Origin: Advenella sp. S44
GTDB taxonomy: Bacteria; Pseudomonadota; Gammaproteobacteria; Burkholderiales; Burkholderiaceae_B
Length of the DNA stretch: 64,000 nt
Assembly: GCF_002810445.1 (NCBI RefSeq)
Contig: NZ_NEXS01000009.1
Location: 186,001 to 250,000 of the forward strand
Direction: 5' to 3'
In this document: positions 1 to 64,000 of the stretch, in pieces
Layout: every line of letters begins with the position of its first letter
Position numbering within the stretch: the stretch's first letter is position 1
Translations under genes and position numbers: made by a program
The notes under the pieces: generated by a model
Database searches by the model: none
Told to the model about the DNA's origin: nothing
The model's input: the letters and a program-made list of their open reading frames with translations, nothing else

Positions 1-2
1 AC

Positions 3-1010
3 CGTTCCGGCCCGCTGATGCGACCCCTCTTCAAACAGGCCCGCACAACGCCACCGAAACGCGTCGTTTATGCAGATGGCGAAGACGAACGCGTATTGCG
101 TGCAGCGCAGACGGTCATCGACGAACAACTGGCCTACCCGATTCTGGTGGGTCGTCCTGCCGTCATCGAGATGCGGGTCAAAAAACTGGGGCTGCGCCTG
201 GCTGCCGGCATCAATATGGAAGTGGTCAACCCCGAAGACGACGAACGCTTTACGGAAACCTGGACAGCCTACTACAAAATCAAAGGGCGCGATGGCGTAA
301 CGCCCAATGTGGCTAAAGCCATGGTTCGCAAGCACAATACCCTGATCGGTGTGTTGCTGATGGAACGCGGCGATGCCGATGCCATGATCTGCGGCGTGGG
401 CAGCCGCTTTGACAACCAGCTCAAATATGTATCGGAAGTGATTGGCCTGAAGGAAGGTGTTACGACCTACGCCGCCATGAACGTATTGATTCTGCCTGAC
501 CAGACGCTATTCATTTGCGACACGCATGTCAATGAAGATCCGACGGACGAACAGATTGCAGATATCACAATCCAGGCGGCCGACGAAATGATCCGCTTCG
601 GCATCCAACCCAAAATCGCCCTGCTGTCGCATTCGAATTTTGGCAGCCGTCCTTCAGACTCTTCGCACAAAATGTCCTCGGCCCGTCGCCTGATCGCGCA
701 ACGTCGCCCGGATCTGGAAGTCGATGGCGAAATGCATGCTGATGCCGCTTTGTCCGAACGCATCCGGCTGGACGCCTATCCAGACTCCACGCTTGCAGGT
801 CGTGCCAATCTGCTGATCATGCCGAATCTGGATACCGGCAATATTACCTATAACATGCTGAAAATGACCGGCAGCCATGGTATCGCGATGGGCCCGATTT
901 TGCTGGGTGCGGCCAAGCCCGTCCACATCCTGACCACCAGCACGACAACGCGACGCATTGTCAATATGACAGCGCTGGCCGTCGTTGACACGCTTGGAGA
1001 GTCCAAATAA
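3..1010 (+). CDS. maeB: NADP-dependent malic enzyme, C-terminal part (cut by window start)
   Basis: The frame is already open at the left edge, so only the last 335 codons are seen. This part is the phosphotransacetylase-like domain that follows the malic domain in long (about 760 aa) MaeB enzymes, which decarboxylate malate to pyruvate with NADP. Support comes from the opening residues around RVVYADGEDERVLRAA, the internal MICGVG segment and the ending TRRIVNMTALAVVDTLG, all typical of this domain. An ATG at 18 is internal, not the start. A stand-alone phosphate acetyltransferase is the alternative, but the sequence resembles the MaeB-fused type more. The stop overlaps the next start (TAATG), so it is coupled to the DoxX gene. 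Confidence 0.85.
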   Translation, partial: RSGPLMRPLFKQARTTPPKRVVYADGEDERVLRAAQTVIDEQLAYPILVGRPAVIEMRVKKLGLRLAAGINMEVVNPEDDERFTETWTAYYKIKGRDGVTPNVAKAMVRKHNTLIGVLLMERGDADAMICGVGSRFDNQLKYVSEVIGLKEGVTTYAAMNVLILPDQTLFICDTHVNEDPTDEQIADITIQAADEMIRFGIQPKIALLSHSNFGSRPSDSSHKMSSARRLIAQRRPDLEVDGEMHADAALSERIRLDAYPDSTLAGRANLLIMPNLDTGNITYNMLKMTGSHGIAMGPILLGAAKPVHILTTSTTTRRIVNMTALAVVDTLGESK

Positions 1011-1405
1011 TGCGCTCGGACGATATATCAAAACTGGTGCTGCGCCTGACGCTTGGCATTCTCCTGCTCATGCACGGCATCTTCAAGGTGCAAAACGGCA
1101 TCGGCGGGATTATGGGCATGGTTGCCTCTACCGGGCTACCCGGATGGCTGGGTTACGCCGTTTATATTGGCGAGGTGATTGCGCCGATCCTGCTGATCGT
1201 CGGCCTTTACTCGCGTATTGCCGCAGTGCTGATTGCGATCAACATGGTGGTTGCCATTGCGCTGGCCCATAGCGGCCAGCTGTTCATGGTGACAGGCAAC
1301 GGCGCGCTCAGACTGGAAACACAATACTTCTTCCTGTTTACCGCTATCGCCGTCTTTTTTGCCGGCGCGGGCCGTTTCAGCATGAATAGCCCGTACAACA
1401 ACTAA
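1010..1405 (+). CDS. DoxX family membrane protein
   Basis: A 131-residue hydrophobic protein with about four membrane segments. It has the DoxX/SURF4-type opening (LRLTLGILLLMHGIFKVQNG) and the later GYAVYIGEVIAPILLIVGLYSR segment. DoxX proteins are small inner-membrane proteins linked to thiosulfate:quinone oxidoreductase or redox-stress systems, but the role of a lone copy is unknown. Its ATG overlaps the maeB stop by one base, so it is probably co-transcribed and translationally coupled. A hairpin with a T-run follows within 100 bases. Confidence 0.8.
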   Translation: MRSDDISKLVLRLTLGILLLMHGIFKVQNGIGGIMGMVASTGLPGWLGYAVYIGEVIAPILLIVGLYSRIAAVLIAINMVVAIALAHSGQLFMVTGNGALRLETQYFFLFTAIAVFFAGAGRFSMNSPYNN

Positions 1406-1466
1406 CAGGACAGGCAAAACCTGCAAAACCTGCTGCCCGCATAACCGACAGCAGCGTCTAGCTGCC

Positions 1467-1497
1467 AGCCGAATCACAACCGTGGTTCGGCTTTTTT
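1467..1497 (+). terminator. Rho-independent terminator after maeB-doxX
   Basis: Arms AGCCGAA and TTCGGCT enclose a short loop and are followed by a run of T. It ends the plus-strand maeB-doxX unit. No gene is visible between here and the gltA terminator. Confidence 0.65.
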
Positions 1498-1722
1498 GTG
1501 GGCCGGTTTCCCCGTTTCACTATTTTTCACGCCCCAACGCTATCAGGTACGGGCGACGTCATCAATGGCATGCTCATGACCAAAGCAAGCTCACCCGCCA
1601 CACGACAGGCCCAACCCGAAACGGCCGTTCACGTCATTTCACGGCAGCTACCCAGTTGGCAAAATGCACAAGAGCAAAATGCATTAGATAAGCGACAGAG
1701 GAACGATCGGCAACCGACAGAC

Positions 1723-1753
1723 GAAAAAAAACCGCAGATGTTTAGTCTGCGGC
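1723..1753 (-). terminator. Rho-independent terminator of the sdh-gltA operon
   Basis: On the minus strand, CCGCAGA and TCTGCGG form a stem followed by eight T residues. It lies just past the gltA stop and ends the sdhCDAB-sdhE-gltA transcript. Confidence 0.8.
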
Positions 1754-1779
1754 CTTTTCGGTCAAGCAGCGCACAAGTA

Positions 1780-3093
1780 TTATTTGCGTGTCTCGATATT
1801 GCCAACATCCCGAGCCGAGTAGCCGGTATACAACTGGCGTGGACGGCCGATTTTGTAATCAGGATCAGACAACATTTCGTTCCATTGTGCGATCCAGCCT
1901 ACTGTACGAGCCAGTGCAAAAATCGCGGTGAACAGCGACGTTGGAATGCCAATGGCGCGCTGCACGATGCCTGAGTAAAAATCGACGTTCGGATATAGTT
2001 TGCGCTCGACGAAGTAAGGATCTTCCAGGGCGATACGTTCCACTTCCATCGCCAGCTTGAACAATGGATCGTCTTCCAGACCCAGTGATTCGAGCACTTC
2101 CTTGCAGGTTTCCTGCATCAGTTTGGCGCGAGGATCGTAGTTTTTGTAGACGCGATGGCCAAAACCCATCAGACGCACGCCCGAGTTCTTGTCCTTCACT
2201 TTTTCCATGAACTCGCCAACTTTTTCGATACCGCCATTGGCTTGCAAGTTTTCCAGCATGTTCAGGCAAGCCTCGTTGGCGCCGCCATGAGCAGGACCCC
2301 AGAGGCAAGCCACGCCGGCAGCAATCGCCGCAAACGGGTCGGTGCCTGAAGAGCCGCAAAGCCTTACCGTTGAGGTAGAAGCGTTCTGTTCGTGATCCGC
2401 ATGCAAAATGAAGATGCGATCAAGCGCACGTTCGACCACATCATTAACTTTATATTCTTCGCATGGCGTTGCGAACATCATGCGCAGGAAGTTGCCTGTA
2501 TAGGACAGGTTATTCTGCGGATAAATGTAAGGCTGGCCCAAAGAATACTTATATGCCATGGCAACCAATGTCGGCATTTTCGCAATCAGACGAATCGCTG
2601 AGATATGACGGTGCTCTGGATTGGTGATATCGGTTGAGTCGTGATAGAACGCAGACAGCGCACCGACCAGACCGGTCAGCACAGCCATGGGATGGGCGTC
2701 ACGGCGAAAGCCGCGCAGGAAGAAATGCAACTGCTCATTGACCATGGTGTGATGCGTTACTGTTTGGTCAAACTCTTCTTTCTGCGATGAGTTGGGCAGT
2801 TCGCCATTCAGGATCAGGTAGCAGATATCCAGGAAGCTGCAATTGACTGCCAGTTGCTCGATAGGGTATCCGCGATAGAGCAATTCGCCCTTCTCGCCAT
2901 CAATATAGGTGATTTTGGATTCGCACGCTGCCGTGGACATGAAGCCGGGATCGTAGGTAAACATGTCGGTCTGGCTGTACAGCTTGCGGATGTCAATCAC
3001 ATCCGGTCCTACCGTGCCCTTGTAAATAGGCAGCTCAATCTTCGTAGAATCATCTGAAAAGCTCAGAATCGCTTTCTTGTCAGAGAGGTTCAT
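1780..3093 (-). CDS. gltA: Citrate synthase (type II)
   Basis: Condenses acetyl-CoA and oxaloacetate to citrate in the TCA cycle. The 437 aa length fits the hexameric, NADH-sensitive bacterial type. Visible active-site segments are HADHEQN (231-237), GPAHGGANE (266-274, catalytic His269) and [13 protein letters not shown] (310-322, His313). The N-terminal extension, with its [27 protein letters not shown] block, is typical of GltA rather than the shorter PrpC encoded at 9800. It is the last gene of the sdh operon, 39 bases after sdhE, and is followed by a strong terminator. Confidence 0.97.
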
Positions 3094-3132
3094 TTAACAT
3101 CCTTAAGAAAAAACCAGACTTCAGTCTGCCCG

Positions 3133-3393
3133 CTATCCCTGCCGCATCAAATCGATAAGGCGTTGTATATTAGGCGTATCATAGATACCTTCCGGCTCGG
3201 CACGGTCAAGAAGAATATCAAGCAGACTGTTGTCATCAAGTTCAAAAAGCTGGGTGAGCGACGAGACATCCTCGTCAGTCAACTCCTGTTCGTAACGATC
3301 CAAAAATTTGGTAATAATCAGATCGTTTTCAAGCAGTCCCCGGCGAGCACGCCAGCGCAGGCGCGCCCGTTCCAGTTCGGTTAGTGTGGTCAT
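3133..3393 (-). CDS. sdhE: FAD assembly factor SdhE
   Basis: An 86-residue soluble protein of the SdhE/YgfY (DUF339) family, which helps attach FAD covalently to SdhA. The family RGxxE motif is present as RRGLLEND near residues 18-25. It begins only six bases after sdhB and precedes gltA, the standard place for this gene in betaproteobacteria. Confidence 0.93.
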   Translation of the reverse strand: MTTLTELERARLRWRARRGLLENDLIITKFLDRYEQELTDEDVSSLTQLFELDDNSLLDILLDRAEPEGIYDTPNIQRLIDLMRQG

Positions 3394-3399
3394 TGGTAA

Positions 3400-4116
3400 T
3401 CAGACCGCACGACGAACCATCAGTTCCTTGATCTTGCCAATTGCTTTGGTCGGATTCAGCCCTTTCGGACATACATCGGCACAATTCATAATGGTATGAC
3501 AACGGAACAGACGGTATGGATCGTTCAGATTATCGAGACGGGCGTTCGTATCTTCGTCGCGACTGTCTGCAATAAACCGGTAAGCCTGAAGCAATCCGGC
3601 AGGGCCGACAAACTTGTCAGGATTCCACCAGAAGGAAGGACAGGAAGTTGAGCAGCACGCGCACAGAATGCACTCATACAGGCCGTCGAGCTCTTCGCGG
3701 GCTTCGGGCGACTGCAGGCGTTCCTTCTCTGGCGGCGGCGTATCGTTGACCAGATACGGGCGTACGGAATGATACTGATTGAAGAAGTGCGTCATATCAA
3801 CGATCAGGTCACGAATGACCGGCAGACCGGGCAACGGACGCAGAACAATCGGCTCTTTCAGCTCGTTCAGATTCGTGGTACACGCCAGGCCGTTTCTGCC
3901 ATTGATATTCATAGCATCGGAACCGCATACCCCTTCGCGGCATGAACGACGGATGGCAAGACTGTCATCCACGTCGTTCTTGATGCGGATAATGGCATCG
4001 AGCAGCATCTTGTCTGTCGGTTGCAGCTCCACTTCCAGTTTCTGCATGTAGGGGCGCTCGTCCTTGTCGGGATCGTAGCGGTAAATCTCGAATTTCATGG
4101 TACGTTTTGTGCTCAT
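3400..4116 (-). CDS. sdhB: Succinate dehydrogenase iron-sulfur subunit
   Basis: A 238 aa electron-transfer subunit of complex II. The [2Fe-2S] site is visible as C59, C64, D67 and C79; the aspartate in third position also occurs in the E. coli enzyme. The [4Fe-4S] and [3Fe-4S] sites are seen in [12 protein letters not shown] and in [17 protein letters not shown]. It lies 10 bases after sdhA. Confidence 0.97.
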
Positions 4117-4126
4117 AATACCCTGC

Positions 4127-5905
4127 TTAGAATGTACGTGCTTTTGGAGGGAACGACTCGACGGTCAGCGGCTTCATATGTACCGGCTTGTATTCCAGAC
4201 GGTTATCGGCCGAGTGCCACAACGTATGCTTGAGCCAGTTCGCATCATCGCGCTCTGGGTGATCATCCAGAGCGTGCGCGCCGCGACTCTCGGTACGGTT
4301 TGCTGCTGACTGGATCGTGGCACGGGCCACTTCGGTCATATTGGCCAGCTCCAGCGCCTCGACACGCGCCGTATTGAAGACCTTGGATTTGTCGTCAAAT
4401 TTGACATGCTTGGCCTGCTCGGCCAGCTCGTTGATCTGGCCGACACCTTCCCTGAGCAATTCGAGAGTGCGGAACACACCGCAATGACGCTGCATGGAGG
4501 CGCGAATGCTGTTGCCCACATCCTGCACTTTCTCGCCGCTCGTGCGCGATTCCAGTTCATTGACGCGAGACACCGAGAAGTCCAGCGATTCCTTGGGCAC
4601 ATCCTGATGCGAGAGCTGGCGTTCCAGATGCGACTCCACAATCCGGTTGCCGGCTGAACGGCCAAAGACCACAAGGTCAAGCAGCGAGTTGGTGCCCAGG
4701 CGGTTGGCGCCGTGCACCGATACGGCCGCGCATTCGCCGATTGCATACAGGCCATTGACGATTTTTTCTTCGCCATTTTCCCAGGTAACCACTTCGCCAT
4801 GATAGTTGGCCGGAATGCCGCCCATTTGATAGTGGATGGTTGGCACAACGGGAATGGGCTCCTTGATGGGATCCACGTTGCCGAACTTGATCGCGATCTC
4901 GCGAATGGAAGGCAGGCGCTTGTTAATGACATCCGCACCCAGGTGATCCAGCTTGAGTACCACATAACTGCCGTCGGGACCACAGCCGCGGCCTTCCTTG
5001 ATTTCCTGGTCCATTGAGCGCGAAACAAAATCGCGTGGGGCCAGATCTTTCAGGGTTGGCGCATAGCGCTCCATGAACCGCTCGCCGTCCTTGTTCAACA
5101 GGATACCGCCTTCGCCGCGCACCCCTTCGGTAATCAGCACACCCGCGCCAGCTACGCCGGTTGGGTGAAATTGCCAGAATTCCATGTCCTGCAGACAGAT
5201 GCCGGCACGGGCAGCCATACCCAGTCCGTCGCCGGTGTTAATGAAGGCATTGGTGGAGGCCTGCCAGATGCGACCGGCGCCACCGGTAGCCAGGACAACG
5301 GCCTTGGCTTCCAGAATATAGATTTCACCGGTTTCCATTTCGAGCGCGGTGACACCCACAACATCGCCGGCGTCATTGCGCAGCAGGTCAAGTGCCATCC
5401 ATTCGACAAAGAACTGGGTGCGCGCCGCAACGTTACGCTGATACAAGGTGTGCAACAGTGCGTGACCGGTACGGTCAGCCGCTGCACAGGCACGCTGCAC
5501 GGGCTTCTCGCCGAAGTTGGCGGTATGGCCGCCAAATGGACGCTGGTAAATGGTGCCGTTGGCATTGCGGTCAAACGGCATGCCAAAGTGCTCAAGTTCG
5601 TAAACCGCATTGGGCGCCTGACGGCACATGAACTCAATGGCGTCCTGATCGCCCAGCCAGTCCGATCCCTTAACGGTATCGTACATGTGCCAGTACCAGT
5701 TGTCTTCGCTCATATTGCCCAGCGAGGCGCCGATACCACCCTGCGCGGCTACCGTATGGGAGCGGGTTGGAAAAACCTTGGAAAGGACGGCGACGGATAA
5801 TCCGGCCTGAGCCAATTGAAGGGAGCAGCGCATGCCGGAACCGCCGGCACCTACAACCACTACATCAAACTGGCGGCGCGGTAAGGATGAATTGATAGCG
5901 ACCAC
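4127..5905 (-). CDS. sdhA: Succinate dehydrogenase flavoprotein subunit
   Basis: The 592 aa catalytic subunit of complex II, oxidising succinate to fumarate. The dinucleotide-binding motif [11 protein letters not shown] is near residues 15-25. The FAD-linking histidine is His50 in [10 protein letters not shown]. The substrate-loop segments HQFHP-type ([11 protein letters not shown]) and [19 protein letters not shown] are intact. It lies three bases after sdhD, within one operon. Confidence 0.97.
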
Positions 5906-5908
5906 GGC

Positions 5909-6286
5909 TTATAAACTCCAGACAATTTTTGCGAAATACAGGACGGCGGCGATCAGCCACAGGATAGTGAGCACCTGCAACGTTAATCGGACACCCACGG
6001 GTTTGACGTAATCCATCCAGATATCGCGTACGCCGATCCACCCGTGCCAGGCAAGTGAGAAAAAGGCCAGCGTTGCCGCGATCTGCCCCAGGGGCAGGCC
6101 CCAACAGGAGAACGTAAAGAACCCTTTCCAGGATTCGTAATTAATGGGGGTGAACAGCGCTGCAATCAGGAAAATGATTGAATACACAGCCAGAATCACG
6201 GCTGTAATACGCTGAACAATGAAATCCTTGATGCCATAGCCCGCACCCACAACCAGGCGTTTTGTACCTACCCGTTCTTTGGCCAT
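5909..6286 (-). CDS. sdhD: Succinate dehydrogenase membrane anchor, small subunit
   Basis: A 125 aa protein with three membrane helices that helps bind haem b and quinone. The conserved segment AWHGWIGVRDIWMDYV carries the haem-ligand histidine and the downstream Asp-Tyr pair. Its start overlaps the sdhC stop by one base. The annotation relies on topology and this motif as well as position between sdhC and sdhA. Confidence 0.93.
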   Translation of the reverse strand: MAKERVGTKRLVVGAGYGIKDFIVQRITAVILAVYSIIFLIAALFTPINYESWKGFFTFSCWGLPLGQIAATLAFFSLAWHGWIGVRDIWMDYVKPVGVRLTLQVLTILWLIAAVLYFAKIVWSL

Positions 6287-6699
6287 CAGATTGCTCCAAA
6301 CATTTTAACGGCGAACACCAGGGTGAGCGCCAGACTGACTCCCATGACCACGGCTGCGCTTTTCTGTGCCGACACCTTGTCAATACCAATATGCAGGTCC
6401 AGGACCAGGTAACGGATACCGGCGCACAGATGATGCATGAAGCCCCAAAGCAGAACCAACAGGATCAGCTTGAGAATGAGACCGCCTGCCCCGCTGCCCA
6501 ACGATGCAAAACTTTCCGGCGACGCTACACTGGCGGCAAAAAGCGGGATCAGGATGATGGGAAGACTGAGAAAAAGCATAGCGCCACTGATTCGATGCAA
6601 AATAGACACTTTGCCAGCAGCCGGCAGGTGGTATTTTGTGATCTGGGCAACATCGATATTACGATATTGCGGGCGCTGTTTTGACGGGGTGTCTGACAT
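6286..6699 (-). CDS. sdhC: Succinate dehydrogenase cytochrome b556 subunit
   Basis: A 137 aa protein with three helices. It shows the SdhC signature around SILHRISGAMLF (quinone-site Ser/Arg) and the haem-ligand region HHLCAGIRYLVLDLHIG. It is the first gene of the sdhCDAB-sdhE-gltA operon. The upstream gap to the GntR gene is 96 bases and holds a terminator-like hairpin, so the sdh promoter must fit in the AT-rich remaining stretch or rely on readthrough. Confidence 0.95.
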   Translation of the reverse strand: MSDTPSKQRPQYRNIDVAQITKYHLPAAGKVSILHRISGAMLFLSLPIILIPLFAASVASPESFASLGSGAGGLILKLILLVLLWGFMHHLCAGIRYLVLDLHIGIDKVSAQKSAAVVMGVSLALTLVFAVKMFGAI

Positions 6700-6750
6700 A
6701 ACGGCCTCTAGGAAACAAACTACAACAAAATAAAAAATAAAAATGCACGT

Positions 6751-6788
6751 AAAAATGCGAAGAACCGCTGTCCGGCCCCCGCATTTTT
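6751..6788 (-). terminator. Hairpin between the GntR gene and sdhC
   Basis: On the minus strand, AAAAATGCG and CGCATTTTT form a stem around a 20-base GC-rich loop, immediately before sdhC. It could end the GntR transcript or act as a partial terminator (attenuator) for readthrough into sdh. The loop is longer than usual. Confidence 0.5.
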
Positions 6789-6795
6789 GATCGAA

Positions 6796-7551
6796 TTAGT
6801 TTAAACCATTTCGATAATGATAATGTTCGGTTACATATAAACCCCGGCGAATCTCCATGGGCCTGTCACCATAGGTGTAGGAAACACGATTGACCTGCAA
6901 CAGCGGCGCGCCTTCCGTCGCTTTAAGAAGCGCTGCGGTCTCGGCATCACAGGCCACCGCCTTGAGTTTTTCGTCGGCGCGAACCATGTTCACGCCAAAT
7001 TCCGTCTCAAAAAAACCGTATAGTGGGCCATTCATTGCCTGCAGCTTTTCAATACTCAGACCCTTGAATGCGTCTCCCGGAAGCCAGATTTCGTCGAGCA
7101 CGGTGGGCACGGTGCCAAATGACATGATCCGCCGGATATAAATCACGGAATCGCTGCTGCGCAGCAAAAGTACGCGTGCCACATCCTGCGACGCACGCTG
7201 CCGGCTACACTGTAAATAAACGCTTTGGGCGCGGGCTGCATTTCCTTCGCTGTCAGATTTTAACCTTAAAAAACGATAGCGGACCTGCGCCTCATGGTGC
7301 GTGGCAACAAATGTTCCCTTGCCCTGCCGACGAATCAGCAGATTTTCGGCAGCCAACTCGTCTATGGCCTTGCGCACCGTTCCCTGACTGACCTGGAAAC
7401 GCGCCGCCAGCTCTAGCTCGCTGGGAATGCTCTCGCCCGGCTTCCATTCGCCTTCGTGCAAACTGTGAACCAGCAGGTCCTTGATTTGTTTATACAAAGG
7501 GCTGAATGCCGCAGCAGACGACTTCAACGAGGAGGTTGGGATTTCAGACAT
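6796..7551 (-). CDS. GntR-family (HutC subfamily) transcriptional regulator
   Basis: A 251 aa regulator. The N-terminal winged helix (about 15-85) contains PSELELAARFQVSQGTVRKAIDELAAENLL, and the C-terminal half is a UTRA ligand domain. It is divergent from mdh and upstream of the sdh operon. Its own promoter region holds a palindromic site whose best match in the window lies at the acnB promoter. It probably regulates itself, mdh and acnB; control of sdh by readthrough is possible. The effector is unknown, and a TCA intermediate is only a guess. Confidence 0.88.
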   Translation of the reverse strand: MSEIPTSSLKSSAAAFSPLYKQIKDLLVHSLHEGEWKPGESIPSELELAARFQVSQGTVRKAIDELAAENLLIRRQGKGTFVATHHEAQVRYRFLRLKSDSEGNAARAQSVYLQCSRQRASQDVARVLLLRSSDSVIYIRRIMSFGTVPTVLDEIWLPGDAFKGLSIEKLQAMNGPLYGFFETEFGVNMVRADEKLKAVACDAETAALLKATEGAPLLQVNRVSYTYGDRPMEIRRGLYVTEHYHYRNGLN

Positions 7552-7578
7552 GTTCGGTGAACAAATTAAAACCTGTTT

Positions 7579-7608
7579 ATTATCTCATATTGCGAGCCGA
7601 ATTGTCTA
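7579..7608 (-). promoter_or_regulatory. Putative promoter of the GntR gene
   Basis: On the minus strand, TAGACA (7608-7603) and GATAAT (7584-7579) are separated by 18 bases and precede the GntR start. The -35 box lies inside the 7600-7640 inverted-repeat region, so binding there would be expected to block it (autorepression). Read by eye only. Confidence 0.45.
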
Positions 7609-7640
7609 TTCTTATATAAGATATAAGTTATAAGACAATT
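7600..7640. promoter_or_regulatory. Putative GntR operator between the GntR gene and mdh
   Basis: AATTGTCT (7600-7607) and AGACAATT (7633-7640) are perfect inverted arms around a stretch that holds the palindrome TCTTATATAAGA (7610-7621) and a second degenerate half-site. The central palindrome equals the core of the 16-bp site before acnB. The arrangement suggests two overlapping dimer sites. Confidence 0.6.
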
Positions 7641-7668
7641 TGACGATACGGCAGATTTCTACTAAGCT
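7640..7668 (+). promoter_or_regulatory. Putative mdh promoter
   Basis: TTGACG (7640-7645) is a good -35 box. A weak -10 (TAAGCT, 7663-7668) follows after 17 bases. The operator ends exactly at the -35 box, the same geometry as at acnB. The poor -10 would fit a need for activation. Confidence 0.4.
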
Positions 7669-7728
7669 TTAGCGTTAAAATCATTTCAAATATTTCCGTT
7701 TTTCCCCCTTATTTATTGGAGATCCCCT

Positions 7729-8718
7729 ATGTCCAAACCCGCCGTACGCGTCGCCGTCACGGGCGCCGCCGGTCAGATCGGCTACGCTCTGCTTTTCCGC
7801 ATTGCATCAGGCGAGATGCTTGGTAAAGACCAGCCCGTTATTTTGCAACTGCTGGAAATCCCCGACGAAAAAGCGCAAAAGGCCCTCAAAGGGGTCATCA
7901 TGGAACTGGATGACTGCGCCTTTCCGTTATTGGAGGAAATCACCGCTCACAGCGATCCGAAAACGGCTTTCAAAGATGCCGATATTGCACTGCTGGTTGG
8001 CGCACGCCCGCGCGGCCCTGGCATGGAGCGTAAAGACCTGCTCAAGGTCAATGCCCAGATTTTCACAGCACAGGGCAAGGCACTCAATGAGGTCGCCAGT
8101 CGCAACGTCAAAGTGCTGGTCGTGGGCAACCCTGCCAACACCAACGCCTACATCGCCATGAAGTCCGCACCGGATCTGCCTGCCAAAAATTTCACTGCGA
8201 TGCTGCGCCTGGATCATAACCGTGCCCTCACTCAACTGGCGCAAAAATCCGGTAAAGCCGTCAAGGACATTGAAAAACTCGTGGTCTGGGGCAACCATTC
8301 GCCTACCATGTATCCTGACATCCGCTTTGCCACCGTTGGCGGCCAAGGACTGGAAAAACTGATCAACGACGATGCATGGAACAAAGACACCTTTATTCCT
8401 ACCGTCGGCAAGCGCGGCGCAGCCATCATTGAAGCACGCGGCCTGTCCTCTGCAGCCTCTGCAGCCAATGCAGCTATCGACCATGTGCGTGACTGGGTTC
8501 TGGGCAGCAATGGCAAATGGGTCACCATGGGCGTGCCGTCTGACGGCTCCTACGGTATTCCCGAAGGCATTATTTATGGCGTGCCCGTCATCACGGAAAA
8601 CGGCGAATATCAGGTTGTGAAAGACCTTGAGATCAACGAGTTCTCCCGTGAGCGCATGGACTTTACCCTGAAAGAGTTGCTCGAAGAGCGCGACGGCGTC
8701 GCGGACTTGCTGGGCTAA
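7729..8718 (+). CDS. mdh: Malate dehydrogenase (NAD)
   Basis: A 329 aa enzyme oxidising malate to oxaloacetate. The NAD-binding motif [21 protein letters not shown] is at the N-terminus. The substrate-binding loop [15 protein letters not shown] is intact, as is the catalytic region [12 protein letters not shown] with the active-site histidine. This is the cytosolic-MDH-like form usual in betaproteobacteria. A ribosome site (GGAG) precedes the ATG. It stands alone between the GntR operator and a strong terminator. Confidence 0.97.
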
Positions 8719-8728
8719 CCCTGGATAC

Positions 8729-8760
8729 ACAAATAGCCACGGTGCCGTGGCTATTTTTTT
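8729..8760 (+). terminator. Rho-independent terminator of mdh
   Basis: ATAGCCACGG and CCGTGGCTAT form a near-perfect stem followed by seven T residues, ten bases after the mdh stop. Confidence 0.9.
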
Positions 8761-8883
8761 AACATTACAGCGACCCATACACAAAAAAATGTTCTAAGCC
8801 GGTGGCAATTATCTTCTGAAGGACAGTGTTCGGTCGCCATTGCGCAGATAATCTTCTGTACATCATTTCTACCCGGAGACTGT

Positions 8884-9771
8884 ATGTCAACTATTTCGTC
8901 CGCAGGGGCCCGCTTTCGCCAGGCCCTGACTGAAGAAAAGCCGCTTCAGGTTATCGGCGCCATCAATGCCAACCATGCCCTGCTGGCCAAACGCGCCGGC
9001 TACAAAGCCATTTACCTTTCCGGGGGCGGCGTCGCTGCCGGCTCACTGGGCCTGCCGGATCTTGGCATCAACACACTGGACGATGTGCTTACCGACGTGC
9101 GACGCATTACCGATGTATGCGACACCCCGCTCATGGTGGACATCGACACGGGTTTCGGACCCTCGGCATTCAATATCGGACGCACCGTAAAAAGCCTGAT
9201 CAAGTTCGGCGCCGGCGCATGCCACATTGAAGACCAGGTCGGCGCCAAGCGCTGCGGCCATCGCCCCGGAAAAGAAATCGTCACCACCGGTGAGATGGTC
9301 GATCGCGTCAAGGCTGCCGTCGATGCCAAGACCGATAGCAATTTCTTCATTATCGCCCGCACCGATGCCATTGCAGTAGACGGCGTCGATGCTGCGATCG
9401 AACGCGCCATCAAGTGCGTCGAGGCAGGCGCAGACGGTATTTTCGCCGAAGCGGCCTACGATCTGCCGACCTACGAAAAATTTGCCAGCGCCATCAGCGT
9501 GCCCTTGCTGGCCAACATTACCGAGTTTGGTCAGACCCCGCTGTTTACGGTCCAGGAGCTCGGCGGCGTGGGCGTGGGTATGGTACTGTATCCGCTATCG
9601 GCCTTCCGCGCCATGAACAAAGCGGCAGAAAACGTCTACACAGCCATTCGCCGCGACGGGCATCAGAAAAGCGTGATCGACCAAATGCAGACGCGCGATG
9701 AGCTTTATGATCGCATTGGTTACCACGATTTCGAACAGAAACTTGACGCTCTGTTCGCCAGCAAAAAATAA
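8884..9771 (+). CDS. prpB: 2-methylisocitrate lyase
   Basis: Cleaves 2-methylisocitrate to pyruvate and succinate, the last step of the methylcitrate cycle for propionyl-CoA. The 295 aa length fits PrpB. The catalytic motif [10 protein letters not shown] has the Cys-Gly-His of this family. DIDTGFG and IARTDA, involved in Mg and substrate binding, are also present. GGAG precedes the ATG by about six bases. It heads prpB-prpC-prpD, with 28 bases to prpC. No prpR regulator is adjacent. Confidence 0.96.
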
Positions 9772-9799
9772 CACTTTATATCAGCCAGGAGATAACACT

Positions 9800-11017
9800 A
9801 TGTCTACAAAAGCGATTAAGCCAGCAAAAGCCCGCAAAGCCGCCAGCGCACCCGCTGCCGCGGCCTCCGCCGACAATCCCGCAGGCTTCAAACCGAAAAA
9901 ATCAGTCGCCTTGTCCGGCGTTGTGGCGGGCAATACGGCCATTTGCACGGTCGGACGCAGCGGCAACGATCTGAATTACCGCGGCTATGACATTCTTGAT
10001 CTGGCTGACTCCAGTGAATTTGAAGAGATCGCCCATTTGCTCATCCACGGCAAACTGCCAACGCAGGCTGAACTGACGGCGTACAAGCAAAAGCTCAAGC
10101 GTTATCGCGGTTTGCCTGCCAACCTGCAGACGGTACTTGAATCCCTGCCGGCCCATAGTCATCCGATGGATGTGATGCGCACTGCCGTCTCCGTCCTGGG
10201 CTGCACCCTGCCCGAGAAGGACGATCACAATCTGGCAGATGCGCGCGATATCGCTGACCGACTGATGGCCAGCCTGGGCTCTGCCCTGCTTTACTGGTAT
10301 CACTTCAGCCACAACGGCCGCATCATCGATGTGCAGACAGACGACGACAGTATCGGCGGACATTTCCTGCATCTGCTACATGGCCAGACGCCGTCCAAAG
10401 AATGGGTGCGCGCCATGCACACCTCGCTGATTCTGTATGCGGAGCACGAATTCAATGCTTCCACGTTTACCGGCCGTGTTGTCGCCGGCACAGGATCGGA
10501 TATGTTCTCGGCCATCTCGGGCGCAATTGGCGCGCTGCGTGGTCCCAAACATGGCGGTGCTAACGAAGTGGCTTTCGAAGTGCAAAAACGCTATGACACG
10601 CCTGACGAGGCTGAAACCGATATTCGCAAGCGCGTAGAAAACAAGGAGGTCATCATCGGATTCGGTCACCCGGTTTACACCATTTCCGATCCGCGCAATG
10701 TCGTGATCAAGCGCGTGGCAAAAAAACTGTCCCAGGATGCGGGCACCACGAAAATGTTCAATATTGCAGAACGGCTGGAAACCGTAATGATGGACATCAA
10801 AAAGATGTTTCCTAACCTGGACTGGTTCTCTGCCGTGTCCTACCACATGATGGGCATTCCCACTTCGATGTTTACCCCTCTGTTTGTCATCGCACGAACC
10901 GCAGGCTGGTCAGCGCACATTATCGAACAGCGTATCGACAACAAAATCATCCGGCCAACGGCCAACTACACCGGTCCGGATGATCAGAAATTCGTGCCGC
11001 TGTCCAAACGCAAATAA
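9800..11017 (+). CDS. prpC: 2-methylcitrate synthase
   Basis: Condenses propionyl-CoA with oxaloacetate. I place the start at 9800, preceded by AGGAG, giving 405 aa; a longer frame to 9698 would overlap prpB. The first 35 residues are Ala/Lys-rich and extend beyond the usual start near [17 protein letters not shown]. Citrate-synthase active-site segments are visible: [21 protein letters not shown] and [13 protein letters not shown]. The last, with Pro instead of Arg after His, is typical of PrpC and separates it from GltA. Confidence 0.95.
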
Positions 11018-11056
11018 TCACAATCGTATTATTCATCTTGTTATACAGGTAACTAC

Positions 11057-12508
11057 ATGTCCAGCCATATTTCAAATGTCCGTCCCGAGCCGGATCAGGT
11101 CCTTGTCGACATCGTCGACTATGTTCTTAACTATGAGGTCGACAGCGATGTCGCCTATGAAACGGCGCGCAACTGCCTGATCGATACGCTTGGTTGCGGC
11201 CTGGAAGCGCTCGAATACCCGGCATGCCGCAAGCTGCTGGGCCCCATCGTGCCAGGCACCGTGGTTCCCAATGGCGCCAAGGTACCCGGCACGCAGTTTC
11301 AACTTGACCCGGTACAGGCTGCATTCAATATCGGCGCCATGATCCGCTGGCTCGACTTCAATGACACCTGGCTTGCTGCAGAATGGGGCCACCCTTCGGA
11401 CAATTTGGGCGGCATCCTGGCGACCGCAGACTGGCTGTCACGCAATGCAATCGCCGCAGGCAAGACGCCGCTGACGATGCGCAACGTGCTGACCGCCATG
11501 ATCAAGGCCCACGAAATCCAGGGCTGCATTGCACTGGAAAATTCATTCAACAAAGTTGGCCTGGATCACGTGGTATTGGTCAAGGTAGCCTCCACCGCCG
11601 TGGTTGCGCACATGCTTGGCCTGACTCGTGACGAAATCATCAATGCCGTATCACTGGCATGGGTCGACGGTCAAAGTCTTCGCACTTATCGCCACGCACC
11701 CAACGCAGGCAGTCGCAAGTCCTGGGCTGCGGGCGATGCCACCAGCCGCGCCGTGCGCCTGGCACTGATTGCAAAAACTGGTGAAATGGGCTACCCATCG
11801 GCACTGACAGCCAAAACTTGGGGATTTTACGATGTGCTGTTCAAAGGGCAGCCGTTCAAGTTCCAGCGCCCCTATGGCAGTTATGTCATGGAAAACGTGC
11901 TGTTCAAAATTTCGTTTCCGGCGGAATTTCATTCGCAGACGGCCGTTGAGTGCGCCATGCAGATCCATGACCAGATCGTGGCTGCCGGCAAAACCGCCGA
12001 CGATATCAAGAAAATCACGATCCGCACCCATGAAGCGTGTATCCGCATCATTGACAAAAAGGGCCCGCTGAATAATCCGGCCGACCGCGATCATTGCATT
12101 CAATATATGGTTGCCGTGCCTATTCTATACGGGCGTCTTACTGCAGGCGACTATGAAGACGGCATTGCTGCCGATCCACGTATTGATGCACTGCGCGAGA
12201 AGATTGAATGTGTCGAAGATCCCGCGTTCACCCGTGATTATCATGATCCCGAACAACGCTCTATTGCCAATGCGCTGACCGTTGAATTCAATGACGGCAG
12301 CAAACTGGCAGAAGTGGTGTGCGAATACCCCATCGGCCACAAGCGTCGTCGCCAGGATGGCATCCCCCTGCTGGAGGCCAAATTCCGCATCAACCTGGCA
12401 CGCGTGTTTCCAGACAAGCAGCAGGATAAAATCCTGGCAGTTTCACTAGACCAAAAGGCGCTTGAAACAATGCCGGTTCATGAGTACGTTGACATGTACG
12501 TCATTTAG
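11057..12508 (+). CDS. prpD: 2-methylcitrate dehydratase
   Basis: A 483 aa member of the MmgE/PrpD family, dehydrating 2-methylcitrate to 2-methyl-cis-aconitate. Family blocks visible include [19 protein letters not shown] near residue 95 and [16 protein letters not shown] near 335. It is the last gene of prpBCD. No prpF or acnD is present, so hydration to 2-methylisocitrate would fall to AcnB, encoded 2.8 kb downstream. A terminator follows. Confidence 0.96.
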
Positions 12509-12555
12509 CGGAGGCCATAAGTCTTCGTTATAAACAAAAGTCGTCATTAACGGAA

Positions 12556-12581
12556 ACGGCATCTCTCGGGATGCCGTTTTT
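12556..12581 (+). terminator. Rho-independent terminator of prpBCD
   Basis: AACGGCATC and GATGCCGTT form a stem around a short loop and are followed by T residues, about 50 bases after the prpD stop. Confidence 0.85.
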
Positions 12582-12611
12582 GCCAGCGGCTTAGCGCCCG
12601 CCGCGGTGCTA

Positions 12612-12849
12612 CGGCAGTTCTGCTGCGATGCGGCCGCACTTGCGCCGCAGTTCTGCTGCAGATTTTCTGCGGGTCTGGCGCGCTGCTGCCCTGTGAATGG
12701 CGCGATTCTACCGCACCTTCACGTCACACGTGATTCCGTCGCAGCTTGAGTCCTCGCGTGATTCCCTCGCGCCTTCAGTCCGCGCATGGTTGTACCGCAG
12801 CTTATATCTTCGCGCGATCCCGCGCCTGCAATACTGTCGCGGTAATGAT
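12612..12849. repeat. Degenerate 27-28 nt tandem repeats (array A)
   Basis: The gap after prpD (12509-12987) holds no convincing gene. From 12712 five successive units start at 12712, 12740, 12768, 12796 and 12823. Each begins with CGC and carries a core like CGCGTGATTCC; the last two are weaker. Just before, GCAGTTCTGCTGC occurs twice about 30 bases apart. An open frame from 12697 runs through this region into the next gene, but its repeat-derived start is unlikely to be real. Confidence 0.6.
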
Positions 12850-12987
12850 CAACGCTTCTGCTGCTGTCGGGCGACCTGCCGGTCGCAGGAAAATATCGCC
12901 ATCACGCGGCGTCTACACCCTGCTTGCCGGCAAATTCGCTTACTATTGCTTCATTGTCCTTCACATTCGTCATACCCATTTGTTGCC

Positions 12988-13383
12988 ATGTTTCATCCTT
13001 ATATTGCAGCGGCGCTGCCGTTTATTCTGAGTCTTCTGGTCGCCTGTCTGGTCATTGCCCTCGCTTCTATCCTGTATTTGGCATTTGTCTCACTTAAAGA
13101 AACCAATGCCTTGCTCAAGCACCCGTATTTGACGCAACAGCCGTTCAATCGTTACCCGCTGGGAATTCGCGGCGCGATTTTGCTGGACTACTTCCTGCGT
13201 CTGTTTTTACCCAATAGCACCGTATGGCTTGCCGGCCATGCCAATATCCTGCTGGCGCACGTCAATCCGAAAACGGTTCCGCTGCGGATTCGCTGGCCGT
13301 TACTGGGTTTGTGGGGAGCGTGCCTGCTGGGTATTGTGCTGATGATTATCTTCTGGGGCCTGATGCTCACGGCTCGGCAGTAG
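12988..13383 (+). CDS. Small membrane protein of unknown function
   Basis: 131 residues from the ATG at 12988. An N-terminal hydrophobic segment (about 8-35), a middle region around NRYPLGIRGAILLDYFLRL and a C-terminal hydrophobic segment (about 104-127) predict two membrane spans. I do not recognise the family. An earlier in-frame ATG at 12697 lies within the repeat array and lacks a ribosome site, so I use the later start. Confidence 0.55.
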   Translation: MFHPYIAAALPFILSLLVACLVIALASILYLAFVSLKETNALLKHPYLTQQPFNRYPLGIRGAILLDYFLRLFLPNSTVWLAGHANILLAHVNPKTVPLRIRWPLLGLWGACLLGIVLMIIFWGLMLTARQ

Positions 13384-13443
13384 CACGCAGTCATACCAGT
13401 GAGGCGCCATTGCGCCCACTTTCGCCATGAAAAGGAATTGCCG

Positions 13444-13722
13444 ATGACTTTGCAAATTAATCACCGTCCTGAAGCAGGACGAATCGAAGCCAACGTTGAA
13501 AACAACCTCTGCTATATTGAATATCGGCTGGACAGCACGGTTATGCATGTCCTGCATACCATTGTGCCCGCTGCGGTAGGCGGACGAGGGATCGCTGGCA
13601 AACTGACCGACTATGCGCTGGACCTGGCGCGGGAAAACGGCTGGAAAATCAATCCGGTATGCAGCTACACCGCAGCTTATTTCAAACGTCATCCGGAGCA
13701 TCGAGACCTGTCAGCGGCATGA
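13444..13722 (+). CDS. Small GNAT-like N-acetyltransferase (YjdJ/NATD1 type)
   Basis: A 92 aa single-domain protein. The acetyl-CoA loop GGRGIAGKLTDYALDLARENG is near residues 45-65 and is followed by PVCSYTAAYFKRHPEHRDL. This is the compact acetyltransferase form with unknown substrate. AAGGAA precedes the ATG at 13444 and decides the start over an in-frame upstream codon. It is 60 bases after the membrane-protein gene and may be co-transcribed with it. Confidence 0.8.
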   Translation: MTLQINHRPEAGRIEANVENNLCYIEYRLDSTVMHVLHTIVPAAVGGRGIAGKLTDYALDLARENGWKINPVCSYTAAYFKRHPEHRDLSAA

Positions 13723-13762
13723 CCGGTACGGTTGGAACGATACAGTAAGGCGCGAATAAAAA

Positions 13763-13842
13763 TGTACGGTCGCTGATCTCACTGTACGGTTGCTGATCTC
13801 ACTGTACGGTTGCTGATCTCCCTGAACGGTTGATGGTCACGC
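13763..13842. repeat. Four 20-nt tandem repeats (array D)
   Basis: Units start at 13763, 13783, 13803 and 13823. The first three are nearly identical (TGTACGGTTGCTGATCTCAC with one or two changes), and the fourth is degenerate. There are no spacers, so it is not a CRISPR array. The array lies between the GNAT gene and a convergent minus-strand gene. Confidence 0.85.
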
Positions 13843-13976
13843 TATGCAGGCGAAAATAATTCTGTACAGCCAAATATGACACACTATACCGTCGCGAATA
13901 ATACGGTGTTATCGGGCGATATAAACCGACATACATGACCATAACCGCGCCACGTGATCGGTGAGCGCGTCCCTGA

Positions 13977-14021
13977 AAGACTCGCAACAATAAACCTCTC
14001 TAAGACTCGCAATAATAAGCC
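13977..14021. repeat. Direct repeat of 20 nt, two copies
   Basis: AAGACTCGCAACAATAAACC at 13977-13996 recurs with two changes at 14002-14021. It lies next to array D in the same gap (13723-14052), which has no gene. A GC-rich hairpin (CCGGCCGG/CCGACCGG, about 14020-14040) follows and may end the minus-strand gene. Confidence 0.65.
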
Positions 14022-14052
14022 GGCCGGAAAAACCGACCGGGCGAAACAAAAG

Positions 14053-15018
14053 TCAGTTGCTGACCTTCACATTCAACTGCTGCACCGCCTTAGCGATTGC
14101 TTCCCTATTACCCATTTGCGTCTGCATGACAAATGACATGAGTTGCAATGGCGGATTGGGCGTGATGGAGATTTTCAGGCTGCCTGCATCGTTTTTCATG
14201 AAGCGGCTGACCGACTTGCACACTTGTTCGGCATTGGCAATGCCCTGCGTCGGCGCCTCCTTCAGGCAATTGCTTTCCTCTTGGGCCACGCGGGCATCAA
14301 AAGCCTGCAGTTGCTGCTCGGTCGGCTTGCCATCTACAGGCGCTACGCCCTGCTGCACCTTCACCACGCGAGGCATCACGCCTCCATCGTCGAACATCAC
14401 CGACAACTGATGGATCTTCAGCGACGATAACGCACCCATGAGCGCGAGCGGATTGGACTGAAGCTCGTCGCGCTGCGTGCGCGAAGCCTTGATAAGCTCA
14501 GCAATCTGGCTCACTTTCACCACCGCTTTGAGCTCGCCGACTTCCGGCTGCTTTAAAACGAGATCAAGATCACCAGCATCCTGTTTCTCATCTTGCACTC
14601 CCTTCATCCGACCTTCCAGCAAGGGCAATTTGTCATAACCCAGTTCGCCCGCCTTGTCCGCGAGCAGGCTCAAAAGCGGACTGTTGCCGGTTTCATCGGC
14701 AACCCCGGCAAATTCGAAATCGTAGTGCTGCTCGTCGTTGTCAACCTGCAATTGGTGAACTGTCAGATTATTAATCGTGAAGAACCGGGCCGGGTCGTCC
14801 TCGTGAACGACTTTTACGTCATGCAAGGATGCATTCCCCAGAATCGACGCATCCAGTGAACGCCATGTCACGTTTTGCTGCATGCCATTTTCCACCAAGT
14901 ATGCATTGAGCTGTTCTTCGATACGGATTTTAGCGTAGTAATTACCCCCGAACCAGACAGCCGCGGCCACCACCACCAGCGCACCTGCCGTAACTCCAAA
15001 TTTTCTGGATCCTGCCAT
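14053..15018 (-). CDS. DUF945 (YdgA-like) protein
   Basis: A 321 aa protein with one N-terminal hydrophobic segment (about 7-27), placing the rest in the periplasm. It resembles the DUF945/YdgA family by its start (GVTAGALVVVAAAVWFGGNYYAK followed by IRIEEQLNAYLVENG) and by its C-terminal LKISITPNPPL segment. The function of this family is unknown. AAGGAA lies six bases before the ATG. It is monocistronic. Confidence 0.75.
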   Translation of the reverse strand: MAGSRKFGVTAGALVVVAAAVWFGGNYYAKIRIEEQLNAYLVENGMQQNVTWRSLDASILGNASLHDVKVVHEDDPARFFTINNLTVHQLQVDNDEQHYDFEFAGVADETGNSPLLSLLADKAGELGYDKLPLLEGRMKGVQDEKQDAGDLDLVLKQPEVGELKAVVKVSQIAELIKASRTQRDELQSNPLALMGALSSLKIHQLSVMFDDGGVMPRVVKVQQGVAPVDGKPTEQQLQAFDARVAQEESNCLKEAPTQGIANAEQVCKSVSRFMKNDAGSLKISITPNPPLQLMSFVMQTQMGNREAIAKAVQQLNVKVSN

Positions 15019-15174
15019 GTTGTTTCCTTACTTTCGTTGAATTACGCAACAATTTGTCTTTCCGTCGCGGTATGGCATATTTAGATACCGTTTGGCACAA
15101 ATTGCGAAGCCCATCGGACCCTTGCGGGATTGTAACGGGTTTCACCGCAGGCGAGTGTGTCGCATCCAGTCTTA

Positions 15175-15190
15175 TGTCTTATATAAGACA
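15175..15190. promoter_or_regulatory. Palindromic operator upstream of acnB
   Basis: TGTCTTATATAAGACA is a perfect 16-bp palindrome. Its 12-bp core TCTTATATAAGA recurs between the GntR gene and mdh. It ends one base before the -35 box of the likely acnB promoter. I infer it is the site of the GntR regulator encoded at 6796-7551. Confidence 0.65.
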
Positions 15191-15191
15191 T

Positions 15192-15220
15192 TTGCTTAAA
15201 TACGGCTAAACCCTTATAAT
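15192..15220 (+). promoter_or_regulatory. Putative acnB promoter
   Basis: TTGCTT (15192-15197) and a consensus TATAAT (15215-15220) are separated by 17 bases and lie 48 bases before the acnB ATG. Confidence 0.65.
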
Positions 15221-15267
15221 GATAGGTGAAAATCATATCCCTCCTCTTCTCTTTCAAGGGTCTTAAC

Positions 15268-17853
15268 ATGTTGGAATCCTATCGTCAGCACGCCGCAGAA
15301 CGCGATGCGCTGGGCATCCCTCCGCTACCTCTTTCTGCACAGCAAACAGCCGCTCTCATTGAGCTGCTCAAGGCGCCGCCGGCCGGACAAGAGGCGTTTC
15401 TGCTTGATCTGATCACCCATCGCGTGCCCGCCGGTGTTGATGATGCAGCCAAAGTCAAGGCGTCTTATCTGGCGGCCGTCGCCTTTGGTACAGAAAAATG
15501 CCCCCTGATTTCCGATGAAAAAGCGACTGAATTGCTGGGCACGATGCTGGGCGGCTATAACATCAGCCCGCTGGTTGAGCTGTTGGACAACGAAAAACTC
15601 GGTACGATGGCTGCCGAAGCCCTGAAAAAAACCCTGCTCGTATTTGACGCTTTCCACGATGTCCAGGAAAAAGCAGAAAAAGGCAATGCTAACGCCAAGG
15701 CCGTAATGCAAAGCTGGGCCGATGCCGAATGGTTCACCAGCCGTCCTGAAGTGCCCGAAAGCCTGACCATTACCGTATTCAAAGTGACCGGCGAAACCAA
15801 TACCGATGACCTGTCACCGGCACCCGACGCCTGGAGCCGCCCGGATATTCCGCTGCACGCCCTGGCTATGCTGAAAAACCCGCGTGAGGGCATCGAGCCT
15901 CAGGAACCGGGCAAGATTGGCCCGATCAGCCAGTTGAACGAACTGAAGGCAAAAGGCCATCTAGTTGCCTATGTCGGAGACGTCGTCGGTACAGGCTCTT
16001 CACGTAAATCGGCAACCAACTCCGTTCTGTGGTTCACAGGTCAGGATATTCCTTTTGTGCCAAACAAGCGCTTTGGCGGCGTCTGTCTGGGCAGCAAGAT
16101 CGCTCCAATCTTCTATAACACAATGGAAGACGCCGGCGCGTTACCAATCGAGCTGGACGTGTCGGACATGAACATGGGCGATATCGTTGAGCTGCGTCCC
16201 TACGAAGGCAAAGCCCTCAAAGACGGCAAGGTGATCGCCGAATTCAAGGTCAAATCCGATGTGCTGTTTGACGAAGTACGTGCCGGTGGCCGTATTCCGC
16301 TGATCATTGGACGCGGCCTGACCGCCAAGGCTCGTGAAGTGCTGGGCCTGCCAGCTTCAACCCTGTTTCGTTTGCCCATAGACCCTGCCGATTCCGGCAA
16401 AGGCTATACACTGGCCCAGAAAATGGTCGGCCGTGCCTGTGGCCTTCCTGAAGGCAAGGGTGTTCGCCCCGGTACATATTGTGAGCCGAAAATGACTTCG
16501 GTGGGCAGCCAGGATACAACCGGCCCCATGACCCGTGATGAACTCAAGGATCTGGCCTGCCTGGGCTTCTCTGCTGATTTGGTCATGCAGTCTTTCTGCC
16601 ATACAGCGGCCTATCCGAAACCGGTAGATGTCAAAACCCACCACGAACTGCCCGACTTTATCAGTGACCGTGGCGGTATCGCACTGCGGCCCGGCGACGG
16701 CATCATCCACTCGTGGCTCAATCGGATGCTACTGCCTGATACAGTTGGCACCGGCGGCGACTCTCACACGCGCTTCCCGATCGGCATCAGTTTTCCGGCA
16801 GGCTCTGGCCTGGTCGCGTTTGCCGCAGCGACAGGCGTCATGCCGCTGGATATGCCCGAATCTGTGCTGGTCCGTTTCAAGGGTAAAATGCAGCCCGGCG
16901 TCACCCTGCGTGATCTGGTCAATGCGATTCCCCTGTATGCCATCAAAAATGGCCTGCTAACTGTTGCCAAACAGGGCAAGAAGAATATTTTTTCTGGCCG
17001 TATCCTGGAAATCGAAGGTCTGCCCAATCTTAAAATCGAGCAGGCATTTGAGCTGTCAGACGCTTCCGCGGAACGTTCTGCTGCCGGTTGTACCGTTCGT
17101 TTGAACAAAGAACCCATTATCGAATATCTGAACAGCAATATCACATTGCTAAAATGGATGATCGCCAATGGCTACGAAGACGAGCGCTCACTGGGCCGCC
17201 GTATCAAGGCCATGGAGGCCTGGCTTGCCAATCCGCAATTGCTTGAACCGGATGCTGACGCCGAGTACGCCGCAGTCATCGAAATCGACCTGGCCGATGT
17301 GCACGAGCCTGTTGTTGCCTGCCCGAACGATCCGGACGACGTCAAAACTCTGTCGGATGTGGCCGGTGAAAAAATTGACGAAGTGTTTATCGGCAGTTGC
17401 ATGACCAACATCGGGCACTTCCGCGCCGCTTCCAAGCTGCTCGAAGGAAAACGCGATATTCCGGTAAAACTGTGGGTCGCCCCGCCAACCAAAATGGACC
17501 AGAAGCAGCTTACCGAAGAAGGGCACTATGGCGTGCTTGGGGTGGCTGGCGCCCGCATGGAAATGCCGGGCTGCTCTTTGTGCATGGGTAACCAGGCACA
17601 AGTTCGTGAAGGCGCCACCGTCATGTCCACTAGTACCCGTAACTTCCCGAATCGCTTGGGCAAGAATACGTTCGTGTATCTCGGATCGGCCGAACTGGCC
17701 GCGATCTGCTCACGCCTTGGCAAAATCCCGACTCGGGAAGAATACATGGCCGATATGGGTATCATCGACAAGAATAGCGAAAACATCTATCGCTACATGA
17801 ACTTCGATCAAATTGAAGACTTCAAGGAAATCGCGGATTCCGTTGGTATTTGA
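15268..17853 (+). CDS. acnB: Aconitate hydratase B / 2-methylisocitrate dehydratase
   Basis: An 861 aa enzyme of the AcnB architecture: a HEAT-like domain first (about 1-160), then the swivel domain, then the catalytic domains with the Fe-S cysteines in SCMTNIG and in CSLCMGNQ. It isomerises citrate and isocitrate, and in many bacteria also hydrates 2-methyl-cis-aconitate; that role is likely here because prpBCD lacks acnD. The start at 15268 ([16 protein letters not shown]) is the conserved family start. A frame open to 15226 is probably untranslated leader. Confidence 0.96.
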
Positions 17854-17962
17854 TGGACATCGGTCAGCAATGCCAACGCTGACCGCAATTGCAAAGGCAT
17901 CGGTTTAAAGTGGCCGCCGCCTTCGCAAACCACGCAAGTTATCGGCGCTCGCGCGCACACCG

Positions 17963-17990
17963 AACCCGGCACACTGTTGCCGGGTTTTTC
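17963..17990 (+). terminator. Rho-independent terminator after acnB
   Basis: AACCCGGC and GCCGGGTT flank a short loop and end in a T-run. A second hairpin without T-run (GGTCAGC/GCTGACC, 17862-17884) lies before it. The rest of the gap to 18252 is AT-rich; a short hydrophobic frame there has no ribosome site and is not called. Confidence 0.8.
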
Positions 17991-18252
17991 ATTGCCATAC
18001 TGTTTTTTATTGTCGGCATTAGTTGCGGCTTTTTACTTCAGCGATTTGCAGTTATCTTCGATTACGGCGTTGAATAGTATTTTTTATTACTGTGCTTTAT
18101 TCCTGCCTCTTATTGCTGATTTTTATCACAGCTGTTATTGTCTGCCAAATCCGTCGTAATGTTAGCCGCTAAATCCCGAAATACACCGTGGCAGCGCCTT
18201 TTTTCCCAGCCCCCCGTTGACAATCAACCGGTTTTTTCTCGGATACACCGTC

Positions 18253-18624
18253 ATGCGCCTTGATCATCCCGTCCCCATTCTACGTATTTTCAACGTCCCG
18301 CTTGCCGAGACCTTCTATCTAGATTTCCTGGGCTTCAAAAAGTGCTGGGAGCACCGTTTTGCCCCCGACATGCCGTTATACGTCCAAATCGCCCGCGACA
18401 ACGTAATACTGCATCTGAGCGAACACTTTGGCGACGGCACGCCGGGCAGCGCCGTTTTCGTGCCCATGGAGGGCATACACAAGTTGCAGCAGGAGCTGAT
18501 CGCCAAACAGGCATCGTTTGCCCGTCCAGGCGTCACAAAAGAATCGTGGGGCTTTACCATGAATATTGCAGACCCGTTCGGCAATCATCTGCGATTTTGT
18601 GAACAGCATCACGAACAGGGTTAA
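18253..18624 (+). CDS. Glyoxalase/bleomycin-resistance (VOC) family protein
   Basis: 123 aa from the ATG at 18253. A VOC fold is suggested by the opening VPILRIFNVPLAETFYLDFLGF, by HLSEH in the middle and by the C-terminal NIADPFGNHLRFCE. This overall pattern, including the DPFGNHL ending, matches bleomycin-resistance-like proteins. These bind small toxic compounds or act as metal-dependent enzymes; the substrate here is unknown. It is not obviously part of an operon. Confidence 0.8.
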   Translation: MRLDHPVPILRIFNVPLAETFYLDFLGFKKCWEHRFAPDMPLYVQIARDNVILHLSEHFGDGTPGSAVFVPMEGIHKLQQELIAKQASFARPGVTKESWGFTMNIADPFGNHLRFCEQHHEQG

Positions 18625-18637
18625 TTGAGCCTGCCTC

Positions 18638-18739
18638 GCGGCATGTTATCCCACGTGCGACATGTTATCTCCTCAGGCGACAAGTGATTACCCCCACGCT
18701 GCGGGCCATAATCACACGCTGCAGGCTCATAGCCACTCT
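18638..18739. repeat. Degenerate 20-nt tandem repeats (array C)
   Basis: Five units start at about 18638, 18657, 18677, 18698 and 18718. Each opens with GCG or GCT, and the first three carry a GT(T/G)AT(T/C) core. The units are diverged and 19-22 bases long. The gap 18625-19229 has no gene otherwise. TGTCTT/AAGACT half-sites six bases apart (19113-19130) recall the GntR site but with the wrong spacing. Confidence 0.5.
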
Positions 18740-19229
18740 CGACAGGCCGCGGGACCATCCCATCGCCAACCTCTCGCCATGGCGCGCCGGAGGGTACCTG
18801 CGTCGCCCTGCCTGCCCAAGCCCTAAGGCACGTTGGATACCGTTATTTGTCTGCCCGCGTCGGCCCCGCTGAGGGGCTCGTTCCCAACACGCATCGGGTA
18901 CGGGCCGCCCTTTGCCCGGGTGCGCGCAAAGCCTTCATTGGCGCTGTATTGGTGCCGTTGCCATAACAGTTTTGCGCCAAAAACCACCTTTGCAGGACAA
19001 ATTCAGCGCTTTTGCATCAATCGCTTGAAAAGCCGCGCCGGTGGTGGTGTAATCGACAGCATACTTTACCAGATAGACGCTTTATACGAATTAACAAAAT
19101 TTCTATAAAACATGTCTTTTACACAAGACTTGCGGTTCTGTATGGGTTAAAGCCATTCCTGTGATGCCGGGCTGTGCCAGTGTGCAACCTGCGCTTCATC
19201 TATCTGTCCGAATAATTCCAACAGTCATT

Positions 19230-20420
19230 ATGAACCGAGTTCCCTTTCAATTCTCCCAACGTGCCACGCAACTGACCAGCTCTGCCATCCGCGAGATCCT
19301 GAAAATTACCGAACGCCCTGATGTCACGTCCTTTGCCGGTGGCCTGCCATCACACCTCGGATTCCCGAGTGAGCAGATTCGGGCTGCGTACGACAAGGTA
19401 TTGTCCGAATCTCCCAATGTAGCCCTGCAGTACGGACCCACCGAAGGCTACCGGCCACTGCGCGAATGGGTTGTGAGCGATTTCCAGGCCCGTGGCACAC
19501 AAATCGATATCGACGAAGTGCTGATCGTGTCCGGTTCTCAGCAGGCACTGGATCTGATCGGTAAATTGCTGATAGACCCTGGCAGCAAAGTACTGGTGGA
19601 ATCTCCGAGCTATCTGGGCGCGCTGCAATCGTTCTCGCTCTTTGAACCGGTCTATGAGCCCGTTGCTACCGATGATGGCGGTCTCATCCCCGAGGACATC
19701 AGCGAAGAAAAAGCCGATGGCGCGCGTTTTATCTACTGTCTGCCCAATTTCCAGAATCCGACGGGCCGCACCATGGACCTGGAACGGCGCAAGGCGCTCG
19801 TCGAGCGTTGCGCCCGCCTGAATGTGCCTATTGTCGAGGACGATCCGTACGGCGAGTTGCGCTACGTCGGCGAACCCTTGCCGGGGCTCTTGCATCTGGG
19901 TCGCCAGGCCGGCGCCACCGTCATGCGCATGGGCTCGTTCTCCAAAGTCCTTGCCCCGGGCATGCGCCTGGGCTATCTGGTTGCACCGCGTGAAATCATT
20001 GCCAAGCTGGTACAGATCAAGCAGGCCACCGACCTGCACACCGCTACCGTCACCCAGATGGCTGTGTACGAAACCATCAAGAATGGTTTTCTAACCACAC
20101 ATTTGCCCAAGGTACGCGAGTTGTATCGGAACCAGTGCCAGTACATGCTGGACGCAATGGACGAACACTTTCCCAAGTCGGCCAAATGGACCCGTCCTAC
20201 GGGCGGCATGTTCATCTGGGTCACGGTTGATGAACAGTTTGATACTACTGCGGCGTTGGCGCAGGCCGTAGAACAATACAAAGTGGCCTATGTGCCGGGC
20301 GGACCTTTCTACCCAGACGCCTCGGCACCGAAAAACACGCTGCGCCTGAGCTTTGTTACTGTGACAGAGGAAAGAATCCGGGCCGGCATTGCTGACCTGG
20401 GCAAACTTTTCAAGGCATAA
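19230..20420 (+). CDS. PLP-dependent aminotransferase (class I/II, LysN/2-aminoadipate type)
   Basis: 396 aa from the ATG at 19230. It has a fold-type I aminotransferase layout with DDPYGELRY in the middle, the PLP-binding lysine in GSFSKVLAPGMRLGY, and PGGPFYP near the end. The family includes 2-aminoadipate transaminases and the aminotransferase half of MocR-like proteins, but there is no DNA-binding domain here. The true amino donor cannot be read. A strong terminator follows. Confidence 0.85.
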   Translation: MNRVPFQFSQRATQLTSSAIREILKITERPDVTSFAGGLPSHLGFPSEQIRAAYDKVLSESPNVALQYGPTEGYRPLREWVVSDFQARGTQIDIDEVLIVSGSQQALDLIGKLLIDPGSKVLVESPSYLGALQSFSLFEPVYEPVATDDGGLIPEDISEEKADGARFIYCLPNFQNPTGRTMDLERRKALVERCARLNVPIVEDDPYGELRYVGEPLPGLLHLGRQAGATVMRMGSFSKVLAPGMRLGYLVAPREIIAKLVQIKQATDLHTATVTQMAVYETIKNGFLTTHLPKVRELYRNQCQYMLDAMDEHFPKSAKWTRPTGGMFIWVTVDEQFDTTAALAQAVEQYKVAYVPGGPFYPDASAPKNTLRLSFVTVTEERIRAGIADLGKLFKA

Positions 20421-20460
20421 CCCGGCCGGTCATTTCGTTTGACCGGCAATATCTGGCCAA

Positions 20461-20493
20461 GGCGGCTATCCCTGTGGATAGTCCGCTTTTTTG
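20461..20493 (+). terminator. Rho-independent terminator after the aminotransferase
   Basis: GCGGCTATCC and GGATAGTCCGC form a stem with one bulged base, followed by six T residues. Confidence 0.85.
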
Positions 20494-20574
20494 TAGCCGG
20501 TCACACAGGTAAAAAGGAGTAAAATGATCTACACTTAGGTCTGTTTTTTTGCAGATCCTCCCCGGAGATAAAGA

Positions 20575-23262
20575 ATGTCGTTTGGAAGCACCCTCAAAGA
20601 ATTTAGTATCGGCAGCGCCACAGCAAAATATTATTCACTGCCGGAACTCGGCAAACTACTGGGCGTCAATATTCAATCGCTGCCGGTATCCATTCGGATT
20701 GTGCTCGAATCAGTACTGCGAAACTGCGATGGCAAGAAAATAACTGAAGACCATGTGCGCCAGCTGGCCAGCTGGCAGCCGGTCGCAAAACGCGAAGACG
20801 AAATCCCTTTTGTTGTGGCGCGAGTCGTACTGCAGGACTTTACCGGCGTCCCGTTGCTGGCCGATCTTGCTGCCATGCGCGCCGTGGCCCACGAAATGGG
20901 CAAAGACCCAAAACGCATTGAACCACTGGTACCGGTTGATCTGGTGGTAGATCACTCGGTCATGATCGACTACTTCGGCACCAAAAAGTCGCTGGATTTA
21001 AACATGAAAGTGGAATTTCAGCGCAACAAAGAGCGCTACCAGTTCATGAAGTGGGGTATGCAGGCTTTCGATACCTTCGGCGTGGTGCCTCCCGGATTCG
21101 GTATTGTCCACCAGGTCAATCTGGAATACCTGGCCCGCGGCGTCTATCAAAAAAACAACGTTTACTATCCGGATTCTCTTGTTGGCACCGACAGCCACAC
21201 AACCATGATCAACGGGATTGGCGTAGTCGCCTGGGGTGTGGGTGGCATCGAGGCCGAAGCCGCCATGCTGGGCCAGCCGGTCTATTTCCTGACACCCGAT
21301 GTGATCGGCGTAGAGCTCACCGGTAAACTGCGCGGTGGCGTCACCGCAACCGATTTGGTGCTCACGCTCACAGAGTTGCTGCGTCGTGAAAAAGTAGTAG
21401 GCAAATTTGTGGAGTTCTGTGGGCAGGGCACAGCCACCTTGTCTGTCACCAATCGCGCCACCATCGCCAACATGGCCCCCGAATACGGCGCCACCATGGG
21501 CTTTTTCCCGGTAGACGACCACACGATCGACTACTTCAAGGGAACTGGCCGTACAGAGCAGGAAGTGACGGCGCTTGAAAATTATTTCAAAGCTCAGCAG
21601 ATGTATGGCATCCCTAATGGCCAGGACATCCGCTATACAAAACTGCTGCATCTTGATCTGTCCACGGTGGCGCCTTCGCTAGCGGGTCCCAAGCGGCCGC
21701 AGGATCGCATCGAGATCGGACACGTTAAAGAGACTTTTGCCGACCTGTTCATCAAACCGGCCATCGAAAACGGCTTTAACCAGTCCCCCGAGAAATTCGA
21801 ACAGACTTTTGAAACCAGCGCAGGTACCAAGCTGCGCAACGGCGATATTCTGATTGCCGCCATTACCTCTTGCACCAATACGTCCAATCCCAGTGTGATG
21901 CTGGCCGCAGGGCTGCTGGCGAAAAAAGCGGTTCTGGCCGGCATGAAAGTGCCCAGCCACATCAAGACCTCGCTGGCGCCTGGTTCACGCGTAGTTACCG
22001 AGTACCTGACTGTAACCGGCCTGCTGCCCTACCTGGACAAGCTCGGATTCGATGTCGCCGCCTACGGCTGCACGACCTGTATCGGCAACGCCGGCGATCT
22101 GGCCGCCGACATCAACCAGTCGATCACTGAAAATGACCTGGTCTGCGCCGCCGTCCTGTCCGGCAACCGCAACTTTGAAGCCCGTATCCATCCCAACATC
22201 AAGGCCAACTTTCTGGCCTCGCCACCGTTGGTGGTCGCCTACGCATTGGCCGGCACCATTAACAAAGACCTGATGACCGAACCAGTAGGCAAGGGCAAAA
22301 ATGGCGACATCTGGCTAGGCGACATCTGGCCTAGCGAAGAAGAAGTGCAGGCACTGCTTGCGGCCGCCATGCAGCCCGAGGTCTATCGCCAGAATTACGC
22401 CCAGGTCAAAAACAATCCCGGCAAGCTGTGGAAGAATATCAAGGGCGTAACGGGAGACGTTTATAACTGGCCCGAATCAACCTATATTGCCAAGCCGCCG
22501 TTCTTTGATGCATTTGAGATGACGCCCACCCCCATGCCACCGGTCAAAAACGCCCGTGCGCTTGGCATATTCGGCGATTCGGTCACCACTGACCATATTT
22601 CGCCTGCCGGCTCCATCAAGGAAACGTCGCCCGCCGGCCGCTGGCTCAACGACCATGGCATTTTGAAAGCAGACTTCAACAGCTACGGCTCACGTCGCGG
22701 CAATCATGAAATCATGATGCGTGGCACATTTGCCAACGTGCGCATCAAGAATCTGATGATTCCACCGTTGCCGACCGGCAGTCGCGTCGAAGGCGGAGAA
22801 ACCCTGCACCAGCCCAGTGGCGAGCAAATGTCCATTTATGATGCTGCTATGAGATATATTGGCGATGGGGTCGCCACTGTGGTCTTCGGTGGCGAAGAAT
22901 ACGGTACCGGCTCCTCCCGCGACTGGGCCGCCAAAGGCACGCAACTGCTGGGCGTCAAGGCCGTCATTGCACGCAGTTTCGAACGCATCCATCGCAGCAA
23001 TCTGGTTGGCATGGGCGTCTTGCCGTTGCAGTTCAAGGGCGACGATAGTGTCGATACCTTGGGCATTACCGGCACCGAAACCTTCGATATCAGCGGGCTG
23101 GAAAACGGCATCAAGGCCCAGCAGGATGTCACCCTGACCATCCGTCGTAAAGACGGCAGCTCACAGGACGTCAGTATTCTGCTGCGCATTGATACGCCTA
23201 TTGAAGTGGATTACTATCAGAACGGCGGTATTTTGCCGTTCGTACTGCGCCAGTTGCTTTGA
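20575..23262 (+). CDS. acnA: Aconitate hydratase A
   Basis: An 895 aa monomeric aconitase of the AcnA/IRP1 type, interconverting citrate and isocitrate. The Fe-S ligands are seen in [11 protein letters not shown] and [10 protein letters not shown]. Substrate regions [12 protein letters not shown] and [16 protein letters not shown] are intact. GGAG lies eight bases before the ATG. It is the second aconitase within 8 kb; AcnA types are often the stress-stable form in other bacteria. AcnD is an alternative, but the sequence and length favour AcnA and there is no prpF. Confidence 0.95.
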
Positions 23263-23440
23263 CACAGGCCGGGTTCTGCAGCGTGTCGGGAAAGCAAGCC
23301 AAGTATCCTTGCGCTTTCCCCCGCAGCAACGGCCCGGGCAAGCAAATGGCATTTTGCCCGATCAGCGCAGCCGCGCGCGATCCTAACATGCTGCCCGGCC
23401 TGCCCGTTAAGGGTAGAGTGGCAGCGCAACTGCAAGTGTA

Positions 23441-24640
23441 ATGAACCGGAAAAAACCAGCCAGCCTGCACGCCAGCGACCAGCCACTTCTCGATTTATGC
23501 CTTGCCCTGAAGCAGTCGGGCTGCATTGTTGAAGATCGTTATTGGGAAAATCTGATTCAGACCGCGATTCTGGACGTTTTCAGGCACAGCCGCAAGAAAA
23601 CAGTGGAGCGACTACTGGACCACCTGTCCGACAGCGATTCCGAAACCCACGACATTCTGCTGGAGCACGCAGAAACGTTATCGGAATCTTGCGAATGGGT
23701 CCATGAGGAAGTCACCTACGATTGTGTCTTTGTGGCCATACCCGTTGTTGCCTGGACCCGATTCGAGATCCCCCTGCCCATCCTTGACGAGGCAACACAA
23801 CAAACGCTCACCGACAAGCTGAAGCAGCATGTGGCAGCCAACGACGTGCGAATGGCCATTCATCCGCAGATTCTGAGCGTCGATCAGATGCCGCGCTCTT
23901 TTACCGGCGTCTTTCAGTGGATGAACGCCATTACCGCCAGGGTTTTCGGCAAGTCCGTGCGTTCCGGCGTCCCGGTAGACAATCTATCCGAAGACATGCA
24001 GTTGATGTCGGACAGCCGTTTTGTCCTGGCCGCCTTCTGCACGCCCAAGGGCAAGGCCATTTTCCGCTGGCAGCAGGCGGATGGCCAATTCAGCGAACAG
24101 CGCGATATTTGCCTGGGCAAGTGGCGCGACGCCGCCACGCCTTTATTCCAGAAACTGCTGCCAGCCTGCGGATTGGACCTGATGTTGCCCGATGCCTTTT
24201 ATATTGCCAATCGGCAGGCCGACAAACGAATCCGCTTTGCCGCCATTACGGCAGCCATGCAGTGGCTACAAACGGTTTTTGACACACCGCCCGATGCCTT
24301 TCGTGCCACCGTGGCGATGTATCAGGACGAAAACTTGCGGGAAATCAGGATCGGCTTCACTCTGCTCCAATCGCATGAAGTGATTTACGGGTGCCTGTGG
24401 CCGGTCTTTCCCGACGAAATCGAGGAACAGCAACTGGAGAGCATCAGCGATTTTGCTCAGCTCGATACGCTCGTGGAACACCTTCAGGGTAATGGCGTAC
24501 GCCATATTACCGTTCTTAAGGAAACGCTTGACGGCAGTAGCGACGCATCGGAAGAGCCGCTGTTTCCCAATCCGGCTGGCGAACTGATGCCCGTGATGAT
24601 GCCGGACGTTTCGGAGGATCCGATTGGACGATTCCACTAA
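23441..24640 (+). CDS. DUF2863 family protein
   Basis: A 399 aa protein of a family of unknown function that I recall as largely betaproteobacterial and often beside earP and efp. It opens with a segment around QPLLDLCLALKQSGCIVEDRYWE and contains CEWVHEEVTYDCVFVAIPVVAWTR. No catalytic motif or membrane segment is visible. Its last 17 bases overlap earP, so it is translationally coupled to the EF-P modification gene. A direct role in EF-P modification is not established. Confidence 0.75.
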   Translation: MNRKKPASLHASDQPLLDLCLALKQSGCIVEDRYWENLIQTAILDVFRHSRKKTVERLLDHLSDSDSETHDILLEHAETLSESCEWVHEEVTYDCVFVAIPVVAWTRFEIPLPILDEATQQTLTDKLKQHVAANDVRMAIHPQILSVDQMPRSFTGVFQWMNAITARVFGKSVRSGVPVDNLSEDMQLMSDSRFVLAAFCTPKGKAIFRWQQADGQFSEQRDICLGKWRDAATPLFQKLLPACGLDLMLPDAFYIANRQADKRIRFAAITAAMQWLQTVFDTPPDAFRATVAMYQDENLREIRIGFTLLQSHEVIYGCLWPVFPDEIEEQQLESISDFAQLDTLVEHLQGNGVRHITVLKETLDGSSDASEEPLFPNPAGELMPVMMPDVSEDPIGRFH

Positions 24641-25862
24641 GACGCTTGCTCAACCGGGCGGCCCTCGTATCGATATATTTTGCCGGGTCGTCGACAATTT
24701 CGGTGATATTGGCGTGTGCTGGCGGCTCGCCCGCTCCTTGCATCAAGAATGGCCGGCGCAGGTCAGGCTTTGGGTTGATGACCTGACGGTATTTCGGCGC
24801 CTGGCCCCGGCGGTGCAACCCGAAAACACGCAACAGGAAGTGGACGGGATCCAGATCGTTCACTGGACTGACACTCCGACCTCACATATACCGGCAGAAG
24901 TGGTCATCGAAGCGTTCGCCTGCGATCCTCCATCGGAATACATAGACGCCATGCCGGGCCGTACAAAACTATGGCTCAATCTGGAGTATTTGTCGGCAGA
25001 GCCCTGGACTGCCGGCTTTCACGCTCAGCCCTCTCCCCAGCGCAATGGGGTTTCGAAATATTTCTTTTTCCCCGGTTTTTCCGGCGACACGGGCGGGCTG
25101 ATCCGTGAAGCCGACCTGAGCGAGCGCCGACGCAGCTGGATGCATTCTCCGACGAAAAAAAAACAATTTCTGCAACGCATCGGACTGCCGCAAGCCCAGG
25201 CGCACCTGGACGCAGATACGCTCTTTATCAGTCTGTTCTGCTATGCATCGGCTCCCTATCGCAGTTTGCTGCATGCCCTGCGCAAATCACTCAAACCGGT
25301 GGTTCTGCTGGTGCCCCAATCGGTCTTGCCCCAGCTGGAGCGCGACGCAGTCACACAGCTTCATGGCGCGGTTGCCATTCCCGATACCGGCATGGGTGGT
25401 GCTGTCGCAAACAGGCCTGACTCTGACTTGGCTTCTGCACCGTTGCCCGGTGTCACGCTTTTGCGTATCCCTTTTCTGCCCCAGGACGAGTACGATCAAT
25501 TGTTATGGCTTTGTGACCTGAACTTCGTGCGCGGAGAAGACAGCTTTATTCGAGCCATCTGGGCCCGCAAGCCCTTTCTCTGGCAAATATACGAGCAAAG
25601 TGACGATATTCACCTGAAAAAATTGCAGGCCTGGCTGGCGCTGTTCCCGGGCCATGAAGAGACCAAAGCCATGATGCGCAGCTGGAACTCTCCTTCCCGG
25701 CATGCCTACTTTACCAATCAGCTCACGACGTTGCTCAATAACCCGAGACAATTGGACAGCTGGCGCAGAAGCTGTCGCACATTTGCGGAAAATTTGTCTA
25801 AAAACAAGACATTATCGGAATCGATCCGGATTTTTTATGAAAAAGCCGTCAACTCAGGCTAA
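24624..25862 (+). CDS. earP: EF-P arginine rhamnosyltransferase EarP
   Basis: A 412 aa GT-B glycosyltransferase (DUF2331 family) that transfers rhamnose from dTDP-rhamnose to Arg32 of EF-P, relieving ribosome stalling at polyproline. The family opening DIFCRVVDNFGDIGVCWRLA is intact, as are EAFACDPP and the nucleotide-sugar segment FVRGEDSFIRAIWARKPFLWQIYEQ. The start is a TTG at 24624 with GGAGG six to seven bases upstream; no ATG occurs nearby. efp follows 96 bases later. Confidence 0.95.
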   Translation: MDDSTKTLAQPGGPRIDIFCRVVDNFGDIGVCWRLARSLHQEWPAQVRLWVDDLTVFRRLAPAVQPENTQQEVDGIQIVHWTDTPTSHIPAEVVIEAFACDPPSEYIDAMPGRTKLWLNLEYLSAEPWTAGFHAQPSPQRNGVSKYFFFPGFSGDTGGLIREADLSERRRSWMHSPTKKKQFLQRIGLPQAQAHLDADTLFISLFCYASAPYRSLLHALRKSLKPVVLLVPQSVLPQLERDAVTQLHGAVAIPDTGMGGAVANRPDSDLASAPLPGVTLLRIPFLPQDEYDQLLWLCDLNFVRGEDSFIRAIWARKPFLWQIYEQSDDIHLKKLQAWLALFPGHEETKAMMRSWNSPSRHAYFTNQLTTLLNNPRQLDSWRRSCRTFAENLSKNKTLSESIRIFYEKAVNSG

Positions 25863-25958
25863 AATCATACTTTTTTCCGCCGGCGTCCGTATTCAGGCAT
25901 CACACCTGTCGCGTTTGCAGCGGAATCAGCCATATCCATTCCATCCGGAGCAAATTTA

Positions 25959-26516
25959 ATGAAAACCGCACAAGAACTGCGCGTAGGTAACGTCGTCATG
26001 GTGGGCACCGAACCTCTGGTCGTGCAAAGAGCTGAATACAACAAATCCGGTCGTAACTCTGCTGTTGTCAAACTCAAATTCAAGAACCTGCTGACAGGAT
26101 CCGGCAGCGAACAGGTTTCCAAAGCCGACGAAAAATTTGAAATTGTCGTGCTGGACAAGAAAGAGTGCACCTACTCCTATTTCGCAGACCCAATGTACGT
26201 CTTCATGGACGAAGAATATAACCAGTACGAAGTTGAAGCCGAAAGCATGGGCGACGCATTGAACTATCTGGAAGAAGGCATGACAGTTGAAGTCGTGTTC
26301 TACGAAGGCCGCGCGATTTCTGTAGAATTGCCTACCATCATTGTCCGTGAAATCACTTATACCGAGCCTGCTGTCAAGGGCGATACCTCAGGCAAAGTTT
26401 TGAAACCGGCAAAACTCAGCACAGGTTACGAGCTGGCTGTGCCCCTGTTTTGCAACATCGGCGATAAAATTGAAATTGACACACGTACGAACGAATATCG
26501 CAGTCGTGTTATGTAA
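25959..26516 (+). CDS. efp: Elongation factor P (arginine type)
   Basis: A 185 aa three-domain translation factor that helps ribosomes form Pro-Pro bonds. The modified position is Arg32 in [14 protein letters not shown], matching EarP-dependent EF-Ps rather than the lysine type modified by EpmA/EpmB. The C-terminal domain ends in the family motif [17 protein letters not shown]. The gene sits directly after earP, and a strong terminator follows. It requires dTDP-rhamnose genes elsewhere. Confidence 0.97.
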
Positions 26517-26570
26517 TCAGGCATAAGCGGGCGCTGTATTTTTCCGATGACGCGAGCCCGATTATGTAAG

Positions 26571-26618
26571 AGCCCGCCGGCCCTGGCTGATTCATTCAGC
26601 AGGTCGGCGGGCTTTTTT
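26571..26618 (+). terminator. Rho-independent terminator of earP-efp
   Basis: AGCCCGCCGG and the TCGGCGGGCT region form a long stem ending in six T residues. In the following gap (to 26880), GCCCGTTGCAAAA occurs twice (26742 and 26808); I see no gene there. Confidence 0.85.
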
Positions 26619-26880
26619 CATGCCGGCTCATCCGGGCAAAAACACAGCTTATAGTGGCCTGGCCCAGGTCGCGATCAATCTCGTGAACCCGAACCTGCGC
26701 AAACCGACTTTCTGCCTGAGCTCTCTACCAAAAACACGTGGGCCCGTTGCAAAAAATCCGTCGGCCCTTCGGCTGCACGGTGAAACTGCTGCAACACAAC
26801 GGGCTAAGCCCGTTGCAAAAGACACCCCGTTAGCCATGCTGCATATGATGCGAACACATACACGACCGGCATGATAGCGA

Positions 26881-27366
26881 TCAGTCCCGAAAATTGTTGA
26901 AGCTTAGCGGCGCATCGGCCACTTCTTTTTTCAGCAACGCAATAACCTCCTGAAGTATGTCGCGCTTGGCGCCGGTAACCCTAACGGTATCGCCCTGGAT
27001 ACTTGCCTGCACTTTGAGCTTGCTGTCTTTGATCGTGCGCACGATTTTCTTGGCCAGGTCGCCCGTCACCCCTTTTTTGATGGTATTGAACTGCTTGACC
27101 TTGTCGCCGGAAATTTTCTCTTCCTTACCCTTTTCCAGGAAGCGCAAATCGACATTGCGCTTGGCCAATTTACTGAGCAGCACTTCACGTACCTGGGCGA
27201 CTTTGAAGTCGTCATCGGCATAAATAATGAGTTCGAGCTCTTTTTGCTCGATGCGGGCATCGGACCCTTTGAAATCGAAACGGGTGGAAACTTCTTTATT
27301 TGCCTGATCGACCGCGTTGCGGACCTCGGTCATTTCGGCTTCACTAACCACGTCAAAACTGGGCAT
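26881..27366 (-). CDS. yajQ: YajQ family nucleotide-binding protein
   Basis: A 161 aa protein of the YajQ/DUF520 family: two ferredoxin-like domains that bind nucleotides, reported as a cyclic-di-GMP effector in Xanthomonas relatives. The family start MPSFDVVSE is at 27366 and is preceded by GGAG with good spacing; an ATG four codons earlier is less likely. [11 protein letters not shown] near residue 30 and the ending [11 protein letters not shown] are characteristic. Confidence 0.93.
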
Positions 27367-27619
27367 CCCTCTCTCCATCTATTGAAATTAAAGGATATTC
27401 TACGCGTCCTGTCACGGGGTTTCAATGTACGCGCCCTGCCGCAAGGTTTCAATGAATCAGCAGCGCAAGTGCGAACCTGAATATTTACAAAAATCGACAA
27501 ATCCCGACAGCAATTGGACACGCAAACTTGGTAGACTTTGTCTGAGCATTGACAGATCTGGACTGATCCGACACTGTTTGAGCGCTATCGATCCCCACCA
27601 TTGAATAAGGATACCCATC

Positions 27620-28318
27620 ATGAGTGCACTAAATATACTTGAATCCCTGCTCGGCGCCGGCAAATCGGCAATGAACCAGGCTGGATCATCGGTAAAAAAT
27701 GCCGCCTCCGGTGACCAGTCACTGCTTTCCGATAGTGATAAAACAACGCTGAGCGCTGGTGTATTGGGCATGCTGGTGGGACATAAAGCCAACAGCAACC
27801 TGGCAACCTATGGCGGGCTGGCCGCACTGGGTACGGTAGCCTATCGTGCCTATCAACGCTGGCAGGCAAACCAGTCTGATCGCCAGCCCGAGATGCAGGC
27901 ATCTGGCTCTGCTCCTGCCCCCGCCCAGTCACAGCCTCCAGCGCCCATCAACCAATTGCCAGCCGCGCAGGCCGAAGTGCAAAGCAAGGCTATTCTGACT
28001 GCCATGATCGCCGCCGCCAAGGCCGATGGCCATATCGAAGAAAACGAGCAAACCATCCTGGATCAGTATTTCAGCAAAATGAGCACGCCCGAAGAACAGG
28101 CGTGGCTCAAGGCTGAACTGGCCAAACCGGTAGATCCGGTTGCTGTGGCCAGCCTGGCAACGGACCCGCATTTGGCATCGCAAATGTACGCGATCAGCGT
28201 GTCCATTATTGACAGCACCAATTTCATGGAAAAAGCGTATCTGGACGAACTGGCCAAGCAACTGGACCTGACACCGGAGCTCAAGGCGGAGCTGGAAACC
28301 CAGGTTGCCCAGGCTTAA
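27620..28318 (+). CDS. DUF533 (YebE-like) TerB-fold protein
   Basis: A 232 aa protein. The first half is glycine/serine-rich with a hydrophobic stretch (about 45-75, TLSAGVLGMLVGHK then YGGLAALGTVAYRAYQRW) and a proline/glutamine linker (about 85-112). The second half is a TerB-like helical domain with MIAAAKADGHIEENEQTILDQYF. The family is called inner-membrane protein YebE in E. coli; its function is unknown. GAATAAGGA precedes the start. Confidence 0.85.
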   Translation: MSALNILESLLGAGKSAMNQAGSSVKNAASGDQSLLSDSDKTTLSAGVLGMLVGHKANSNLATYGGLAALGTVAYRAYQRWQANQSDRQPEMQASGSAPAPAQSQPPAPINQLPAAQAEVQSKAILTAMIAAAKADGHIEENEQTILDQYFSKMSTPEEQAWLKAELAKPVDPVAVASLATDPHLASQMYAISVSIIDSTNFMEKAYLDELAKQLDLTPELKAELETQVAQA

Positions 28319-28321
28319 TGC

Positions 28322-28359
28322 AAAAAAAGGTCGCGAGCCTTGGACTTGCGACCTTTTTA
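28322..28359. terminator. Bidirectional terminator
   Basis: AAAAAAAGGTCGC and GCGACCTTTTT form a stem flanked by A and T runs, lying between the plus-strand YebE-like gene and the convergent oxidoreductase gene. It can serve both. Confidence 0.85.
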
Positions 28360-28380
28360 CCTATCGACGGCTTGGCGGAC

Positions 28381-29529
28381 TCAGCCGGCGCGAAACCGCA
28401 AGGGACTGAGTTGCCCCGGGTCCACGCCTTGCACTAGCAAATCTTGCGGCAAAGCTTCATTCCAAGCCAGTGCTGCAGCCAGCCGGGAAACGGCGTCGGA
28501 AGATTGAATACCGTAACCGCCTTGCCCGGCCAGCCAGAAAAACCCCTCAACACCGCTATCCCACCCCACCACCAGATTGCCATCCGGTGCGAAGCTGCGC
28601 AATCCGGCCCAAACATGTGTGGGCCGGCGAATCTGCAACGTGGTGGCCTGCTCAATGTAATAGATCCCGGTTGCAATATCCAGTTCTTCGGCCACGACGT
28701 CATGAGGGTCCACATCGTCCGCGTTAGCGGGCGAGCCCATTAACTGACCGGCATCCGGTTTGAAGTAGTAGGTCTCTTCGATATCGCATACCATGGGCAA
28801 GGCCTCCAGTTCCAGACCCTGCGGCGCACTGAAGGTGAATGCGCTGCGTCGCCGCGGCTGTATGCCCACCGGCTGCACGCCACAACGCTGCGCCAACACA
28901 TCGGCCCAGGCGCCGGCGGCATTGACAACATGGCGCGCGCGAAATTGCCTGCCGTCGGCGCTGTCCAGCGTCCATACCCCATCGTGCCGTTGACCGTGGC
29001 GGATATCTACGGACAAAACCAGTTCTACACCATTGCGCTTCATTCCTTTCAGATATCCCTGATGCAGCGCGTCAACATCGATATCTTCCGCCTCGCGTTC
29101 ATAAATGCCGCCGTAAAGATCGTCGGGTTTCATGCAAGGTACCCGTTCAAGCACCTGCGCTGCGCTCAGCCACGCTACATTCGGGGCACGGGCCAGCAGC
29201 TCCTGATAGGTTCTATCAAGAATCGCTTTCTGTGCGTGTGTCCCGACATAAATGCAGCCTCGGGGATGGAGTACCGGATGTTCGGAAAAGCCGCTGGCCT
29301 GCGCATTTTGGAAAAACTCGCGGCAGGCGCGCGTTAACGCCTGCAATTGGGCAGGCCCATAAGTTTCAATGAACATGGCAGCAGAGCGGCCGGTTGAATG
29401 GTATCCCGCATGGGCCTCGCGTTCAAGCACAAGCACCGTGCCGGGCCGCTGTGACAGCTGATAGGCAAAAGAGGCCCCGGCAATGCCGGACCCGATAACA
29501 ATGTAGTCAAACACCACTGCGTCGCTCAA
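28381..29529 (-). CDS. FAD-dependent oxidoreductase, D-arginine dehydrogenase (DauA)-like
   Basis: A 382 aa DAO-fold flavoprotein. FAD binding is seen at the N-terminus in YIVIGSGIAGASFAYQLS and LEREAHAGYHSTGRSAA. The C-terminus carries WAGLRSFAPDGNLVVGWD and GQGGYGIQSSDA. The HSTGRSAAMF segment and the length resemble catabolic D-arginine dehydrogenase DauA, which deaminates D-amino acids to keto acids. The exact substrate is inferred. No lao/dau regulator or dauB is adjacent. Confidence 0.75.
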   Translation of the reverse strand: MSDAVVFDYIVIGSGIAGASFAYQLSQRPGTVLVLEREAHAGYHSTGRSAAMFIETYGPAQLQALTRACREFFQNAQASGFSEHPVLHPRGCIYVGTHAQKAILDRTYQELLARAPNVAWLSAAQVLERVPCMKPDDLYGGIYEREAEDIDVDALHQGYLKGMKRNGVELVLSVDIRHGQRHDGVWTLDSADGRQFRARHVVNAAGAWADVLAQRCGVQPVGIQPRRRSAFTFSAPQGLELEALPMVCDIEETYYFKPDAGQLMGSPANADDVDPHDVVAEELDIATGIYYIEQATTLQIRRPTHVWAGLRSFAPDGNLVVGWDSGVEGFFWLAGQGGYGIQSSDAVSRLAAALAWNEALPQDLLVQGVDPGQLSPLRFRAG

Positions 29530-29690
29530 AATCTTCCTCCTGCCTCATAGGCCGGATTCGGCCGTTTTTGTCGCCGGCGCCTTGCGCGCCGTATCATGGC
29601 CGGCGATTGCGGCCAGCGTCAACACATCTGGGAGCATTATGAATCATATTCGCCGCAAAAGACTGTTCGGCATATGACCGGCAAGGGCAT

Positions 29691-30938
29691 TCACAGCCAG
29701 CCGGTCTTGCGAAACTGGCGGAACAGCAAACCGCAAATCAGGAACATCAATAGCATGACCAGCGGATAGCCATAGGCCCAGTTGATTTCCGGCATATTGG
29801 TAAAGTTCATGCCATAGATGCCGGCGATCGCAGTGGGTACGGCCAATATTGCCGCCCAGGATGCCAGCTTCTTGGTAATGTCGGTCTGATGCGCCTGAGC
29901 AATCATCTGACTGGCTTCAAAGGCAAAAGCCAGCGACTCGCGCAAGGCGTTTATCTGATCATCAATCCGGGCCACCCGGTCAGCAACAATCCGATAATAG
30001 CCCTGGGAATCCGGTTCGACAAACGCCAGGTTGACCACCGACATACGACTACAGATTTCAATCACCGGCGCAATTGACGTATGCACGCGCAACAAGTCGC
30101 GCCGCAGCCGGTACAGCTTGCGTACATCCGAGTCACGAAAACCGTGAAGGATCATTTTTTGCTCAAGCTGCTCGACATCCTGCTCGAAGCCGCTAGTCAG
30201 CGCCAGGTAACTATCTGCCAGACCGTCGAGTATTTCCGCGACAACAAAGTCGCTGCCCCGGGCTATCAGGTCGGGCGAGTCCTCCAGGCGATTGCGCAAA
30301 GGCGTATTGCTCATTGCCTCGCCCCGCCTGACCGTAAGAATGAAGCTTTGTCCGAAAATCATCTGCATTTCGCCATAAACAATCTTCTTGTTCTGGCGGG
30401 AGATGGTAACCGCGACAATCAGAATATAGTTGCCATAGTCGATCACTTTTGGACGGAAATGACGCTTGACGATTTCCTTGGTTGCCAACTTGCTGAACGA
30501 CAGATTCTTGCACGTCATGCGCAGCTCATCGTCAGACGGATCCTTCAGGCCCGTCCACAATAAATGATCGGGATCGCGCTTGTAGCCGGCAATGTCTTCC
30601 GGCGCAATAATGGCGTGCCGATGACCTCGGACATATTCGACCGAAGCCACCACGCCGGACCCACTATCATGATTGACTGCCTTGGCCACTCCCGGAATCG
30701 CCTTTTTTTGAGCCACGCCGTGTGCATCAGGGCCTGCGGCACGTAAGCCTGCAACGCCAGTTGCGTGCTCGTGCCCCTTGTGTGCAGAACCGCCAGCTCG
30801 TTGTTCGCCCGCCTTGGCTGTGGGGCCGCCCGTGGGTGCGACAACGGCATCCGGGCCTGTCGACTGGCCCCCCGAATCAGCGGTTTGCGCGTTTTCATTC
30901 CGCTGTTTACTGGCATCGGCGTTTTTTTCGTCTTTCAT
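29691..30938 (-). CDS. CorA family divalent-cation transporter
   Basis: 415 aa from the ATG at 30938, which has GGAG eight bases upstream; a TTG at 30962 is less likely. The C-terminus has the two CorA membrane helices with the pore motif GIYGMNFTNMPE near residue 378. The first 120 or so residues are unusual: polar, Ala/Gly/Lys-rich low-complexity sequence before the CorA cytoplasmic domain starts. It may move Mg, Co, Ni or Zn; the ion cannot be told from sequence. Confidence 0.9.
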   Translation of the reverse strand: MKDEKNADASKQRNENAQTADSGGQSTGPDAVVAPTGGPTAKAGEQRAGGSAHKGHEHATGVAGLRAAGPDAHGVAQKKAIPGVAKAVNHDSGSGVVASVEYVRGHRHAIIAPEDIAGYKRDPDHLLWTGLKDPSDDELRMTCKNLSFSKLATKEIVKRHFRPKVIDYGNYILIVAVTISRQNKKIVYGEMQMIFGQSFILTVRRGEAMSNTPLRNRLEDSPDLIARGSDFVVAEILDGLADSYLALTSGFEQDVEQLEQKMILHGFRDSDVRKLYRLRRDLLRVHTSIAPVIEICSRMSVVNLAFVEPDSQGYYRIVADRVARIDDQINALRESLAFAFEASQMIAQAHQTDITKKLASWAAILAVPTAIAGIYGMNFTNMPEINWAYGYPLVMLLMFLICGLLFRQFRKTGWL

Positions 30939-31010
30939 ATCGGGCTCTCCTGCTGATGGCAATCATACCATTCCGTACCTTACCCGCATCTGTCGAAAAA
31001 GCAAGCGGGC

Positions 31011-32177
31011 TCAGGGGCAGAATCCGGTATAGTCTGACAGTCCGCGGGTGATAATCATGCGCTGCACTTCGCTGGTGCCCTCGTAAATCTGGGTAATACG
31101 GGCATCGCGATAAAACCGCTGCACCGGATAGTCCTCAAGATAACCATAACCACCGTGAATCTGGATGGCTTGCGAGCAGACTTTCTCGGCCATTTCTGAA
31201 GCAAACAGCTTGGCCTGGGACGCCTCGGACAAACACGGAATGGCTTTGTCCTTCAATGACGCCGCATGCAGCACCATCAGCCGCGCTGCATTGACCTGGG
31301 TGTGCATGTCGGCCAGCATATTGGCGATGCTTTGGTGTTTGATCAGCGGCTCATTGAACTGGATCCGGTCTTTGGCGTAGGCAATGGCAGCCTCAAGCGC
31401 CGCACGCGCAATACCCACCGCCTGCGCTCCAATTCCGATGCGGCCGTTTTCCAGATTCGACAGCGCGATCGACAAACCCCGGCCGCGTTCTCCGAGCAGA
31501 TTATCCTGATCTATCATGCAGTTTTCAAGAGTAATGGCGCAGGTGTCGGACCCGCGAATGCCCAGTTTGTTTTCGACCCGGTTCACTATAAACCCCGGGG
31601 TGTCTGTGGGCACCAGAAATGCGGAAATCCCCCGTTTGCCCTGGTCCGGATCGGTCACGGCAAAAACAATGGCCAGCTTCGCACGCTTGCCATTTGTCAC
31701 GAACTGTTTGGCGCCGTTGAGCACCCACTTGCCATCCTGCAACTGGGCGCGGGTTTTCAAGTTATGCGCTTCGGACCCCGCCTGCGGCTCAGTCAGGCAG
31801 AAGCACGAGATGGCGCGGCCGCTGGCCAGCTCGGGCAGCCACTGCTTTTTCTGGGCGTCATTGCCGCAATTGAGCAAGGTTCCGCAACCGACAGAACAGT
31901 GAACCGACACCAGCGTGCCAGTTGCCGCATCGGCAGCGGATATTTCTTCCAGCGCCAGTGCGTACGACACGTAATCGGTTTTTGACCCGCCCCACTCCTC
32001 GGGCACGACCATACCCAGCAGGCCAAGCTCTCCCATGCGGCGCAATACATCGTCGTCAATCCAGCCGGCAGCCTCCCAGGCGGCAGCGTGCGGCGCGATT
32101 TCCTGTTCCGAAAAATCGCGCGCCATATCCCGGATCATGCGTTGCTCTTCGCTGAGCGCCGTATCAAATGTACTCAT
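31011..32177 (-). CDS. Acyl-CoA dehydrogenase
   Basis: A 388 aa flavoprotein oxidising acyl-CoA to enoyl-CoA. It shows [19 protein letters not shown] for substrate/FAD contact, and the catalytic glutamate in [15 protein letters not shown] near the C-terminus. Its coupling to mmsB (stop and start overlap as ATGA) suggests a branched-chain (isobutyryl-CoA-like, valine pathway) substrate, as in mms clusters. That specificity is inferred from context. Confidence 0.92.
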
Positions 32178-33067
32178 TTGTCAACCTTTCCCATGGATTG
32201 AATGATGGCCGAAAAATCCAGATGGCCATTGCCCTGCCCGCTGAAAGTCTGATACAGCTGCTGCGCCGTCGCGCCCATGACCACCGGCACTTTGGCCGCG
32301 CGGGCCGCTTCGGTAGCCAGCCCCAGGTCCTTGAGCATGAGATCTGTCCCGAAGCCGCCGGCATAGCCTTTGGACGACGGCGCCGTTTCCACCACGTCGG
32401 GCCACGGGTTGTAGACCTCGGTACTCCAGCAACGGCCGGATGAGGTATTTATGATGCCGGCCAATACCTTGGGATCCATGCCCAGTGACACCCCCAGGCT
32501 CATGGCCTCGGCAGCGCCAATCATGGAAATGCCCAGCAGCATATTGTTGGCAACCTTGGCTACCTGCCCGTTGCCGGCGCCGCCGCAATAGACGATATTC
32601 TTGCCCATCTGTTCCAATATGGGCAGCGCCTTGTCAAAGGCAGCCTGCTCGCCACCAACCATGAAAGTGAGCGTACCGGCCCTGGCGCCCACTGTCCCGC
32701 CAGAGACCGGCGCATCCAGCATGACGTTGCCTTGCCGTAGCGCTGCCGCAGCCACCTCGCGCGAGGTCTGCGGATCGATGGTAGAAGAATCGATCAGCAG
32801 CACACTCGGATCGACTGCCGCCAACACTCCGTCGTCGTCCAGGTACACCTTGCGCACATGCACAGAGGCAGGCAACATCGTGATAAGCACGTCGGGGCGG
32901 GCCGCGGCCACCTCACTGGGCGATGCGGCCGCGGCAGCGCCGGCCTGGACCAGTTCGGCCACCGCCGACGCCACCAGGTCAAACACGTGCAGCTGATGTC
33001 CCGCCTTGAGCAGATTCAGCGCCATGGGCGCGCCCATATTGCCCAGTCCGATAAAACCAATATTCAT
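32174..33067 (-). CDS. mmsB: 3-hydroxyisobutyrate dehydrogenase
   Basis: A 297 aa member of the beta-hydroxyacid dehydrogenase family, oxidising 3-hydroxyisobutyrate with NAD in valine breakdown. The NAD motif [20 protein letters not shown] is at the N-terminus. The substrate motif [22 protein letters not shown] and the catalytic lysine in [14 protein letters not shown] are intact. It overlaps the acyl-CoA dehydrogenase by four bases. Related enzymes (tartronate semialdehyde reductase) look similar, so the symbol leans on the neighbour. Confidence 0.85.
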
Positions 33068-33263
33068 TACTGTCTCCGTTATTTTTTTCCAGCCCGACCA
33101 AGGATTGGCCAGTGCCTACCTGTAGCACGGACAGGATTGCAGGCCCGCGCACCACGCCAGGCATGGGGTACAGACGAGTTCTGGCCGATGGTAAATCCAT
33201 TATACGAAACTGTTGATACCGCAAGATACTGCGAAATGGACATGCAGAATGTCATTTACAAGA

Positions 33264-33489
33264 CGTTCTGCAACAGCGATAAAGCCTAATCGTTCTGCGG
33301 CAGGGATCAAGCCTAACGTGCGATGCCAGGAATAACGCACAAACATTCTGTGACAAGGATCCCGCATGATCTGCCACACGGATCACGCGTAATCGCTCTG
33401 CAAATGGGACGACGCGTAAACATACTGCGGCTTGAACCACGCGTCATCGTTTTGCTACTGGGACCAGGCGTGATCGTACTGCTGGATTG
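33264..33489. repeat. Degenerate 27-nt tandem repeats (array B)
   Basis: Eight full units and one partial unit start at 33264, 33291, 33318, 33344, 33371, 33394, 33421, 33448 and 33475. Six are exactly 27 bases. On the minus strand each reads roughly ATTACGCGTGATCCC then TGTTGCAGAACG. The array nearly fills the 33068-33513 gap, which has no gene. Minus-strand translation shows no conserved peptide. Confidence 0.85.
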
Positions 33490-33513
33490 ACAGAGCCGAT
33501 TTAGATAAACGGT

Positions 33514-34458
33514 TTAAACAACACGTGATATTACCTGACCTGTTTCGAAGAAACGATCAAGGTTGTCTATGACACGCTGGCTCATTTTCAAGCGGGTTTC
33601 CACGGTGGCGCTGGCCGCATGCGGCATCAAAGTGACGCGCTCGTGCTCGCGCAGTGCGAGCGGCACATCGGGCTCATGCTCGAACACATCCAGCGCGGCA
33701 CAGCCCAGTTGGTCTTGCTGCAAGAGCTCTACCAGTGCGGTCTCGTCAATGACCGTACCGCGCGATACGTTGATGACGGTGCCGTTGCGACCTAGCGCCT
33801 GCAAGACTTCCCGATTGATCAGATGATGCGTGGAGGGCCCGCCCACGCAGGTCAGGACAAGATAATCGGCCCATTCGGCCAGTGCAGTCAGGCTGGCTTC
33901 ATAGCCATACGAGACACCATCGCGCGCCTTGCGATTGTGATAGCGAATCTCACAGTCGAATCCGGCCAGACGGCGTGCCACTTCGAGCCCGATACCGCCC
34001 AGACCGACGATGCCCACGTTTTTTCCAGATACACTTTTTGCCAGCGGAAACTGTCCTTCTACCGGCCAGCGCCCTTCCCGCACATAACGGTCACCGCGAA
34101 CAAGTTGGCGCGCGCTGCCCAGCAACAGGCAAACCGCCAGGTCTGCTACACATGCGTTCAGGACATCGGGCGTATTACCCAGTTGAATGCCGCGTTTTTT
34201 AAGCTCACCGGCATCAATCGTGTCGTACCCGACACCGAAGCTGCTGACCACGCCCAGATCAGGCAGGCTGTCGAGCCACTCATTCTTCAGTCCATGTCCG
34301 GCAGTTGTCACCAGGCCCCGCACGCCTTTGCCGTGTTCGGCCAGAAACGCCTGCGGGTCTTTTTGTTCCCACAAGGCCAGCACCTCGTAATTGTCCTGCA
34401 GATGGGAATTGACCCGTTGCGTTCCACTGGCGACCTGAACGATTTTTGTTTTTGCCAT
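33514..34458 (-). CDS. D-2-hydroxyacid dehydrogenase (glyoxylate/hydroxypyruvate reductase-like)
   Basis: 314 aa from the ATG at 34458, which has a strong GAGGAGG ribosome site; the frame continues 61 codons upstream but without such a site. The NAD motif GIVGLGGIGLEVARR is near residue 150. The family Arg (NVSRGTVIDETALV) and the catalytic His in LMPHAAS are present. It reduces a 2-keto acid such as glyoxylate or hydroxypyruvate; the exact substrate is uncertain. It is divergent from lysC. Confidence 0.88.
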   Translation of the reverse strand: MAKTKIVQVASGTQRVNSHLQDNYEVLALWEQKDPQAFLAEHGKGVRGLVTTAGHGLKNEWLDSLPDLGVVSSFGVGYDTIDAGELKKRGIQLGNTPDVLNACVADLAVCLLLGSARQLVRGDRYVREGRWPVEGQFPLAKSVSGKNVGIVGLGGIGLEVARRLAGFDCEIRYHNRKARDGVSYGYEASLTALAEWADYLVLTCVGGPSTHHLINREVLQALGRNGTVINVSRGTVIDETALVELLQQDQLGCAALDVFEHEPDVPLALREHERVTLMPHAASATVETRLKMSQRVIDNLDRFFETGQVISRVV

Positions 34459-34696
34459 CGTATCCTCCTCAATAAAAACGTAATATGCCTTGGCTGAAAA
34501 GAGAATACCACGCCTGTGATAACCTGACATGAATTGGCCAGGCACAACCTGCCTGCAGTAAACAACCATGGAAGACGGCCTGTCAGCCAAGACTATCCAA
34601 TGGGCGCGCCGGGTGGGCATTTTGCAGAATAAATAGTTCACTCGTTGTAGAATAATGAGTTACTCCCGATCTCGGGCAACTTTTATTGCAAATTCG

Positions 34697-35959
34697 ATGT
34701 CTCTTATAGTCCACAAATACGGCGGAACCTCCATGGGCTCCGTTGAACGAATCAAGAATGTTGCGAAGCGCGTGGCCAAGTGGCATAACGCCGGCCACCA
34801 GGTCGTCGTCGTGCCTTCTGCCATGTCCGGTGAAACCAACCGCCTGCTGGGTCTGGCCAAGGAAATTTCCGAACTGTCCGACGGTCGTGAACTTGACATG
34901 CTCGCCTCCACAGGCGAACAGGCAAGCAGCTCGCTTCTCGCGCTGGCCCTTCAAGCCGAAGGCATCAAAGCCCGCAGCTTCACCGGCTGGCAAGTGCCTG
35001 TAAACACCGACTCGTCCTATACCAAGGCGCGCATCAAGTCCATAGAGGACAAACGCGTCAAGGCCGAGCTGGACAGTGGCCGGGTTGTCATTGTCACCGG
35101 TTTTCAGGGCGTTGACCCCGACGGCCATATCACAACGCTGGGTCGTGGCGGCTCCGATACCTCCGCCGTTGCCATTGCCGCTGCAATCGGCGCCGATGAG
35201 TGCCTGATCTATACCGATGTCGACGGCGTCTACACCACCGACCCGCGGGTTGTGCCCGAAGCCCGGCGCCTGTCTGTCGTCTCGTTTGAAGAAATGCTGG
35301 AAATGGCATCGCTGGGTTCCAAAATCCTGCAGATCCGTTCCGTCGAGTTCGCCGGCAAATATAAAGTGCCGTTACGCGTCCTGTCATCACTCACCGACCC
35401 TGCGATTCCCTTGCAGGAAGAGAAAAATTCAGGAACATTAATTACCTTTGAGGAAGATTCAAAAATGGAATCCGCTGTCATTTCCGGTATCGCGTTCAGC
35501 CGCGACGAAGCCAAACTGACGTTGCTGGGTGTACCTGACAAGCCCGGCGTTGCCTATGCCATTCTAGGCCCCGTTGCCAAAGCCAATATCGACGTCGACA
35601 TGATCATCCAGAATCAGTCTGTTGATGGCACCACCGACTTTTCCTTTACGGTGAACCGCAGCGAATTCAAACGGGCTACGGAACTGCTGACCGACACCAT
35701 TCTACCTGCAGTGGGCGCCCGTGAAGTGCTAACCGACGACAAGGTTTGCAAAGTCTCTATCGTGGGTATCGGCATGCGCTCACACGCCGGTGTGGCCAGC
35801 CAGATGTTCAGCACGCTGGCCAAGGAAGGCGTCAATATCCAGATGATCAGCACCAGCGAAATCAAGACCTCGGTCCTGATTGACGACAAATACATGGAAC
35901 TGGCCGTCCGCGCCCTGCACAAAGCGTTTGGCCTGGACCAGGAAGCCGAACAGGCTTGA
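34697..35959 (+). CDS. lysC: Aspartate kinase
   Basis: A 420 aa enzyme phosphorylating aspartate, the first step to lysine, threonine and methionine. The start at 34697 gives the family opening MSLIVHKYGGTSMGS; a frame to 34655 adds residues without family character. The kinase domain spans about 1-245 (GRGGSDTSAVAIAAA visible), followed by two ACT regulatory domains. An in-frame ATG at 35465 (codon 257), preceded by GAGGAAG eight bases away, could start a separate regulatory beta subunit as in Corynebacterium and Bacillus. Confidence 0.95.
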   Translation: MSLIVHKYGGTSMGSVERIKNVAKRVAKWHNAGHQVVVVPSAMSGETNRLLGLAKEISELSDGRELDMLASTGEQASSSLLALALQAEGIKARSFTGWQVPVNTDSSYTKARIKSIEDKRVKAELDSGRVVIVTGFQGVDPDGHITTLGRGGSDTSAVAIAAAIGADECLIYTDVDGVYTTDPRVVPEARRLSVVSFEEMLEMASLGSKILQIRSVEFAGKYKVPLRVLSSLTDPAIPLQEEKNSGTLITFEEDSKMESAVISGIAFSRDEAKLTLLGVPDKPGVAYAILGPVAKANIDVDMIIQNQSVDGTTDFSFTVNRSEFKRATELLTDTILPAVGAREVLTDDKVCKVSIVGIGMRSHAGVASQMFSTLAKEGVNIQMISTSEIKTSVLIDDKYMELAVRALHKAFGLDQEAEQA

Positions 35960-36117
35960 TCGCGGTTCAATCGCCGGGAGTCACACTGGTGGGGCAGCAA
36001 GCGAGCCAGGCAATAGCGCTGTTGCCACACCCACACGCGTTTTCCAGCTGTTGTCAGCAATTTGAACAAATTTTGTGGCGGCTACGACAAAAATCGTGTT
36101 AGAATCTCGGATTGTTC

Positions 36118-36211
36118 GGAGACGTGGCCGAGAGGCTGAAGGCACTTCCCTGCTAAGGAAGCATGTGGGCTAAAACCTGCATCGAGGGTTCGAATCCCTC
36201 CGTCTCCGCCA
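36118..36211 (+). tRNA. serX: tRNA-Ser (GCU anticodon)
   Basis: The acceptor stem GGAGACG pairs with CGTCTCC. The anticodon arm CTTCC-CTGCTAA-GGAAG holds GCT at 36152-36154. A long variable arm marks a class II tRNA, and GGTTCGAATCC is the T arm. CCA is encoded (36209-36211). It reads AGC/AGU codons. A -10-like TAGAAT lies at 36100-36105. The symbol is only a label. Confidence 0.97.
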
Positions 36212-36228
36212 CAATGCTAATAGTTAAG

Positions 36229-36256
36229 GCCCTGATAATTCAGGGCTTTTTCTTTT
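36229..36256 (+). terminator. Terminator of tRNA-Ser
   Basis: GCCCTG and CAGGGC flank ATAATT and are followed by a T-rich tract. Confidence 0.8.
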
Positions 36257-36323
36257 ACTGGACCGGATACAGTGATCTGTGATCCTAAAATACTGCTAGC
36301 CGCAGTACCGAACACTGCCGCCT

Positions 36324-37634
36324 TTACTGCGCAGCCAGAACCTGCCCCATCGTTTGATACGCTGCCTGTAACTGCCCCGGGCTGGTGACATAGGGTGGCA
36401 ACACATACACCGTTTGCCCAATGGGACGAAGCAACAGGCCTTTTTCCAGAAAGCGCTGGTGCAACGGCCCTGCCGAATGCGGGTACGACGACGGCAAATC
36501 AAAGGCGGCGATGGTTCCGGTAATCCGGGGGCGCAATATTGCCGGCACGGTCTGTTGCAGCAGTTGCAATCCCTCCTCGTGACATTGTGGCAAAACCTGC
36601 AAGGCGCGGGATGTCTCTTCGGTGACCAGCAAGGCCATTGCCGCCACGGCGGCTGCGCATGCTAACGGATTGGCGGTATAGGAATGTCCATGCGAAAATG
36701 CCCGGCCAGCCTGCTCAGACAAAAAAGCCTCGTAGATATGCTCGCCCGTGATGGTCAATGCCAATGGAAGAAAACCGCCGGTAATCCCCTTGGAGACGCA
36801 TAAAAAATCCGGCACGGCGCCTGTCTGCTCGAACGCAAAGCGGGTTCCGGTGCGACCGAACCCGGTCATGACTTCATCGAAAATCACCAGCGTGTCGTGT
36901 GCCCGGGCCAGTGCACATGCCTTGCCAACAAATTGTGGCCGGCACATGCGCATGCCTGCCGCGCCCTGCACCAGCGGCTCCAGAATCAAGGCCGCGACCT
37001 GCCCGGCATGTCGTGTTAATGCGGCTTCCAATGCCGCAAGCGCGGCCTGCTCCCGGGCCTGCACCTCTTGGTCATTCCACCAGGTATCCGGAAACGGTAT
37101 CGCTACCGATTCGAAAAACAGGGAGCGAAACTGATCGTGATAACCGCAATGGGCGCCAACTGACATCGCGCCAAAGGTGTCGCCATGGTAGCCGCCTTCA
37201 AAGCCGATAAACAGCTTACGCTGCTGTCCATGCCTATTTTTCCAGTATTGATGCGCCATTTTCAGTGCGACTTCAACGGCCGTCGAACCATTATCGGAAA
37301 AAAAGAACTTGCCCAGTTGCGCAGGCAGCATCGCATTGAGCGCTTCGCACAGTTGCACGGCAGGCTCATGGGTGCAGCCCGCGAACAGCACATGCTCCAG
37401 TTTGTTCGCCTGCGCGGCAATGCTTTGCGCAATCTGCGGGCAGCCATGCCCGAACAGGTTCACCCACCAGCTTGAAACCAGGTCAAGATAGGCATTATTG
37501 TCCGTATCGTAAAGCCATGGCCCGCGCCCATGCGAAACCGGCAGGCGTGGTGTAGCGGTTTTCTCTTGTGTGAACGGATGCCAGATCAGCGCCTTGTCCC
37601 GTTGCGCCAAGGTACGATTTATTCTTCTATTCAT
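36324..37634 (-). CDS. bioA: Adenosylmethionine-8-amino-7-oxononanoate aminotransferase
   Basis: A 436 aa PLP enzyme converting KAPA to DAPA with S-adenosylmethionine as amino donor. Near the N-terminus HPFTQ is seen; then YLDLVSSWWVNLFGHGCP, IFDEVMTGFGRTGTRFA and the PLP lysine in CVSKGITGGFLPLALT. It is the third gene of bioF-bioD-bioA, with its start overlapping the bioD stop (ATGA). Confidence 0.96.
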   Translation of the reverse strand: MNRRINRTLAQRDKALIWHPFTQEKTATPRLPVSHGRGPWLYDTDNNAYLDLVSSWWVNLFGHGCPQIAQSIAAQANKLEHVLFAGCTHEPAVQLCEALNAMLPAQLGKFFFSDNGSTAVEVALKMAHQYWKNRHGQQRKLFIGFEGGYHGDTFGAMSVGAHCGYHDQFRSLFFESVAIPFPDTWWNDQEVQAREQAALAALEAALTRHAGQVAALILEPLVQGAAGMRMCRPQFVGKACALARAHDTLVIFDEVMTGFGRTGTRFAFEQTGAVPDFLCVSKGITGGFLPLALTITGEHIYEAFLSEQAGRAFSHGHSYTANPLACAAAVAAMALLVTEETSRALQVLPQCHEEGLQLLQQTVPAILRPRITGTIAAFDLPSSYPHSAGPLHQRFLEKGLLLRPIGQTVYVLPPYVTSPGQLQAAYQTMGQVLAAQ

Positions 37635-38251
37635 TCTTGCACTCCCAATGTCCGCTTAAGCGCCGCTGTCGGCGCGATGTTCATCAAATCTGACGCACTG
37701 ACTCCAGCGGATAATGCTGGAATTTGCTGCAACACAGGCACGCGGCCATAGTCGGCGATTGTGCGGGCTGTCATGTCGCATAAAGGGCCGTTCAGGATTA
37801 CGCCCAGCACAGAAAGACGCTGAAGGCGCAATGCCTGCAACGTCAACAAGGTATGGTTAAGCGTTCCCAGCCGCGTAGCGGCAACAACCAGTACAGGCAG
37901 GCCAAGCCTGGCAATCAAATCAATCATCAAGCATTGGGCGCCCAGCGGGACCATGACGCCGCCGGCGCCCTCTACCACCAGCCCTTGCGCAGCAGGCAGA
38001 CGAATGTTGTCCAGCGCGATTTGCCGGCCTTCCTGTTGTGCCGCGTAATGGGGAGATGCCGGCTCGCGCAGCCGGTATGCTTCCGGATAAATATGACAAC
38101 CGGCATAGCGCTTTACCCACTCGCTATCGGTCATTGGTAGCAAGCCGGCCTGCACCGGTTTGAAATAATCGAAGCCAAAATACCGGCACAACCAGGCCGA
38201 GACAAGTGTTTTTCCTACGCCGGTATCTGTACCTGTGACAAAAATACGCAT
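37631..38251 (-). CDS. bioD: Dethiobiotin synthetase
   Basis: 206 aa from the ATG at 38251, which begins with MRIFVTGTDTGVGKT (P-loop) as in the family; the longer frame to 38317 would overlap bioF. It closes the ureido ring of DAPA with CO2 and ATP. FKPVQAG and the VEGAGGVMVPL segment with the family Gly-rich loop are intact. It lies two bases after bioF and overlaps bioA. Confidence 0.95.
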   Translation of the reverse strand: MRIFVTGTDTGVGKTLVSAWLCRYFGFDYFKPVQAGLLPMTDSEWVKRYAGCHIYPEAYRLREPASPHYAAQQEGRQIALDNIRLPAAQGLVVEGAGGVMVPLGAQCLMIDLIARLGLPVLVVAATRLGTLNHTLLTLQALRLQRLSVLGVILNGPLCDMTARTIADYGRVPVLQQIPALSAGVSASDLMNIAPTAALKRTLGVQE

Positions 38252-38253
38252 CC

Positions 38254-39414
38254 TCAACCCCCTGCCGCTGGAAGGGACACGTGTTGGGCAATCGCCCGAG
38301 CCAACTGGTTCACACACTGGCTGTCATGGCGCGCATTGATAGCGATACGCAATCGCGATGTTCCTGTCGGCACCGTCGGTGGCCGGATGGCCGACACCAT
38401 CATGCCCTCGTTTAGCAACGCGTTCTTCAACGCAAGCGTAGCGCATTCGTCTCCAAGACACACGGGCACGATATTGGTCCCATCGCCCATGACGACGACA
38501 CCACAGGCGCGCAATAGCCGGCGCAGCAAATCGGCCAGTGAAAATGCCTGCTGGCGTTGCGCAGCAAGGGACGGAATCATACTCCATGCCTGCGCTGCTG
38601 CCGCCACGCTCACGGGCGACGGCGCAGTTGAATAAATGAAACCGGCTGTTCTGTTCAAAATAAACTGCTGCATGACCGCGTTGCAGGCAATGTATGCGCC
38701 AGCGCCGCCAATCGCCTTGCTAAATGTTCCCATCACAATATGGGACACAAGGGACAAATCGACTGTCGTGGACAAACCATAGCCTTGCGGGCCATACAAA
38801 CCAGTAGCATGCGCTTCATCCAGATACAGAAAGCAGTTGTAGCTGGCAGCAAGATCGACGACCTGGGCAATGGGCAACAAATCCCCTTCCATCCCATGGA
38901 CGGTTTCCGTCACGATAAAAGCGGGCCGCGATGCCACGCAATATTTTTGTAACTGACGGCGCAGATCATCCATGTCATTGCGCTCAAAAAGCACATATTG
39001 CGCCCCCGATAAAAACATCGCGTTATAAAGACTGGAATGATTGAGCCTGTCGAAAAAAACAATGGGCGGGGCCGGCAGCACTCGCCGGCTCAACAGACTG
39101 GCCAGCACAGTCATGTTGGCCTGATATCCTGAACTGAATACGACGGCAGCCTCGGTCTGTTTGCTTTGGGCTATCTGCCTTTCGAAGGATTCAATCAGAC
39201 GATAGTTTCCGGATAGCAGCCGGGAACCGGTTGAACCGACCCCGCATTGCCTGGCGGCCTCTATCGCCGCATTGACGACATCGGGATGCGTAGCCAAACC
39301 AAGATAGTCATTACTGGAAAAATCGAACGAGACAGGCCGGTCTACCGATGGCAGTGCGCGCAGCCGGCTTTTGGCGGCTTGTTCGGCACAATACTGATTG
39401 TAAAAATGATACAT
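38254..39414 (-). CDS. bioF: 8-amino-7-oxononanoate synthase
   Basis: 386 aa from the ATG at 39414 (MYHFYNQYC). It condenses pimeloyl-ACP or pimeloyl-CoA with alanine. Alpha-oxoamine synthase motifs are TETVHGMEGDLLP, DEAHATGLYG and the PLP lysine in GTFSKAIGG. The first gene of bioF-bioD-bioA. bioB, bioC and bioH are not in the window. The gap to the next gene (39415-39822) is AT-rich near bioF; no biotin operator is obvious. A TATAAT (39755-39760) may serve the plus-strand PaiB gene. Confidence 0.95.
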   Translation of the reverse strand: MYHFYNQYCAEQAAKSRLRALPSVDRPVSFDFSSNDYLGLATHPDVVNAAIEAARQCGVGSTGSRLLSGNYRLIESFERQIAQSKQTEAAVVFSSGYQANMTVLASLLSRRVLPAPPIVFFDRLNHSSLYNAMFLSGAQYVLFERNDMDDLRRQLQKYCVASRPAFIVTETVHGMEGDLLPIAQVVDLAASYNCFLYLDEAHATGLYGPQGYGLSTTVDLSLVSHIVMGTFSKAIGGAGAYIACNAVMQQFILNRTAGFIYSTAPSPVSVAAAAQAWSMIPSLAAQRQQAFSLADLLRRLLRACGVVVMGDGTNIVPVCLGDECATLALKNALLNEGMMVSAIRPPTVPTGTSRLRIAINARHDSQCVNQLARAIAQHVSLPAAGG

Positions 39415-39822
39415 GGGGCAATACCTGAATATTTGTCGCAGACATGACATTCCTGGCATCAACCAGGCATATGCGACGTTCAGCTACTATTCTAAAAAGA
39501 AGGCATCGCAAATGAAATTTTAATAAATTGCAAATTAGGACCAAAATAAGAGACGAACAGCGATATTGAGCGAACATAGGGTCTTGCGTGACGGATTCCT
39601 GCGATCGACACTCACTCTCGCGCCATCCACTGCCGCCACCCGCAATCGAAAGCTTGCGCGAGCGCCGTCACCAATTCTGTTGCTTAAAAGTCGGCGTAAA
39701 CCGCTTTTATGCGCGTTGCGCGGGACTGGCATCGCGCCGGCCAATATCACTTCGTATAATAAACATAGCACTGGCGCTTGTCCCCTGACCCAATCCGAAT
39801 CCCCACTTTGAGCTGGACTGTC

Positions 39823-40467
39823 ATGTATAACCCTTCTCACTTTCGCGTTACTGACCCCGAGGCGATTTCAGACTTGATCCGCAGATATCCGCTGGGCCTG
39901 CTGATCTCCGCCAGCCCGGAAGGTGCGCAGGCTAGCCCGATACCCTTTCTTTACTTCCCAGAAGAGGGCAAACATGGCGTCCTGCGCGCGCATGTAGCGC
40001 GAGCCAATCCCCATTGGAAATTAATGGCGGCCGATCCGTCTTGCCTGATAGTGTTCCAGGGCGAACAGGGATACGTCTCGCCATCTTGGTATGCAAGCAA
40101 GGCAACGACCCATCAAGTCGTCCCGACCTGGAATTATGTCATGGTGCAAATGCGAGGCTGCCTGACTACAACAGACGATGCAGATTGGCTGCAAAGTCAG
40201 ATCAGCGCATTGACCCGCATGCAGGAAACCGGCAGGTCTGCGCCATGGCAGGTGACCGATGCGCCAGCCGATTTTATTGACCGGCAAAAGCGTGCCATTG
40301 TCGGGCTGGAAATCACGGTTTCCCACATCGACGGAAAATGGAAGTTGAGCCAGAATCGCAGCCCGGCCGATCAGGCCGGCGTCATTGAACATCTGCGCAA
40401 TGACGACAAATCGGTAGGCAATAACGCGCTGGCGCAGGCAATGAGCTCGTCAGCCAAAACCAGATAG
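39823..40467 (+). CDS. PaiB-family FMN-binding protein
   Basis: 214 aa from the ATG at 39823 (MYNPSHFRVTDPEAISDLIRRYPLG). PaiB-like proteins have a split-barrel FMN-binding fold and are called negative transcriptional regulators after B. subtilis PaiB. Family segments visible are SPIPFLY, VFQGEQGYVSPSWYASK, VPTWNYV and the ending KLSQNRSPADQAGVIEHL. No DNA-binding motif is seen, so an enzymatic or haem-related role is equally possible. Confidence 0.88.
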   Translation: MYNPSHFRVTDPEAISDLIRRYPLGLLISASPEGAQASPIPFLYFPEEGKHGVLRAHVARANPHWKLMAADPSCLIVFQGEQGYVSPSWYASKATTHQVVPTWNYVMVQMRGCLTTTDDADWLQSQISALTRMQETGRSAPWQVTDAPADFIDRQKRAIVGLEITVSHIDGKWKLSQNRSPADQAGVIEHLRNDDKSVGNNALAQAMSSSAKTR

Positions 40468-40642
40468 TCCCCTGCCCGGCTCCGCAAGGCTCGGGTGGGA
40501 TGGCACCGTCAGAATCAATTTACCCGGCGCCCTCTGACGGGGCGGATCGGCGCGAACCCAATGAGCGGGATCTTGCTAAGCCTGCGGCGTTAACGGCTTT
40601 GTTATTTTGCAAATACCCGTTGATAACGCTGGTGCCTGCCCT

Positions 40643-40784
40643 GGCCCGCCTCAACGTCCCGCGCTTGCCTTGTCCGCATCAACGCCCTAAGTCTGCCTTG
40701 TCCGCATCGACGTCCGATGTCTAGCGCTGTCCGCGTCAACGCTCAATGCCTGCTGTTGCCCGGATCAACGTACCGTGCCGGTAA
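40643..40784. repeat. Degenerate 28-29 nt tandem repeats (array E)
   Basis: Five units start at 40643, 40672, 40700, 40729 and 40758. Each carries TCCGCATCAACG or a close variant (core GTCCGCATCAACGCCC). The units lie in the 40468-40867 gap, which has no gene. On the minus strand the units read GCGTTGATGCGG, similar to the core of arrays A and B. Confidence 0.75.
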
Positions 40785-40867
40785 GTTGCGCGCGCGATTT
40801 CCGACACAAACAACAAAATACCAATACGGTACAAAAGCACTTGAAGCTGAAGCGCCGTGAGTAGGCA

Positions 40868-41317
40868 TCATTCTATAAAAATACGATACTGCACGAAGTC
40901 TGTTCGATTGGCTATCTGGTCGTAAAGTGTTCTTGCCGTAGCGTTACCTTCGCGAGTCGTCCAGTACAGCCATTCATAATTATTGCTGGCGGCAAAATGC
41001 CTGGCGTGTTCAAGCAACAGGCGCGCCAAACCATTTTGCCTGTGAGGCTGTGCGATGAATAAATCATTTAGATACAGGCGATCTTTTTGCGACCAGGTTG
41101 AACGGTGGCCAATAAGATGCGCAAACCCGACCACCTGTCCATCCCGGATAACCACAAATGCATACATGGGCTCTTTCTCATCGATCAAGCGCTGCCAGGT
41201 GGTCTGGGTAATCTGCGCATCCTGCGGCTCGTCATAGAACGCTAGATAACTGCGCCATAGCAATGTCCACTGATCAAAATCGCCCGGTTGCGCCCGCCTG
41301 ACATACATATCCCGCAT
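40868..41317 (-). CDS. GNAT family N-acetyltransferase
   Basis: A 149 aa single GNAT domain. The acetyl-CoA binding loop is seen in PHRQNGLARLLLEHARHFA near residues 97-115, and DRLYLNDLFI (beta-4) precedes it. The substrate is unknown. The start at 41317 has GAGGAG seven bases upstream. It is monocistronic. Confidence 0.88.
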   Translation of the reverse strand: MRDMYVRRAQPGDFDQWTLLWRSYLAFYDEPQDAQITQTTWQRLIDEKEPMYAFVVIRDGQVVGFAHLIGHRSTWSQKDRLYLNDLFIAQPHRQNGLARLLLEHARHFAASNNYEWLYWTTREGNATARTLYDQIANRTDFVQYRIFIE

Positions 41318-41541
41318 GTGTTGCTCCTCTGGTTAAATTGACGCAAACCTACCCTCCGGTTGGACGCAGCGATAAAACCATGGCAGTCGGCATATCATTG
41401 TGGTGCCTCCCCTGGTAATTTTTTCATCCTGCGTATTAATGTTATTATTTGATCATAGATTTTGATTGGCATTCATTCTATCTGACACTATTCTGAATCC
41501 GATATTCCTTATTAAATACTTATTTCAAGACAGGAGTTATT

Positions 41542-42114
41542 ATGAAAGAGATGAGCAAAGCAAGTGTGAAAAATAATACCGCCAATCGTCTGGAGCTGGA
41601 CATGACGGCCATTGAAAAAGCAAAGCAAAGTCTGGATGATGGAGCCGTTATAGAGCATGATAACCCTTGGCGCGAAGACATTGTGCGTCTGCTGAACGAT
41701 GCACTTGCCACCGAGCTGGTCTGTACCTTGCGCTACAAGCGCCATCATTTTACTGCCACTGGCCTGGAGTCTCCTGCGATCGCCGAAGAGTTCCTGGTGC
41801 ACGCCAATGAAGAATCGGCGCATGCAGATTCCATTGCCAAACGCATCGTGCAACTGGGTGGTGAACCGGATTTTTCACCAAGCACATTATTGGCTCGCAG
41901 TCACGCTGATTACAACGATGAAGCTGGTTTGCACGAAATGATCAAATCGAATCTGATTGCCGAGCGGGTTGCGATTGAGTCTTATACACAAATGATCGAA
42001 CTGATCGGCGACAAGGATCCTACAACACGCCGACTTCTGGAAAATATCCTGAACGACGAGGAAGAGCATGCCGACGAACTGAGCGACTGGATGCGATCCG
42101 TCACAGCCACATAA
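41542..42114 (+). CDS. Ferritin-like (bacterioferritin/Dps-related) protein
   Basis: A 190 aa four-helix protein. Candidate di-iron ligands are in ATELVCTLRYKRHHF, HANEESAHADSIAKRI, ERVAIESYTQMIELIG and NDEEEHADELSDWM, the ExxH pattern of ferritin-like proteins. The N-terminal 40 residues are polar and extra. It may store iron or protect against peroxide; haem-ligand methionine is not evident. AGGAG precedes the ATG. It is near a hemerythrin and an entericidin, which suggests a stress cluster. Confidence 0.85.
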   Translation: MKEMSKASVKNNTANRLELDMTAIEKAKQSLDDGAVIEHDNPWREDIVRLLNDALATELVCTLRYKRHHFTATGLESPAIAEEFLVHANEESAHADSIAKRIVQLGGEPDFSPSTLLARSHADYNDEAGLHEMIKSNLIAERVAIESYTQMIELIGDKDPTTRRLLENILNDEEEHADELSDWMRSVTAT

Positions 42115-42169
42115 GTAGTAAGCTGAAATAACATTTCCGAAAAAAATCGCCTGGCAGAGTAATTGGTCG

Positions 42170-42198
42170 TTGACAGTTTATTCGTAATCGCGGATTAT
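42170..42198 (+). promoter_or_regulatory. Putative entericidin promoter
   Basis: A consensus TTGACA (42170-42175) and GATTAT (42193-42198) are separated by 17 bases, about 40 bases before the lipoprotein gene. Confidence 0.55.
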
Positions 42199-42240
42199 CA
42201 CGTTTGTATTTGTAATTAGACCGATATAGGAGAATAATTC

Positions 42241-42375
42241 ATGAAAAAATTAGGACTTGTTGCTGTACTGGTATCTCTGCTCGGCCTGGCTGCATGCAAT
42301 ACCATCTCCGGCGCCGGACAGGACCTGGAACGTGGTGGTGCTGCGATCTCTGGTGCTGCAGACCGTCATAAATAA
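42241..42375 (+). CDS. Entericidin A/B family small lipoprotein
   Basis: A 44-residue protein. A short signal peptide (MKKLGLVAVLVSLLGLAAC) ends in the lipobox LAAC with the lipidated Cys19, followed by NTISGAGQDLERGGAAISGAA, the typical entericidin tail. Entericidins are tiny membrane lipoproteins in stationary-phase stress or toxin-antidote pairs. Only one is present here. AGGAG sits nine bases before the ATG. Confidence 0.92.
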   Translation: MKKLGLVAVLVSLLGLAACNTISGAGQDLERGGAAISGAADRHK

Positions 42376-42442
42376 ATTACAGACGTCAATATCTGGACAA
42401 CGTCCCTGTCTACCAGCAGATGACAAGATCGGTAATTGGCTA

Positions 42443-42480
42443 AAGCTGCCTTGTGTATGCATTACACAGGCAGCTTTTTA
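42443..42480 (+). terminator. Terminator of entericidin gene
   Basis: AAGCTGCC and GGCAGCTT, extended by TGTGTA/TACACA, form a stem followed by T residues. Confidence 0.85.
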
Positions 42481-42549
42481 TATTGTGCACATGATCGGGA
42501 GGCGGATTCGACCGTCCGATACCGTACACAACATGGCGACGGCGACACC

Positions 42550-42999
42550 TTAGGCCAGCACTTTCTTCATCCGCTCGAAATCGCGACGATACTGCTTTGC
42601 CAGTTTGGTCTTTTGCGCGTCAGTCAGAATTTTTCCCGACGCCTGAAAGAACTTTTTTTCCTCTTCACGCAAATGGTGATGCACCTTTTTGGACAGCGCC
42701 TTGGCCTGTGGCAGCCATCCCGGCGAATTGGAAGGCTCAGATTGCAGTTTCTCCAGCATCTCTTCAATCTCGTGATGTTCAGCCAGCGCATGTCGCGATG
42801 GGGATAATCCATTATCGTCCATCAGAATGGGCGCATATAAATACCGTTCTTCTGAGGCCGCATGCGCTTCAAGTTCAACATACAATGCCTTGAAGATATC
42901 ATCCCGCCCTGTACCAGGTTTGGTACGGAGCAGCCGCTTACAGAGGCTGCGCTGCGTTTCGTGGCTCTCACGCAATGCATCGTAAATTGTTTCCATCAT
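42550..42999 (-). CDS. Hemerythrin HHE cation-binding domain protein
   Basis: 149 aa from the ATG at 42999 (a second ATG follows at once; AAAGGG lies just upstream). A single hemerythrin-like four-helix domain binds a di-iron centre. Candidate ligands are in RESHETQR, ELEAHAASEERYLY, ALAEHHEIEEM and KKVHHHLREEEKKFF. Such proteins sense or carry O2 or NO, or repair Fe-S centres. The frame extends 54 codons further upstream without family character. Confidence 0.88.
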   Translation of the reverse strand: MMETIYDALRESHETQRSLCKRLLRTKPGTGRDDIFKALYVELEAHAASEERYLYAPILMDDNGLSPSRHALAEHHEIEEMLEKLQSEPSNSPGWLPQAKALSKKVHHHLREEEKKFFQASGKILTDAQKTKLAKQYRRDFERMKKVLA

Positions 43000-43237
43000 A
43001 GGTCCCTTTCCTATTTTCGATTTTTCGGGGCTTGCTGCGCCATCCGTGATGGCCGTCATGAAGCCATAAGCAATTGCGACATTTACAATATCGTCAATTA
43101 ACCCTGCATCTAGCCTGAACACCGACAAATCCGCAACAATCACGTTGCTTTTGGACAACAAAATTCAGTTCAAAAGGTCGGCATCACGGGTTTGTTGCGC
43201 GTTGTCGACTTTTTTCAATAACCGAAGCAAAAATAAC

Positions 43238-43266
43238 TTGCAATCCGGCTGTGTTTAGCGCATAAT
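43238..43266 (+). promoter_or_regulatory. tRNA-Arg promoter
   Basis: TTGCAA (43238-43243) and CATAAT (43261-43266) are exactly 17 bases apart, 20 bases before the tRNA 5' end. Confidence 0.65.
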
Positions 43267-43286
43267 TCTTTTCTTGCAGTTACAGC

Positions 43287-43364
43287 GCGCCCGTAGCTCA
43301 GTTGGATTAGAGTACTTGGCTACGAACCAAGGGGTCGTGGGTTCAAATCCTGCCGGGCGCGCCA
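43287..43364 (+). tRNA. tRNA-Arg (ACG anticodon)
   Basis: The acceptor stem GCGCCCG pairs with CGGGCGC. The anticodon loop CTACGAA carries ACG (edited to ICG in bacteria). GGTTCAAATCC is the T arm, and CCA is encoded at 43362-43364. The integrase gene starts its 3' end about 100 bases downstream, so the 3' end of this tRNA is the likely attachment site of the island. Confidence 0.97.
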
Positions 43365-43373
43365 TTTTACTTA

Positions 43374-43404
43374 GGGTCTCCAGATGGAGGCCTTTTGTTT
43401 TTGC
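43374..43404 (+). terminator. Terminator of tRNA-Arg
   Basis: GGTCTCC and GGAGGCC (one G-T pair) flank AGAT and are followed by T-rich sequence. Confidence 0.65.
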
Positions 43405-43432
43405 ACTATTGAATCGGGTTTGCACTATTGAA
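43400..43432. repeat. Direct repeat TTTGCACTATTGAA, two copies
   Basis: Identical 14-mers at 43400-43413 and 43419-43432, 19 bases apart, lie between the tRNA 3' end and the integrase gene. This is where arm-type integrase sites would be expected. Confidence 0.75.
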
Positions 43433-43468
43433 ATGTGAAAAACACTCGATTTTAGCCCTTACCAAACT

Positions 43469-44593
43469 CTACACCACACCTTTCAGAGGGCCAACGCGCT
43501 CTGGTTTGCGTCGGTAAATCTTATTCGTAGTTCGAGCATCAGCATGCGATAACAGCGCCCTGGCATGCTCAAGTGTGATGGCATCGGAAGCACATTTTGC
43601 ACGCATATCATGTTCAGTAAATCGCTGGGTCACCTTGGTCTCCTTCAGCACTCTTTCCATAAAGCGTTGCCACATACTGTCCCAGCCATCGGTGCTGCCC
43701 GTTTCCTCGTCGATGTAGCCTCTTCCGTACTTGTTACAGAACAACATCGGAGATAGTACCGGCCTCACGAACTTGGCCTGCTCGACAGCGGCTTTCAATT
43801 CCGGCGTCCACTCATAAATGGTTCGTTTGCCGGACGAGTTTTCAGTCTTGTGGCGTTGAATGTGTATGCCATCGTCCTTGATGTGCTCATTGACCCGCAG
43901 GCGCAGCAAATCAGATCTGGCCATACCGGTCATCAATTTGATTCGCATATATGCCTGTATTGCCAACACGCTACCCTTCTTGCGTTGCGATGGCAGCGAG
44001 AGTGCTTCAATAATTTCCCAGTCCTCGATATAACGATCACGCGACAGCTCACCTCGCAGCCTCACTTCACCCTTAAAAGGATGGCGATCCAAGTACCCCC
44101 ATTCTACCGCTTTGGTGAATGCGTGAGATAGCACCTCGATTTCCCGATGCGCCGCCACCCGCCCGCCGGTGACTTTGCGTTTTTCCATACCGGTAAGCTC
44201 GTCTTTGACGACAGTCGTTTTCTTTTTGCTCCGAGCATCAACGTAGCGATAAACGAGCCGAGGCTTCATTCCCGTTATTGACAATTTACCGAAGACGCCA
44301 CGCAACTGTCGTACCCAAATACGTTGCTGTTCGTGCGTACTAACTGCTTTTGTCGGGACCACCTCCAGTAAATATCGGTCCAGCAGGTTATCGATGGAAC
44401 GTACCTCAATATTATGTTCTAGCCTGGCCGCCCAAACTTTGTAGGCCTCCGGCAAGGAAGTGCCGAGACGAAACATTTTCTTTCCGTCCCAAAGAGTTTC
44501 GAGCCCTGGCGGAACCTGATAATAGTAAGCCCCATGATTTAAGCGCCATCTGCTCGGTAACCCTCTATTTTCGGCATTTCGTTTGCGTCCCAT
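43469..44593 (-). CDS. int: Tyrosine recombinase (phage/island integrase)
   Basis: A 374 aa integrase. The catalytic set is visible in the C-terminal half: Arg in LMTGMARSDLLRL, Lys in IQRHKTENSSGKR, HxxR in FTEHDMRAKCASD, His in ALLSHADARTT and Tyr in NKIYRR. An N-terminal arm-binding region precedes it. It points toward the adjacent tRNA-Arg and is coupled to the DUF4224 gene (TAATG overlap). Confidence 0.95.
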   Translation of the reverse strand: MGRKRNAENRGLPSRWRLNHGAYYYQVPPGLETLWDGKKMFRLGTSLPEAYKVWAARLEHNIEVRSIDNLLDRYLLEVVPTKAVSTHEQQRIWVRQLRGVFGKLSITGMKPRLVYRYVDARSKKKTTVVKDELTGMEKRKVTGGRVAAHREIEVLSHAFTKAVEWGYLDRHPFKGEVRLRGELSRDRYIEDWEIIEALSLPSQRKKGSVLAIQAYMRIKLMTGMARSDLLRLRVNEHIKDDGIHIQRHKTENSSGKRTIYEWTPELKAAVEQAKFVRPVLSPMLFCNKYGRGYIDEETGSTDGWDSMWQRFMERVLKETKVTQRFTEHDMRAKCASDAITLEHARALLSHADARTTNKIYRRKPERVGPLKGVV

Positions 44594-44820
44594 TATACGG
44601 CGTCCCAGTTAGGTTCGATTTCGTTTTCATCAGAACTCTTAACCCTATCACCGGCGCCAAAAGCATAATGAATATGGGCGCGTAGCACCGCTATCGAACC
44701 ATCTGGACGAACTCTGTGTTCAATTCCCATGAATCTTAAGGCCCGTAACTGGGCGTCATGCCGAGTACGGTCAGTCAAGCTGATCAGCTCTGACGTTCTT
44801 AAAAATGTTGTTTCTGACAT
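44593..44820 (-). CDS. DUF4224 excisionase-like protein
   Basis: A 75 aa protein with LSELISLTDRTR-type start and ALRFMGIEHRVRPDGSIAVLRAH, the DUF4224 pattern. These sit directly upstream of phage integrases and probably act as excisionase or directionality factors; that function is inferred from position. Its stop overlaps the integrase start. Confidence 0.8.
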   Translation of the reverse strand: MSETTFLRTSELISLTDRTRHDAQLRALRFMGIEHRVRPDGSIAVLRAHIHYAFGAGDRVKSSDENEIEPNWDAV

Positions 44821-44931
44821 TTCAGTTCCCCAGTTCTCTCAGGTTGTCTCAATTATATGACTCGCGTCAATGAGTACAATTAGAGCGTCTATCAACTCAC
44901 AACAGAGGCACCCTCAAAAACTGATGAAAAT

Positions 44932-45117
44932 TTATCGTCGAGCAAATTGAGCAGACGTATTTTGTTTGAAAGCATTTTTGAAAACCCTTGTACCAGAAAG
45001 GCCCTCAAAGATACTACGCTCGACTGTTCCCTCTTTGGCATCGGGCATCTTGAATCTCCAGTTTCCCTTTGATTCGTCCCAATTGCTCCCCGTAGGGCAT
45101 CGCCTGGGCTCCGACAA
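44932..45117 (-). CDS. Uncertain small ORF
   Basis: A 61-codon frame (MSEPRRCPTGSNWDESKGNWR and on) with a balanced, protein-like composition but no recognised family. It may be a real small island protein or a gene fragment; an overlapping longer frame (44892-45182) looks less protein-like. The rest of the gap 44821-45394 shows nothing clear. Confidence 0.2.
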   Translation of the reverse strand: MSEPRRCPTGSNWDESKGNWRFKMPDAKEGTVERSIFEGLSGTRVFKNAFKQNTSAQFARR

Positions 45118-45394
45118 TCGTGTGCCGTTCGATACTTAATATTAGCAATTGCTACCCATAAAATCAATAGCATTTGCTTCATATTTTTTAGATTTTCGAA
45201 ATAGTTTAAATATTTAGAGGAGCGCGTTGCTCAGATTCGGGTTTAAATCAGCATCGAAAATGGTTTTTATAAAAAAATCCAACAACAACATTCGAACCCT
45301 TGAAGCTGCACGATTCGCGACTGTCGTTTGGTGAAGGTTAAATCTGCACTAGGCAAATGATGCGAATATTAGAACTCCCGCACGCTAGGCTGCA

Positions 45395-45730
45395 TTAATT
45401 ATTTTTAGATACTCTAATTTTAAGCGCCTTTAATCCCAGCAATGTCTCAATTTCGTGTTGATCTGCAGCTTCTAAACGCAGATACTCCTGATAAGTTATT
45501 GACGTGAATGGCCAAACATAGTCTGAGCGACGGTCGAACCACCCAGGAGGCAATCCCAACTTTTCCTCCATCGTACGTGCAGCTTTTTCTCCAAAGCTTC
45601 TGTGCCCATTTAAAATCTGCGAGATATAGTTCGGATCTATTTTTTCGAATTTTCGACAAAAAGCAGCAATACTTTGCTCGCCAATAAGGTCTTTGAGTTT
45701 TGCGACACGCATTTTCTGGTCTTCAATCAT
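45395..45730 (-). CDS. Phage-repressor-like HTH protein
   Basis: A 111 aa protein. A helix-turn-helix is seen at about 20-60 (SIAAFCRKFEKIDPNYISQILNGHRSFGEKAARTMEEKLGLPPGWFD), the usual pattern of lambdoid CI/Cro-like repressors with the LGLPPGWFD ending of the DNA-binding domain. The C-terminal peptidase domain is missing, so it is either a short repressor or a truncated one. The gap 45731-46235 to the IS relic is AT-rich with no gene seen. Confidence 0.75.
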   Translation of the reverse strand: MIEDQKMRVAKLKDLIGEQSIAAFCRKFEKIDPNYISQILNGHRSFGEKAARTMEEKLGLPPGWFDRRSDYVWPFTSITYQEYLRLEAADQHEIETLLGLKALKIRVSKNN

Positions 45731-46235
45731 GCTGTTGTTCTCGATCGTAAATTGGTTTTAATAATTAACTTTTGCTATTGAGTGATCAACAGCATTTGAT
45801 AATATAAGTATTAATAAATCTGGATTTTTACCAAGTTTCAGATCCTCTACGTATCAACCTCTTCAGAAATGAACAAAACTTTGCATGCGTCAAGAAATTA
45901 TCTTATCTAAATCGCTCCCCTACTTAGAGCGGGATCCCCTACCCGTTAACCCCCGACTACAGATACGAGCGAGTATCACGAGGATACACGAGCGCTGAGC
46001 GTCTCACTTCATGATACAAATCAAATAACTTTTAGATACAATTGATGCGAATTGAAATATATCATCCTGTGCTTATAATACCATTACTATCTTAATGTTC
46101 GTTAAATTGTAGGTTTCTGAAAGAGGAAAGTGTCCCACTTTTTCCGTTCAGCAAAATGCCAGGGGAATAGTGTCTTCAGGAATATGGGGGGATCTGTCTC
46201 TGAAAAAAATTTAAAATGCATACTGATTACTTAAA

Positions 46236-46520
46236 TGCGACTATGCCCTTATCGTCGCCCAATGTCAGGGGCGTGGGGTGTCGGTGGCGGCGGTGGCCCG
46301 CCAGTACGATCTGCATCCCTACCTGCTACGTAATTGGGTCCAAGCACATGAGCGCTTTGACAGCCAGAAGGCAGCGCCCGCCGTGCGCTGCGATATCGCG
46401 GCGCAATTCATTCCTGTGCAGGTGGTTCAGCCTAAGACACACTATCAATATGCCTTCTCCCTCAACAAGGCCCGATCTCGATCAAATGGATGCTCCGGCC
46501 TTGAAAAAATTGTTTCTTGA
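46236..46520 (+). pseudogene. IS66-family TnpA remnant
   Basis: The frame from 46236 reads ALIVAQCQGRGVSVAAVARQYDLHPYLLRNWVQAHE, the helix-turn-helix of IS66 TnpA (OrfA), but lacks an N-terminal start. It has no tnpB after it and runs directly into tnpC. Confidence 0.75.
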
Positions 46521-46800
46521 GCTTGAGGCAAAGAGCCAGCAGCTTGCGGCTGAGGTGGCTGCTGCGAGAGAGGTCACGGTGCGGCGTGAGCTGATGATGG
46601 TACGCCAGCAGGATGAGATCCGATTTAAAAATGCCAGGATTGCGCAGCTCACGCACAAGATCCCCGCACTGAAGCGCTATCAGTTCGGCAAAAAAGGAGA
46701 GCAGCTGTCGGGCGTACAAGGTACATTGCTTGAGGAAGCGGTAGGCGAGGACATTGGCGCCATCGAAACCGAACTTGAAATACTGGGTGGCGCTCCTTGA
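46450..46800 (+). pseudogene. IS66-family TnpC, N-terminal fragment
   Basis: 116 aa from MPSPSTRPDLDQMDAP. A coiled-coil region and the RYQFGKKGEQL segment match the N-terminus of IS66 TnpC transposases (about 500 aa). The catalytic DDE part is absent. It stops at 46800, next to an IS3-type relic. Confidence 0.8.
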
Positions 46801-46859
46801 ATCGGCCAGGGTCTACTAGACACTTTTAAGCCTCATAATACTCACAGATGGAGATTATT

Positions 46860-47050
46860 ATGAGCAAGATCCGATTTACGGAAGAATTCAAACTCGAAGC
46901 GATAAAGCGGATCACAGGATACCACCAACCAGTGGCTGAAATGTCTCTACGACTGGGCACGTGAAGCCAGAGCTTGTACGCCTGGGTCAAACGGTACGAT
47001 CAGTCTGCGCAATCGGGAGCTGTGGTCAGCATTTTCCGAAACCATCATTT
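46860..47050 (+). pseudogene. IS3-family OrfA remnant
   Basis: From 46860 it reads MSKIRFTEEFKLEAIKRI, then VAEMSLRLGT followed by a stop, then SLYAWVKRYDQS in frame. This is an IS3-type transposase OrfA with a stop and small deletions. The HNH gene ends 22 bases away on the other strand, so this relic marks the downstream edge of the restriction-type operon. Confidence 0.75.
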
Positions 47051-47071
47051 GATGCCCTTAATTGCCGAAAT

Positions 47072-47935
47072 TTATGAATAAACTGCATCAAGCACGCCTT
47101 CATATTCTGATTTATGTCTGAATCCATCCAAATAAGCTATACAAAAGCTGGAAAATGGAGCTTGTTTACTCCGCATTTTGCGCAAACGGCAAATGGTTTG
47201 TTCATAAGCGAGGTCGTTGTCTGCATCGCCAGTCTCTAATTTGTTGAAGTACCTCTTTGCAGCTTTAACGTCATTATCAATCAAATCGCGTAATTCTATA
47301 CGGTAACGAACAAAATCTGAATGATTGAGGTTATAAAATGCAATGGATTGGTCTGCGCGCATAAACTTACGAGCATGGCTCTTTTTAGAAAACCGAGGCA
47401 TTGCTTCGCCATCCGGTTTGAATTGTAGTAACAGTACGTCGGTAGCCTTTAAAGGATCTAGCAGTATTGGTTGTTCCGCTTCTAGGTCGCAACCTGGGGT
47501 CTGCGCTCGTATGCTTTCATCACAGAGAGGAAAATGATCGGCTTTACCACCAGTCACTCCAGTCTCGACATCGGTTCGTCGACGGTTAGCGACAATGCAA
47601 CTGTAACGATAATTTTGAAGGTTGAATGCTAACCACCAGTATCCATAATGCTGCTTTGCCGTCGATAGTGTCTCTTGAACACGCTTTTTAGGACGAAAAT
47701 GGTCGACATCGACATCCGTACCCTGCTGAGGAGCCTCTGTGTACCAGCATTTATAGTTGAACAAACGGGCTAATATTGGTTTAACGGCTTTCCAATGATC
47801 CTGATTCTTATCTATGATCTCAGATCGTTGCTCTTCGTCCTGCTCTGCTACCAGTGAATCTAAAAGCTCCTGAGCTTTCTCTTGCCAGCCTTGCGGCAGA
47901 ACAAGCGTATTGAAATCAATGTCTAAGTGCCTCAT
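47072..47935 (-). CDS. HNH endonuclease, Septu PtuB-like, of the hsd operon
   Basis: A 287 aa likely DNA- or RNA-cutting effector. The HNH-type core shows Cys63 in YKCWYTE (61-67), then DVDHFRPKK (76-84) with His79 as probable catalytic residue, and FNLQNYRYSCIVANRRR (104-120) supplying the Asn and a second Cys. This resembles the CxYCE-HFRPK-N pattern of the TIGR02646/PtuB group. It overlaps the ATPase gene by four bases (ATGA), so the pair is co-translated, as in Septu and retron-Septu. It is the last gene of the operon. Confidence 0.8.
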   Translation of the reverse strand: MRHLDIDFNTLVLPQGWQEKAQELLDSLVAEQDEEQRSEIIDKNQDHWKAVKPILARLFNYKCWYTEAPQQGTDVDVDHFRPKKRVQETLSTAKQHYGYWWLAFNLQNYRYSCIVANRRRTDVETGVTGGKADHFPLCDESIRAQTPGCDLEAEQPILLDPLKATDVLLLQFKPDGEAMPRFSKKSHARKFMRADQSIAFYNLNHSDFVRYRIELRDLIDNDVKAAKRYFNKLETGDADNDLAYEQTICRLRKMRSKQAPFSSFCIAYLDGFRHKSEYEGVLDAVYS

Positions 47936-49593
47936 TTGTTGTCTTCTTCCTGTTCAGACGTCAGCATGCGCTGAACGATCTCTTTGGCACGTTCTTTTCG
48001 AACACGTTTAAGTTCTGGTGTTACGTCAACGGCTTCGGTTTCCCGCTCCACCTCTCTACGCATACGCAAATACTGTGCATACTCCTCATCCCAATGAGCC
48101 GTTGTGAAGCCAAGCCCCTCTATTGCTTTATCTATTTTTTTCAAGCGACCAGCCTGAATGAGGGATAATTCCGTTTTTTCCGTAAAACATCGACGCAATC
48201 GCAGCAAACGCTCAGTTGAATTGTCCAGCGTCGTGCGTAAACCAAACATATCACTAGTGAGTATTCCACCATATCCCATGCCTCTGGGACTCTCCTCCGG
48301 TTCCTGTACATGGACTTGAAAATCAGAGTCCCGCCACATCACTTGAACTTGCTGTTTTTCTAATTCAGCAATAGCGAGAGGATGGTGGGTCACCATCAGC
48401 AAATGGCTTGCTTCATGATTGGGCACGAACTCTCGAAGGAATTTCAGGTATTTCACGGCCCATGACGGGTTTAAGTGCGTATCAGGCTCGTCGAGCAAAA
48501 ACAAGGAATCTTCACCACCAGTAAACTTGAGTAGGCCTAGTACAGTCAGTAATTGTTGTTCGCCTTCACTCAGTTCTCGGAAAGTCAGTGGTTCTGGGCT
48601 GCTGGAAACTTTTACCCGAATGCTTACTTCGGAAATAATTTCGGATAGTAGCGTACTTTCGAGCATTTTAAAAAGTTCGTCAGCACTGAGATTTTTAGCG
48701 AAATCGCGCAATGCATCTACACCGGGTAAAAACAAGTGGAAGAACTCATTGCGAATACTACTGCCTGTTAGTGATGTATCTTCTTGGCGTGTTACTTTTA
48801 CAGGAGACACACTATATTTAATTAGCTCGTCAAGAAAACGACGTACGACACCTTTTGCCCCCCAAAACAGCTCACCTTTTTGTTTGGCCCATCCAGGTTG
48901 ACGCATCACAAAATGAATGCTGTCTAGTCCTTCAATGCTTAAGTGTTCTCTCAAAAATGTCTTTTCTGCACTGTCCTGTTCTGATAAGAAAAAGGCAAGT
49001 AGTACGAATTGGCTGTGGTGAGGCTTAGCATAAAATAACGGCCGGATGTCACCTTTTAAATCCAGCTTATCTTCGAGTAACCTACGGTAAAAATCCGTAC
49101 GGTGTTTTTTAAAATGGTTTTCAAGTCGATCGCTAGGTCCTGAGTAGTACGCAAAAACATAGTTAGGCAGGTATGGTGCTTTACCACTTTTATCTCGCTT
49201 AACTTTTGAAAACGGAATGGTCATGCCTGAAGGCAGCTCACCAATGATGTCCTTTGGTGTGTTGTCATTTAAAAGGTCGCGCGCACGTATTTCGTATTGC
49301 TTTGCCAGTGTGCCTCGATCTGGATCGGCATCAATAGTTATTTCCAGCCACCGCTCACTGGGTTGATTGGGCTTATCGCGCTCACCCAATCGATAGATCA
49401 ACTTGTAAGAAAAGGGAGGGGCTTCGCCTAAGTCGAGGTTACGAAATATAACCACCAAGGCTTCGAGAACGTTGGATTTACCGGAACCATTGCGGCCCAC
49501 CACTACGGTCATCAGGTGGTCTTCGTCAAAGTCCACTTTCACGTCTTCAAGATTTTTAAAGCGTGAGCGAATATGCAGTTTGTCGACTTTCAT
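47932..49593 (-). CDS. AAA/ABC-type ATPase (PtuA/RloA-like), restriction-associated
   Basis: A 553 aa SMC/ABC-type ATPase of the AAA_15/AAA_21 class. Walker A is VVGRNGSGKS (31-40), the ABC signature LSEGEQQLL (341-349), Walker B FLLDEPDTHLNP (365-376) and the switch His in VTHHP (401-405). No Toprim or membrane part is seen; a charged helical tail closes the protein. Such ATPases are known as partners of HNH nucleases in Septu (PtuA), and others sit in type I restriction operons (RloA, RloC, PrrC). It lies 25 bases after hsdS and overlaps the HNH gene. Confidence 0.85.
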   Translation of the reverse strand: MKVDKLHIRSRFKNLEDVKVDFDEDHLMTVVVGRNGSGKSNVLEALVVIFRNLDLGEAPPFSYKLIYRLGERDKPNQPSERWLEITIDADPDRGTLAKQYEIRARDLLNDNTPKDIIGELPSGMTIPFSKVKRDKSGKAPYLPNYVFAYYSGPSDRLENHFKKHRTDFYRRLLEDKLDLKGDIRPLFYAKPHHSQFVLLAFFLSEQDSAEKTFLREHLSIEGLDSIHFVMRQPGWAKQKGELFWGAKGVVRRFLDELIKYSVSPVKVTRQEDTSLTGSSIRNEFFHLFLPGVDALRDFAKNLSADELFKMLESTLLSEIISEVSIRVKVSSSPEPLTFRELSEGEQQLLTVLGLLKFTGGEDSLFLLDEPDTHLNPSWAVKYLKFLREFVPNHEASHLLMVTHHPLAIAELEKQQVQVMWRDSDFQVHVQEPEESPRGMGYGGILTSDMFGLRTTLDNSTERLLRLRRCFTEKTELSLIQAGRLKKIDKAIEGLGFTTAHWDEEYAQYLRMRREVERETEAVDVTPELKRVRKERAKEIVQRMLTSEQEEDNK

Positions 49594-49618
49594 GGGTTGC
49601 CATTAACTCTTTACTTTA

Positions 49619-51250
49619 TTAATTATTGGTAGTTGTCTGAGCCAAGGCGAACCAATCTTGGCCATTGTCACTACGCTCAAGCTTAACAATAGATTTTTCG
49701 ATAGCAAGAGCGTTACGAATATCTAGAAAGAACGATTCAAGTTGATCGGTGCTGCTGTCGCTAGGGTAGCCAGCAGTCGCTAACAATTGCTGGCCACTAA
49801 GCGGCTTTCCTGCTATTTTTAACGCTTCAACTACTCTGATTATCTGTTTATTCATACGGCTACCTGTCTTCTCTTTTATATCGGCGCGTTTTGCCTTAGG
49901 TTGTTTTTCACTGGCTTCAAGTTTTGCCTTAATTCTTTCAAGCAAGGCATTGGCACTGTTGTCGCCGCTAATTAAATCAGGGTTGGCAGCACGCCAGTCA
50001 GCAGTGAGCTCACCGCGAAATGCTTTAGCCAGGATGGATTGAGTGAGGTTATTTACTCGATCTAATGCCGCAACAGTATTTTGTTTGATATTATCTGAAA
50101 AAGCGAAAAGTTCATCGATCCGGCTGACTATTTCAGTTTGTTCTAACATTGTTGGAACGCTGATTGGATAGGCTGTAAGTTTTGTAGCATTGATATTTGA
50201 CTGACTTACACCATCAGACTTTACATGATAACAGTAGTCTTTGGCATCCGGGCTATTTAAAAGATAATTCAAAAACTCAGGCTTCAAATTTTCTTTACAT
50301 ATAATTCGGATTAAATAGCCAGCATATATCGCTTCCTTTTCGCCCCGAAAAATTGAGGTTTTACCGACTAATTCGGGGCTATTTGTACGATTAAACAATA
50401 CGTCACCCTCGAAAAGTTTATACTTTTTTATTTCTTCTGGGTCTGAGGTATACGCTAGATTTGTCCAATCTAGCTTACCATCTTGTAAATTACCCATTCT
50501 CAATACGGGGATGAGACCTTCAGGCTGAGATTTAGCCGATGAACCATAAGTTGGCTTTTCAATAAAATCAGCGAGAACCCCATCTTTCCACATACTAAGG
50601 CTCTGTTTATTTAGTTTTCGCCACTCTTCCGTCAACTTTCCACTAATGGCGGCTGTCAGCACTGATTGGCGGAAGGTTTTGAGGATGTCGGGGATGGACT
50701 GGAGCCAGGCTTTGATGGTATCCACTTGTAACAATAGGGAGTCGATTTTGTCAGCAATGACTTTTTGTTCGGCTAGAGGGGGAAGTAGGAACGGTAGCGT
50801 TTTTGCTTTGGCGCTTGAAATTTCCTTAAAGGTAGTACCTGTTCCCAAATTTTCAGCTAAATCCCTTATACTTTTTAAGTAGTAATAAGCATAATCTGAA
50901 TCGACCCCATAGGGAAAAACGAAACTCTTAAACCCTTGATTCGTTGATATTTCGTTTTGTGCAATTGCAACATATCCAATCGGCGCGCGGCTGCTGAACA
51001 ATAAGCTACCTTTCGGCAATATTTTCGCGGAGCTTGAATTGTACCCGTGGTGGCTCAAGTCTCTGGCACCGAAGCTAATATTTTTTTTTGTATAGCCACT
51101 CAGATCCGCTGGTGTTAACCAAGCAATTCCGGTCCCAGGTGCTTTAAAGTTATCAGGGTTACCAGCTTTCGGAGTTCCACCTGCTACAACTTCCGCGACT
51201 TCACCAATTTTTATCTCTATCCAGTTGTATGAATTGACTGAACTCATCAA
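49619..51250 (-). CDS. hsdS: Type I restriction-modification specificity subunit
   Basis: A 543 aa DNA-recognition subunit. Two target-recognition domains with central and C-terminal helical repeats are visible: the first domain (about 10-150) with PLAEQKVIADKIDSLL after it, the second (about 215-370) with LEQTEIVSRIDELFAF, then the repeated SILAKAFRGELT. A tail of about 110 residues (from roughly 430) looks like a winged-helix region (VVEALKIAGKPLSGQQLLATAGY) and is an addition beyond the minimal subunit. It overlaps the hsdM stop (ATGA). Confidence 0.92.
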   Translation of the reverse strand: MMSSVNSYNWIEIKIGEVAEVVAGGTPKAGNPDNFKAPGTGIAWLTPADLSGYTKKNISFGARDLSHHGYNSSSAKILPKGSLLFSSRAPIGYVAIAQNEISTNQGFKSFVFPYGVDSDYAYYYLKSIRDLAENLGTGTTFKEISSAKAKTLPFLLPPLAEQKVIADKIDSLLLQVDTIKAWLQSIPDILKTFRQSVLTAAISGKLTEEWRKLNKQSLSMWKDGVLADFIEKPTYGSSAKSQPEGLIPVLRMGNLQDGKLDWTNLAYTSDPEEIKKYKLFEGDVLFNRTNSPELVGKTSIFRGEKEAIYAGYLIRIICKENLKPEFLNYLLNSPDAKDYCYHVKSDGVSQSNINATKLTAYPISVPTMLEQTEIVSRIDELFAFSDNIKQNTVAALDRVNNLTQSILAKAFRGELTADWRAANPDLISGDNSANALLERIKAKLEASEKQPKAKRADIKEKTGSRMNKQIIRVVEALKIAGKPLSGQQLLATAGYPSDSSTDQLESFFLDIRNALAIEKSIVKLERSDNGQDWFALAQTTTNN

Positions 51251-52791
51251 TTCGTCTCCAAAGCGGCTAGCAATCCGTCGAGCTTACTCAGCGCTGCTTC
51301 CAATTCTTCTTTCGCCTCTCGCGCCAATACATCCGGCTCTGACAAACTGGCTGCATCGACACTGTCTTTATCTTTTAACCAACTGATATCCAGCGAGTCG
51401 CCTTTGGCATTAGCAATCCATTTGCGGCTAAAGCAGCGCCAGCGGGAGTGGGCCAAGCGTTCGTCGATACCCCGATTTTCTTCCGCAGCGTATTTAATGA
51501 CTTCGATATCTTGAACGCCAAAGCTGTATTCACCTTCGGTACGTTTGCTTGTGCCATCGGCGTTTGCACCAAACACCTTTTCAAAGGCACCGAGGTGCGG
51601 ATCAGTGCCGAAGTCTTCTGGAGCAAAGCCAATGTCCGAATTACCAAAGGGCGTACGTTTACCGAAATTGGGCATATTAGTACGCAGATCGTATACCCAG
51701 ATACTCTCAGTACAATTTTCTTCCTGGTATTTATTTCTGGCGGAACCTTTAGTGAAAAACAACACATTAGTTTTAACACCTTGGGCATAAAAAATACCGG
51801 TGGGTAAGCGCAAGATAGTATGCAGGTTGCACTTATTCATTAAGTCTCGGCGCACATCGGTACCGGCACCAGATTCAAATAGCACGTTATCAGGTAATAC
51901 TACAGCAGCCCGGCCACCAGCTTTAAGCCCCAAATAAATATGCTGCAAAAATGCGAGTTGCTTATTTGTATTGGGAAATGGAATATCGTTACGCAAAGGA
52001 CGTTGCCCTCCCGCCTTATTACCAAAGGGAGGGTTAGCTATGATTACATCAGCTTCATCCAATTCAGCTACATCATCAGTCAGTGCATCACCATAAATAA
52101 TATTCGCATCTAAATCATGTAGAAAGGTATTCATTAAGCAAATTCGACGAGTGTTTTTCTCTATTTCCACCCCTTGATATTTAGGAGGATTAGCTTTGTA
52201 TTGTTCTCGTGAAAATTTGTTTCGAATATAGCTGTCAGCAGAAACCAAGAAGCCACCGCTTCCGGTTGCGGGGTCTTGAATTAACTCTCCAAGGCTAGGC
52301 TGTATTAATCTCACTATAGTATTAACTAAAGAGCGTGAAGTGAAGTACTGACCTGCTCCCGAACGAGTATCCTGAGCACTCTTATCAATTAAGCCGCTGT
52401 ATACGTCACCAAATCCATCTTTTCCTACTTGGTGCCACTCTATTTTTGATATGCCATCTATTACAGCTTTTAAATTCTCGGAATGGGAAAAAACAGTTGT
52501 AGGAAATGCATAAATTGCCTTTACAACTTCATTTTCAACAGAAGCACCTAAGTGAGTAAGCATTTCTTGATAAAATCCTAATAGCCCATCTTCCGTATGA
52601 GATTCCAGATCAACCCAGCGATAACCTTTAGGTATCAGCTTTTCTGAACCATTTTCCTGAGCAATTTTAAGAAACAATAGATAGCTTAGTTCAGATACAT
52701 ACTGGTAATAAGTGATCCCATCCCCACGAAGTATGTTACAAAGCCCCCATATCTTTTGAATGATGTTATCTTGCTTCATTAGCAACCCCAT
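51247..52791 (-). CDS. hsdM: Type I restriction-modification N6-adenine methyltransferase
   Basis: A 514 aa methylase subunit. The SAM-binding motif is DPATGSGGFLVSA (173-185). The catalytic motif is NPPFG (253-257), the N6-adenine NPPF type. The N-terminal helical domain (IWGLCNILRGDGITYYQYVSELSYLLFLK) is the usual HsdM_N. A start four codons later (MKQDN) is possible. With hsdS it should form a working methyltransferase. No hsdR is found nearby. Confidence 0.94.
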   Translation of the reverse strand: MGLLMKQDNIIQKIWGLCNILRGDGITYYQYVSELSYLLFLKIAQENGSEKLIPKGYRWVDLESHTEDGLLGFYQEMLTHLGASVENEVVKAIYAFPTTVFSHSENLKAVIDGISKIEWHQVGKDGFGDVYSGLIDKSAQDTRSGAGQYFTSRSLVNTIVRLIQPSLGELIQDPATGSGGFLVSADSYIRNKFSREQYKANPPKYQGVEIEKNTRRICLMNTFLHDLDANIIYGDALTDDVAELDEADVIIANPPFGNKAGGQRPLRNDIPFPNTNKQLAFLQHIYLGLKAGGRAAVVLPDNVLFESGAGTDVRRDLMNKCNLHTILRLPTGIFYAQGVKTNVLFFTKGSARNKYQEENCTESIWVYDLRTNMPNFGKRTPFGNSDIGFAPEDFGTDPHLGAFEKVFGANADGTSKRTEGEYSFGVQDIEVIKYAAEENRGIDERLAHSRWRCFSRKWIANAKGDSLDISWLKDKDSVDAASLSEPDVLAREAKEELEAALSKLDGLLAALETN

Positions 52792-52802
52792 TAATATTCG
52801 AT

Positions 52803-53063
52803 TTATAGTCGAACTTCTTTTACGTCAAGAACCTTCATGCATTGCATAAAAAAAACGAAGCTAAATGTTCCTCTATTAATCTTATTAGCCACACCTTTGT
52901 AACTCTCATTAACACCAATAATTGCTAAGCGTTGGCATAGTTCGGCATAACCGACACCCGCACGTCGCAACTCGGCTTTGAGCAAATTTGAAGCTCGGGT
53001 ATTCAGCGCATCCTTATCGATTGGTATTGCATAATGTGCAAGCATGGATTGATAATAACACAT
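52803..53063 (-). CDS. DUF6471 small protein, first gene of the hsd operon
   Basis: An 86 aa protein. The body (NTRASNLLKAELRRAGVGYAELCQRLAIIGVNESYKGVANKINRGTFSFVFFMQCMKVL) has the DUF6471 pattern, a compact helical domain resembling a helix-turn-helix. It is 11 bases before hsdM and probably a controller (C-protein-like) of the operon; this is inferred from position and fold. A start six codons later is possible. AGAGGA lies upstream. Confidence 0.7.
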   Translation of the reverse strand: MCYYQSMLAHYAIPIDKDALNTRASNLLKAELRRAGVGYAELCQRLAIIGVNESYKGVANKINRGTFSFVFFMQCMKVLDVKEVRL

Positions 53064-53173
53064 ATTAGTTAATTTATCCTCTTTTATATTACTTAAATCT
53101 ACTTATATGTAGAATTTATGTAAATGTCAGATAAGCACATATTGACAGGGCCGTGTTAGCCGCCGTTGTCTTT

Positions 53174-53539
53174 TAGTAGGTAGATTCAAGCGTCCAGTTG
53201 TGTGGTAACAGTTCGTCGATCCGGCTGGCCGGATGAGTAGGCAAACGTGTCAACACATCCTTGAGGTAGGCATAGGGATCATGACCATTCAAAAGGGGCC
53301 GATTGCATGAGTGTCATAATGGCAGTGGCACGTTTGCCGGCGCGCAGCGACCCGGCGAACAGCCAATTGTTGCGTCCAATCGCAATTGGTCGAATCTTCT
53401 GTTCGATATGATTATTATCAATTGGCAATTGCCCATCGTCCAAATAGCGTGTCAGGGCGATCCCGCGTTTAAGGCTGTAGTCCAGCGCTTTCGCAGTGGC
53501 CGAGTCATCGGGTAACAGGGTAACGCCGCCGGGATGCAT
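53174..53539 (-). pseudogene. IS66-family TnpC, C-terminal fragment with frameshift
   Basis: Reading from 53539, the C-terminal transposase segment TRYLDDGQLPIDNNHIEQKIRPIAIGRNNWLFAGSLRAGKRA is clear. It ends early at SAPFEWS, while the next frame continues NGHDPYAYLKDVLTRLPTHP to a stop at 53174. A frameshift splits the gene and the N-terminal part is absent. It is on the strand opposite to the fragments at 46,236-46,800. Confidence 0.85.
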
Positions 53540-53670
53540 GGCTCGTTGAAATCAGGGAAAAAGAATTGCCCATCGATATACCGGGTGCATCTTAATAAAC
53601 ATGTGTCCATGTATTTTGGAGATATCTCAGCTAAATCCCCAGACGATACTGAGCGAGCCGTTACGAATAA

Positions 53671-54075
53671 TCAAAGCAAATCTTTTAAATTGATATCGTC
53701 AGGAACCCAAGACGGTTTATAGCTAACATCGATGGTCCGGCCGTGAAATTGAATTATCTGGCGCTCTTTCTTTTGCGGTTCAGATTGGTTCGTGGAAGTT
53801 GCGTAGCGAGAAACATGTAACACGTCTGAATTTCCAGCTGGGGCCGTTTTCTTTTTGTCCTTTTTGGGCGACTTATTCTCGGTTTGTCTTTTTACGAACC
53901 GGTGCAAAGTGGACTGATTAACTACAACGTTGTTAAGCGCCAAAAATTCGACAATTTTCCTTTCCGTAAAGCCTTCGTTTTTAAGCTTTAGAATATCCTC
54001 GCGAAAAGGCGCTAGCTGAGAAAGCCTCAATGAACTCTCAGCTGCATTCATTTTGATAAATTCATCAACATTCAT
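53671..54075 (-). CDS. HTH-like small protein of mobile-element type
   Basis: 134 aa from the ATG at 54075, with AAGGA eight bases before it. The first half (LAPFREDILKLKNEGFTERKIVEFLALNNVVVNQSTLHRFVKR) looks like a helix-turn-helix. A Lys/Pro-rich linker and a C-terminal block (IQFHGRTIDVSYKPSWVPDDINLKDLL) follow. I do not recognise the family; similar small proteins occur on plasmids and integrative elements. An array of ATGC/GCAT motifs lies just upstream and may be its target. Confidence 0.6.
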   Translation of the reverse strand: MNVDEFIKMNAAESSLRLSQLAPFREDILKLKNEGFTERKIVEFLALNNVVVNQSTLHRFVKRQTENKSPKKDKKKTAPAGNSDVLHVSRYATSTNQSEPQKKERQIIQFHGRTIDVSYKPSWVPDDINLKDLL

Positions 54076-54095
54076 TAGGACAATCCTTTTAATGT

Positions 54096-54300
54096 GCCAA
54101 ATATGCACTATTAATGCTATTTAAAATCTATTTTAAGTTGTAATTATGCCATTTTATGCTTTTAAAATGCTATGGTTGCCACTTTATACTGTGCAATAGC
54201 GTGCATTAATAATGCAAATTTTACGCATTAAAATATATATCGTACGCATTATCTCAGCCCTCATTAACCTTAAAATTATGCTTAAAAGACTATATGCAGG
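54096..54300. repeat. Cluster of ATGC/GCAT motifs upstream of the HTH protein
   Basis: About eleven ATGC or GCAT words (for example TTAATGCTAT, TTTATGCTTTT, GTGCATTAATAATGC, TACGCATTA twice) occur in 200 AT-rich bases upstream of the 53671-54075 gene, several times chance expectation. They may be operators or replication iterons. The remainder of the gap to 54785 shows no gene that I trust. Confidence 0.5.
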
Positions 54301-54515
54301 ATAGGCACTTTACGTAAATGCAAGTCGTGCCGTGTTAGTCGTGTGCGAAAAAGTTCGCATTACGCGACAAAGCGAAGCTCGTGAGGTTCACGATTAACCA
54401 TGAGCAAATCCAGTAGAAGTGGCTAAATATTAAAAAGGGAGTTGAGGCAAATTTTATTTTTATGTCATGTAAATCTAATTAATTTTTTGGATATTCAAAA
54501 TAATTCTTATTGCGG

Positions 54516-54526
54516 CCCCCCCCCCC
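54516..54526. repeat. Run of 11 C
   Basis: A homopolymer in AT-rich surroundings. A 93-codon minus-strand frame (54479-54760) crosses it, but the frame is not recognised and its reality is doubtful. Such tracts change length by slippage. Confidence 0.9.
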
Positions 54527-54785
54527 GCGACTCAGACCGCCGAAACCGCTTAATGCGGCGCTACCACTTCTTTCCACGATAGCAATACTAACGCGCACGA
54601 GCACGGCACACGAACCGACACCGTCCAGATAAGAACCCAGCCAAAAAGCACTTATCATTGCGACCGTTGAGAGCTGGATCTCTCTGCATCGAAAGTCATA
54701 AAAGATCTCGTCTTGGCTGGGATATATATGTAGAAACTTGGAGGATCTGCAAACTAGCAAGTAAGGTAATAAATCAGTCTAACTT

Positions 54786-55514
54786 TCATTCCTCAACATG
54801 ATCGTGCCCACCGATCCTGCCAGGCCGCCAATAACCTTCGGATGCAATACTCTCTTTTGTAAAACCTCGTTCAATTAGATGATGCCGGACAGATCGCGTA
54901 TTGGAGGTCTCTGCCATCACGATAGCCATGCACGACGGCGGCAAAGTCATCCGGGCGACGTGATCGCGCAACAGATTATTAGGTCCAGGCGGAAGGTCAT
55001 TTCTGAAAATCCAGTCTACACTTACACCAATGTCCAGCACAGGCACTTTCCAGCTTTCATTCTGTACCTCAAGCACTAATTGGATCTGTTGATACTGGTC
55101 TTTTGATTCCGCTATGTGGAGCGCTGCAGGCAACCCTGTTTCATCCGCACAAATCAGATAATTGGTAAAGCCTTCACGCAGCCAGCTTCGACCCCGCGGA
55201 CCCTTTGCTTGCACCTTTTGACCAGACTCAGCATTGCGAGCAAATCGTGGCCCGGCTCCTTCACCATGCATTACAAAATCAATTGAAATTCTGCCCTGCT
55301 CTGTGCGATGACGAATTGTATAGTGACGTCTCCCTAATGTTCCATCTTTTAGCGGTAGCATCAAAACCAAATCCTGCCCCGGTATATAGTCAAAGGCTGC
55401 TGTGTCAAACAGCACACGTCTCATGCCTGTATGCAAATTGAAACTGTCAACTACAGTCAGTTCGTGTGTAGGTAATTCCGGGCGGCGTCGTGGCTGATCG
55501 ATAATTTTATTCAT
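54786..55514 (-). CDS. Siderophore-interacting protein (ferric-siderophore reductase family)
   Basis: 242 aa from the ATG at 55514; a GTG three codons earlier abuts the preceding stop. FAD-binding front domain (GRRHYTIRHR near residue 70), NAD(P)-binding back domain (YLICADETGLPAALHI) and the family ending GYWRPGRIGGHDHVEE are all visible. SIPs reduce Fe(III) in imported siderophores in the cytoplasm to release iron. It is the last gene of the transport operon. Confidence 0.93.
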   Translation of the reverse strand: MNKIIDQPRRRPELPTHELTVVDSFNLHTGMRRVLFDTAAFDYIPGQDLVLMLPLKDGTLGRRHYTIRHRTEQGRISIDFVMHGEGAGPRFARNAESGQKVQAKGPRGRSWLREGFTNYLICADETGLPAALHIAESKDQYQQIQLVLEVQNESWKVPVLDIGVSVDWIFRNDLPPGPNNLLRDHVARMTLPPSCMAIVMAETSNTRSVRHHLIERGFTKESIASEGYWRPGRIGGHDHVEE

Positions 55515-55523
55515 TCGACTCAC

Positions 55524-56189
55524 TCAAAGTTTCACTGAAAAACTCATTCCGCCCTTGCCGAACCCCAGCACAGAAGTCACGAATTGATGTTCAGGCCGAT
55601 TAAGGTATGCGTCAAATCCAGAAGCGGCATTTTCTCGTCGTTCCTCTTCGGAAACCGGAATATTATCTGCAATCACCACGCTACCACCACCCAGGCGTGG
55701 CAATAGCATTTCCAGAATCGGCAAATAAAGCTCATTGGCGCCATCAAGGAACAACAGATCGATTTTCGGCCCATCAACGGCAAGGGTTTCCCTGGCGTCG
55801 CCTGTAAGAATGGTGGCGGCAAGTCCTGCCTCAGCCAGGTTGCGCCGGGCTTTCTCCGCCTTTTCCGGATGAAACTCTGTTCCTGTCACCCTGCCCTTAT
55901 TTTCAGTTGCCGCCGCGGCAAGATACAGAGTAGAAATGCCGAACGAGGTGCCGAACTCGACAATTTCTTGCGCCTTGCACGCCACAGCCTGAGCAAATAG
56001 CCAGCGACCCTGAGTCGGGCCAATAGACAGATAATTTGTCTTATGCATTTCCGAGGTTCGAAAGTCAGGTCGTTGCGGTGACTTTCCCTTGGGTGCAGAG
56101 TTTGCTAAACGTTGTATGCGCTGCGCTTTCGCTGCATTGTGCTCCCGCTCCAGTACTGCAGCAACTTCCGGACTATTTAGTATATTCAT
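55524..56189 (-). CDS. Class I O-methyltransferase (catechol/caffeoyl-CoA OMT type)
   Basis: 221 aa from the ATG at 56189, which has GAGGT five bases upstream. SAM-binding region EIVEFGTSFGISTLYLAAA (from about residue 78). The metal-binding residues of the cation-dependent OMT family appear as LFLDGANELY and VIADN. The family methylates catechols, caffeoyl-CoA and related ortho-diphenols. It lies 11 bases after the transporter ATPase and next to the siderophore reductase, so a catechol siderophore or its product is a plausible substrate; this is inference. Confidence 0.82.
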   Translation of the reverse strand: MNILNSPEVAAVLEREHNAAKAQRIQRLANSAPKGKSPQRPDFRTSEMHKTNYLSIGPTQGRWLFAQAVACKAQEIVEFGTSFGISTLYLAAAATENKGRVTGTEFHPEKAEKARRNLAEAGLAATILTGDARETLAVDGPKIDLLFLDGANELYLPILEMLLPRLGGGSVVIADNIPVSEEERRENAASGFDAYLNRPEHQFVTSVLGFGKGGMSFSVKL

Positions 56190-56200
56190 TTTGACCTCTA

Positions 56201-56953
56201 TTAATCGATTAGTACGACAGGGCAATCCCGTCGAGGATGTGAGATGACACAGACATTCTGGCGGTATACCCGACTGATCAACTCACTCGTCAGAACCTGC
56301 GCAGGCGAACCCTGCGCGACGATACAGCCGCTTTCGAGAAGAATGATCGAGTCAGCATGCGCCGAGGCAAGATTAAGATCATGCAGGACCACGATCACGG
56401 CTGAACCGGCTGTTGCTATACGACGTGCGGACTGCAATACCTTCTCTTGGTGGCGCAAATCCAGCGCAGCGGTGGGCTCATCCAATAGCACGATCGGCGT
56501 ATCTTGTACACGGACGCGTGCAAATGTTGTTCTCGCTTTTTCACCACCGGATAAGGTCTGCGCATTACGATATGCCAAGTGTGCAATCTCAGCTTCCTCC
56601 ATGGCGTGGTCGATCGACTCCTGATCTGCATCGGGAGGGAGTTCCCGAAATGCGCGCCCCATTGCGACGACTTCCTCGACACTGTATCCGAAGCGGATAG
56701 GGGCTCCTTGGGGAAAAACGGAGCGGATCTGAGCAAGTTCACGAATGGTATAGCTCTCGAGAGAACGCCCCAACAGCTCTACACTCCCATAATCCGGCGA
56801 CATATCTCCGGCTAGCACAGAAAGCAGCGTAGATTTACCGGCGCCGTTGGGACCGCACAGTGCGGTAATGGTCTGCGCACCGCAAGATAAACTTACATTT
56901 TTCAATAAAGTTTTGTCCCGAATAGCTAGCGTAACGTTATCAACTTTGATCAC
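56201..56953 (-). CDS. ABC transporter ATPase, siderophore/haem type (FepC/HmuV-like)
   Basis: 250 aa from a GTG at 56953 that overlaps the permease stop by four bases (GTGA); a longer frame to 56995 would sit within the permease gene. Walker A GPNGAGKST (34-42), signature LSGGEKART, Walker B IVLLDEPTAALD and switch His in VVLHDLNLA are visible. It drives uptake with the permease and binding protein. Confidence 0.93.
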   Translation of the reverse strand: MIKVDNVTLAIRDKTLLKNVSLSCGAQTITALCGPNGAGKSTLLSVLAGDMSPDYGSVELLGRSLESYTIRELAQIRSVFPQGAPIRFGYSVEEVVAMGRAFRELPPDADQESIDHAMEEAEIAHLAYRNAQTLSGGEKARTTFARVRVQDTPIVLLDEPTAALDLRHQEKVLQSARRIATAGSAVIVVLHDLNLASAHADSIILLESGCIVAQGSPAQVLTSELISRVYRQNVCVISHPRRDCPVVLID

Positions 56954-58020
56954 TGCTTTTGCCCCATAAATCGGCCGCCACGTCGAATCATCCACAAAAA
57001 GAACGGTCCGCCGAGGGATGCCATGATGACGCCAATAGGGATTTCATTTGGCGGGTCCAGCGTTCTGGCGGCCAGGTCTGCCACCAGCATCAGTAACGCG
57101 CCACCTGCGGCCGAAAATGGGATCAACAATCGGTGTGACGGGCCGATCATCAACCTGAACAAATGCGGAACCACCAGTCCAACAAAGCCGATGGTGCCAT
57201 TGAAGGACACAGCAGCGGCCACCAATAACGCGGTGACAAAGATCAGTTTGCGCCGGAACCGGGTGACGTCCACCCCCAAGTGCCTTGCCTGGCGCTCCCC
57301 AAGTGCGAGCAGGTCCAGCTGACCTGCCCACACCAACAACAGCCAAATACCGATAATCGTTGGCGGAATGGTGATTGCAAGCGTCAGCCATTTTGCCGAG
57401 GCCAGCGAACCCATCGACCAGAACATCAGACTTTGCAACTGCTCTGTCGTAGCCAGATAAGTCAGGTATCCTGCAATTGCACCTGAAATAGCATTGATCG
57501 CTATACCGACCAGAAGCAGCGTCGAACTATCAGCGCCGGCCCGCCCCGGCTTGGCCAACCCATAAATCAGGAAGGTCGTGCCTACCCCGGCCAAAAAGGC
57601 ACCAATGGGCAAGGTCCAGATACCAAAAGTGGAGATCTGCAATACAACTACCGCAATGGCACCTAAAGACGCGCCCGAAGAGACGCCAACCAGACCAGGA
57701 TCAGCCAGCGGATTTCCGAACAAACCTTGCATGGCTGCACCACAGGTCGCCAGACTCGCACCCACTACGACAGCGGTCAAACTTCGTGCCAGCCGCAAAT
57801 CCCAAACAACGGCCGCATTCAGCGCTTCGTCCCGAGAGAGAGCTGACGACGAGAAGCGAGAAGCAAGTCCTGAAAGGACTTCAGTCAAACTCAAAGGGAT
57901 AGCGCCGTTCGCTATCGACAACAGCAACGCCACTGTTAACGACAGAATAACCAGAAGCGCTAAATACGGTATCCGACTTTTGGGCCTGGGCGGTCGTGCA
58001 AACTGGGACGAAACACTCAT
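56950..58020 (-). CDS. Iron-siderophore/haem ABC permease (FecCD family)
   Basis: A 356 aa permease with about ten membrane spans. It shows the FecCD signatures LRLARSLTAVVVGASLATCGAAMQGLFGNPLADPGLVGVSSGASLG and, later, GFVGLVVPHLFRLMIGPSHR. It forms the inner-membrane channel of the transporter. Its start overlaps the binding-protein stop by four bases (ATGA). Confidence 0.95.
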   Translation of the reverse strand: MSVSSQFARPPRPKSRIPYLALLVILSLTVALLLSIANGAIPLSLTEVLSGLASRFSSSALSRDEALNAAVVWDLRLARSLTAVVVGASLATCGAAMQGLFGNPLADPGLVGVSSGASLGAIAVVVLQISTFGIWTLPIGAFLAGVGTTFLIYGLAKPGRAGADSSTLLLVGIAINAISGAIAGYLTYLATTEQLQSLMFWSMGSLASAKWLTLAITIPPTIIGIWLLLVWAGQLDLLALGERQARHLGVDVTRFRRKLIFVTALLVAAAVSFNGTIGFVGLVVPHLFRLMIGPSHRLLIPFSAAGGALLMLVADLAARTLDPPNEIPIGVIMASLGGPFFLWMIRRGGRFMGQKQ

Positions 58021-58919
58021 TTGAAGAGCTCTTTCAAAGCAGCCGCTAGCTGTGCTGAGGCGATCCCGGAAGATGCCGCATCGGCCCGGACATGTAGTTC
58101 GCGCATGATAATCAAATTTTTATGTTCTGCAGCGGGAGTAAAAGCCAGTCCCGGGTAGTCTTCCCAAAACGAATCCATGTTTCCAAAGGAGGAAACTTCA
58201 GCCGCCGATATAATTACCACGTCAGGAGCCATTGCCATAACGCCTTCCGGTGTGATGGGCCGATAACGATCCCTGCCGATTTCAGCTGCGGCATTGAGTG
58301 CCCCGACACGCTCTATCAGGTTGTGAACTGCTGTTTTTGCTCCACCCGCCGTAAAACTGCTCCCTGCTCCCATTTTGGATGCATGCAGAATCCGGATTGG
58401 CCGCCCGTTGATCTGTGGTGCTTTGGCGTCCTGATAATCCTCTTTGATGTTTGCAATCAGTGCTGCCCCGCGCTCTTCTGCGTTCAAATGTTTTGCCATT
58501 CGCGCGACTTTGTCCACTGCGGGAAGCGTGCGATCAATCAAGTCCGTTTCAATTCCGATCGATTTGAGGCCATCAAGCAAGCGCGTGTTGATGACGGAAG
58601 ATCCGATAACAAGACCAGGCCGCAATGCCGCAACACCTTCAACACCGGCCCATTCGCGCATTTTGTTCGGAGTGCCTGAAATACCCGGCAAGTCGATCGG
58701 ATCTGGTCGCGCCAGTATCCGGTCCGCAGCTCCCAATGCAACCGCCACTTCGACAAGATCTGCGCCAAGCAGAACCAGATCGCGAGGCGATTTGACAGCA
58801 AGACTTTCCGGCTTATAGAGTTGCGGATATGCAGGCGCTTTGGACAGGTCAATTACCTTCGCATTTCCTGCAATAGGCAGGCAAATAACGATCAAAGCGA
58901 TCAAAGCAGAACGAAACAT
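58017..58919 (-). CDS. Periplasmic siderophore/haem-binding protein
   Basis: 300 aa from the ATG at 58919 (a TTG two codons earlier is also open). The signal peptide ends at IAGNA. The helical-backbone binding-protein fold of the FepB/HmuT group is suggested by LLGADLVEVAVALGAADRILARPDP, LRPGLVIGSS and TPEGVMAMAPDVVIISA. The ligand cannot be decided from sequence; the linked receptor favours a siderophore. Confidence 0.88.
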   Translation of the reverse strand: MFRSALIALIVICLPIAGNAKVIDLSKAPAYPQLYKPESLAVKSPRDLVLLGADLVEVAVALGAADRILARPDPIDLPGISGTPNKMREWAGVEGVAALRPGLVIGSSVINTRLLDGLKSIGIETDLIDRTLPAVDKVARMAKHLNAEERGAALIANIKEDYQDAKAPQINGRPIRILHASKMGAGSSFTAGGAKTAVHNLIERVGALNAAAEIGRDRYRPITPEGVMAMAPDVVIISAAEVSSFGNMDSFWEDYPGLAFTPAAEHKNLIIMRELHVRADAASSGIASAQLAAALKELFK

Positions 58920-59056
58920 TATCAAAATCCGGTAATAGAAGAAAATTGGGAAAATCCCTGGTCGAAATACGGTTTTCAGATGTAGTACTATGAAATCTCA
59001 GCATTCCAATATGGATGTGCGAGCGTGCGACATCAGTCCCGATTTCAAAATATTGC

Positions 59057-61033
59057 TTAAAACTCCATTGATACGCCTGCGTAGTATCTTCTTCCGTCAA
59101 GTGTTTTCCCGTAGGACTCACTATTCACCTTTTTGTCCAATACGTTGTACACAGCCAAATACCCGCTAACATGACGATTGAACCGGTATGTCAAACCTGT
59201 GTCCACCAGGGCATATGAAGGAATCCGATCTTCACCACCGTCTATCGTGTCGCTTTTAAATTTGAACTTTCCCCAGACACCCAGCACGTCATTCGGTTTC
59301 CAGTCCAGGCTTACGTTAAACATATGACGAGGAGTGTTGTTAAGCGGTTTCCCCATATTCTGACCACTAGTGATCTCACTATCAGAATAGGTGTAGTTTG
59401 TCGTTAATGCGACGGGTCCCAAAGGCATACCAAAGGTCGCCTCTATACCTTGCAAGGTGGCGGAATCCAGATTTGTGTATTGTTGGATGCTATATCGCGT
59501 TTGCCCGTTGTATGTGCATGATGGCGCAGCCCCTTCGGGTGTATTGCAAATATATTCTTTGTCAATCTTGTCCTTGAATCGAGTATGGTACGCCATCACG
59601 CCAAAATTGATAGATTCCGGACTGCTCCAAGCAAAGCCGACCTCGTAGTTGGTGCTGCTTTCGGGCTTAAGATCTGAGTTCCCCATGTCCCACGAACGTC
59701 CTCTGCCCGCTTGCTCAACGATGCTATCATCGGCTTGTTTCAACGTTGGTGTTTTGAAGCCCCCGCTCACGCCGCCCTTGAAGACAAGATTATCATTCCA
59801 GTGGTAAACGCCATATAAGCGTGGCGTGATGTGGTTGCCATAGTGCTCGTTTTTGTCAAAGCGTACGCCTGTAGTCAGTGAAAAATTGTCGGTCAGACTG
59901 TATTCATCCTCAGCGAAGACAGCAGCTTGCCACCTGGTCAAATTTAATGCTTTTGAGCCAGGAAAACGGTTCGCATCGTGGTCAGTTTCTTCCTGCTTGA
60001 ACTCGGCACCGACCGAGACCATATGGCGATCTAGTGAAATAAGAGACTTGGTGTTAAATACCGTCGATTCGTATTTGGAAAAATTTGAATCGTTGTTGAT
60101 TTTGACGTTTTCCCTTTGCAGATACGTTTTTGTTGAGTTATGGTCTCCCCATTTCCAATCATGAGTCAGCCCATAAGTAACGCGCTCATTGTCCATTCCA
60201 CTGGGGGTGCCCGATTTTTCAGTGCGCACGTTGTCGGTGGTTGTACGGCCCGCTTCGAATCTAAGACTATGATTTGGATCAAGAATCCAATCCAGTCTTG
60301 CATTGTTACTCAAAATGCGCTGCTTCGCATATCCCGACTCAATTTCGTCTTCTTGACGCTGGTAGCGAGTGCCATAAACCGTTAATCCGAGCCTGTTTTT
60401 AATTAACGGTCCGCTCAAATAATATTTGCCCTGATAAGAATTGCCTGAATCCGAGTGCTGTTGGAGCGTGCCATCCAGTGTTAGGTTACCCGTCCATTCG
60501 TCCGTCACTTTTTTGGTGATCACATTAATTACACCACCTAGAGCACTGGAGCCATATAGCGATGACATGGGCCCGCGAATAACCTCAATTCGCTCAATCG
60601 CTGAAACCGGCGGTAGCCAATTGACTTGCGCACCGCCGCCAAAACCGTTGTAATATGCCTCAGATGACGCGCCCAGCGGTTTGCCGTCCTCCATAAATAA
60701 GACATAATCTTCACCCATTCCGCGAATCGTTACGTTCGTGCTTTCGAGTTTTCCTCCCGCACCGCCTTCGATGGACACACCAGGAACGTCTCCCAGCGCA
60801 TCGGTGATATTCCGGTATGATTTGCCTTCCAAATTTTCTTTTGGAATAACTGTAATGGTAGCCGGGGCATCGGCCACCATCTGTTCGAAGCCCGACGCTG
60901 TCACGACGATATCGGAGAGCGTCGTAACATGATCTTCTTGCGCCTGGACAGAAAAGCTCGATAGGATAAAAATGGCCCCCGTCTGAGTGGCACGCCAAAT
61001 ATGGCGCATTGAAGCCTGACGACAAATAATCAT
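59057..61033 (-). CDS. TonB-dependent siderophore receptor (CirA/IrgA-like)
   Basis: A 658 aa outer-membrane receptor. The signal peptide (start 61033, alternative 61009) is followed by a TonB box like SDIVVTASGF. The plug domain carries PGVSIEGGAGGKLESTNVTIRGMGEDYVLFMEDG, and the barrel ends with the aromatic YYAGVSMEF. The barrel segment FKTPTLKQADD then NSDLKPE matches catecholate receptors; the haem-receptor FRAP/NPNL signature is not seen in that exact form. About 130 bases separate it from the transporter genes, which continue in the same direction. Confidence 0.93.
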   Translation of the reverse strand: MIICRQASMRHIWRATQTGAIFILSSFSVQAQEDHVTTLSDIVVTASGFEQMVADAPATITVIPKENLEGKSYRNITDALGDVPGVSIEGGAGGKLESTNVTIRGMGEDYVLFMEDGKPLGASSEAYYNGFGGGAQVNWLPPVSAIERIEVIRGPMSSLYGSSALGGVINVITKKVTDEWTGNLTLDGTLQQHSDSGNSYQGKYYLSGPLIKNRLGLTVYGTRYQRQEDEIESGYAKQRILSNNARLDWILDPNHSLRFEAGRTTTDNVRTEKSGTPSGMDNERVTYGLTHDWKWGDHNSTKTYLQRENVKINNDSNFSKYESTVFNTKSLISLDRHMVSVGAEFKQEETDHDANRFPGSKALNLTRWQAAVFAEDEYSLTDNFSLTTGVRFDKNEHYGNHITPRLYGVYHWNDNLVFKGGVSGGFKTPTLKQADDSIVEQAGRGRSWDMGNSDLKPESSTNYEVGFAWSSPESINFGVMAYHTRFKDKIDKEYICNTPEGAAPSCTYNGQTRYSIQQYTNLDSATLQGIEATFGMPLGPVALTTNYTYSDSEITSGQNMGKPLNNTPRHMFNVSLDWKPNDVLGVWGKFKFKSDTIDGGEDRIPSYALVDTGLTYRFNRHVSGYLAVYNVLDKKVNSESYGKTLDGRRYYAGVSMEF

Positions 61034-61082
61034 TTTCGCTCACATAGAAGTATTAAAAGTGTCGTAAATTTGCATTAATTAG

Positions 61083-61106
61083 AAATACGACTCATTATCG
61101 TTACAA
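61083..61106. promoter_or_regulatory. Possible Fur box upstream of the receptor
   Basis: On the minus strand GATAATGAGTCG resembles part of the GATAATGATAATCATTATC consensus; only the first half matches well. Confidence 0.35.
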
Positions 61107-61192
61107 TTTATATTTTTATACTATTCTATTAACCTGACCAAAACCTGACCAAGCCAAAGAGCGATAAATGATGAGTGAATGACGGTAAACCG

Positions 61193-62515
61193 TCAGGTTG
61201 CAAAACAAAACCGTAATTGCATGGTGCTCGGTTTTGCTTTAATAAATATCGCATCCCCTCCCGTATTGCGCAACGTGCTTCGTACAATAGCTAATCCGAG
61301 ACCAGAGCCCTCGCTGTTTTCACGACCCTTACGAAAGCGTGCGAACATATCTTCCTGATTTTCAGGCGATACGCCCGCGCCCTCATCGGCTATGTCGAGG
61401 GTAACCGTTTTCCCTATAGGCTCACCCATTGTCACTATTACATCGCCAGCACCATGATAAAGAGCGTTTTCGAGAACATTTCGAATTGCCTCACGCAATA
61501 AATCCGCATTGCCTCTCACGGCTACACTCTCACTCAAATGCACTTCAATACATCTATTTGCTGCCTCGAAAAGTGGTAGCATAGTGCCCGCAGCCTCACG
61601 CGTAATTCTTGCCAGATCAGCCTGTTGGTCGCGATGTAAAGATAGTAACTGTACCCTATCTTGATGAGCTAAGACCAATAGCTGATTAACTAATTTAAGC
61701 ACCTTTCCAAATTCTTGGTTCAGGTCGGACATTCCTCTTTCGTCTGAGATAATTAGTTTTTGCAAGTGAAGGTCTAGTACTGCCAACGGAGTGCGCAAGG
61801 CGTGGGCTGCATCACTCACTATGCTCTGCTCATACATATAAGCTTGGGCAAGACGATCCAGACCGTCGTTGGCTACCCGCGCAAGCGGGCGCACCTCATT
61901 AGGCAATTCGTCGAGTGGAATGCGCAATTCTGGCTGATCCGGACCGATGTTTTCTGCAAGCGCAACTGCTTTCTTAATAGGTAGCAAAGTCCATCGCAAT
62001 AGAAGAAATAGCATCCCAATAACAATCAAACCAAAAGGGATAAGTAGCGCCAACCCTCGCACTATACGCTGGTGCAACAAATTGTCGATAAGCTCTCGCT
62101 CAAGATGATCATTCTTACTAACCATAAGAACGCTTCCGTCTGATAATGTTACGGGAACATTAATAATTTTCCCGCGTCCACTGCGTACAGTTGTACGGAT
62201 AAGCTTGATTTCATCCTGCAGCGAACCACGGCGCAACCGTCTCGGATTTTCCAAATTTCGAGAATGCCATAGTAGATCACCATTTGAAGCATATAGCGTA
62301 TAAAAAAGCTCGCTACCTGCATGTTGTGATGGGAGTTTTGTAAAGTCGCTACCCGCCTTAAACCCGGCTCCGATTTCATTCGCCGTAATCAGCATGATGC
62401 TCCGGCGCAATTGATCCCTGGTCTCATACAAGTTGATTGCCAAGGCGCAAAAAGCCAACATCAAGACAATGACCATCGAAACAAGCAGTCGATTCCTGAG
62501 GCTATGACTAAACAT
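61193..62515 (-). CDS. Sensor histidine kinase
   Basis: A 440 aa kinase of the OmpR-coupled type. Membrane segments lie at about 9-30 and 154-174 with a periplasmic sensor loop between. A HAMP-like stretch follows. The H-box is SDAAHALRTPLA with His238; N-box NVLENALYHG, then DIADEGAGVSPE and GLGLAIVRS for ATP. It overlaps the response-regulator gene by eight bases. It lies upstream of the receptor in the same direction, suggesting iron or siderophore sensing, though PmrB/QseC-like roles are possible. Confidence 0.93.
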   Translation of the reverse strand: MFSHSLRNRLLVSMVIVLMLAFCALAINLYETRDQLRRSIMLITANEIGAGFKAGSDFTKLPSQHAGSELFYTLYASNGDLLWHSRNLENPRRLRRGSLQDEIKLIRTTVRSGRGKIINVPVTLSDGSVLMVSKNDHLERELIDNLLHQRIVRGLALLIPFGLIVIGMLFLLLRWTLLPIKKAVALAENIGPDQPELRIPLDELPNEVRPLARVANDGLDRLAQAYMYEQSIVSDAAHALRTPLAVLDLHLQKLIISDERGMSDLNQEFGKVLKLVNQLLVLAHQDRVQLLSLHRDQQADLARITREAAGTMLPLFEAANRCIEVHLSESVAVRGNADLLREAIRNVLENALYHGAGDVIVTMGEPIGKTVTLDIADEGAGVSPENQEDMFARFRKGRENSEGSGLGLAIVRSTLRNTGGDAIFIKAKPSTMQLRFCFAT

Positions 62516-63188
62516 GAGGAGTATCTAGAACTAAACGGTACCCAATACCGCGTATCGTATCAATTCGAACGCTTGCGCCTGCAGTGTGCAATTTTCGGCG
62601 CAAACGTGATACCAGTGCCTCTATCGCATTTAACGTTACTGTTTCCTGAAGAGAATAGATACGTTCCTCTAAATGGTCCTTAATAGCGATTCGAGGCGTC
62701 GTACGCAGCAACTCTTCAAGAAGCAACAATTCTCGTTTGGCCAAAACTAAAACGTGACCATCTACCGTGACATGACGAGATTGTGGCTCGAAGGACAGAT
62801 TTCCTTTTTCAAGCGTGTCAGAACCGTGCCCCGCGCGGCGCAATACAGCTCTAATACGAGCTTCCAATTCAGTCACGTCCACTGGTTTCAGTACATAATC
62901 GTCAGCGCCTGCATTCAGAACATCTATCTTACTTTCCAGAGCGTCACGTGCCGTTAAAACGATGCATGAAGGGGAACGAAGATTTGAACGTAGATTTAAT
63001 AGCAATTGCAGTCCATCCATATCAGGCAGTCCAAGGTCGAGAATCATCGCATCGTAATAGGTGCTGTTAATCAACGCCTGCGCCATGCCGCCGCTATCGA
63101 CGGAATCCACCACGAAACCGCGCGATTGCATATGCTCTGTCAAGAGTGACCTTAATTGCTCGTGATCTTCGATAATCAGAAGTTTCAT
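62508..63188 (-). CDS. OmpR-family response regulator
   Basis: A 226 aa protein. The receiver domain has acidic residues Glu7/Asp8, phosphoacceptor Asp51 (AMILDLGLPDMDG), and Lys near 102 in YVLKPVD. The C-terminal winged-helix domain (about 128-222) has LAKRELLLLEELL and VSRLRRKLHTAGASVRIDTIRGIGYRL. It is the first gene of the two-component pair. Likely targets include the neighbouring iron genes; unproven. Confidence 0.95.
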   Translation of the reverse strand: MKLLIIEDHEQLRSLLTEHMQSRGFVVDSVDSGGMAQALINSTYYDAMILDLGLPDMDGLQLLLNLRSNLRSPSCIVLTARDALESKIDVLNAGADDYVLKPVDVTELEARIRAVLRRAGHGSDTLEKGNLSFEPQSRHVTVDGHVLVLAKRELLLLEELLRTTPRIAIKDHLEERIYSLQETVTLNAIEALVSRLRRKLHTAGASVRIDTIRGIGYRLVLDTPHV

Positions 63189-63622
63189 CGCTTCTCTGTA
63201 GAAAGATTGTATCTCGTGATATTAAATCATTATTTTTAATAATAATGGTTTCGATATTCATTTAGATTACTAAGATCGTACCTGCCACCTTACAATGCCG
63301 TAAAATAGAGTTCAGCTATTCTGGAAAGGTCTAGGGGTTTTATTCTTTCCAGCTTCGATTAATTCACGAAACGCAGTCTACTATTTCGCACATTCTTTCA
63401 ATATCCCTTTTGTCACATAAGTGTGTTGAGTAACAGTACCTGGTCAGGAGTCAAGACTAGAGGCCCCTCTCAGTGGACATGAATTCAAAACATAAAGTGC
63501 GCTAAAAGTAAGTTCTTGAATACGTGGCTTCATATTTTTGTTCTTTCACATGTGAAATCGTAATGGTACAGTAAGCATCCGATAAAACCACCTTGTGATC
63601 TCTTATCAAGCCTGCCAGGATA

Positions 63623-63649
63623 GTGTCCACTAAATATTTAAGTGGACAC
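63623..63649. repeat. Inverted repeat before the IS66 relic
   Basis: GTGTCCACT and AGTGGACAC are 9-bp arms around an AT-rich nine-base centre, ending just before the tnpA ATG. The gap 63189-63622 upstream is AT-rich with no gene seen. Confidence 0.6.
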
Positions 63650-63650
63650 G

Positions 63651-63836
63651 ATGACAGACGAATTAATCCTTGTTAAGCGCACCCGGCGCGCCTACCCGGC
63701 AACCTTCAAGGCTGAGATAGTTGCCGCGAGCCAGCAGCCTGGCGTTGCTACGGCCGGCCTGGCGTTGGCAAGCAGACTGAATGTCAACATGTTGCGGCGC
63801 TGGATCCGAAATCATGTTGATGGCCCGGGTGATTGA
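63651..63836 (+). pseudogene. IS66-family TnpA, truncated
   Basis: 61 codons from the ATG at 63651 (LVKRTRRAYPATFKAEIVAAS then LALASRLNVNMLRRWIRN) match the N-terminus of IS66 TnpA, which ends abruptly after the DNA-binding motif. Confidence 0.8.
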
Positions 63837-64000
63837 GGTGTTCGGCGCTTCTCACCCTTATCATGCCTATCTGTTCGCGCGGCTGTATCAATGTGTGTTC
63901 CCCGGACACTTAAGTTTTTTCAGCCGAGACAGAGTGCATACCGATACCTCGATTGGTATCCTGAGGGCTGACCGACAGCTGTTTCATGCCAACATTTACG
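63820..64000 (+). pseudogene. IS66-family TnpB fragment, open at window end
   Basis: From 63820, MARVIEVFGASHPYHAYLFA matches the N-terminal region of IS66 TnpB without its true start. After about 22 residues the similarity is lost, while the frame stays open to the window edge. A deletion has joined tnpA and tnpB parts. Confidence 0.6.

Follow-up and report, generated by a model that had tools for sequence, protein, structure and literature searches.

A candidate HsdMS-PtuAB defence operon without hsdR in Advenella sp. S44

An operon of Advenella sp. S44, with counterparts in several unrelated bacteria, combines the methylase and specificity genes of a type I restriction-modification (RM) system with the ATPase-nuclease pair of Septu, and is probably a distinct anti-phage device, not a broken restriction system. 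The reading we favor, with a probability of about 0.45, is that HsdM, HsdS, PtuA and PtuB make up one defence complex that uses PtuAB as its effector and dispenses with HsdR. Among the features described below, the extra C-terminal winged helix on HsdS in PtuAB loci is a new observation, and no description of an HsdMS-PtuAB system was found in the open-licence PMC literature.

Organization of the operon and its products

The window analyzed here comprises 64,000 nt of the Advenella sp. S44 genome (assembly GCF_002810445.1, contig NZ_NEXS01000009.1, positions 186,001-250,000). Its open reading frames place DUF6471, hsdM, hsdS, ptuA and ptuB, in this order and all on the minus strand, in one operon (Table 1), with spacings in gene order of an 11-base gap, a 4-base overlap, a 25-base gap and a 4-base overlap. 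These measurements agree with an earlier sequence-only reading of this DNA, which proposed a single unit with gaps or overlaps of 25 bases at most; the word 'fused' in its title was mistaken, as the five are separate genes.

Table 1. Features of the operon and its surroundings (window coordinates)
Feature	Position	Strand	Evidence
DUF6471 small protein	52803..53063	-	Pfam PF20075, 93.4 bits
hsdM, N6-adenine methyltransferase subunit, hsdR-less clade	51247..52791	-	Pfam N6_Mtase, 234.5 bits, and HsdM_N
hsdS, specificity subunit, two target recognition domains and C-terminal extension	49619..51250	-	TTG start; Methylase_S, 2 stretches
HsdS C-terminal winged-helix domain, proposed PtuA dock	49622..49879	-	Alignments, AlphaFold2, co-occurrence, tail lengths
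ptuA, ABC-type (OLD-like) ATPase of Septu	47932..49593	-	PADLOC PDLC00293, 703.9 bits; Pfam AAA_21
ptuB, HNH (His-Me) nuclease	47072..47935	-	PADLOC PDLC00330, 348.1 bits
IS66 transposase C-terminal remnant, upstream of operon	53279..53539	-	Pfam DDE_Tnp_IS66, 70.7 bits
Tyrosine integrase beside tRNA-Arg gene	43469..44593	-	Phage_integrase, 26.9 bits, just below cut-off of 27.1
tRNA-Arg gene	43287-43364		

On sequence criteria, the ATPase-HNH pair is the PtuA-PtuB pair of Septu, as had been suggested from the letters alone and as the PADLOC scores in Table 1 bear out. The Walker A motif, the LSEGEQQ signature and the Walker B motif LLDEPD of PtuA are invariant or nearly so across 22 relatives, and its profile matches in the Protein Data Bank (PDB) are PtuA (8ee4), the ATPases of retrons I-A, Ec78 and Ec83, and AriA. 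In PtuB, residues C63-W64-Y65, E67, D78-H79, P82-K83, N108 and R110 are invariant across 21 relatives; its PDB profile matches, to PtuB of retrons I-A and Ec78, are weak (best E 7.2e-5), and Pfam assigned it no family. Confidence in the predicted PtuB structure is modest: pLDDT averages 72.7 and drops below 50 within the HNH core and beyond it. No match in a fold search with this structure reaches E 0.001, and the list is headed by PtuB or HNH chains from Septu and from retrons Ec78 and IA. HsdM contains the motifs DPATGSGGF and NPPF, the first of which is present in exact form in four of the five HsdM proteins tested and absent from that of locus L020. Methylase_S is found twice in HsdS, and the best PADLOC Specificity_I model spans residues 9-454 of its 543. 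Thus, the earlier description of intact HsdM motifs, a two-domain HsdS, Walker and ABC motifs and an HNH core stands.

The product of the first gene, DUF6471, is likely the regulator of the operon, a role suggested by a helix-turn-helix seen by eye; the gene also lies directly upstream of hsdM in loci L003 and L029. A relationship to the RM repressor RptR (in the excerpted text of PMC12255303) was considered; no convincing match to a solved structure was obtained, and the best, at E 0.06, was a D-Ala-D-Ala ligase. Outside the operon, the integrase and tRNA-Arg genes are probably the edge of an island that carries it; G+C content drops from about 55% to 42-47%, and a second copy of the tRNA-Arg end (attR) was not found within the window. 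An open reading frame beyond ptuB (46216-46800) looks IS66-like by eye only, and had no match in Pfam.

Linkage of HsdMS to PtuAB and the HsdS tail

Comparison with related loci shows that these genes travel together. The gene order is hsdM-hsdS-ptuA-ptuB in all 23 PtuA loci as far as their contigs reach: each has hsdS immediately before ptuA, and hsdM is present in 21, the contigs of the other two ending inside hsdS. No member of this PtuA clade was found free of hsdMS; the sequence-only reading had named frequent occurrence of the ATPase-HNH pair without hsdMS as evidence against its proposal. The order hsdS-ptuA-ptuB-hsdM is found on two plasmids and four viral-collection contigs (two of which, L037 and L038, are seemingly one sequence), which indicates that the genes stay together despite rearrangement. 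Distant PtuA proteins (30-33% identity) also follow hsdM-hsdS in all three loci with upstream sequence (L081, L082 and L085; L083 and L084, at contig starts, were not counted), and these three also have hsdR or HsdR-like genes. A search that started from HsdM instead of PtuA found the full-length protein of the window type in 10 of 5,426 E. coli genomes (at the level of the HsdM gene, 12 E. coli records match with 80-90% identity, of which two are partial). Nine of the 10 are the nine genomes with PtuA, and a divergent PtuAB (1001.8 and 346 bits) is present in the tenth. In genome G643, which encodes an HsdM 78% identical over residues 3-399 and has no hsdR, a different ATPase and a PDC-M01B/M62B-like partner replace PtuAB, suggesting that the effector is exchangeable. 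PtuA had two matches in 369 genomes of its own class and two in 61 relatives, each time the Advenella genome itself plus one protein at 37-40% identity, which is too rare for counting, and at E <= 1e-20 it was not found in a phage collection.

The HsdS tail is 112-137 aa long in 26 of 31 PtuAB loci; for the other five, the motif search landed in the first HsdS repeat (L003, L020 and L023, giving 337-379) or the motif was missing (L022 and L073). It is only 39-48 aa long in all six Shewanella loci that lack a PtuA-like ATPase, as judged by tblastn, genome searches and Pfam analysis of 10 downstream ORFs. In one of these six, L067, the downstream genes include an AAA-type ATPase that belongs to a different family. 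Among close relatives, to which this agreement is limited, the tail and a close PtuA occur in the same genomes (9 of 5,426 E. coli, 4 of 129 Shewanella and 2 of 72,556 plasmids). Other ATPase-bearing loci have either short tails (44-47 aa in L063, L070 and L080) or long ones (L074 and L079), and the short tails show that some PtuA-like ATPases do without the domain. In locus L031, where PtuA is 42% identical, BLAST found no match to the tail, just a dissimilar C-terminus.

AlphaFold2 predicts that the tail folds as an H-H-H-E-E winged helix (mean pLDDT 82.9). Winged helices are a common fold, and those of kleisins bind or cap the ATPase heads of SMC proteins. Nine of the first 32 Foldseek matches of the tail are from SMC-kleisin complexes (ranks 2, 6, 10, 11, 12, 26, 27, 30 and 32), a likeness that is not significant, with no match at E <= 1e-3. 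Within the hsdR-less clade described below, HsdM has a median pairwise identity of 85% and the winged helix one of 73%, against 24% and 19% for the two target domains. Such hypervariable target domains beside a conserved HsdM suggest that changing specificity still pays without HsdR, and would be needless for a mere decoy.

Working model, rival explanations and the absence of hsdR

In the model that we favor, HsdM2S would methylate the host's own sites and read the target sequence, while the HsdS winged helix would dock PtuA much as kleisin winged helices sit on SMC ATPase heads, and PtuA would hold the HNH nuclease PtuB latent. When HsdMS meets an unmethylated foreign target, PtuA would switch with its ATP cycle and PtuB would then cut nucleic acid, possibly invading DNA or, as in other PtuAB systems, tRNA, so that the phage is stopped. 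Physical docking of HsdMS and PtuAB into one unit is quite probable; sensing of an unmethylated target by HsdMS as the trigger may be given nearly even odds. More broadly, and at somewhat less than an even chance, the operon could represent a methylation-gated class in which HsdM2S is the sensor of self and non-self, a Septu ATPase-nuclease sits on a kleisin-like HsdS winged helix, an HsdR motor is lacking, the effector cassette is exchangeable and specificity evolves fast.

A close rival, a serious possibility though well short of even odds, is that PtuAB guards HsdMS: the intact methylase would silence PtuAB through the HsdS winged helix, an anti-restriction protein or DNA damage would release it, and PtuB would cut tRNA or DNA and abort the infection, with the hsdR-less HsdMS serving as bait. 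There are precedents, as far as the excerpt of PMC12707154 goes, in PrrC, which is encoded within a type I locus and becomes active once Stp inhibits EcoPrrI, and in PARIS, whose AriA-AriB fires on Ocr; PtuA is related to AriA. In addition, the PtuAB proteins of retron-Eco7 (excerpt of PMC11555353) and Septu EcB88 (excerpt of PMC13096335) cleave tRNA-Tyr, which points to abortive infection and away from classical restriction; the retron-Eco7 case also favors a guard. Other ATPase pairs occupy the same place in related loci, and hsdR accompanies PtuAB in 11 of 23 close PtuA loci, as an add-on guard would predict. The sequence-only reading had offered both replacement of HsdR and guarding by PtuAB; each survives, except that these 11 loci show PtuAB is not only a replacement. 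Together with the three distant loci, they suggest that PtuAB began as an accessory, and a guard would account for this just as well. However, neither methylation nor variation of the target domains is required of a bait, and the window copy has intact HsdM motifs and the hsdR-less clade hypervariable target domains.

It is improbable that the two pairs of genes are independent neighbours, Septu and a solitary HsdMS methylase that share an operon by chance. In its favor, Septu EcB88 consists of PtuA and PtuB, and immunity depends on the activity of each (excerpt of PMC13096335), but the conserved order in 23 loci, the persistence of the gene set where the order differs, the restriction of the HsdS tail to loci with a close PtuA, and the 4-base overlaps in the window all speak against coincidence.

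Still less probable is decay, in which nearby insertion sequence (IS) events removed hsdR and the remainder has not yet eroded, as the sequence-only reading had allowed for IS elements beside the HNH gene. An IS66 remnant does adjoin the operon, and genome G543 retains a scar, with hsdR reduced to its last 77-79 codons beside a full-length fic-hsdM-hsdS-ptuA-ptuB. A search of 18 further stretches, the window among them, found no hsdR remnant at E <= 0.1, and 12 hsdR-less loci from several families and with differing flanks form one HsdM clade (support 100/100); together these results make a simple IS truncation unlikely. Low dN/dS values also argue against decay (0.09-0.11 for hsdM and ptuB of the window versus L003 and L029; 0.03 for ptuA versus L003, with dS near saturation). 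The HsdM tree requires four changes of hsdR label, read as losses, and the label of L030 comes from its plasmid alone and that of L029 from just 1.1 kb upstream of hsdM. It omits truncated L002, L004 and L019, divergent or rearranged L032, L033 and L036-L041, and also L063, L079 and L080; most of its rows entered via PtuA, so it cannot tell how often an hsdR-less HsdM lacks PtuAB. The tree tool warned that the long branches of the 12-row clade and of L073/L074 may be falsely joined; both were kept.

Where an hsdR of the same locus is present among the loci examined, it precedes hsdM, in many cases separated from it by a Fic gene, so the position right after the HNH gene, which the sequence-only reading had thought might point to truncation, is not where hsdR occurs; L009 has another, distinct hsd locus ~6 kb beyond ptuB. 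The hsdR of relatives carries EcoEI_R_C. Searches of the Advenella genome with EcoEI-type HsdR and with its C-terminal domain gave no match, and no full-length HsdR was found, which extends the absence noted earlier for the window. Least probable of all is an unrelated or undetected restriction subunit acting in trans with HsdMS-PtuAB: a single frame matches HSDR_N, in part (37.8 bits, above cut-off), and at 368 aa is too short for HsdR, and eight other hsdR-less genomes, none of them an E. coli or plasmid host, likewise gave no HsdR match.

Relation to known systems

The operon shares with Septu (PADLOC type I) the ATPase and HNH families and their order, with a PtuA that has complete ABC motifs and a PtuB HNH gene adjoining ptuA. 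Septu is usually defined as two genes alone, whereas here hsdMS is attached and HsdS has a dedicated winged helix. Retron type I-A, or Septu type II (Ec78/Eco7), likewise pairs the PtuAB effector with a nucleic-acid-binding partner, and both proteins have PDB profile matches to it, but HsdMS stands in place of RT-msDNA: Pfam found no reverse transcriptase family among 10 proteins scanned in and around the operon, and the NCBIfam equivalogs for retron Ec78 PtuA and PtuB fell short of their cut-offs (52.1 against 500 bits for PtuA, 32.9 against 150 bits for PtuB), as did restrict_AAA_1 (TIGR04435; 146.7 of 300 bits, curated cut-off). Type IB (EcoEI-like) RM systems have the same HsdM with N6-MTase motifs and HsdS with two target domains, but also the HsdR translocase-nuclease that is lacking here. 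The MADS models MAD2, MAD3 and MAD5 match HsdM, PtuA and HsdS, respectively, at scores far below their curated NCBIfam cut-offs (86.3 of 720, 30 of 420 and 23.6 of 400 bits), and to our knowledge MADS has no PtuB.

PrrC/EcoPrrI and PARIS, as far as the excerpted source describes them, also tie an ABC ATPase and a nuclease to restriction or its inhibitors. However, PrrC is a single protein in a complete hsd locus, whereas the Advenella pair is two proteins, one a separate HNH nuclease, with no hsdR to guard; the partner of PtuA is the HNH protein PtuB and not the TOPRIM protein AriB, and AriA is just a weaker ATPase match. Coupling of OLD-ABC ATPases with varied nucleases in RM-like systems has been proposed (Krishnan, 2020, NAR 48:10045, as cited in the excerpted part of PMC12839542).

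Type I methylases without hsdR are easily dismissed as decay, and the HsdS winged helix links them to Septu in a way that can be tested. If the proposed complex exists, tools that call such a locus 'Septu plus orphan methylase' would miss a methylation-controlled system, and type I recognition could drive an effector other than HsdR. PtuAB would then have, in HsdMS, a sensor that is both sequence-specific and sensitive to methylation, much as it has RT-msDNA in retrons.

The operon and its genomic setting

The ATPase and HNH genes that the sequence-only reading had likened to Septu are clearly assigned by Pfam and PADLOC to the Septu pair PtuA and PtuB (703.9 and 348.1 bits with PADLOC), and they end a unit of five intact genes packed as tightly as that reading had held, DUF6471 and hsdM being 11 bases apart, hsdS and ptuA 25 bases apart, and the pairs hsdM/hsdS and ptuA/ptuB each overlapping by 4 bases. 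The profile matches of PtuA include Rad50 and SMC, which by sequence places it in the ABC-type ATPase superfamily. Since both proteins match PADLOC Septu models, PADLOC would presumably call Septu at this locus; matches of the window proteins to the NCBI retron Ec78 PtuA/PtuB models and to TIGR04435 ('restriction system-associated AAA family ATPase') fell under the cut-offs.

Low G+C around the operon (42-47% vs about 55%), together with an adjoining tRNA-Arg with integrase and IS66 remnant, indicates that it probably lies on an acquired island, and no attR copy of the tRNA-Arg end was found within the window. The flanking IS66-like fragments are arranged as if a composite element carried the operon.

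Features of the operon stretch
Feature	Position	Strand or orientation	Remark
tRNA-Arg (ACG), then tyrosine integrase, then small possible excisionase	43287-44820		probable left edge of island; excisionase by eye
IS66-like fragment	46216-46800	opposite to the other fragment	by eye only
DUF6471 - hsdM - hsdS - ptuA - ptuB	47072-53063	-	operon
HsdS C-terminal tail	49622-49879	-	winged helix (model)
IS66-like fragment	53279-53539	opposite to the other fragment	
Haemin/iron uptake cluster	54786-63188		beside operon; ABC transporter, TonB receptor, two-component system (from reading ORFs)

The absence of hsdR, first seen in the window, extends beyond it: no full-length HsdR was found in the Advenella sp. 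S44 genome, in which neither a type IB HsdR query (at E <= 1e-10) nor EcoEI_R_C found a match. HSDR_N passed its cut-off once, in a partial match to a frame of 368 aa that lies on a different contig and is too short to be HsdR.

Distribution of hsdR among related loci

The sequence-only reading had proposed counting how often hsdR is absent from such loci. A PtuA search of the genome collection found 23 (L-numbers denote loci), all with hsdS directly upstream of ptuA; hsdM is present in 21 (L004 and L019 break off within hsdS) and ptuB in 22 (L014 breaks off within ptuA). The locus contains hsdR in 11/23 (L005-L009, L011-L014, L016, L024) and lacks it in 9/23 (L003, L010, L015, L017, L018, L020-L023), L002, L004 and L019 not being classifiable; both states are common. 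An HsdR query of the whole genomes of the nine hsdR-less loci gave no match in eight and one partial 33% helicase match in Providencia (L023). The possibility that the window copy is merely truncated, with homologous loci carrying hsdR right after the HNH gene, found no example: hsdR lies upstream of hsdM in all 11, mostly with a Fic gene between. L014 and L016 have it in broken or interrupted form, and in L008 it begins at the edge of the fetched stretch, with other genes between hsdR and fic. L009 has a second, separate hsd locus starting about 6 kb past ptuB.

Other arrangements include hsdS-ptuA-ptuB-hsdM in two plasmids and four viral-collection contigs (L032, L033, L036-L039), three of the latter with a weak HsdR-like match upstream, and hsdR-Abi-hsdM-hsdS-ptuA-ptuB in one plasmid (L031). 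A SoFic-like Fic gene between hsdR and hsdM occurs in many type IB loci (L005, L007, L008, L011, L013, L014 and others), with or without PtuAB; L031 has the Abi protein instead. In Vibrio metschnikovii (L003), Tn7-like TniB and TniQ/TnsD genes (1-5700 of that locus) lie directly upstream of the operon, which looks like Tn7 cargo, and plasmid L029 has a TnsA-domain gene nearby.

More distant PtuA proteins (three partial Shewanella matches of 39-40% and two matches from genome samples) were also examined. In L081, L082 and L085, PtuAB of 30-33% identity end type I loci of other families, ordered HsdR-like - hsdM - hsdS - ptuA - ptuB (hsdM 29-37% to the queries; HsdR-like split over two frames in L081), so this PtuA branch is linked to type I systems beyond the window's clade, usually in loci that have hsdR; L083 and L084 lie at contig starts, their upstream genes not classifiable.

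HsdM also served as query, so as not to count PtuA-derived loci alone. It occurs at full length in 10/5,426 E. coli genomes, with partial matches at 80-90% in two further records; nine of the ten are exactly those with PtuA, and in the remaining genome, MB06233, PtuAB is divergent (PADLOC 1001.8 and 346 bits). In the four of these ten regions that were opened, no hsdR was annotated within the 5.7-8.0 kb upstream of hsdM. Among 392 genomes sampled from the family of Trabulsiella, three matched at E <= 1e-180: that of L020 itself; G643, with a shorter HsdM (78% over residues 3-399, 65% overall), no hsdR found, and an ATPase of another kind paired with a PDC-M01B/M62B-like protein; and G738, with HsdM at 61%, hsdR and again another ATPase pair. 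Only L003's own genome matched among 227 Vibrio genomes.

In a maximum-likelihood HsdM tree of 39 rows, 12 hsdR-less loci (window, Vibrio, Enterobacter, Lelliottia, Acinetobacter, Trabulsiella, Providencia, a Pseudoalteromonas plasmid and four E. coli) form one branch with support 100/100. The tree tool flagged this clade and L073/L074 as having long branches that may be falsely joined. Pseudomonas (twice) and Undibacterium form a second hsdR-less branch (100/98), and a Vibrio plasmid and Shewanella genome G543 are single rows. The hsdR label needs four changes, which are read as hsdR losses; 0/500 shuffles needed as few. In G543 the last 77-79 hsdR codons lie directly upstream of full-length fic-hsdM-hsdS-ptuA-ptuB; there hsdR was lost in place and PtuAB retained. 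The PtuA and HsdM histories are not congruent by sequence, because L005 and L006 pair a PtuA 85-86% like the window's with an hsdR-type HsdM ~50% identical to the window's HsdM; in this sample, hsdR presence tracks HsdM rather than PtuA.

The HsdS tail and the proposed effector cassette

The window HsdS extends about 85 residues beyond the reach of the best PADLOC specificity-subunit model, and alignments show this tail to be conserved among PtuAB-linked HsdS proteins; Pfam gave no convincing match (best E 0.037 in any member). The tail co-occurs with close PtuA in three collections: in 2/72,556 plasmids, which are the pair carrying a PtuA of >= 77% identity (an HsdM relative occurs in 54 plasmids at E <= 1e-80); in 9/5,426 E. 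coli, the same nine that have PtuA; and in 4/129 Shewanella, namely those whose PtuA reaches >= 81% (this HsdM is in 16 and some PtuA-like ATPase in 11). In three Shewanella with PtuA of 46-56%, HsdS is 522-586 aa long and its tail divergent; the tail profile matched G473 alone, and weakly. Counted from the last conserved HsdS repeat, the tail is 112-137 aa long in 26/31 PtuAB loci (the other 5 are not measurable by motif) and 39-48 aa in 6/6 hsd loci of Shewanella that lack a PtuA-like ATPase.

AlphaFold2 predicts the tail with confidence (mean pLDDT 82.9) to be a winged helix of the order H-H-H-E-E. Foldseek found no match to it at E <= 1e-3; chains of SMC-kleisin complexes (ScpA-SMC, cohesin, condensin, MukBEF) make up 9 of the first 32 weak matches, four with titles that name the C-terminal domain of a kleisin in complex with an SMC head and the others presumably the same domain. 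Winged helices of the kleisin type bind the heads of ABC-type ATPases, and the likeness of the modelled tail to them is a lead only.

The cassette behind hsdS may be exchangeable, as suggested by two observations. The PtuA C-terminus and PtuB type covary in alignments of relatives (rows with window-like PtuB, 78-84%, have one common PtuA C-terminus; other rows differ), and the related hsd loci L063, L070, L074, L079 and L080 have in PtuAB's place a different ABC ATPase and a partner of 355-375 aa, which is PDC-M01B/M62B-like in L063, L074 and L079. The HsdS tail is long in L074 and L079; it is short in L063, L070 and L080, so it is not tied to every ATPase.

Possible roles of PtuAB

Relative to L003 or L029, dN/dS of the window's hsdM and ptuB is 0.09-0.11; ptuA gives 0.03 against L003, with dS near saturation, and the values for hsdS and DUF6471 are 0.29 and 0.26-0.33. 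Within the hsdR-less clade, median pairwise identity is 24% and 19% for the two HsdS target domains, whereas HsdM reaches 85% and the tail 73%, which indicates that target specificity is still exchanged without HsdR and so suggests that PtuAB makes use of it. HsdM2S would then detect target DNA that lacks methylation, and PtuAB, held by the tail of HsdS, would act as effector. The sequence-only reading had left open whether PtuAB replaces HsdR or is released when HsdMS is disturbed; the hypervariable targets favour the former. Guarding, in which PtuAB is let loose upon such disturbance, is nearly as likely, because PrrC and PARIS work so and PtuAB is found in loci with hsdR too.

For PtuAB as effector, the substrate of PtuB may by analogy be tRNA or DNA, since characterised PtuAB cut either: PtuAB of retron-Eco7 (PMC11555353) and of Septu EcB88 (PMC13096335) cut tRNA-Tyr, and earlier Septu work cited in PMC11555353 reports DNA cleavage.

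The general idea is already in print: Krishnan et al. 2020, as cited in PMC12839542, treat OLD-ABC ATPases that are coupled with various nucleases in RM-like systems, and may list this specific operon. The PADLOC paper, in the portions consulted, links Septu to retrons and Hma, not HsdMS, and among the papers searched a single one names all of PtuA, HsdM and HsdS, its consulted portions dealing with a retron and PrrC. As far as the literature was searched, three features are new: the winged helix of HsdS, the stable lineage that lacks hsdR, and the hypervariable targets.
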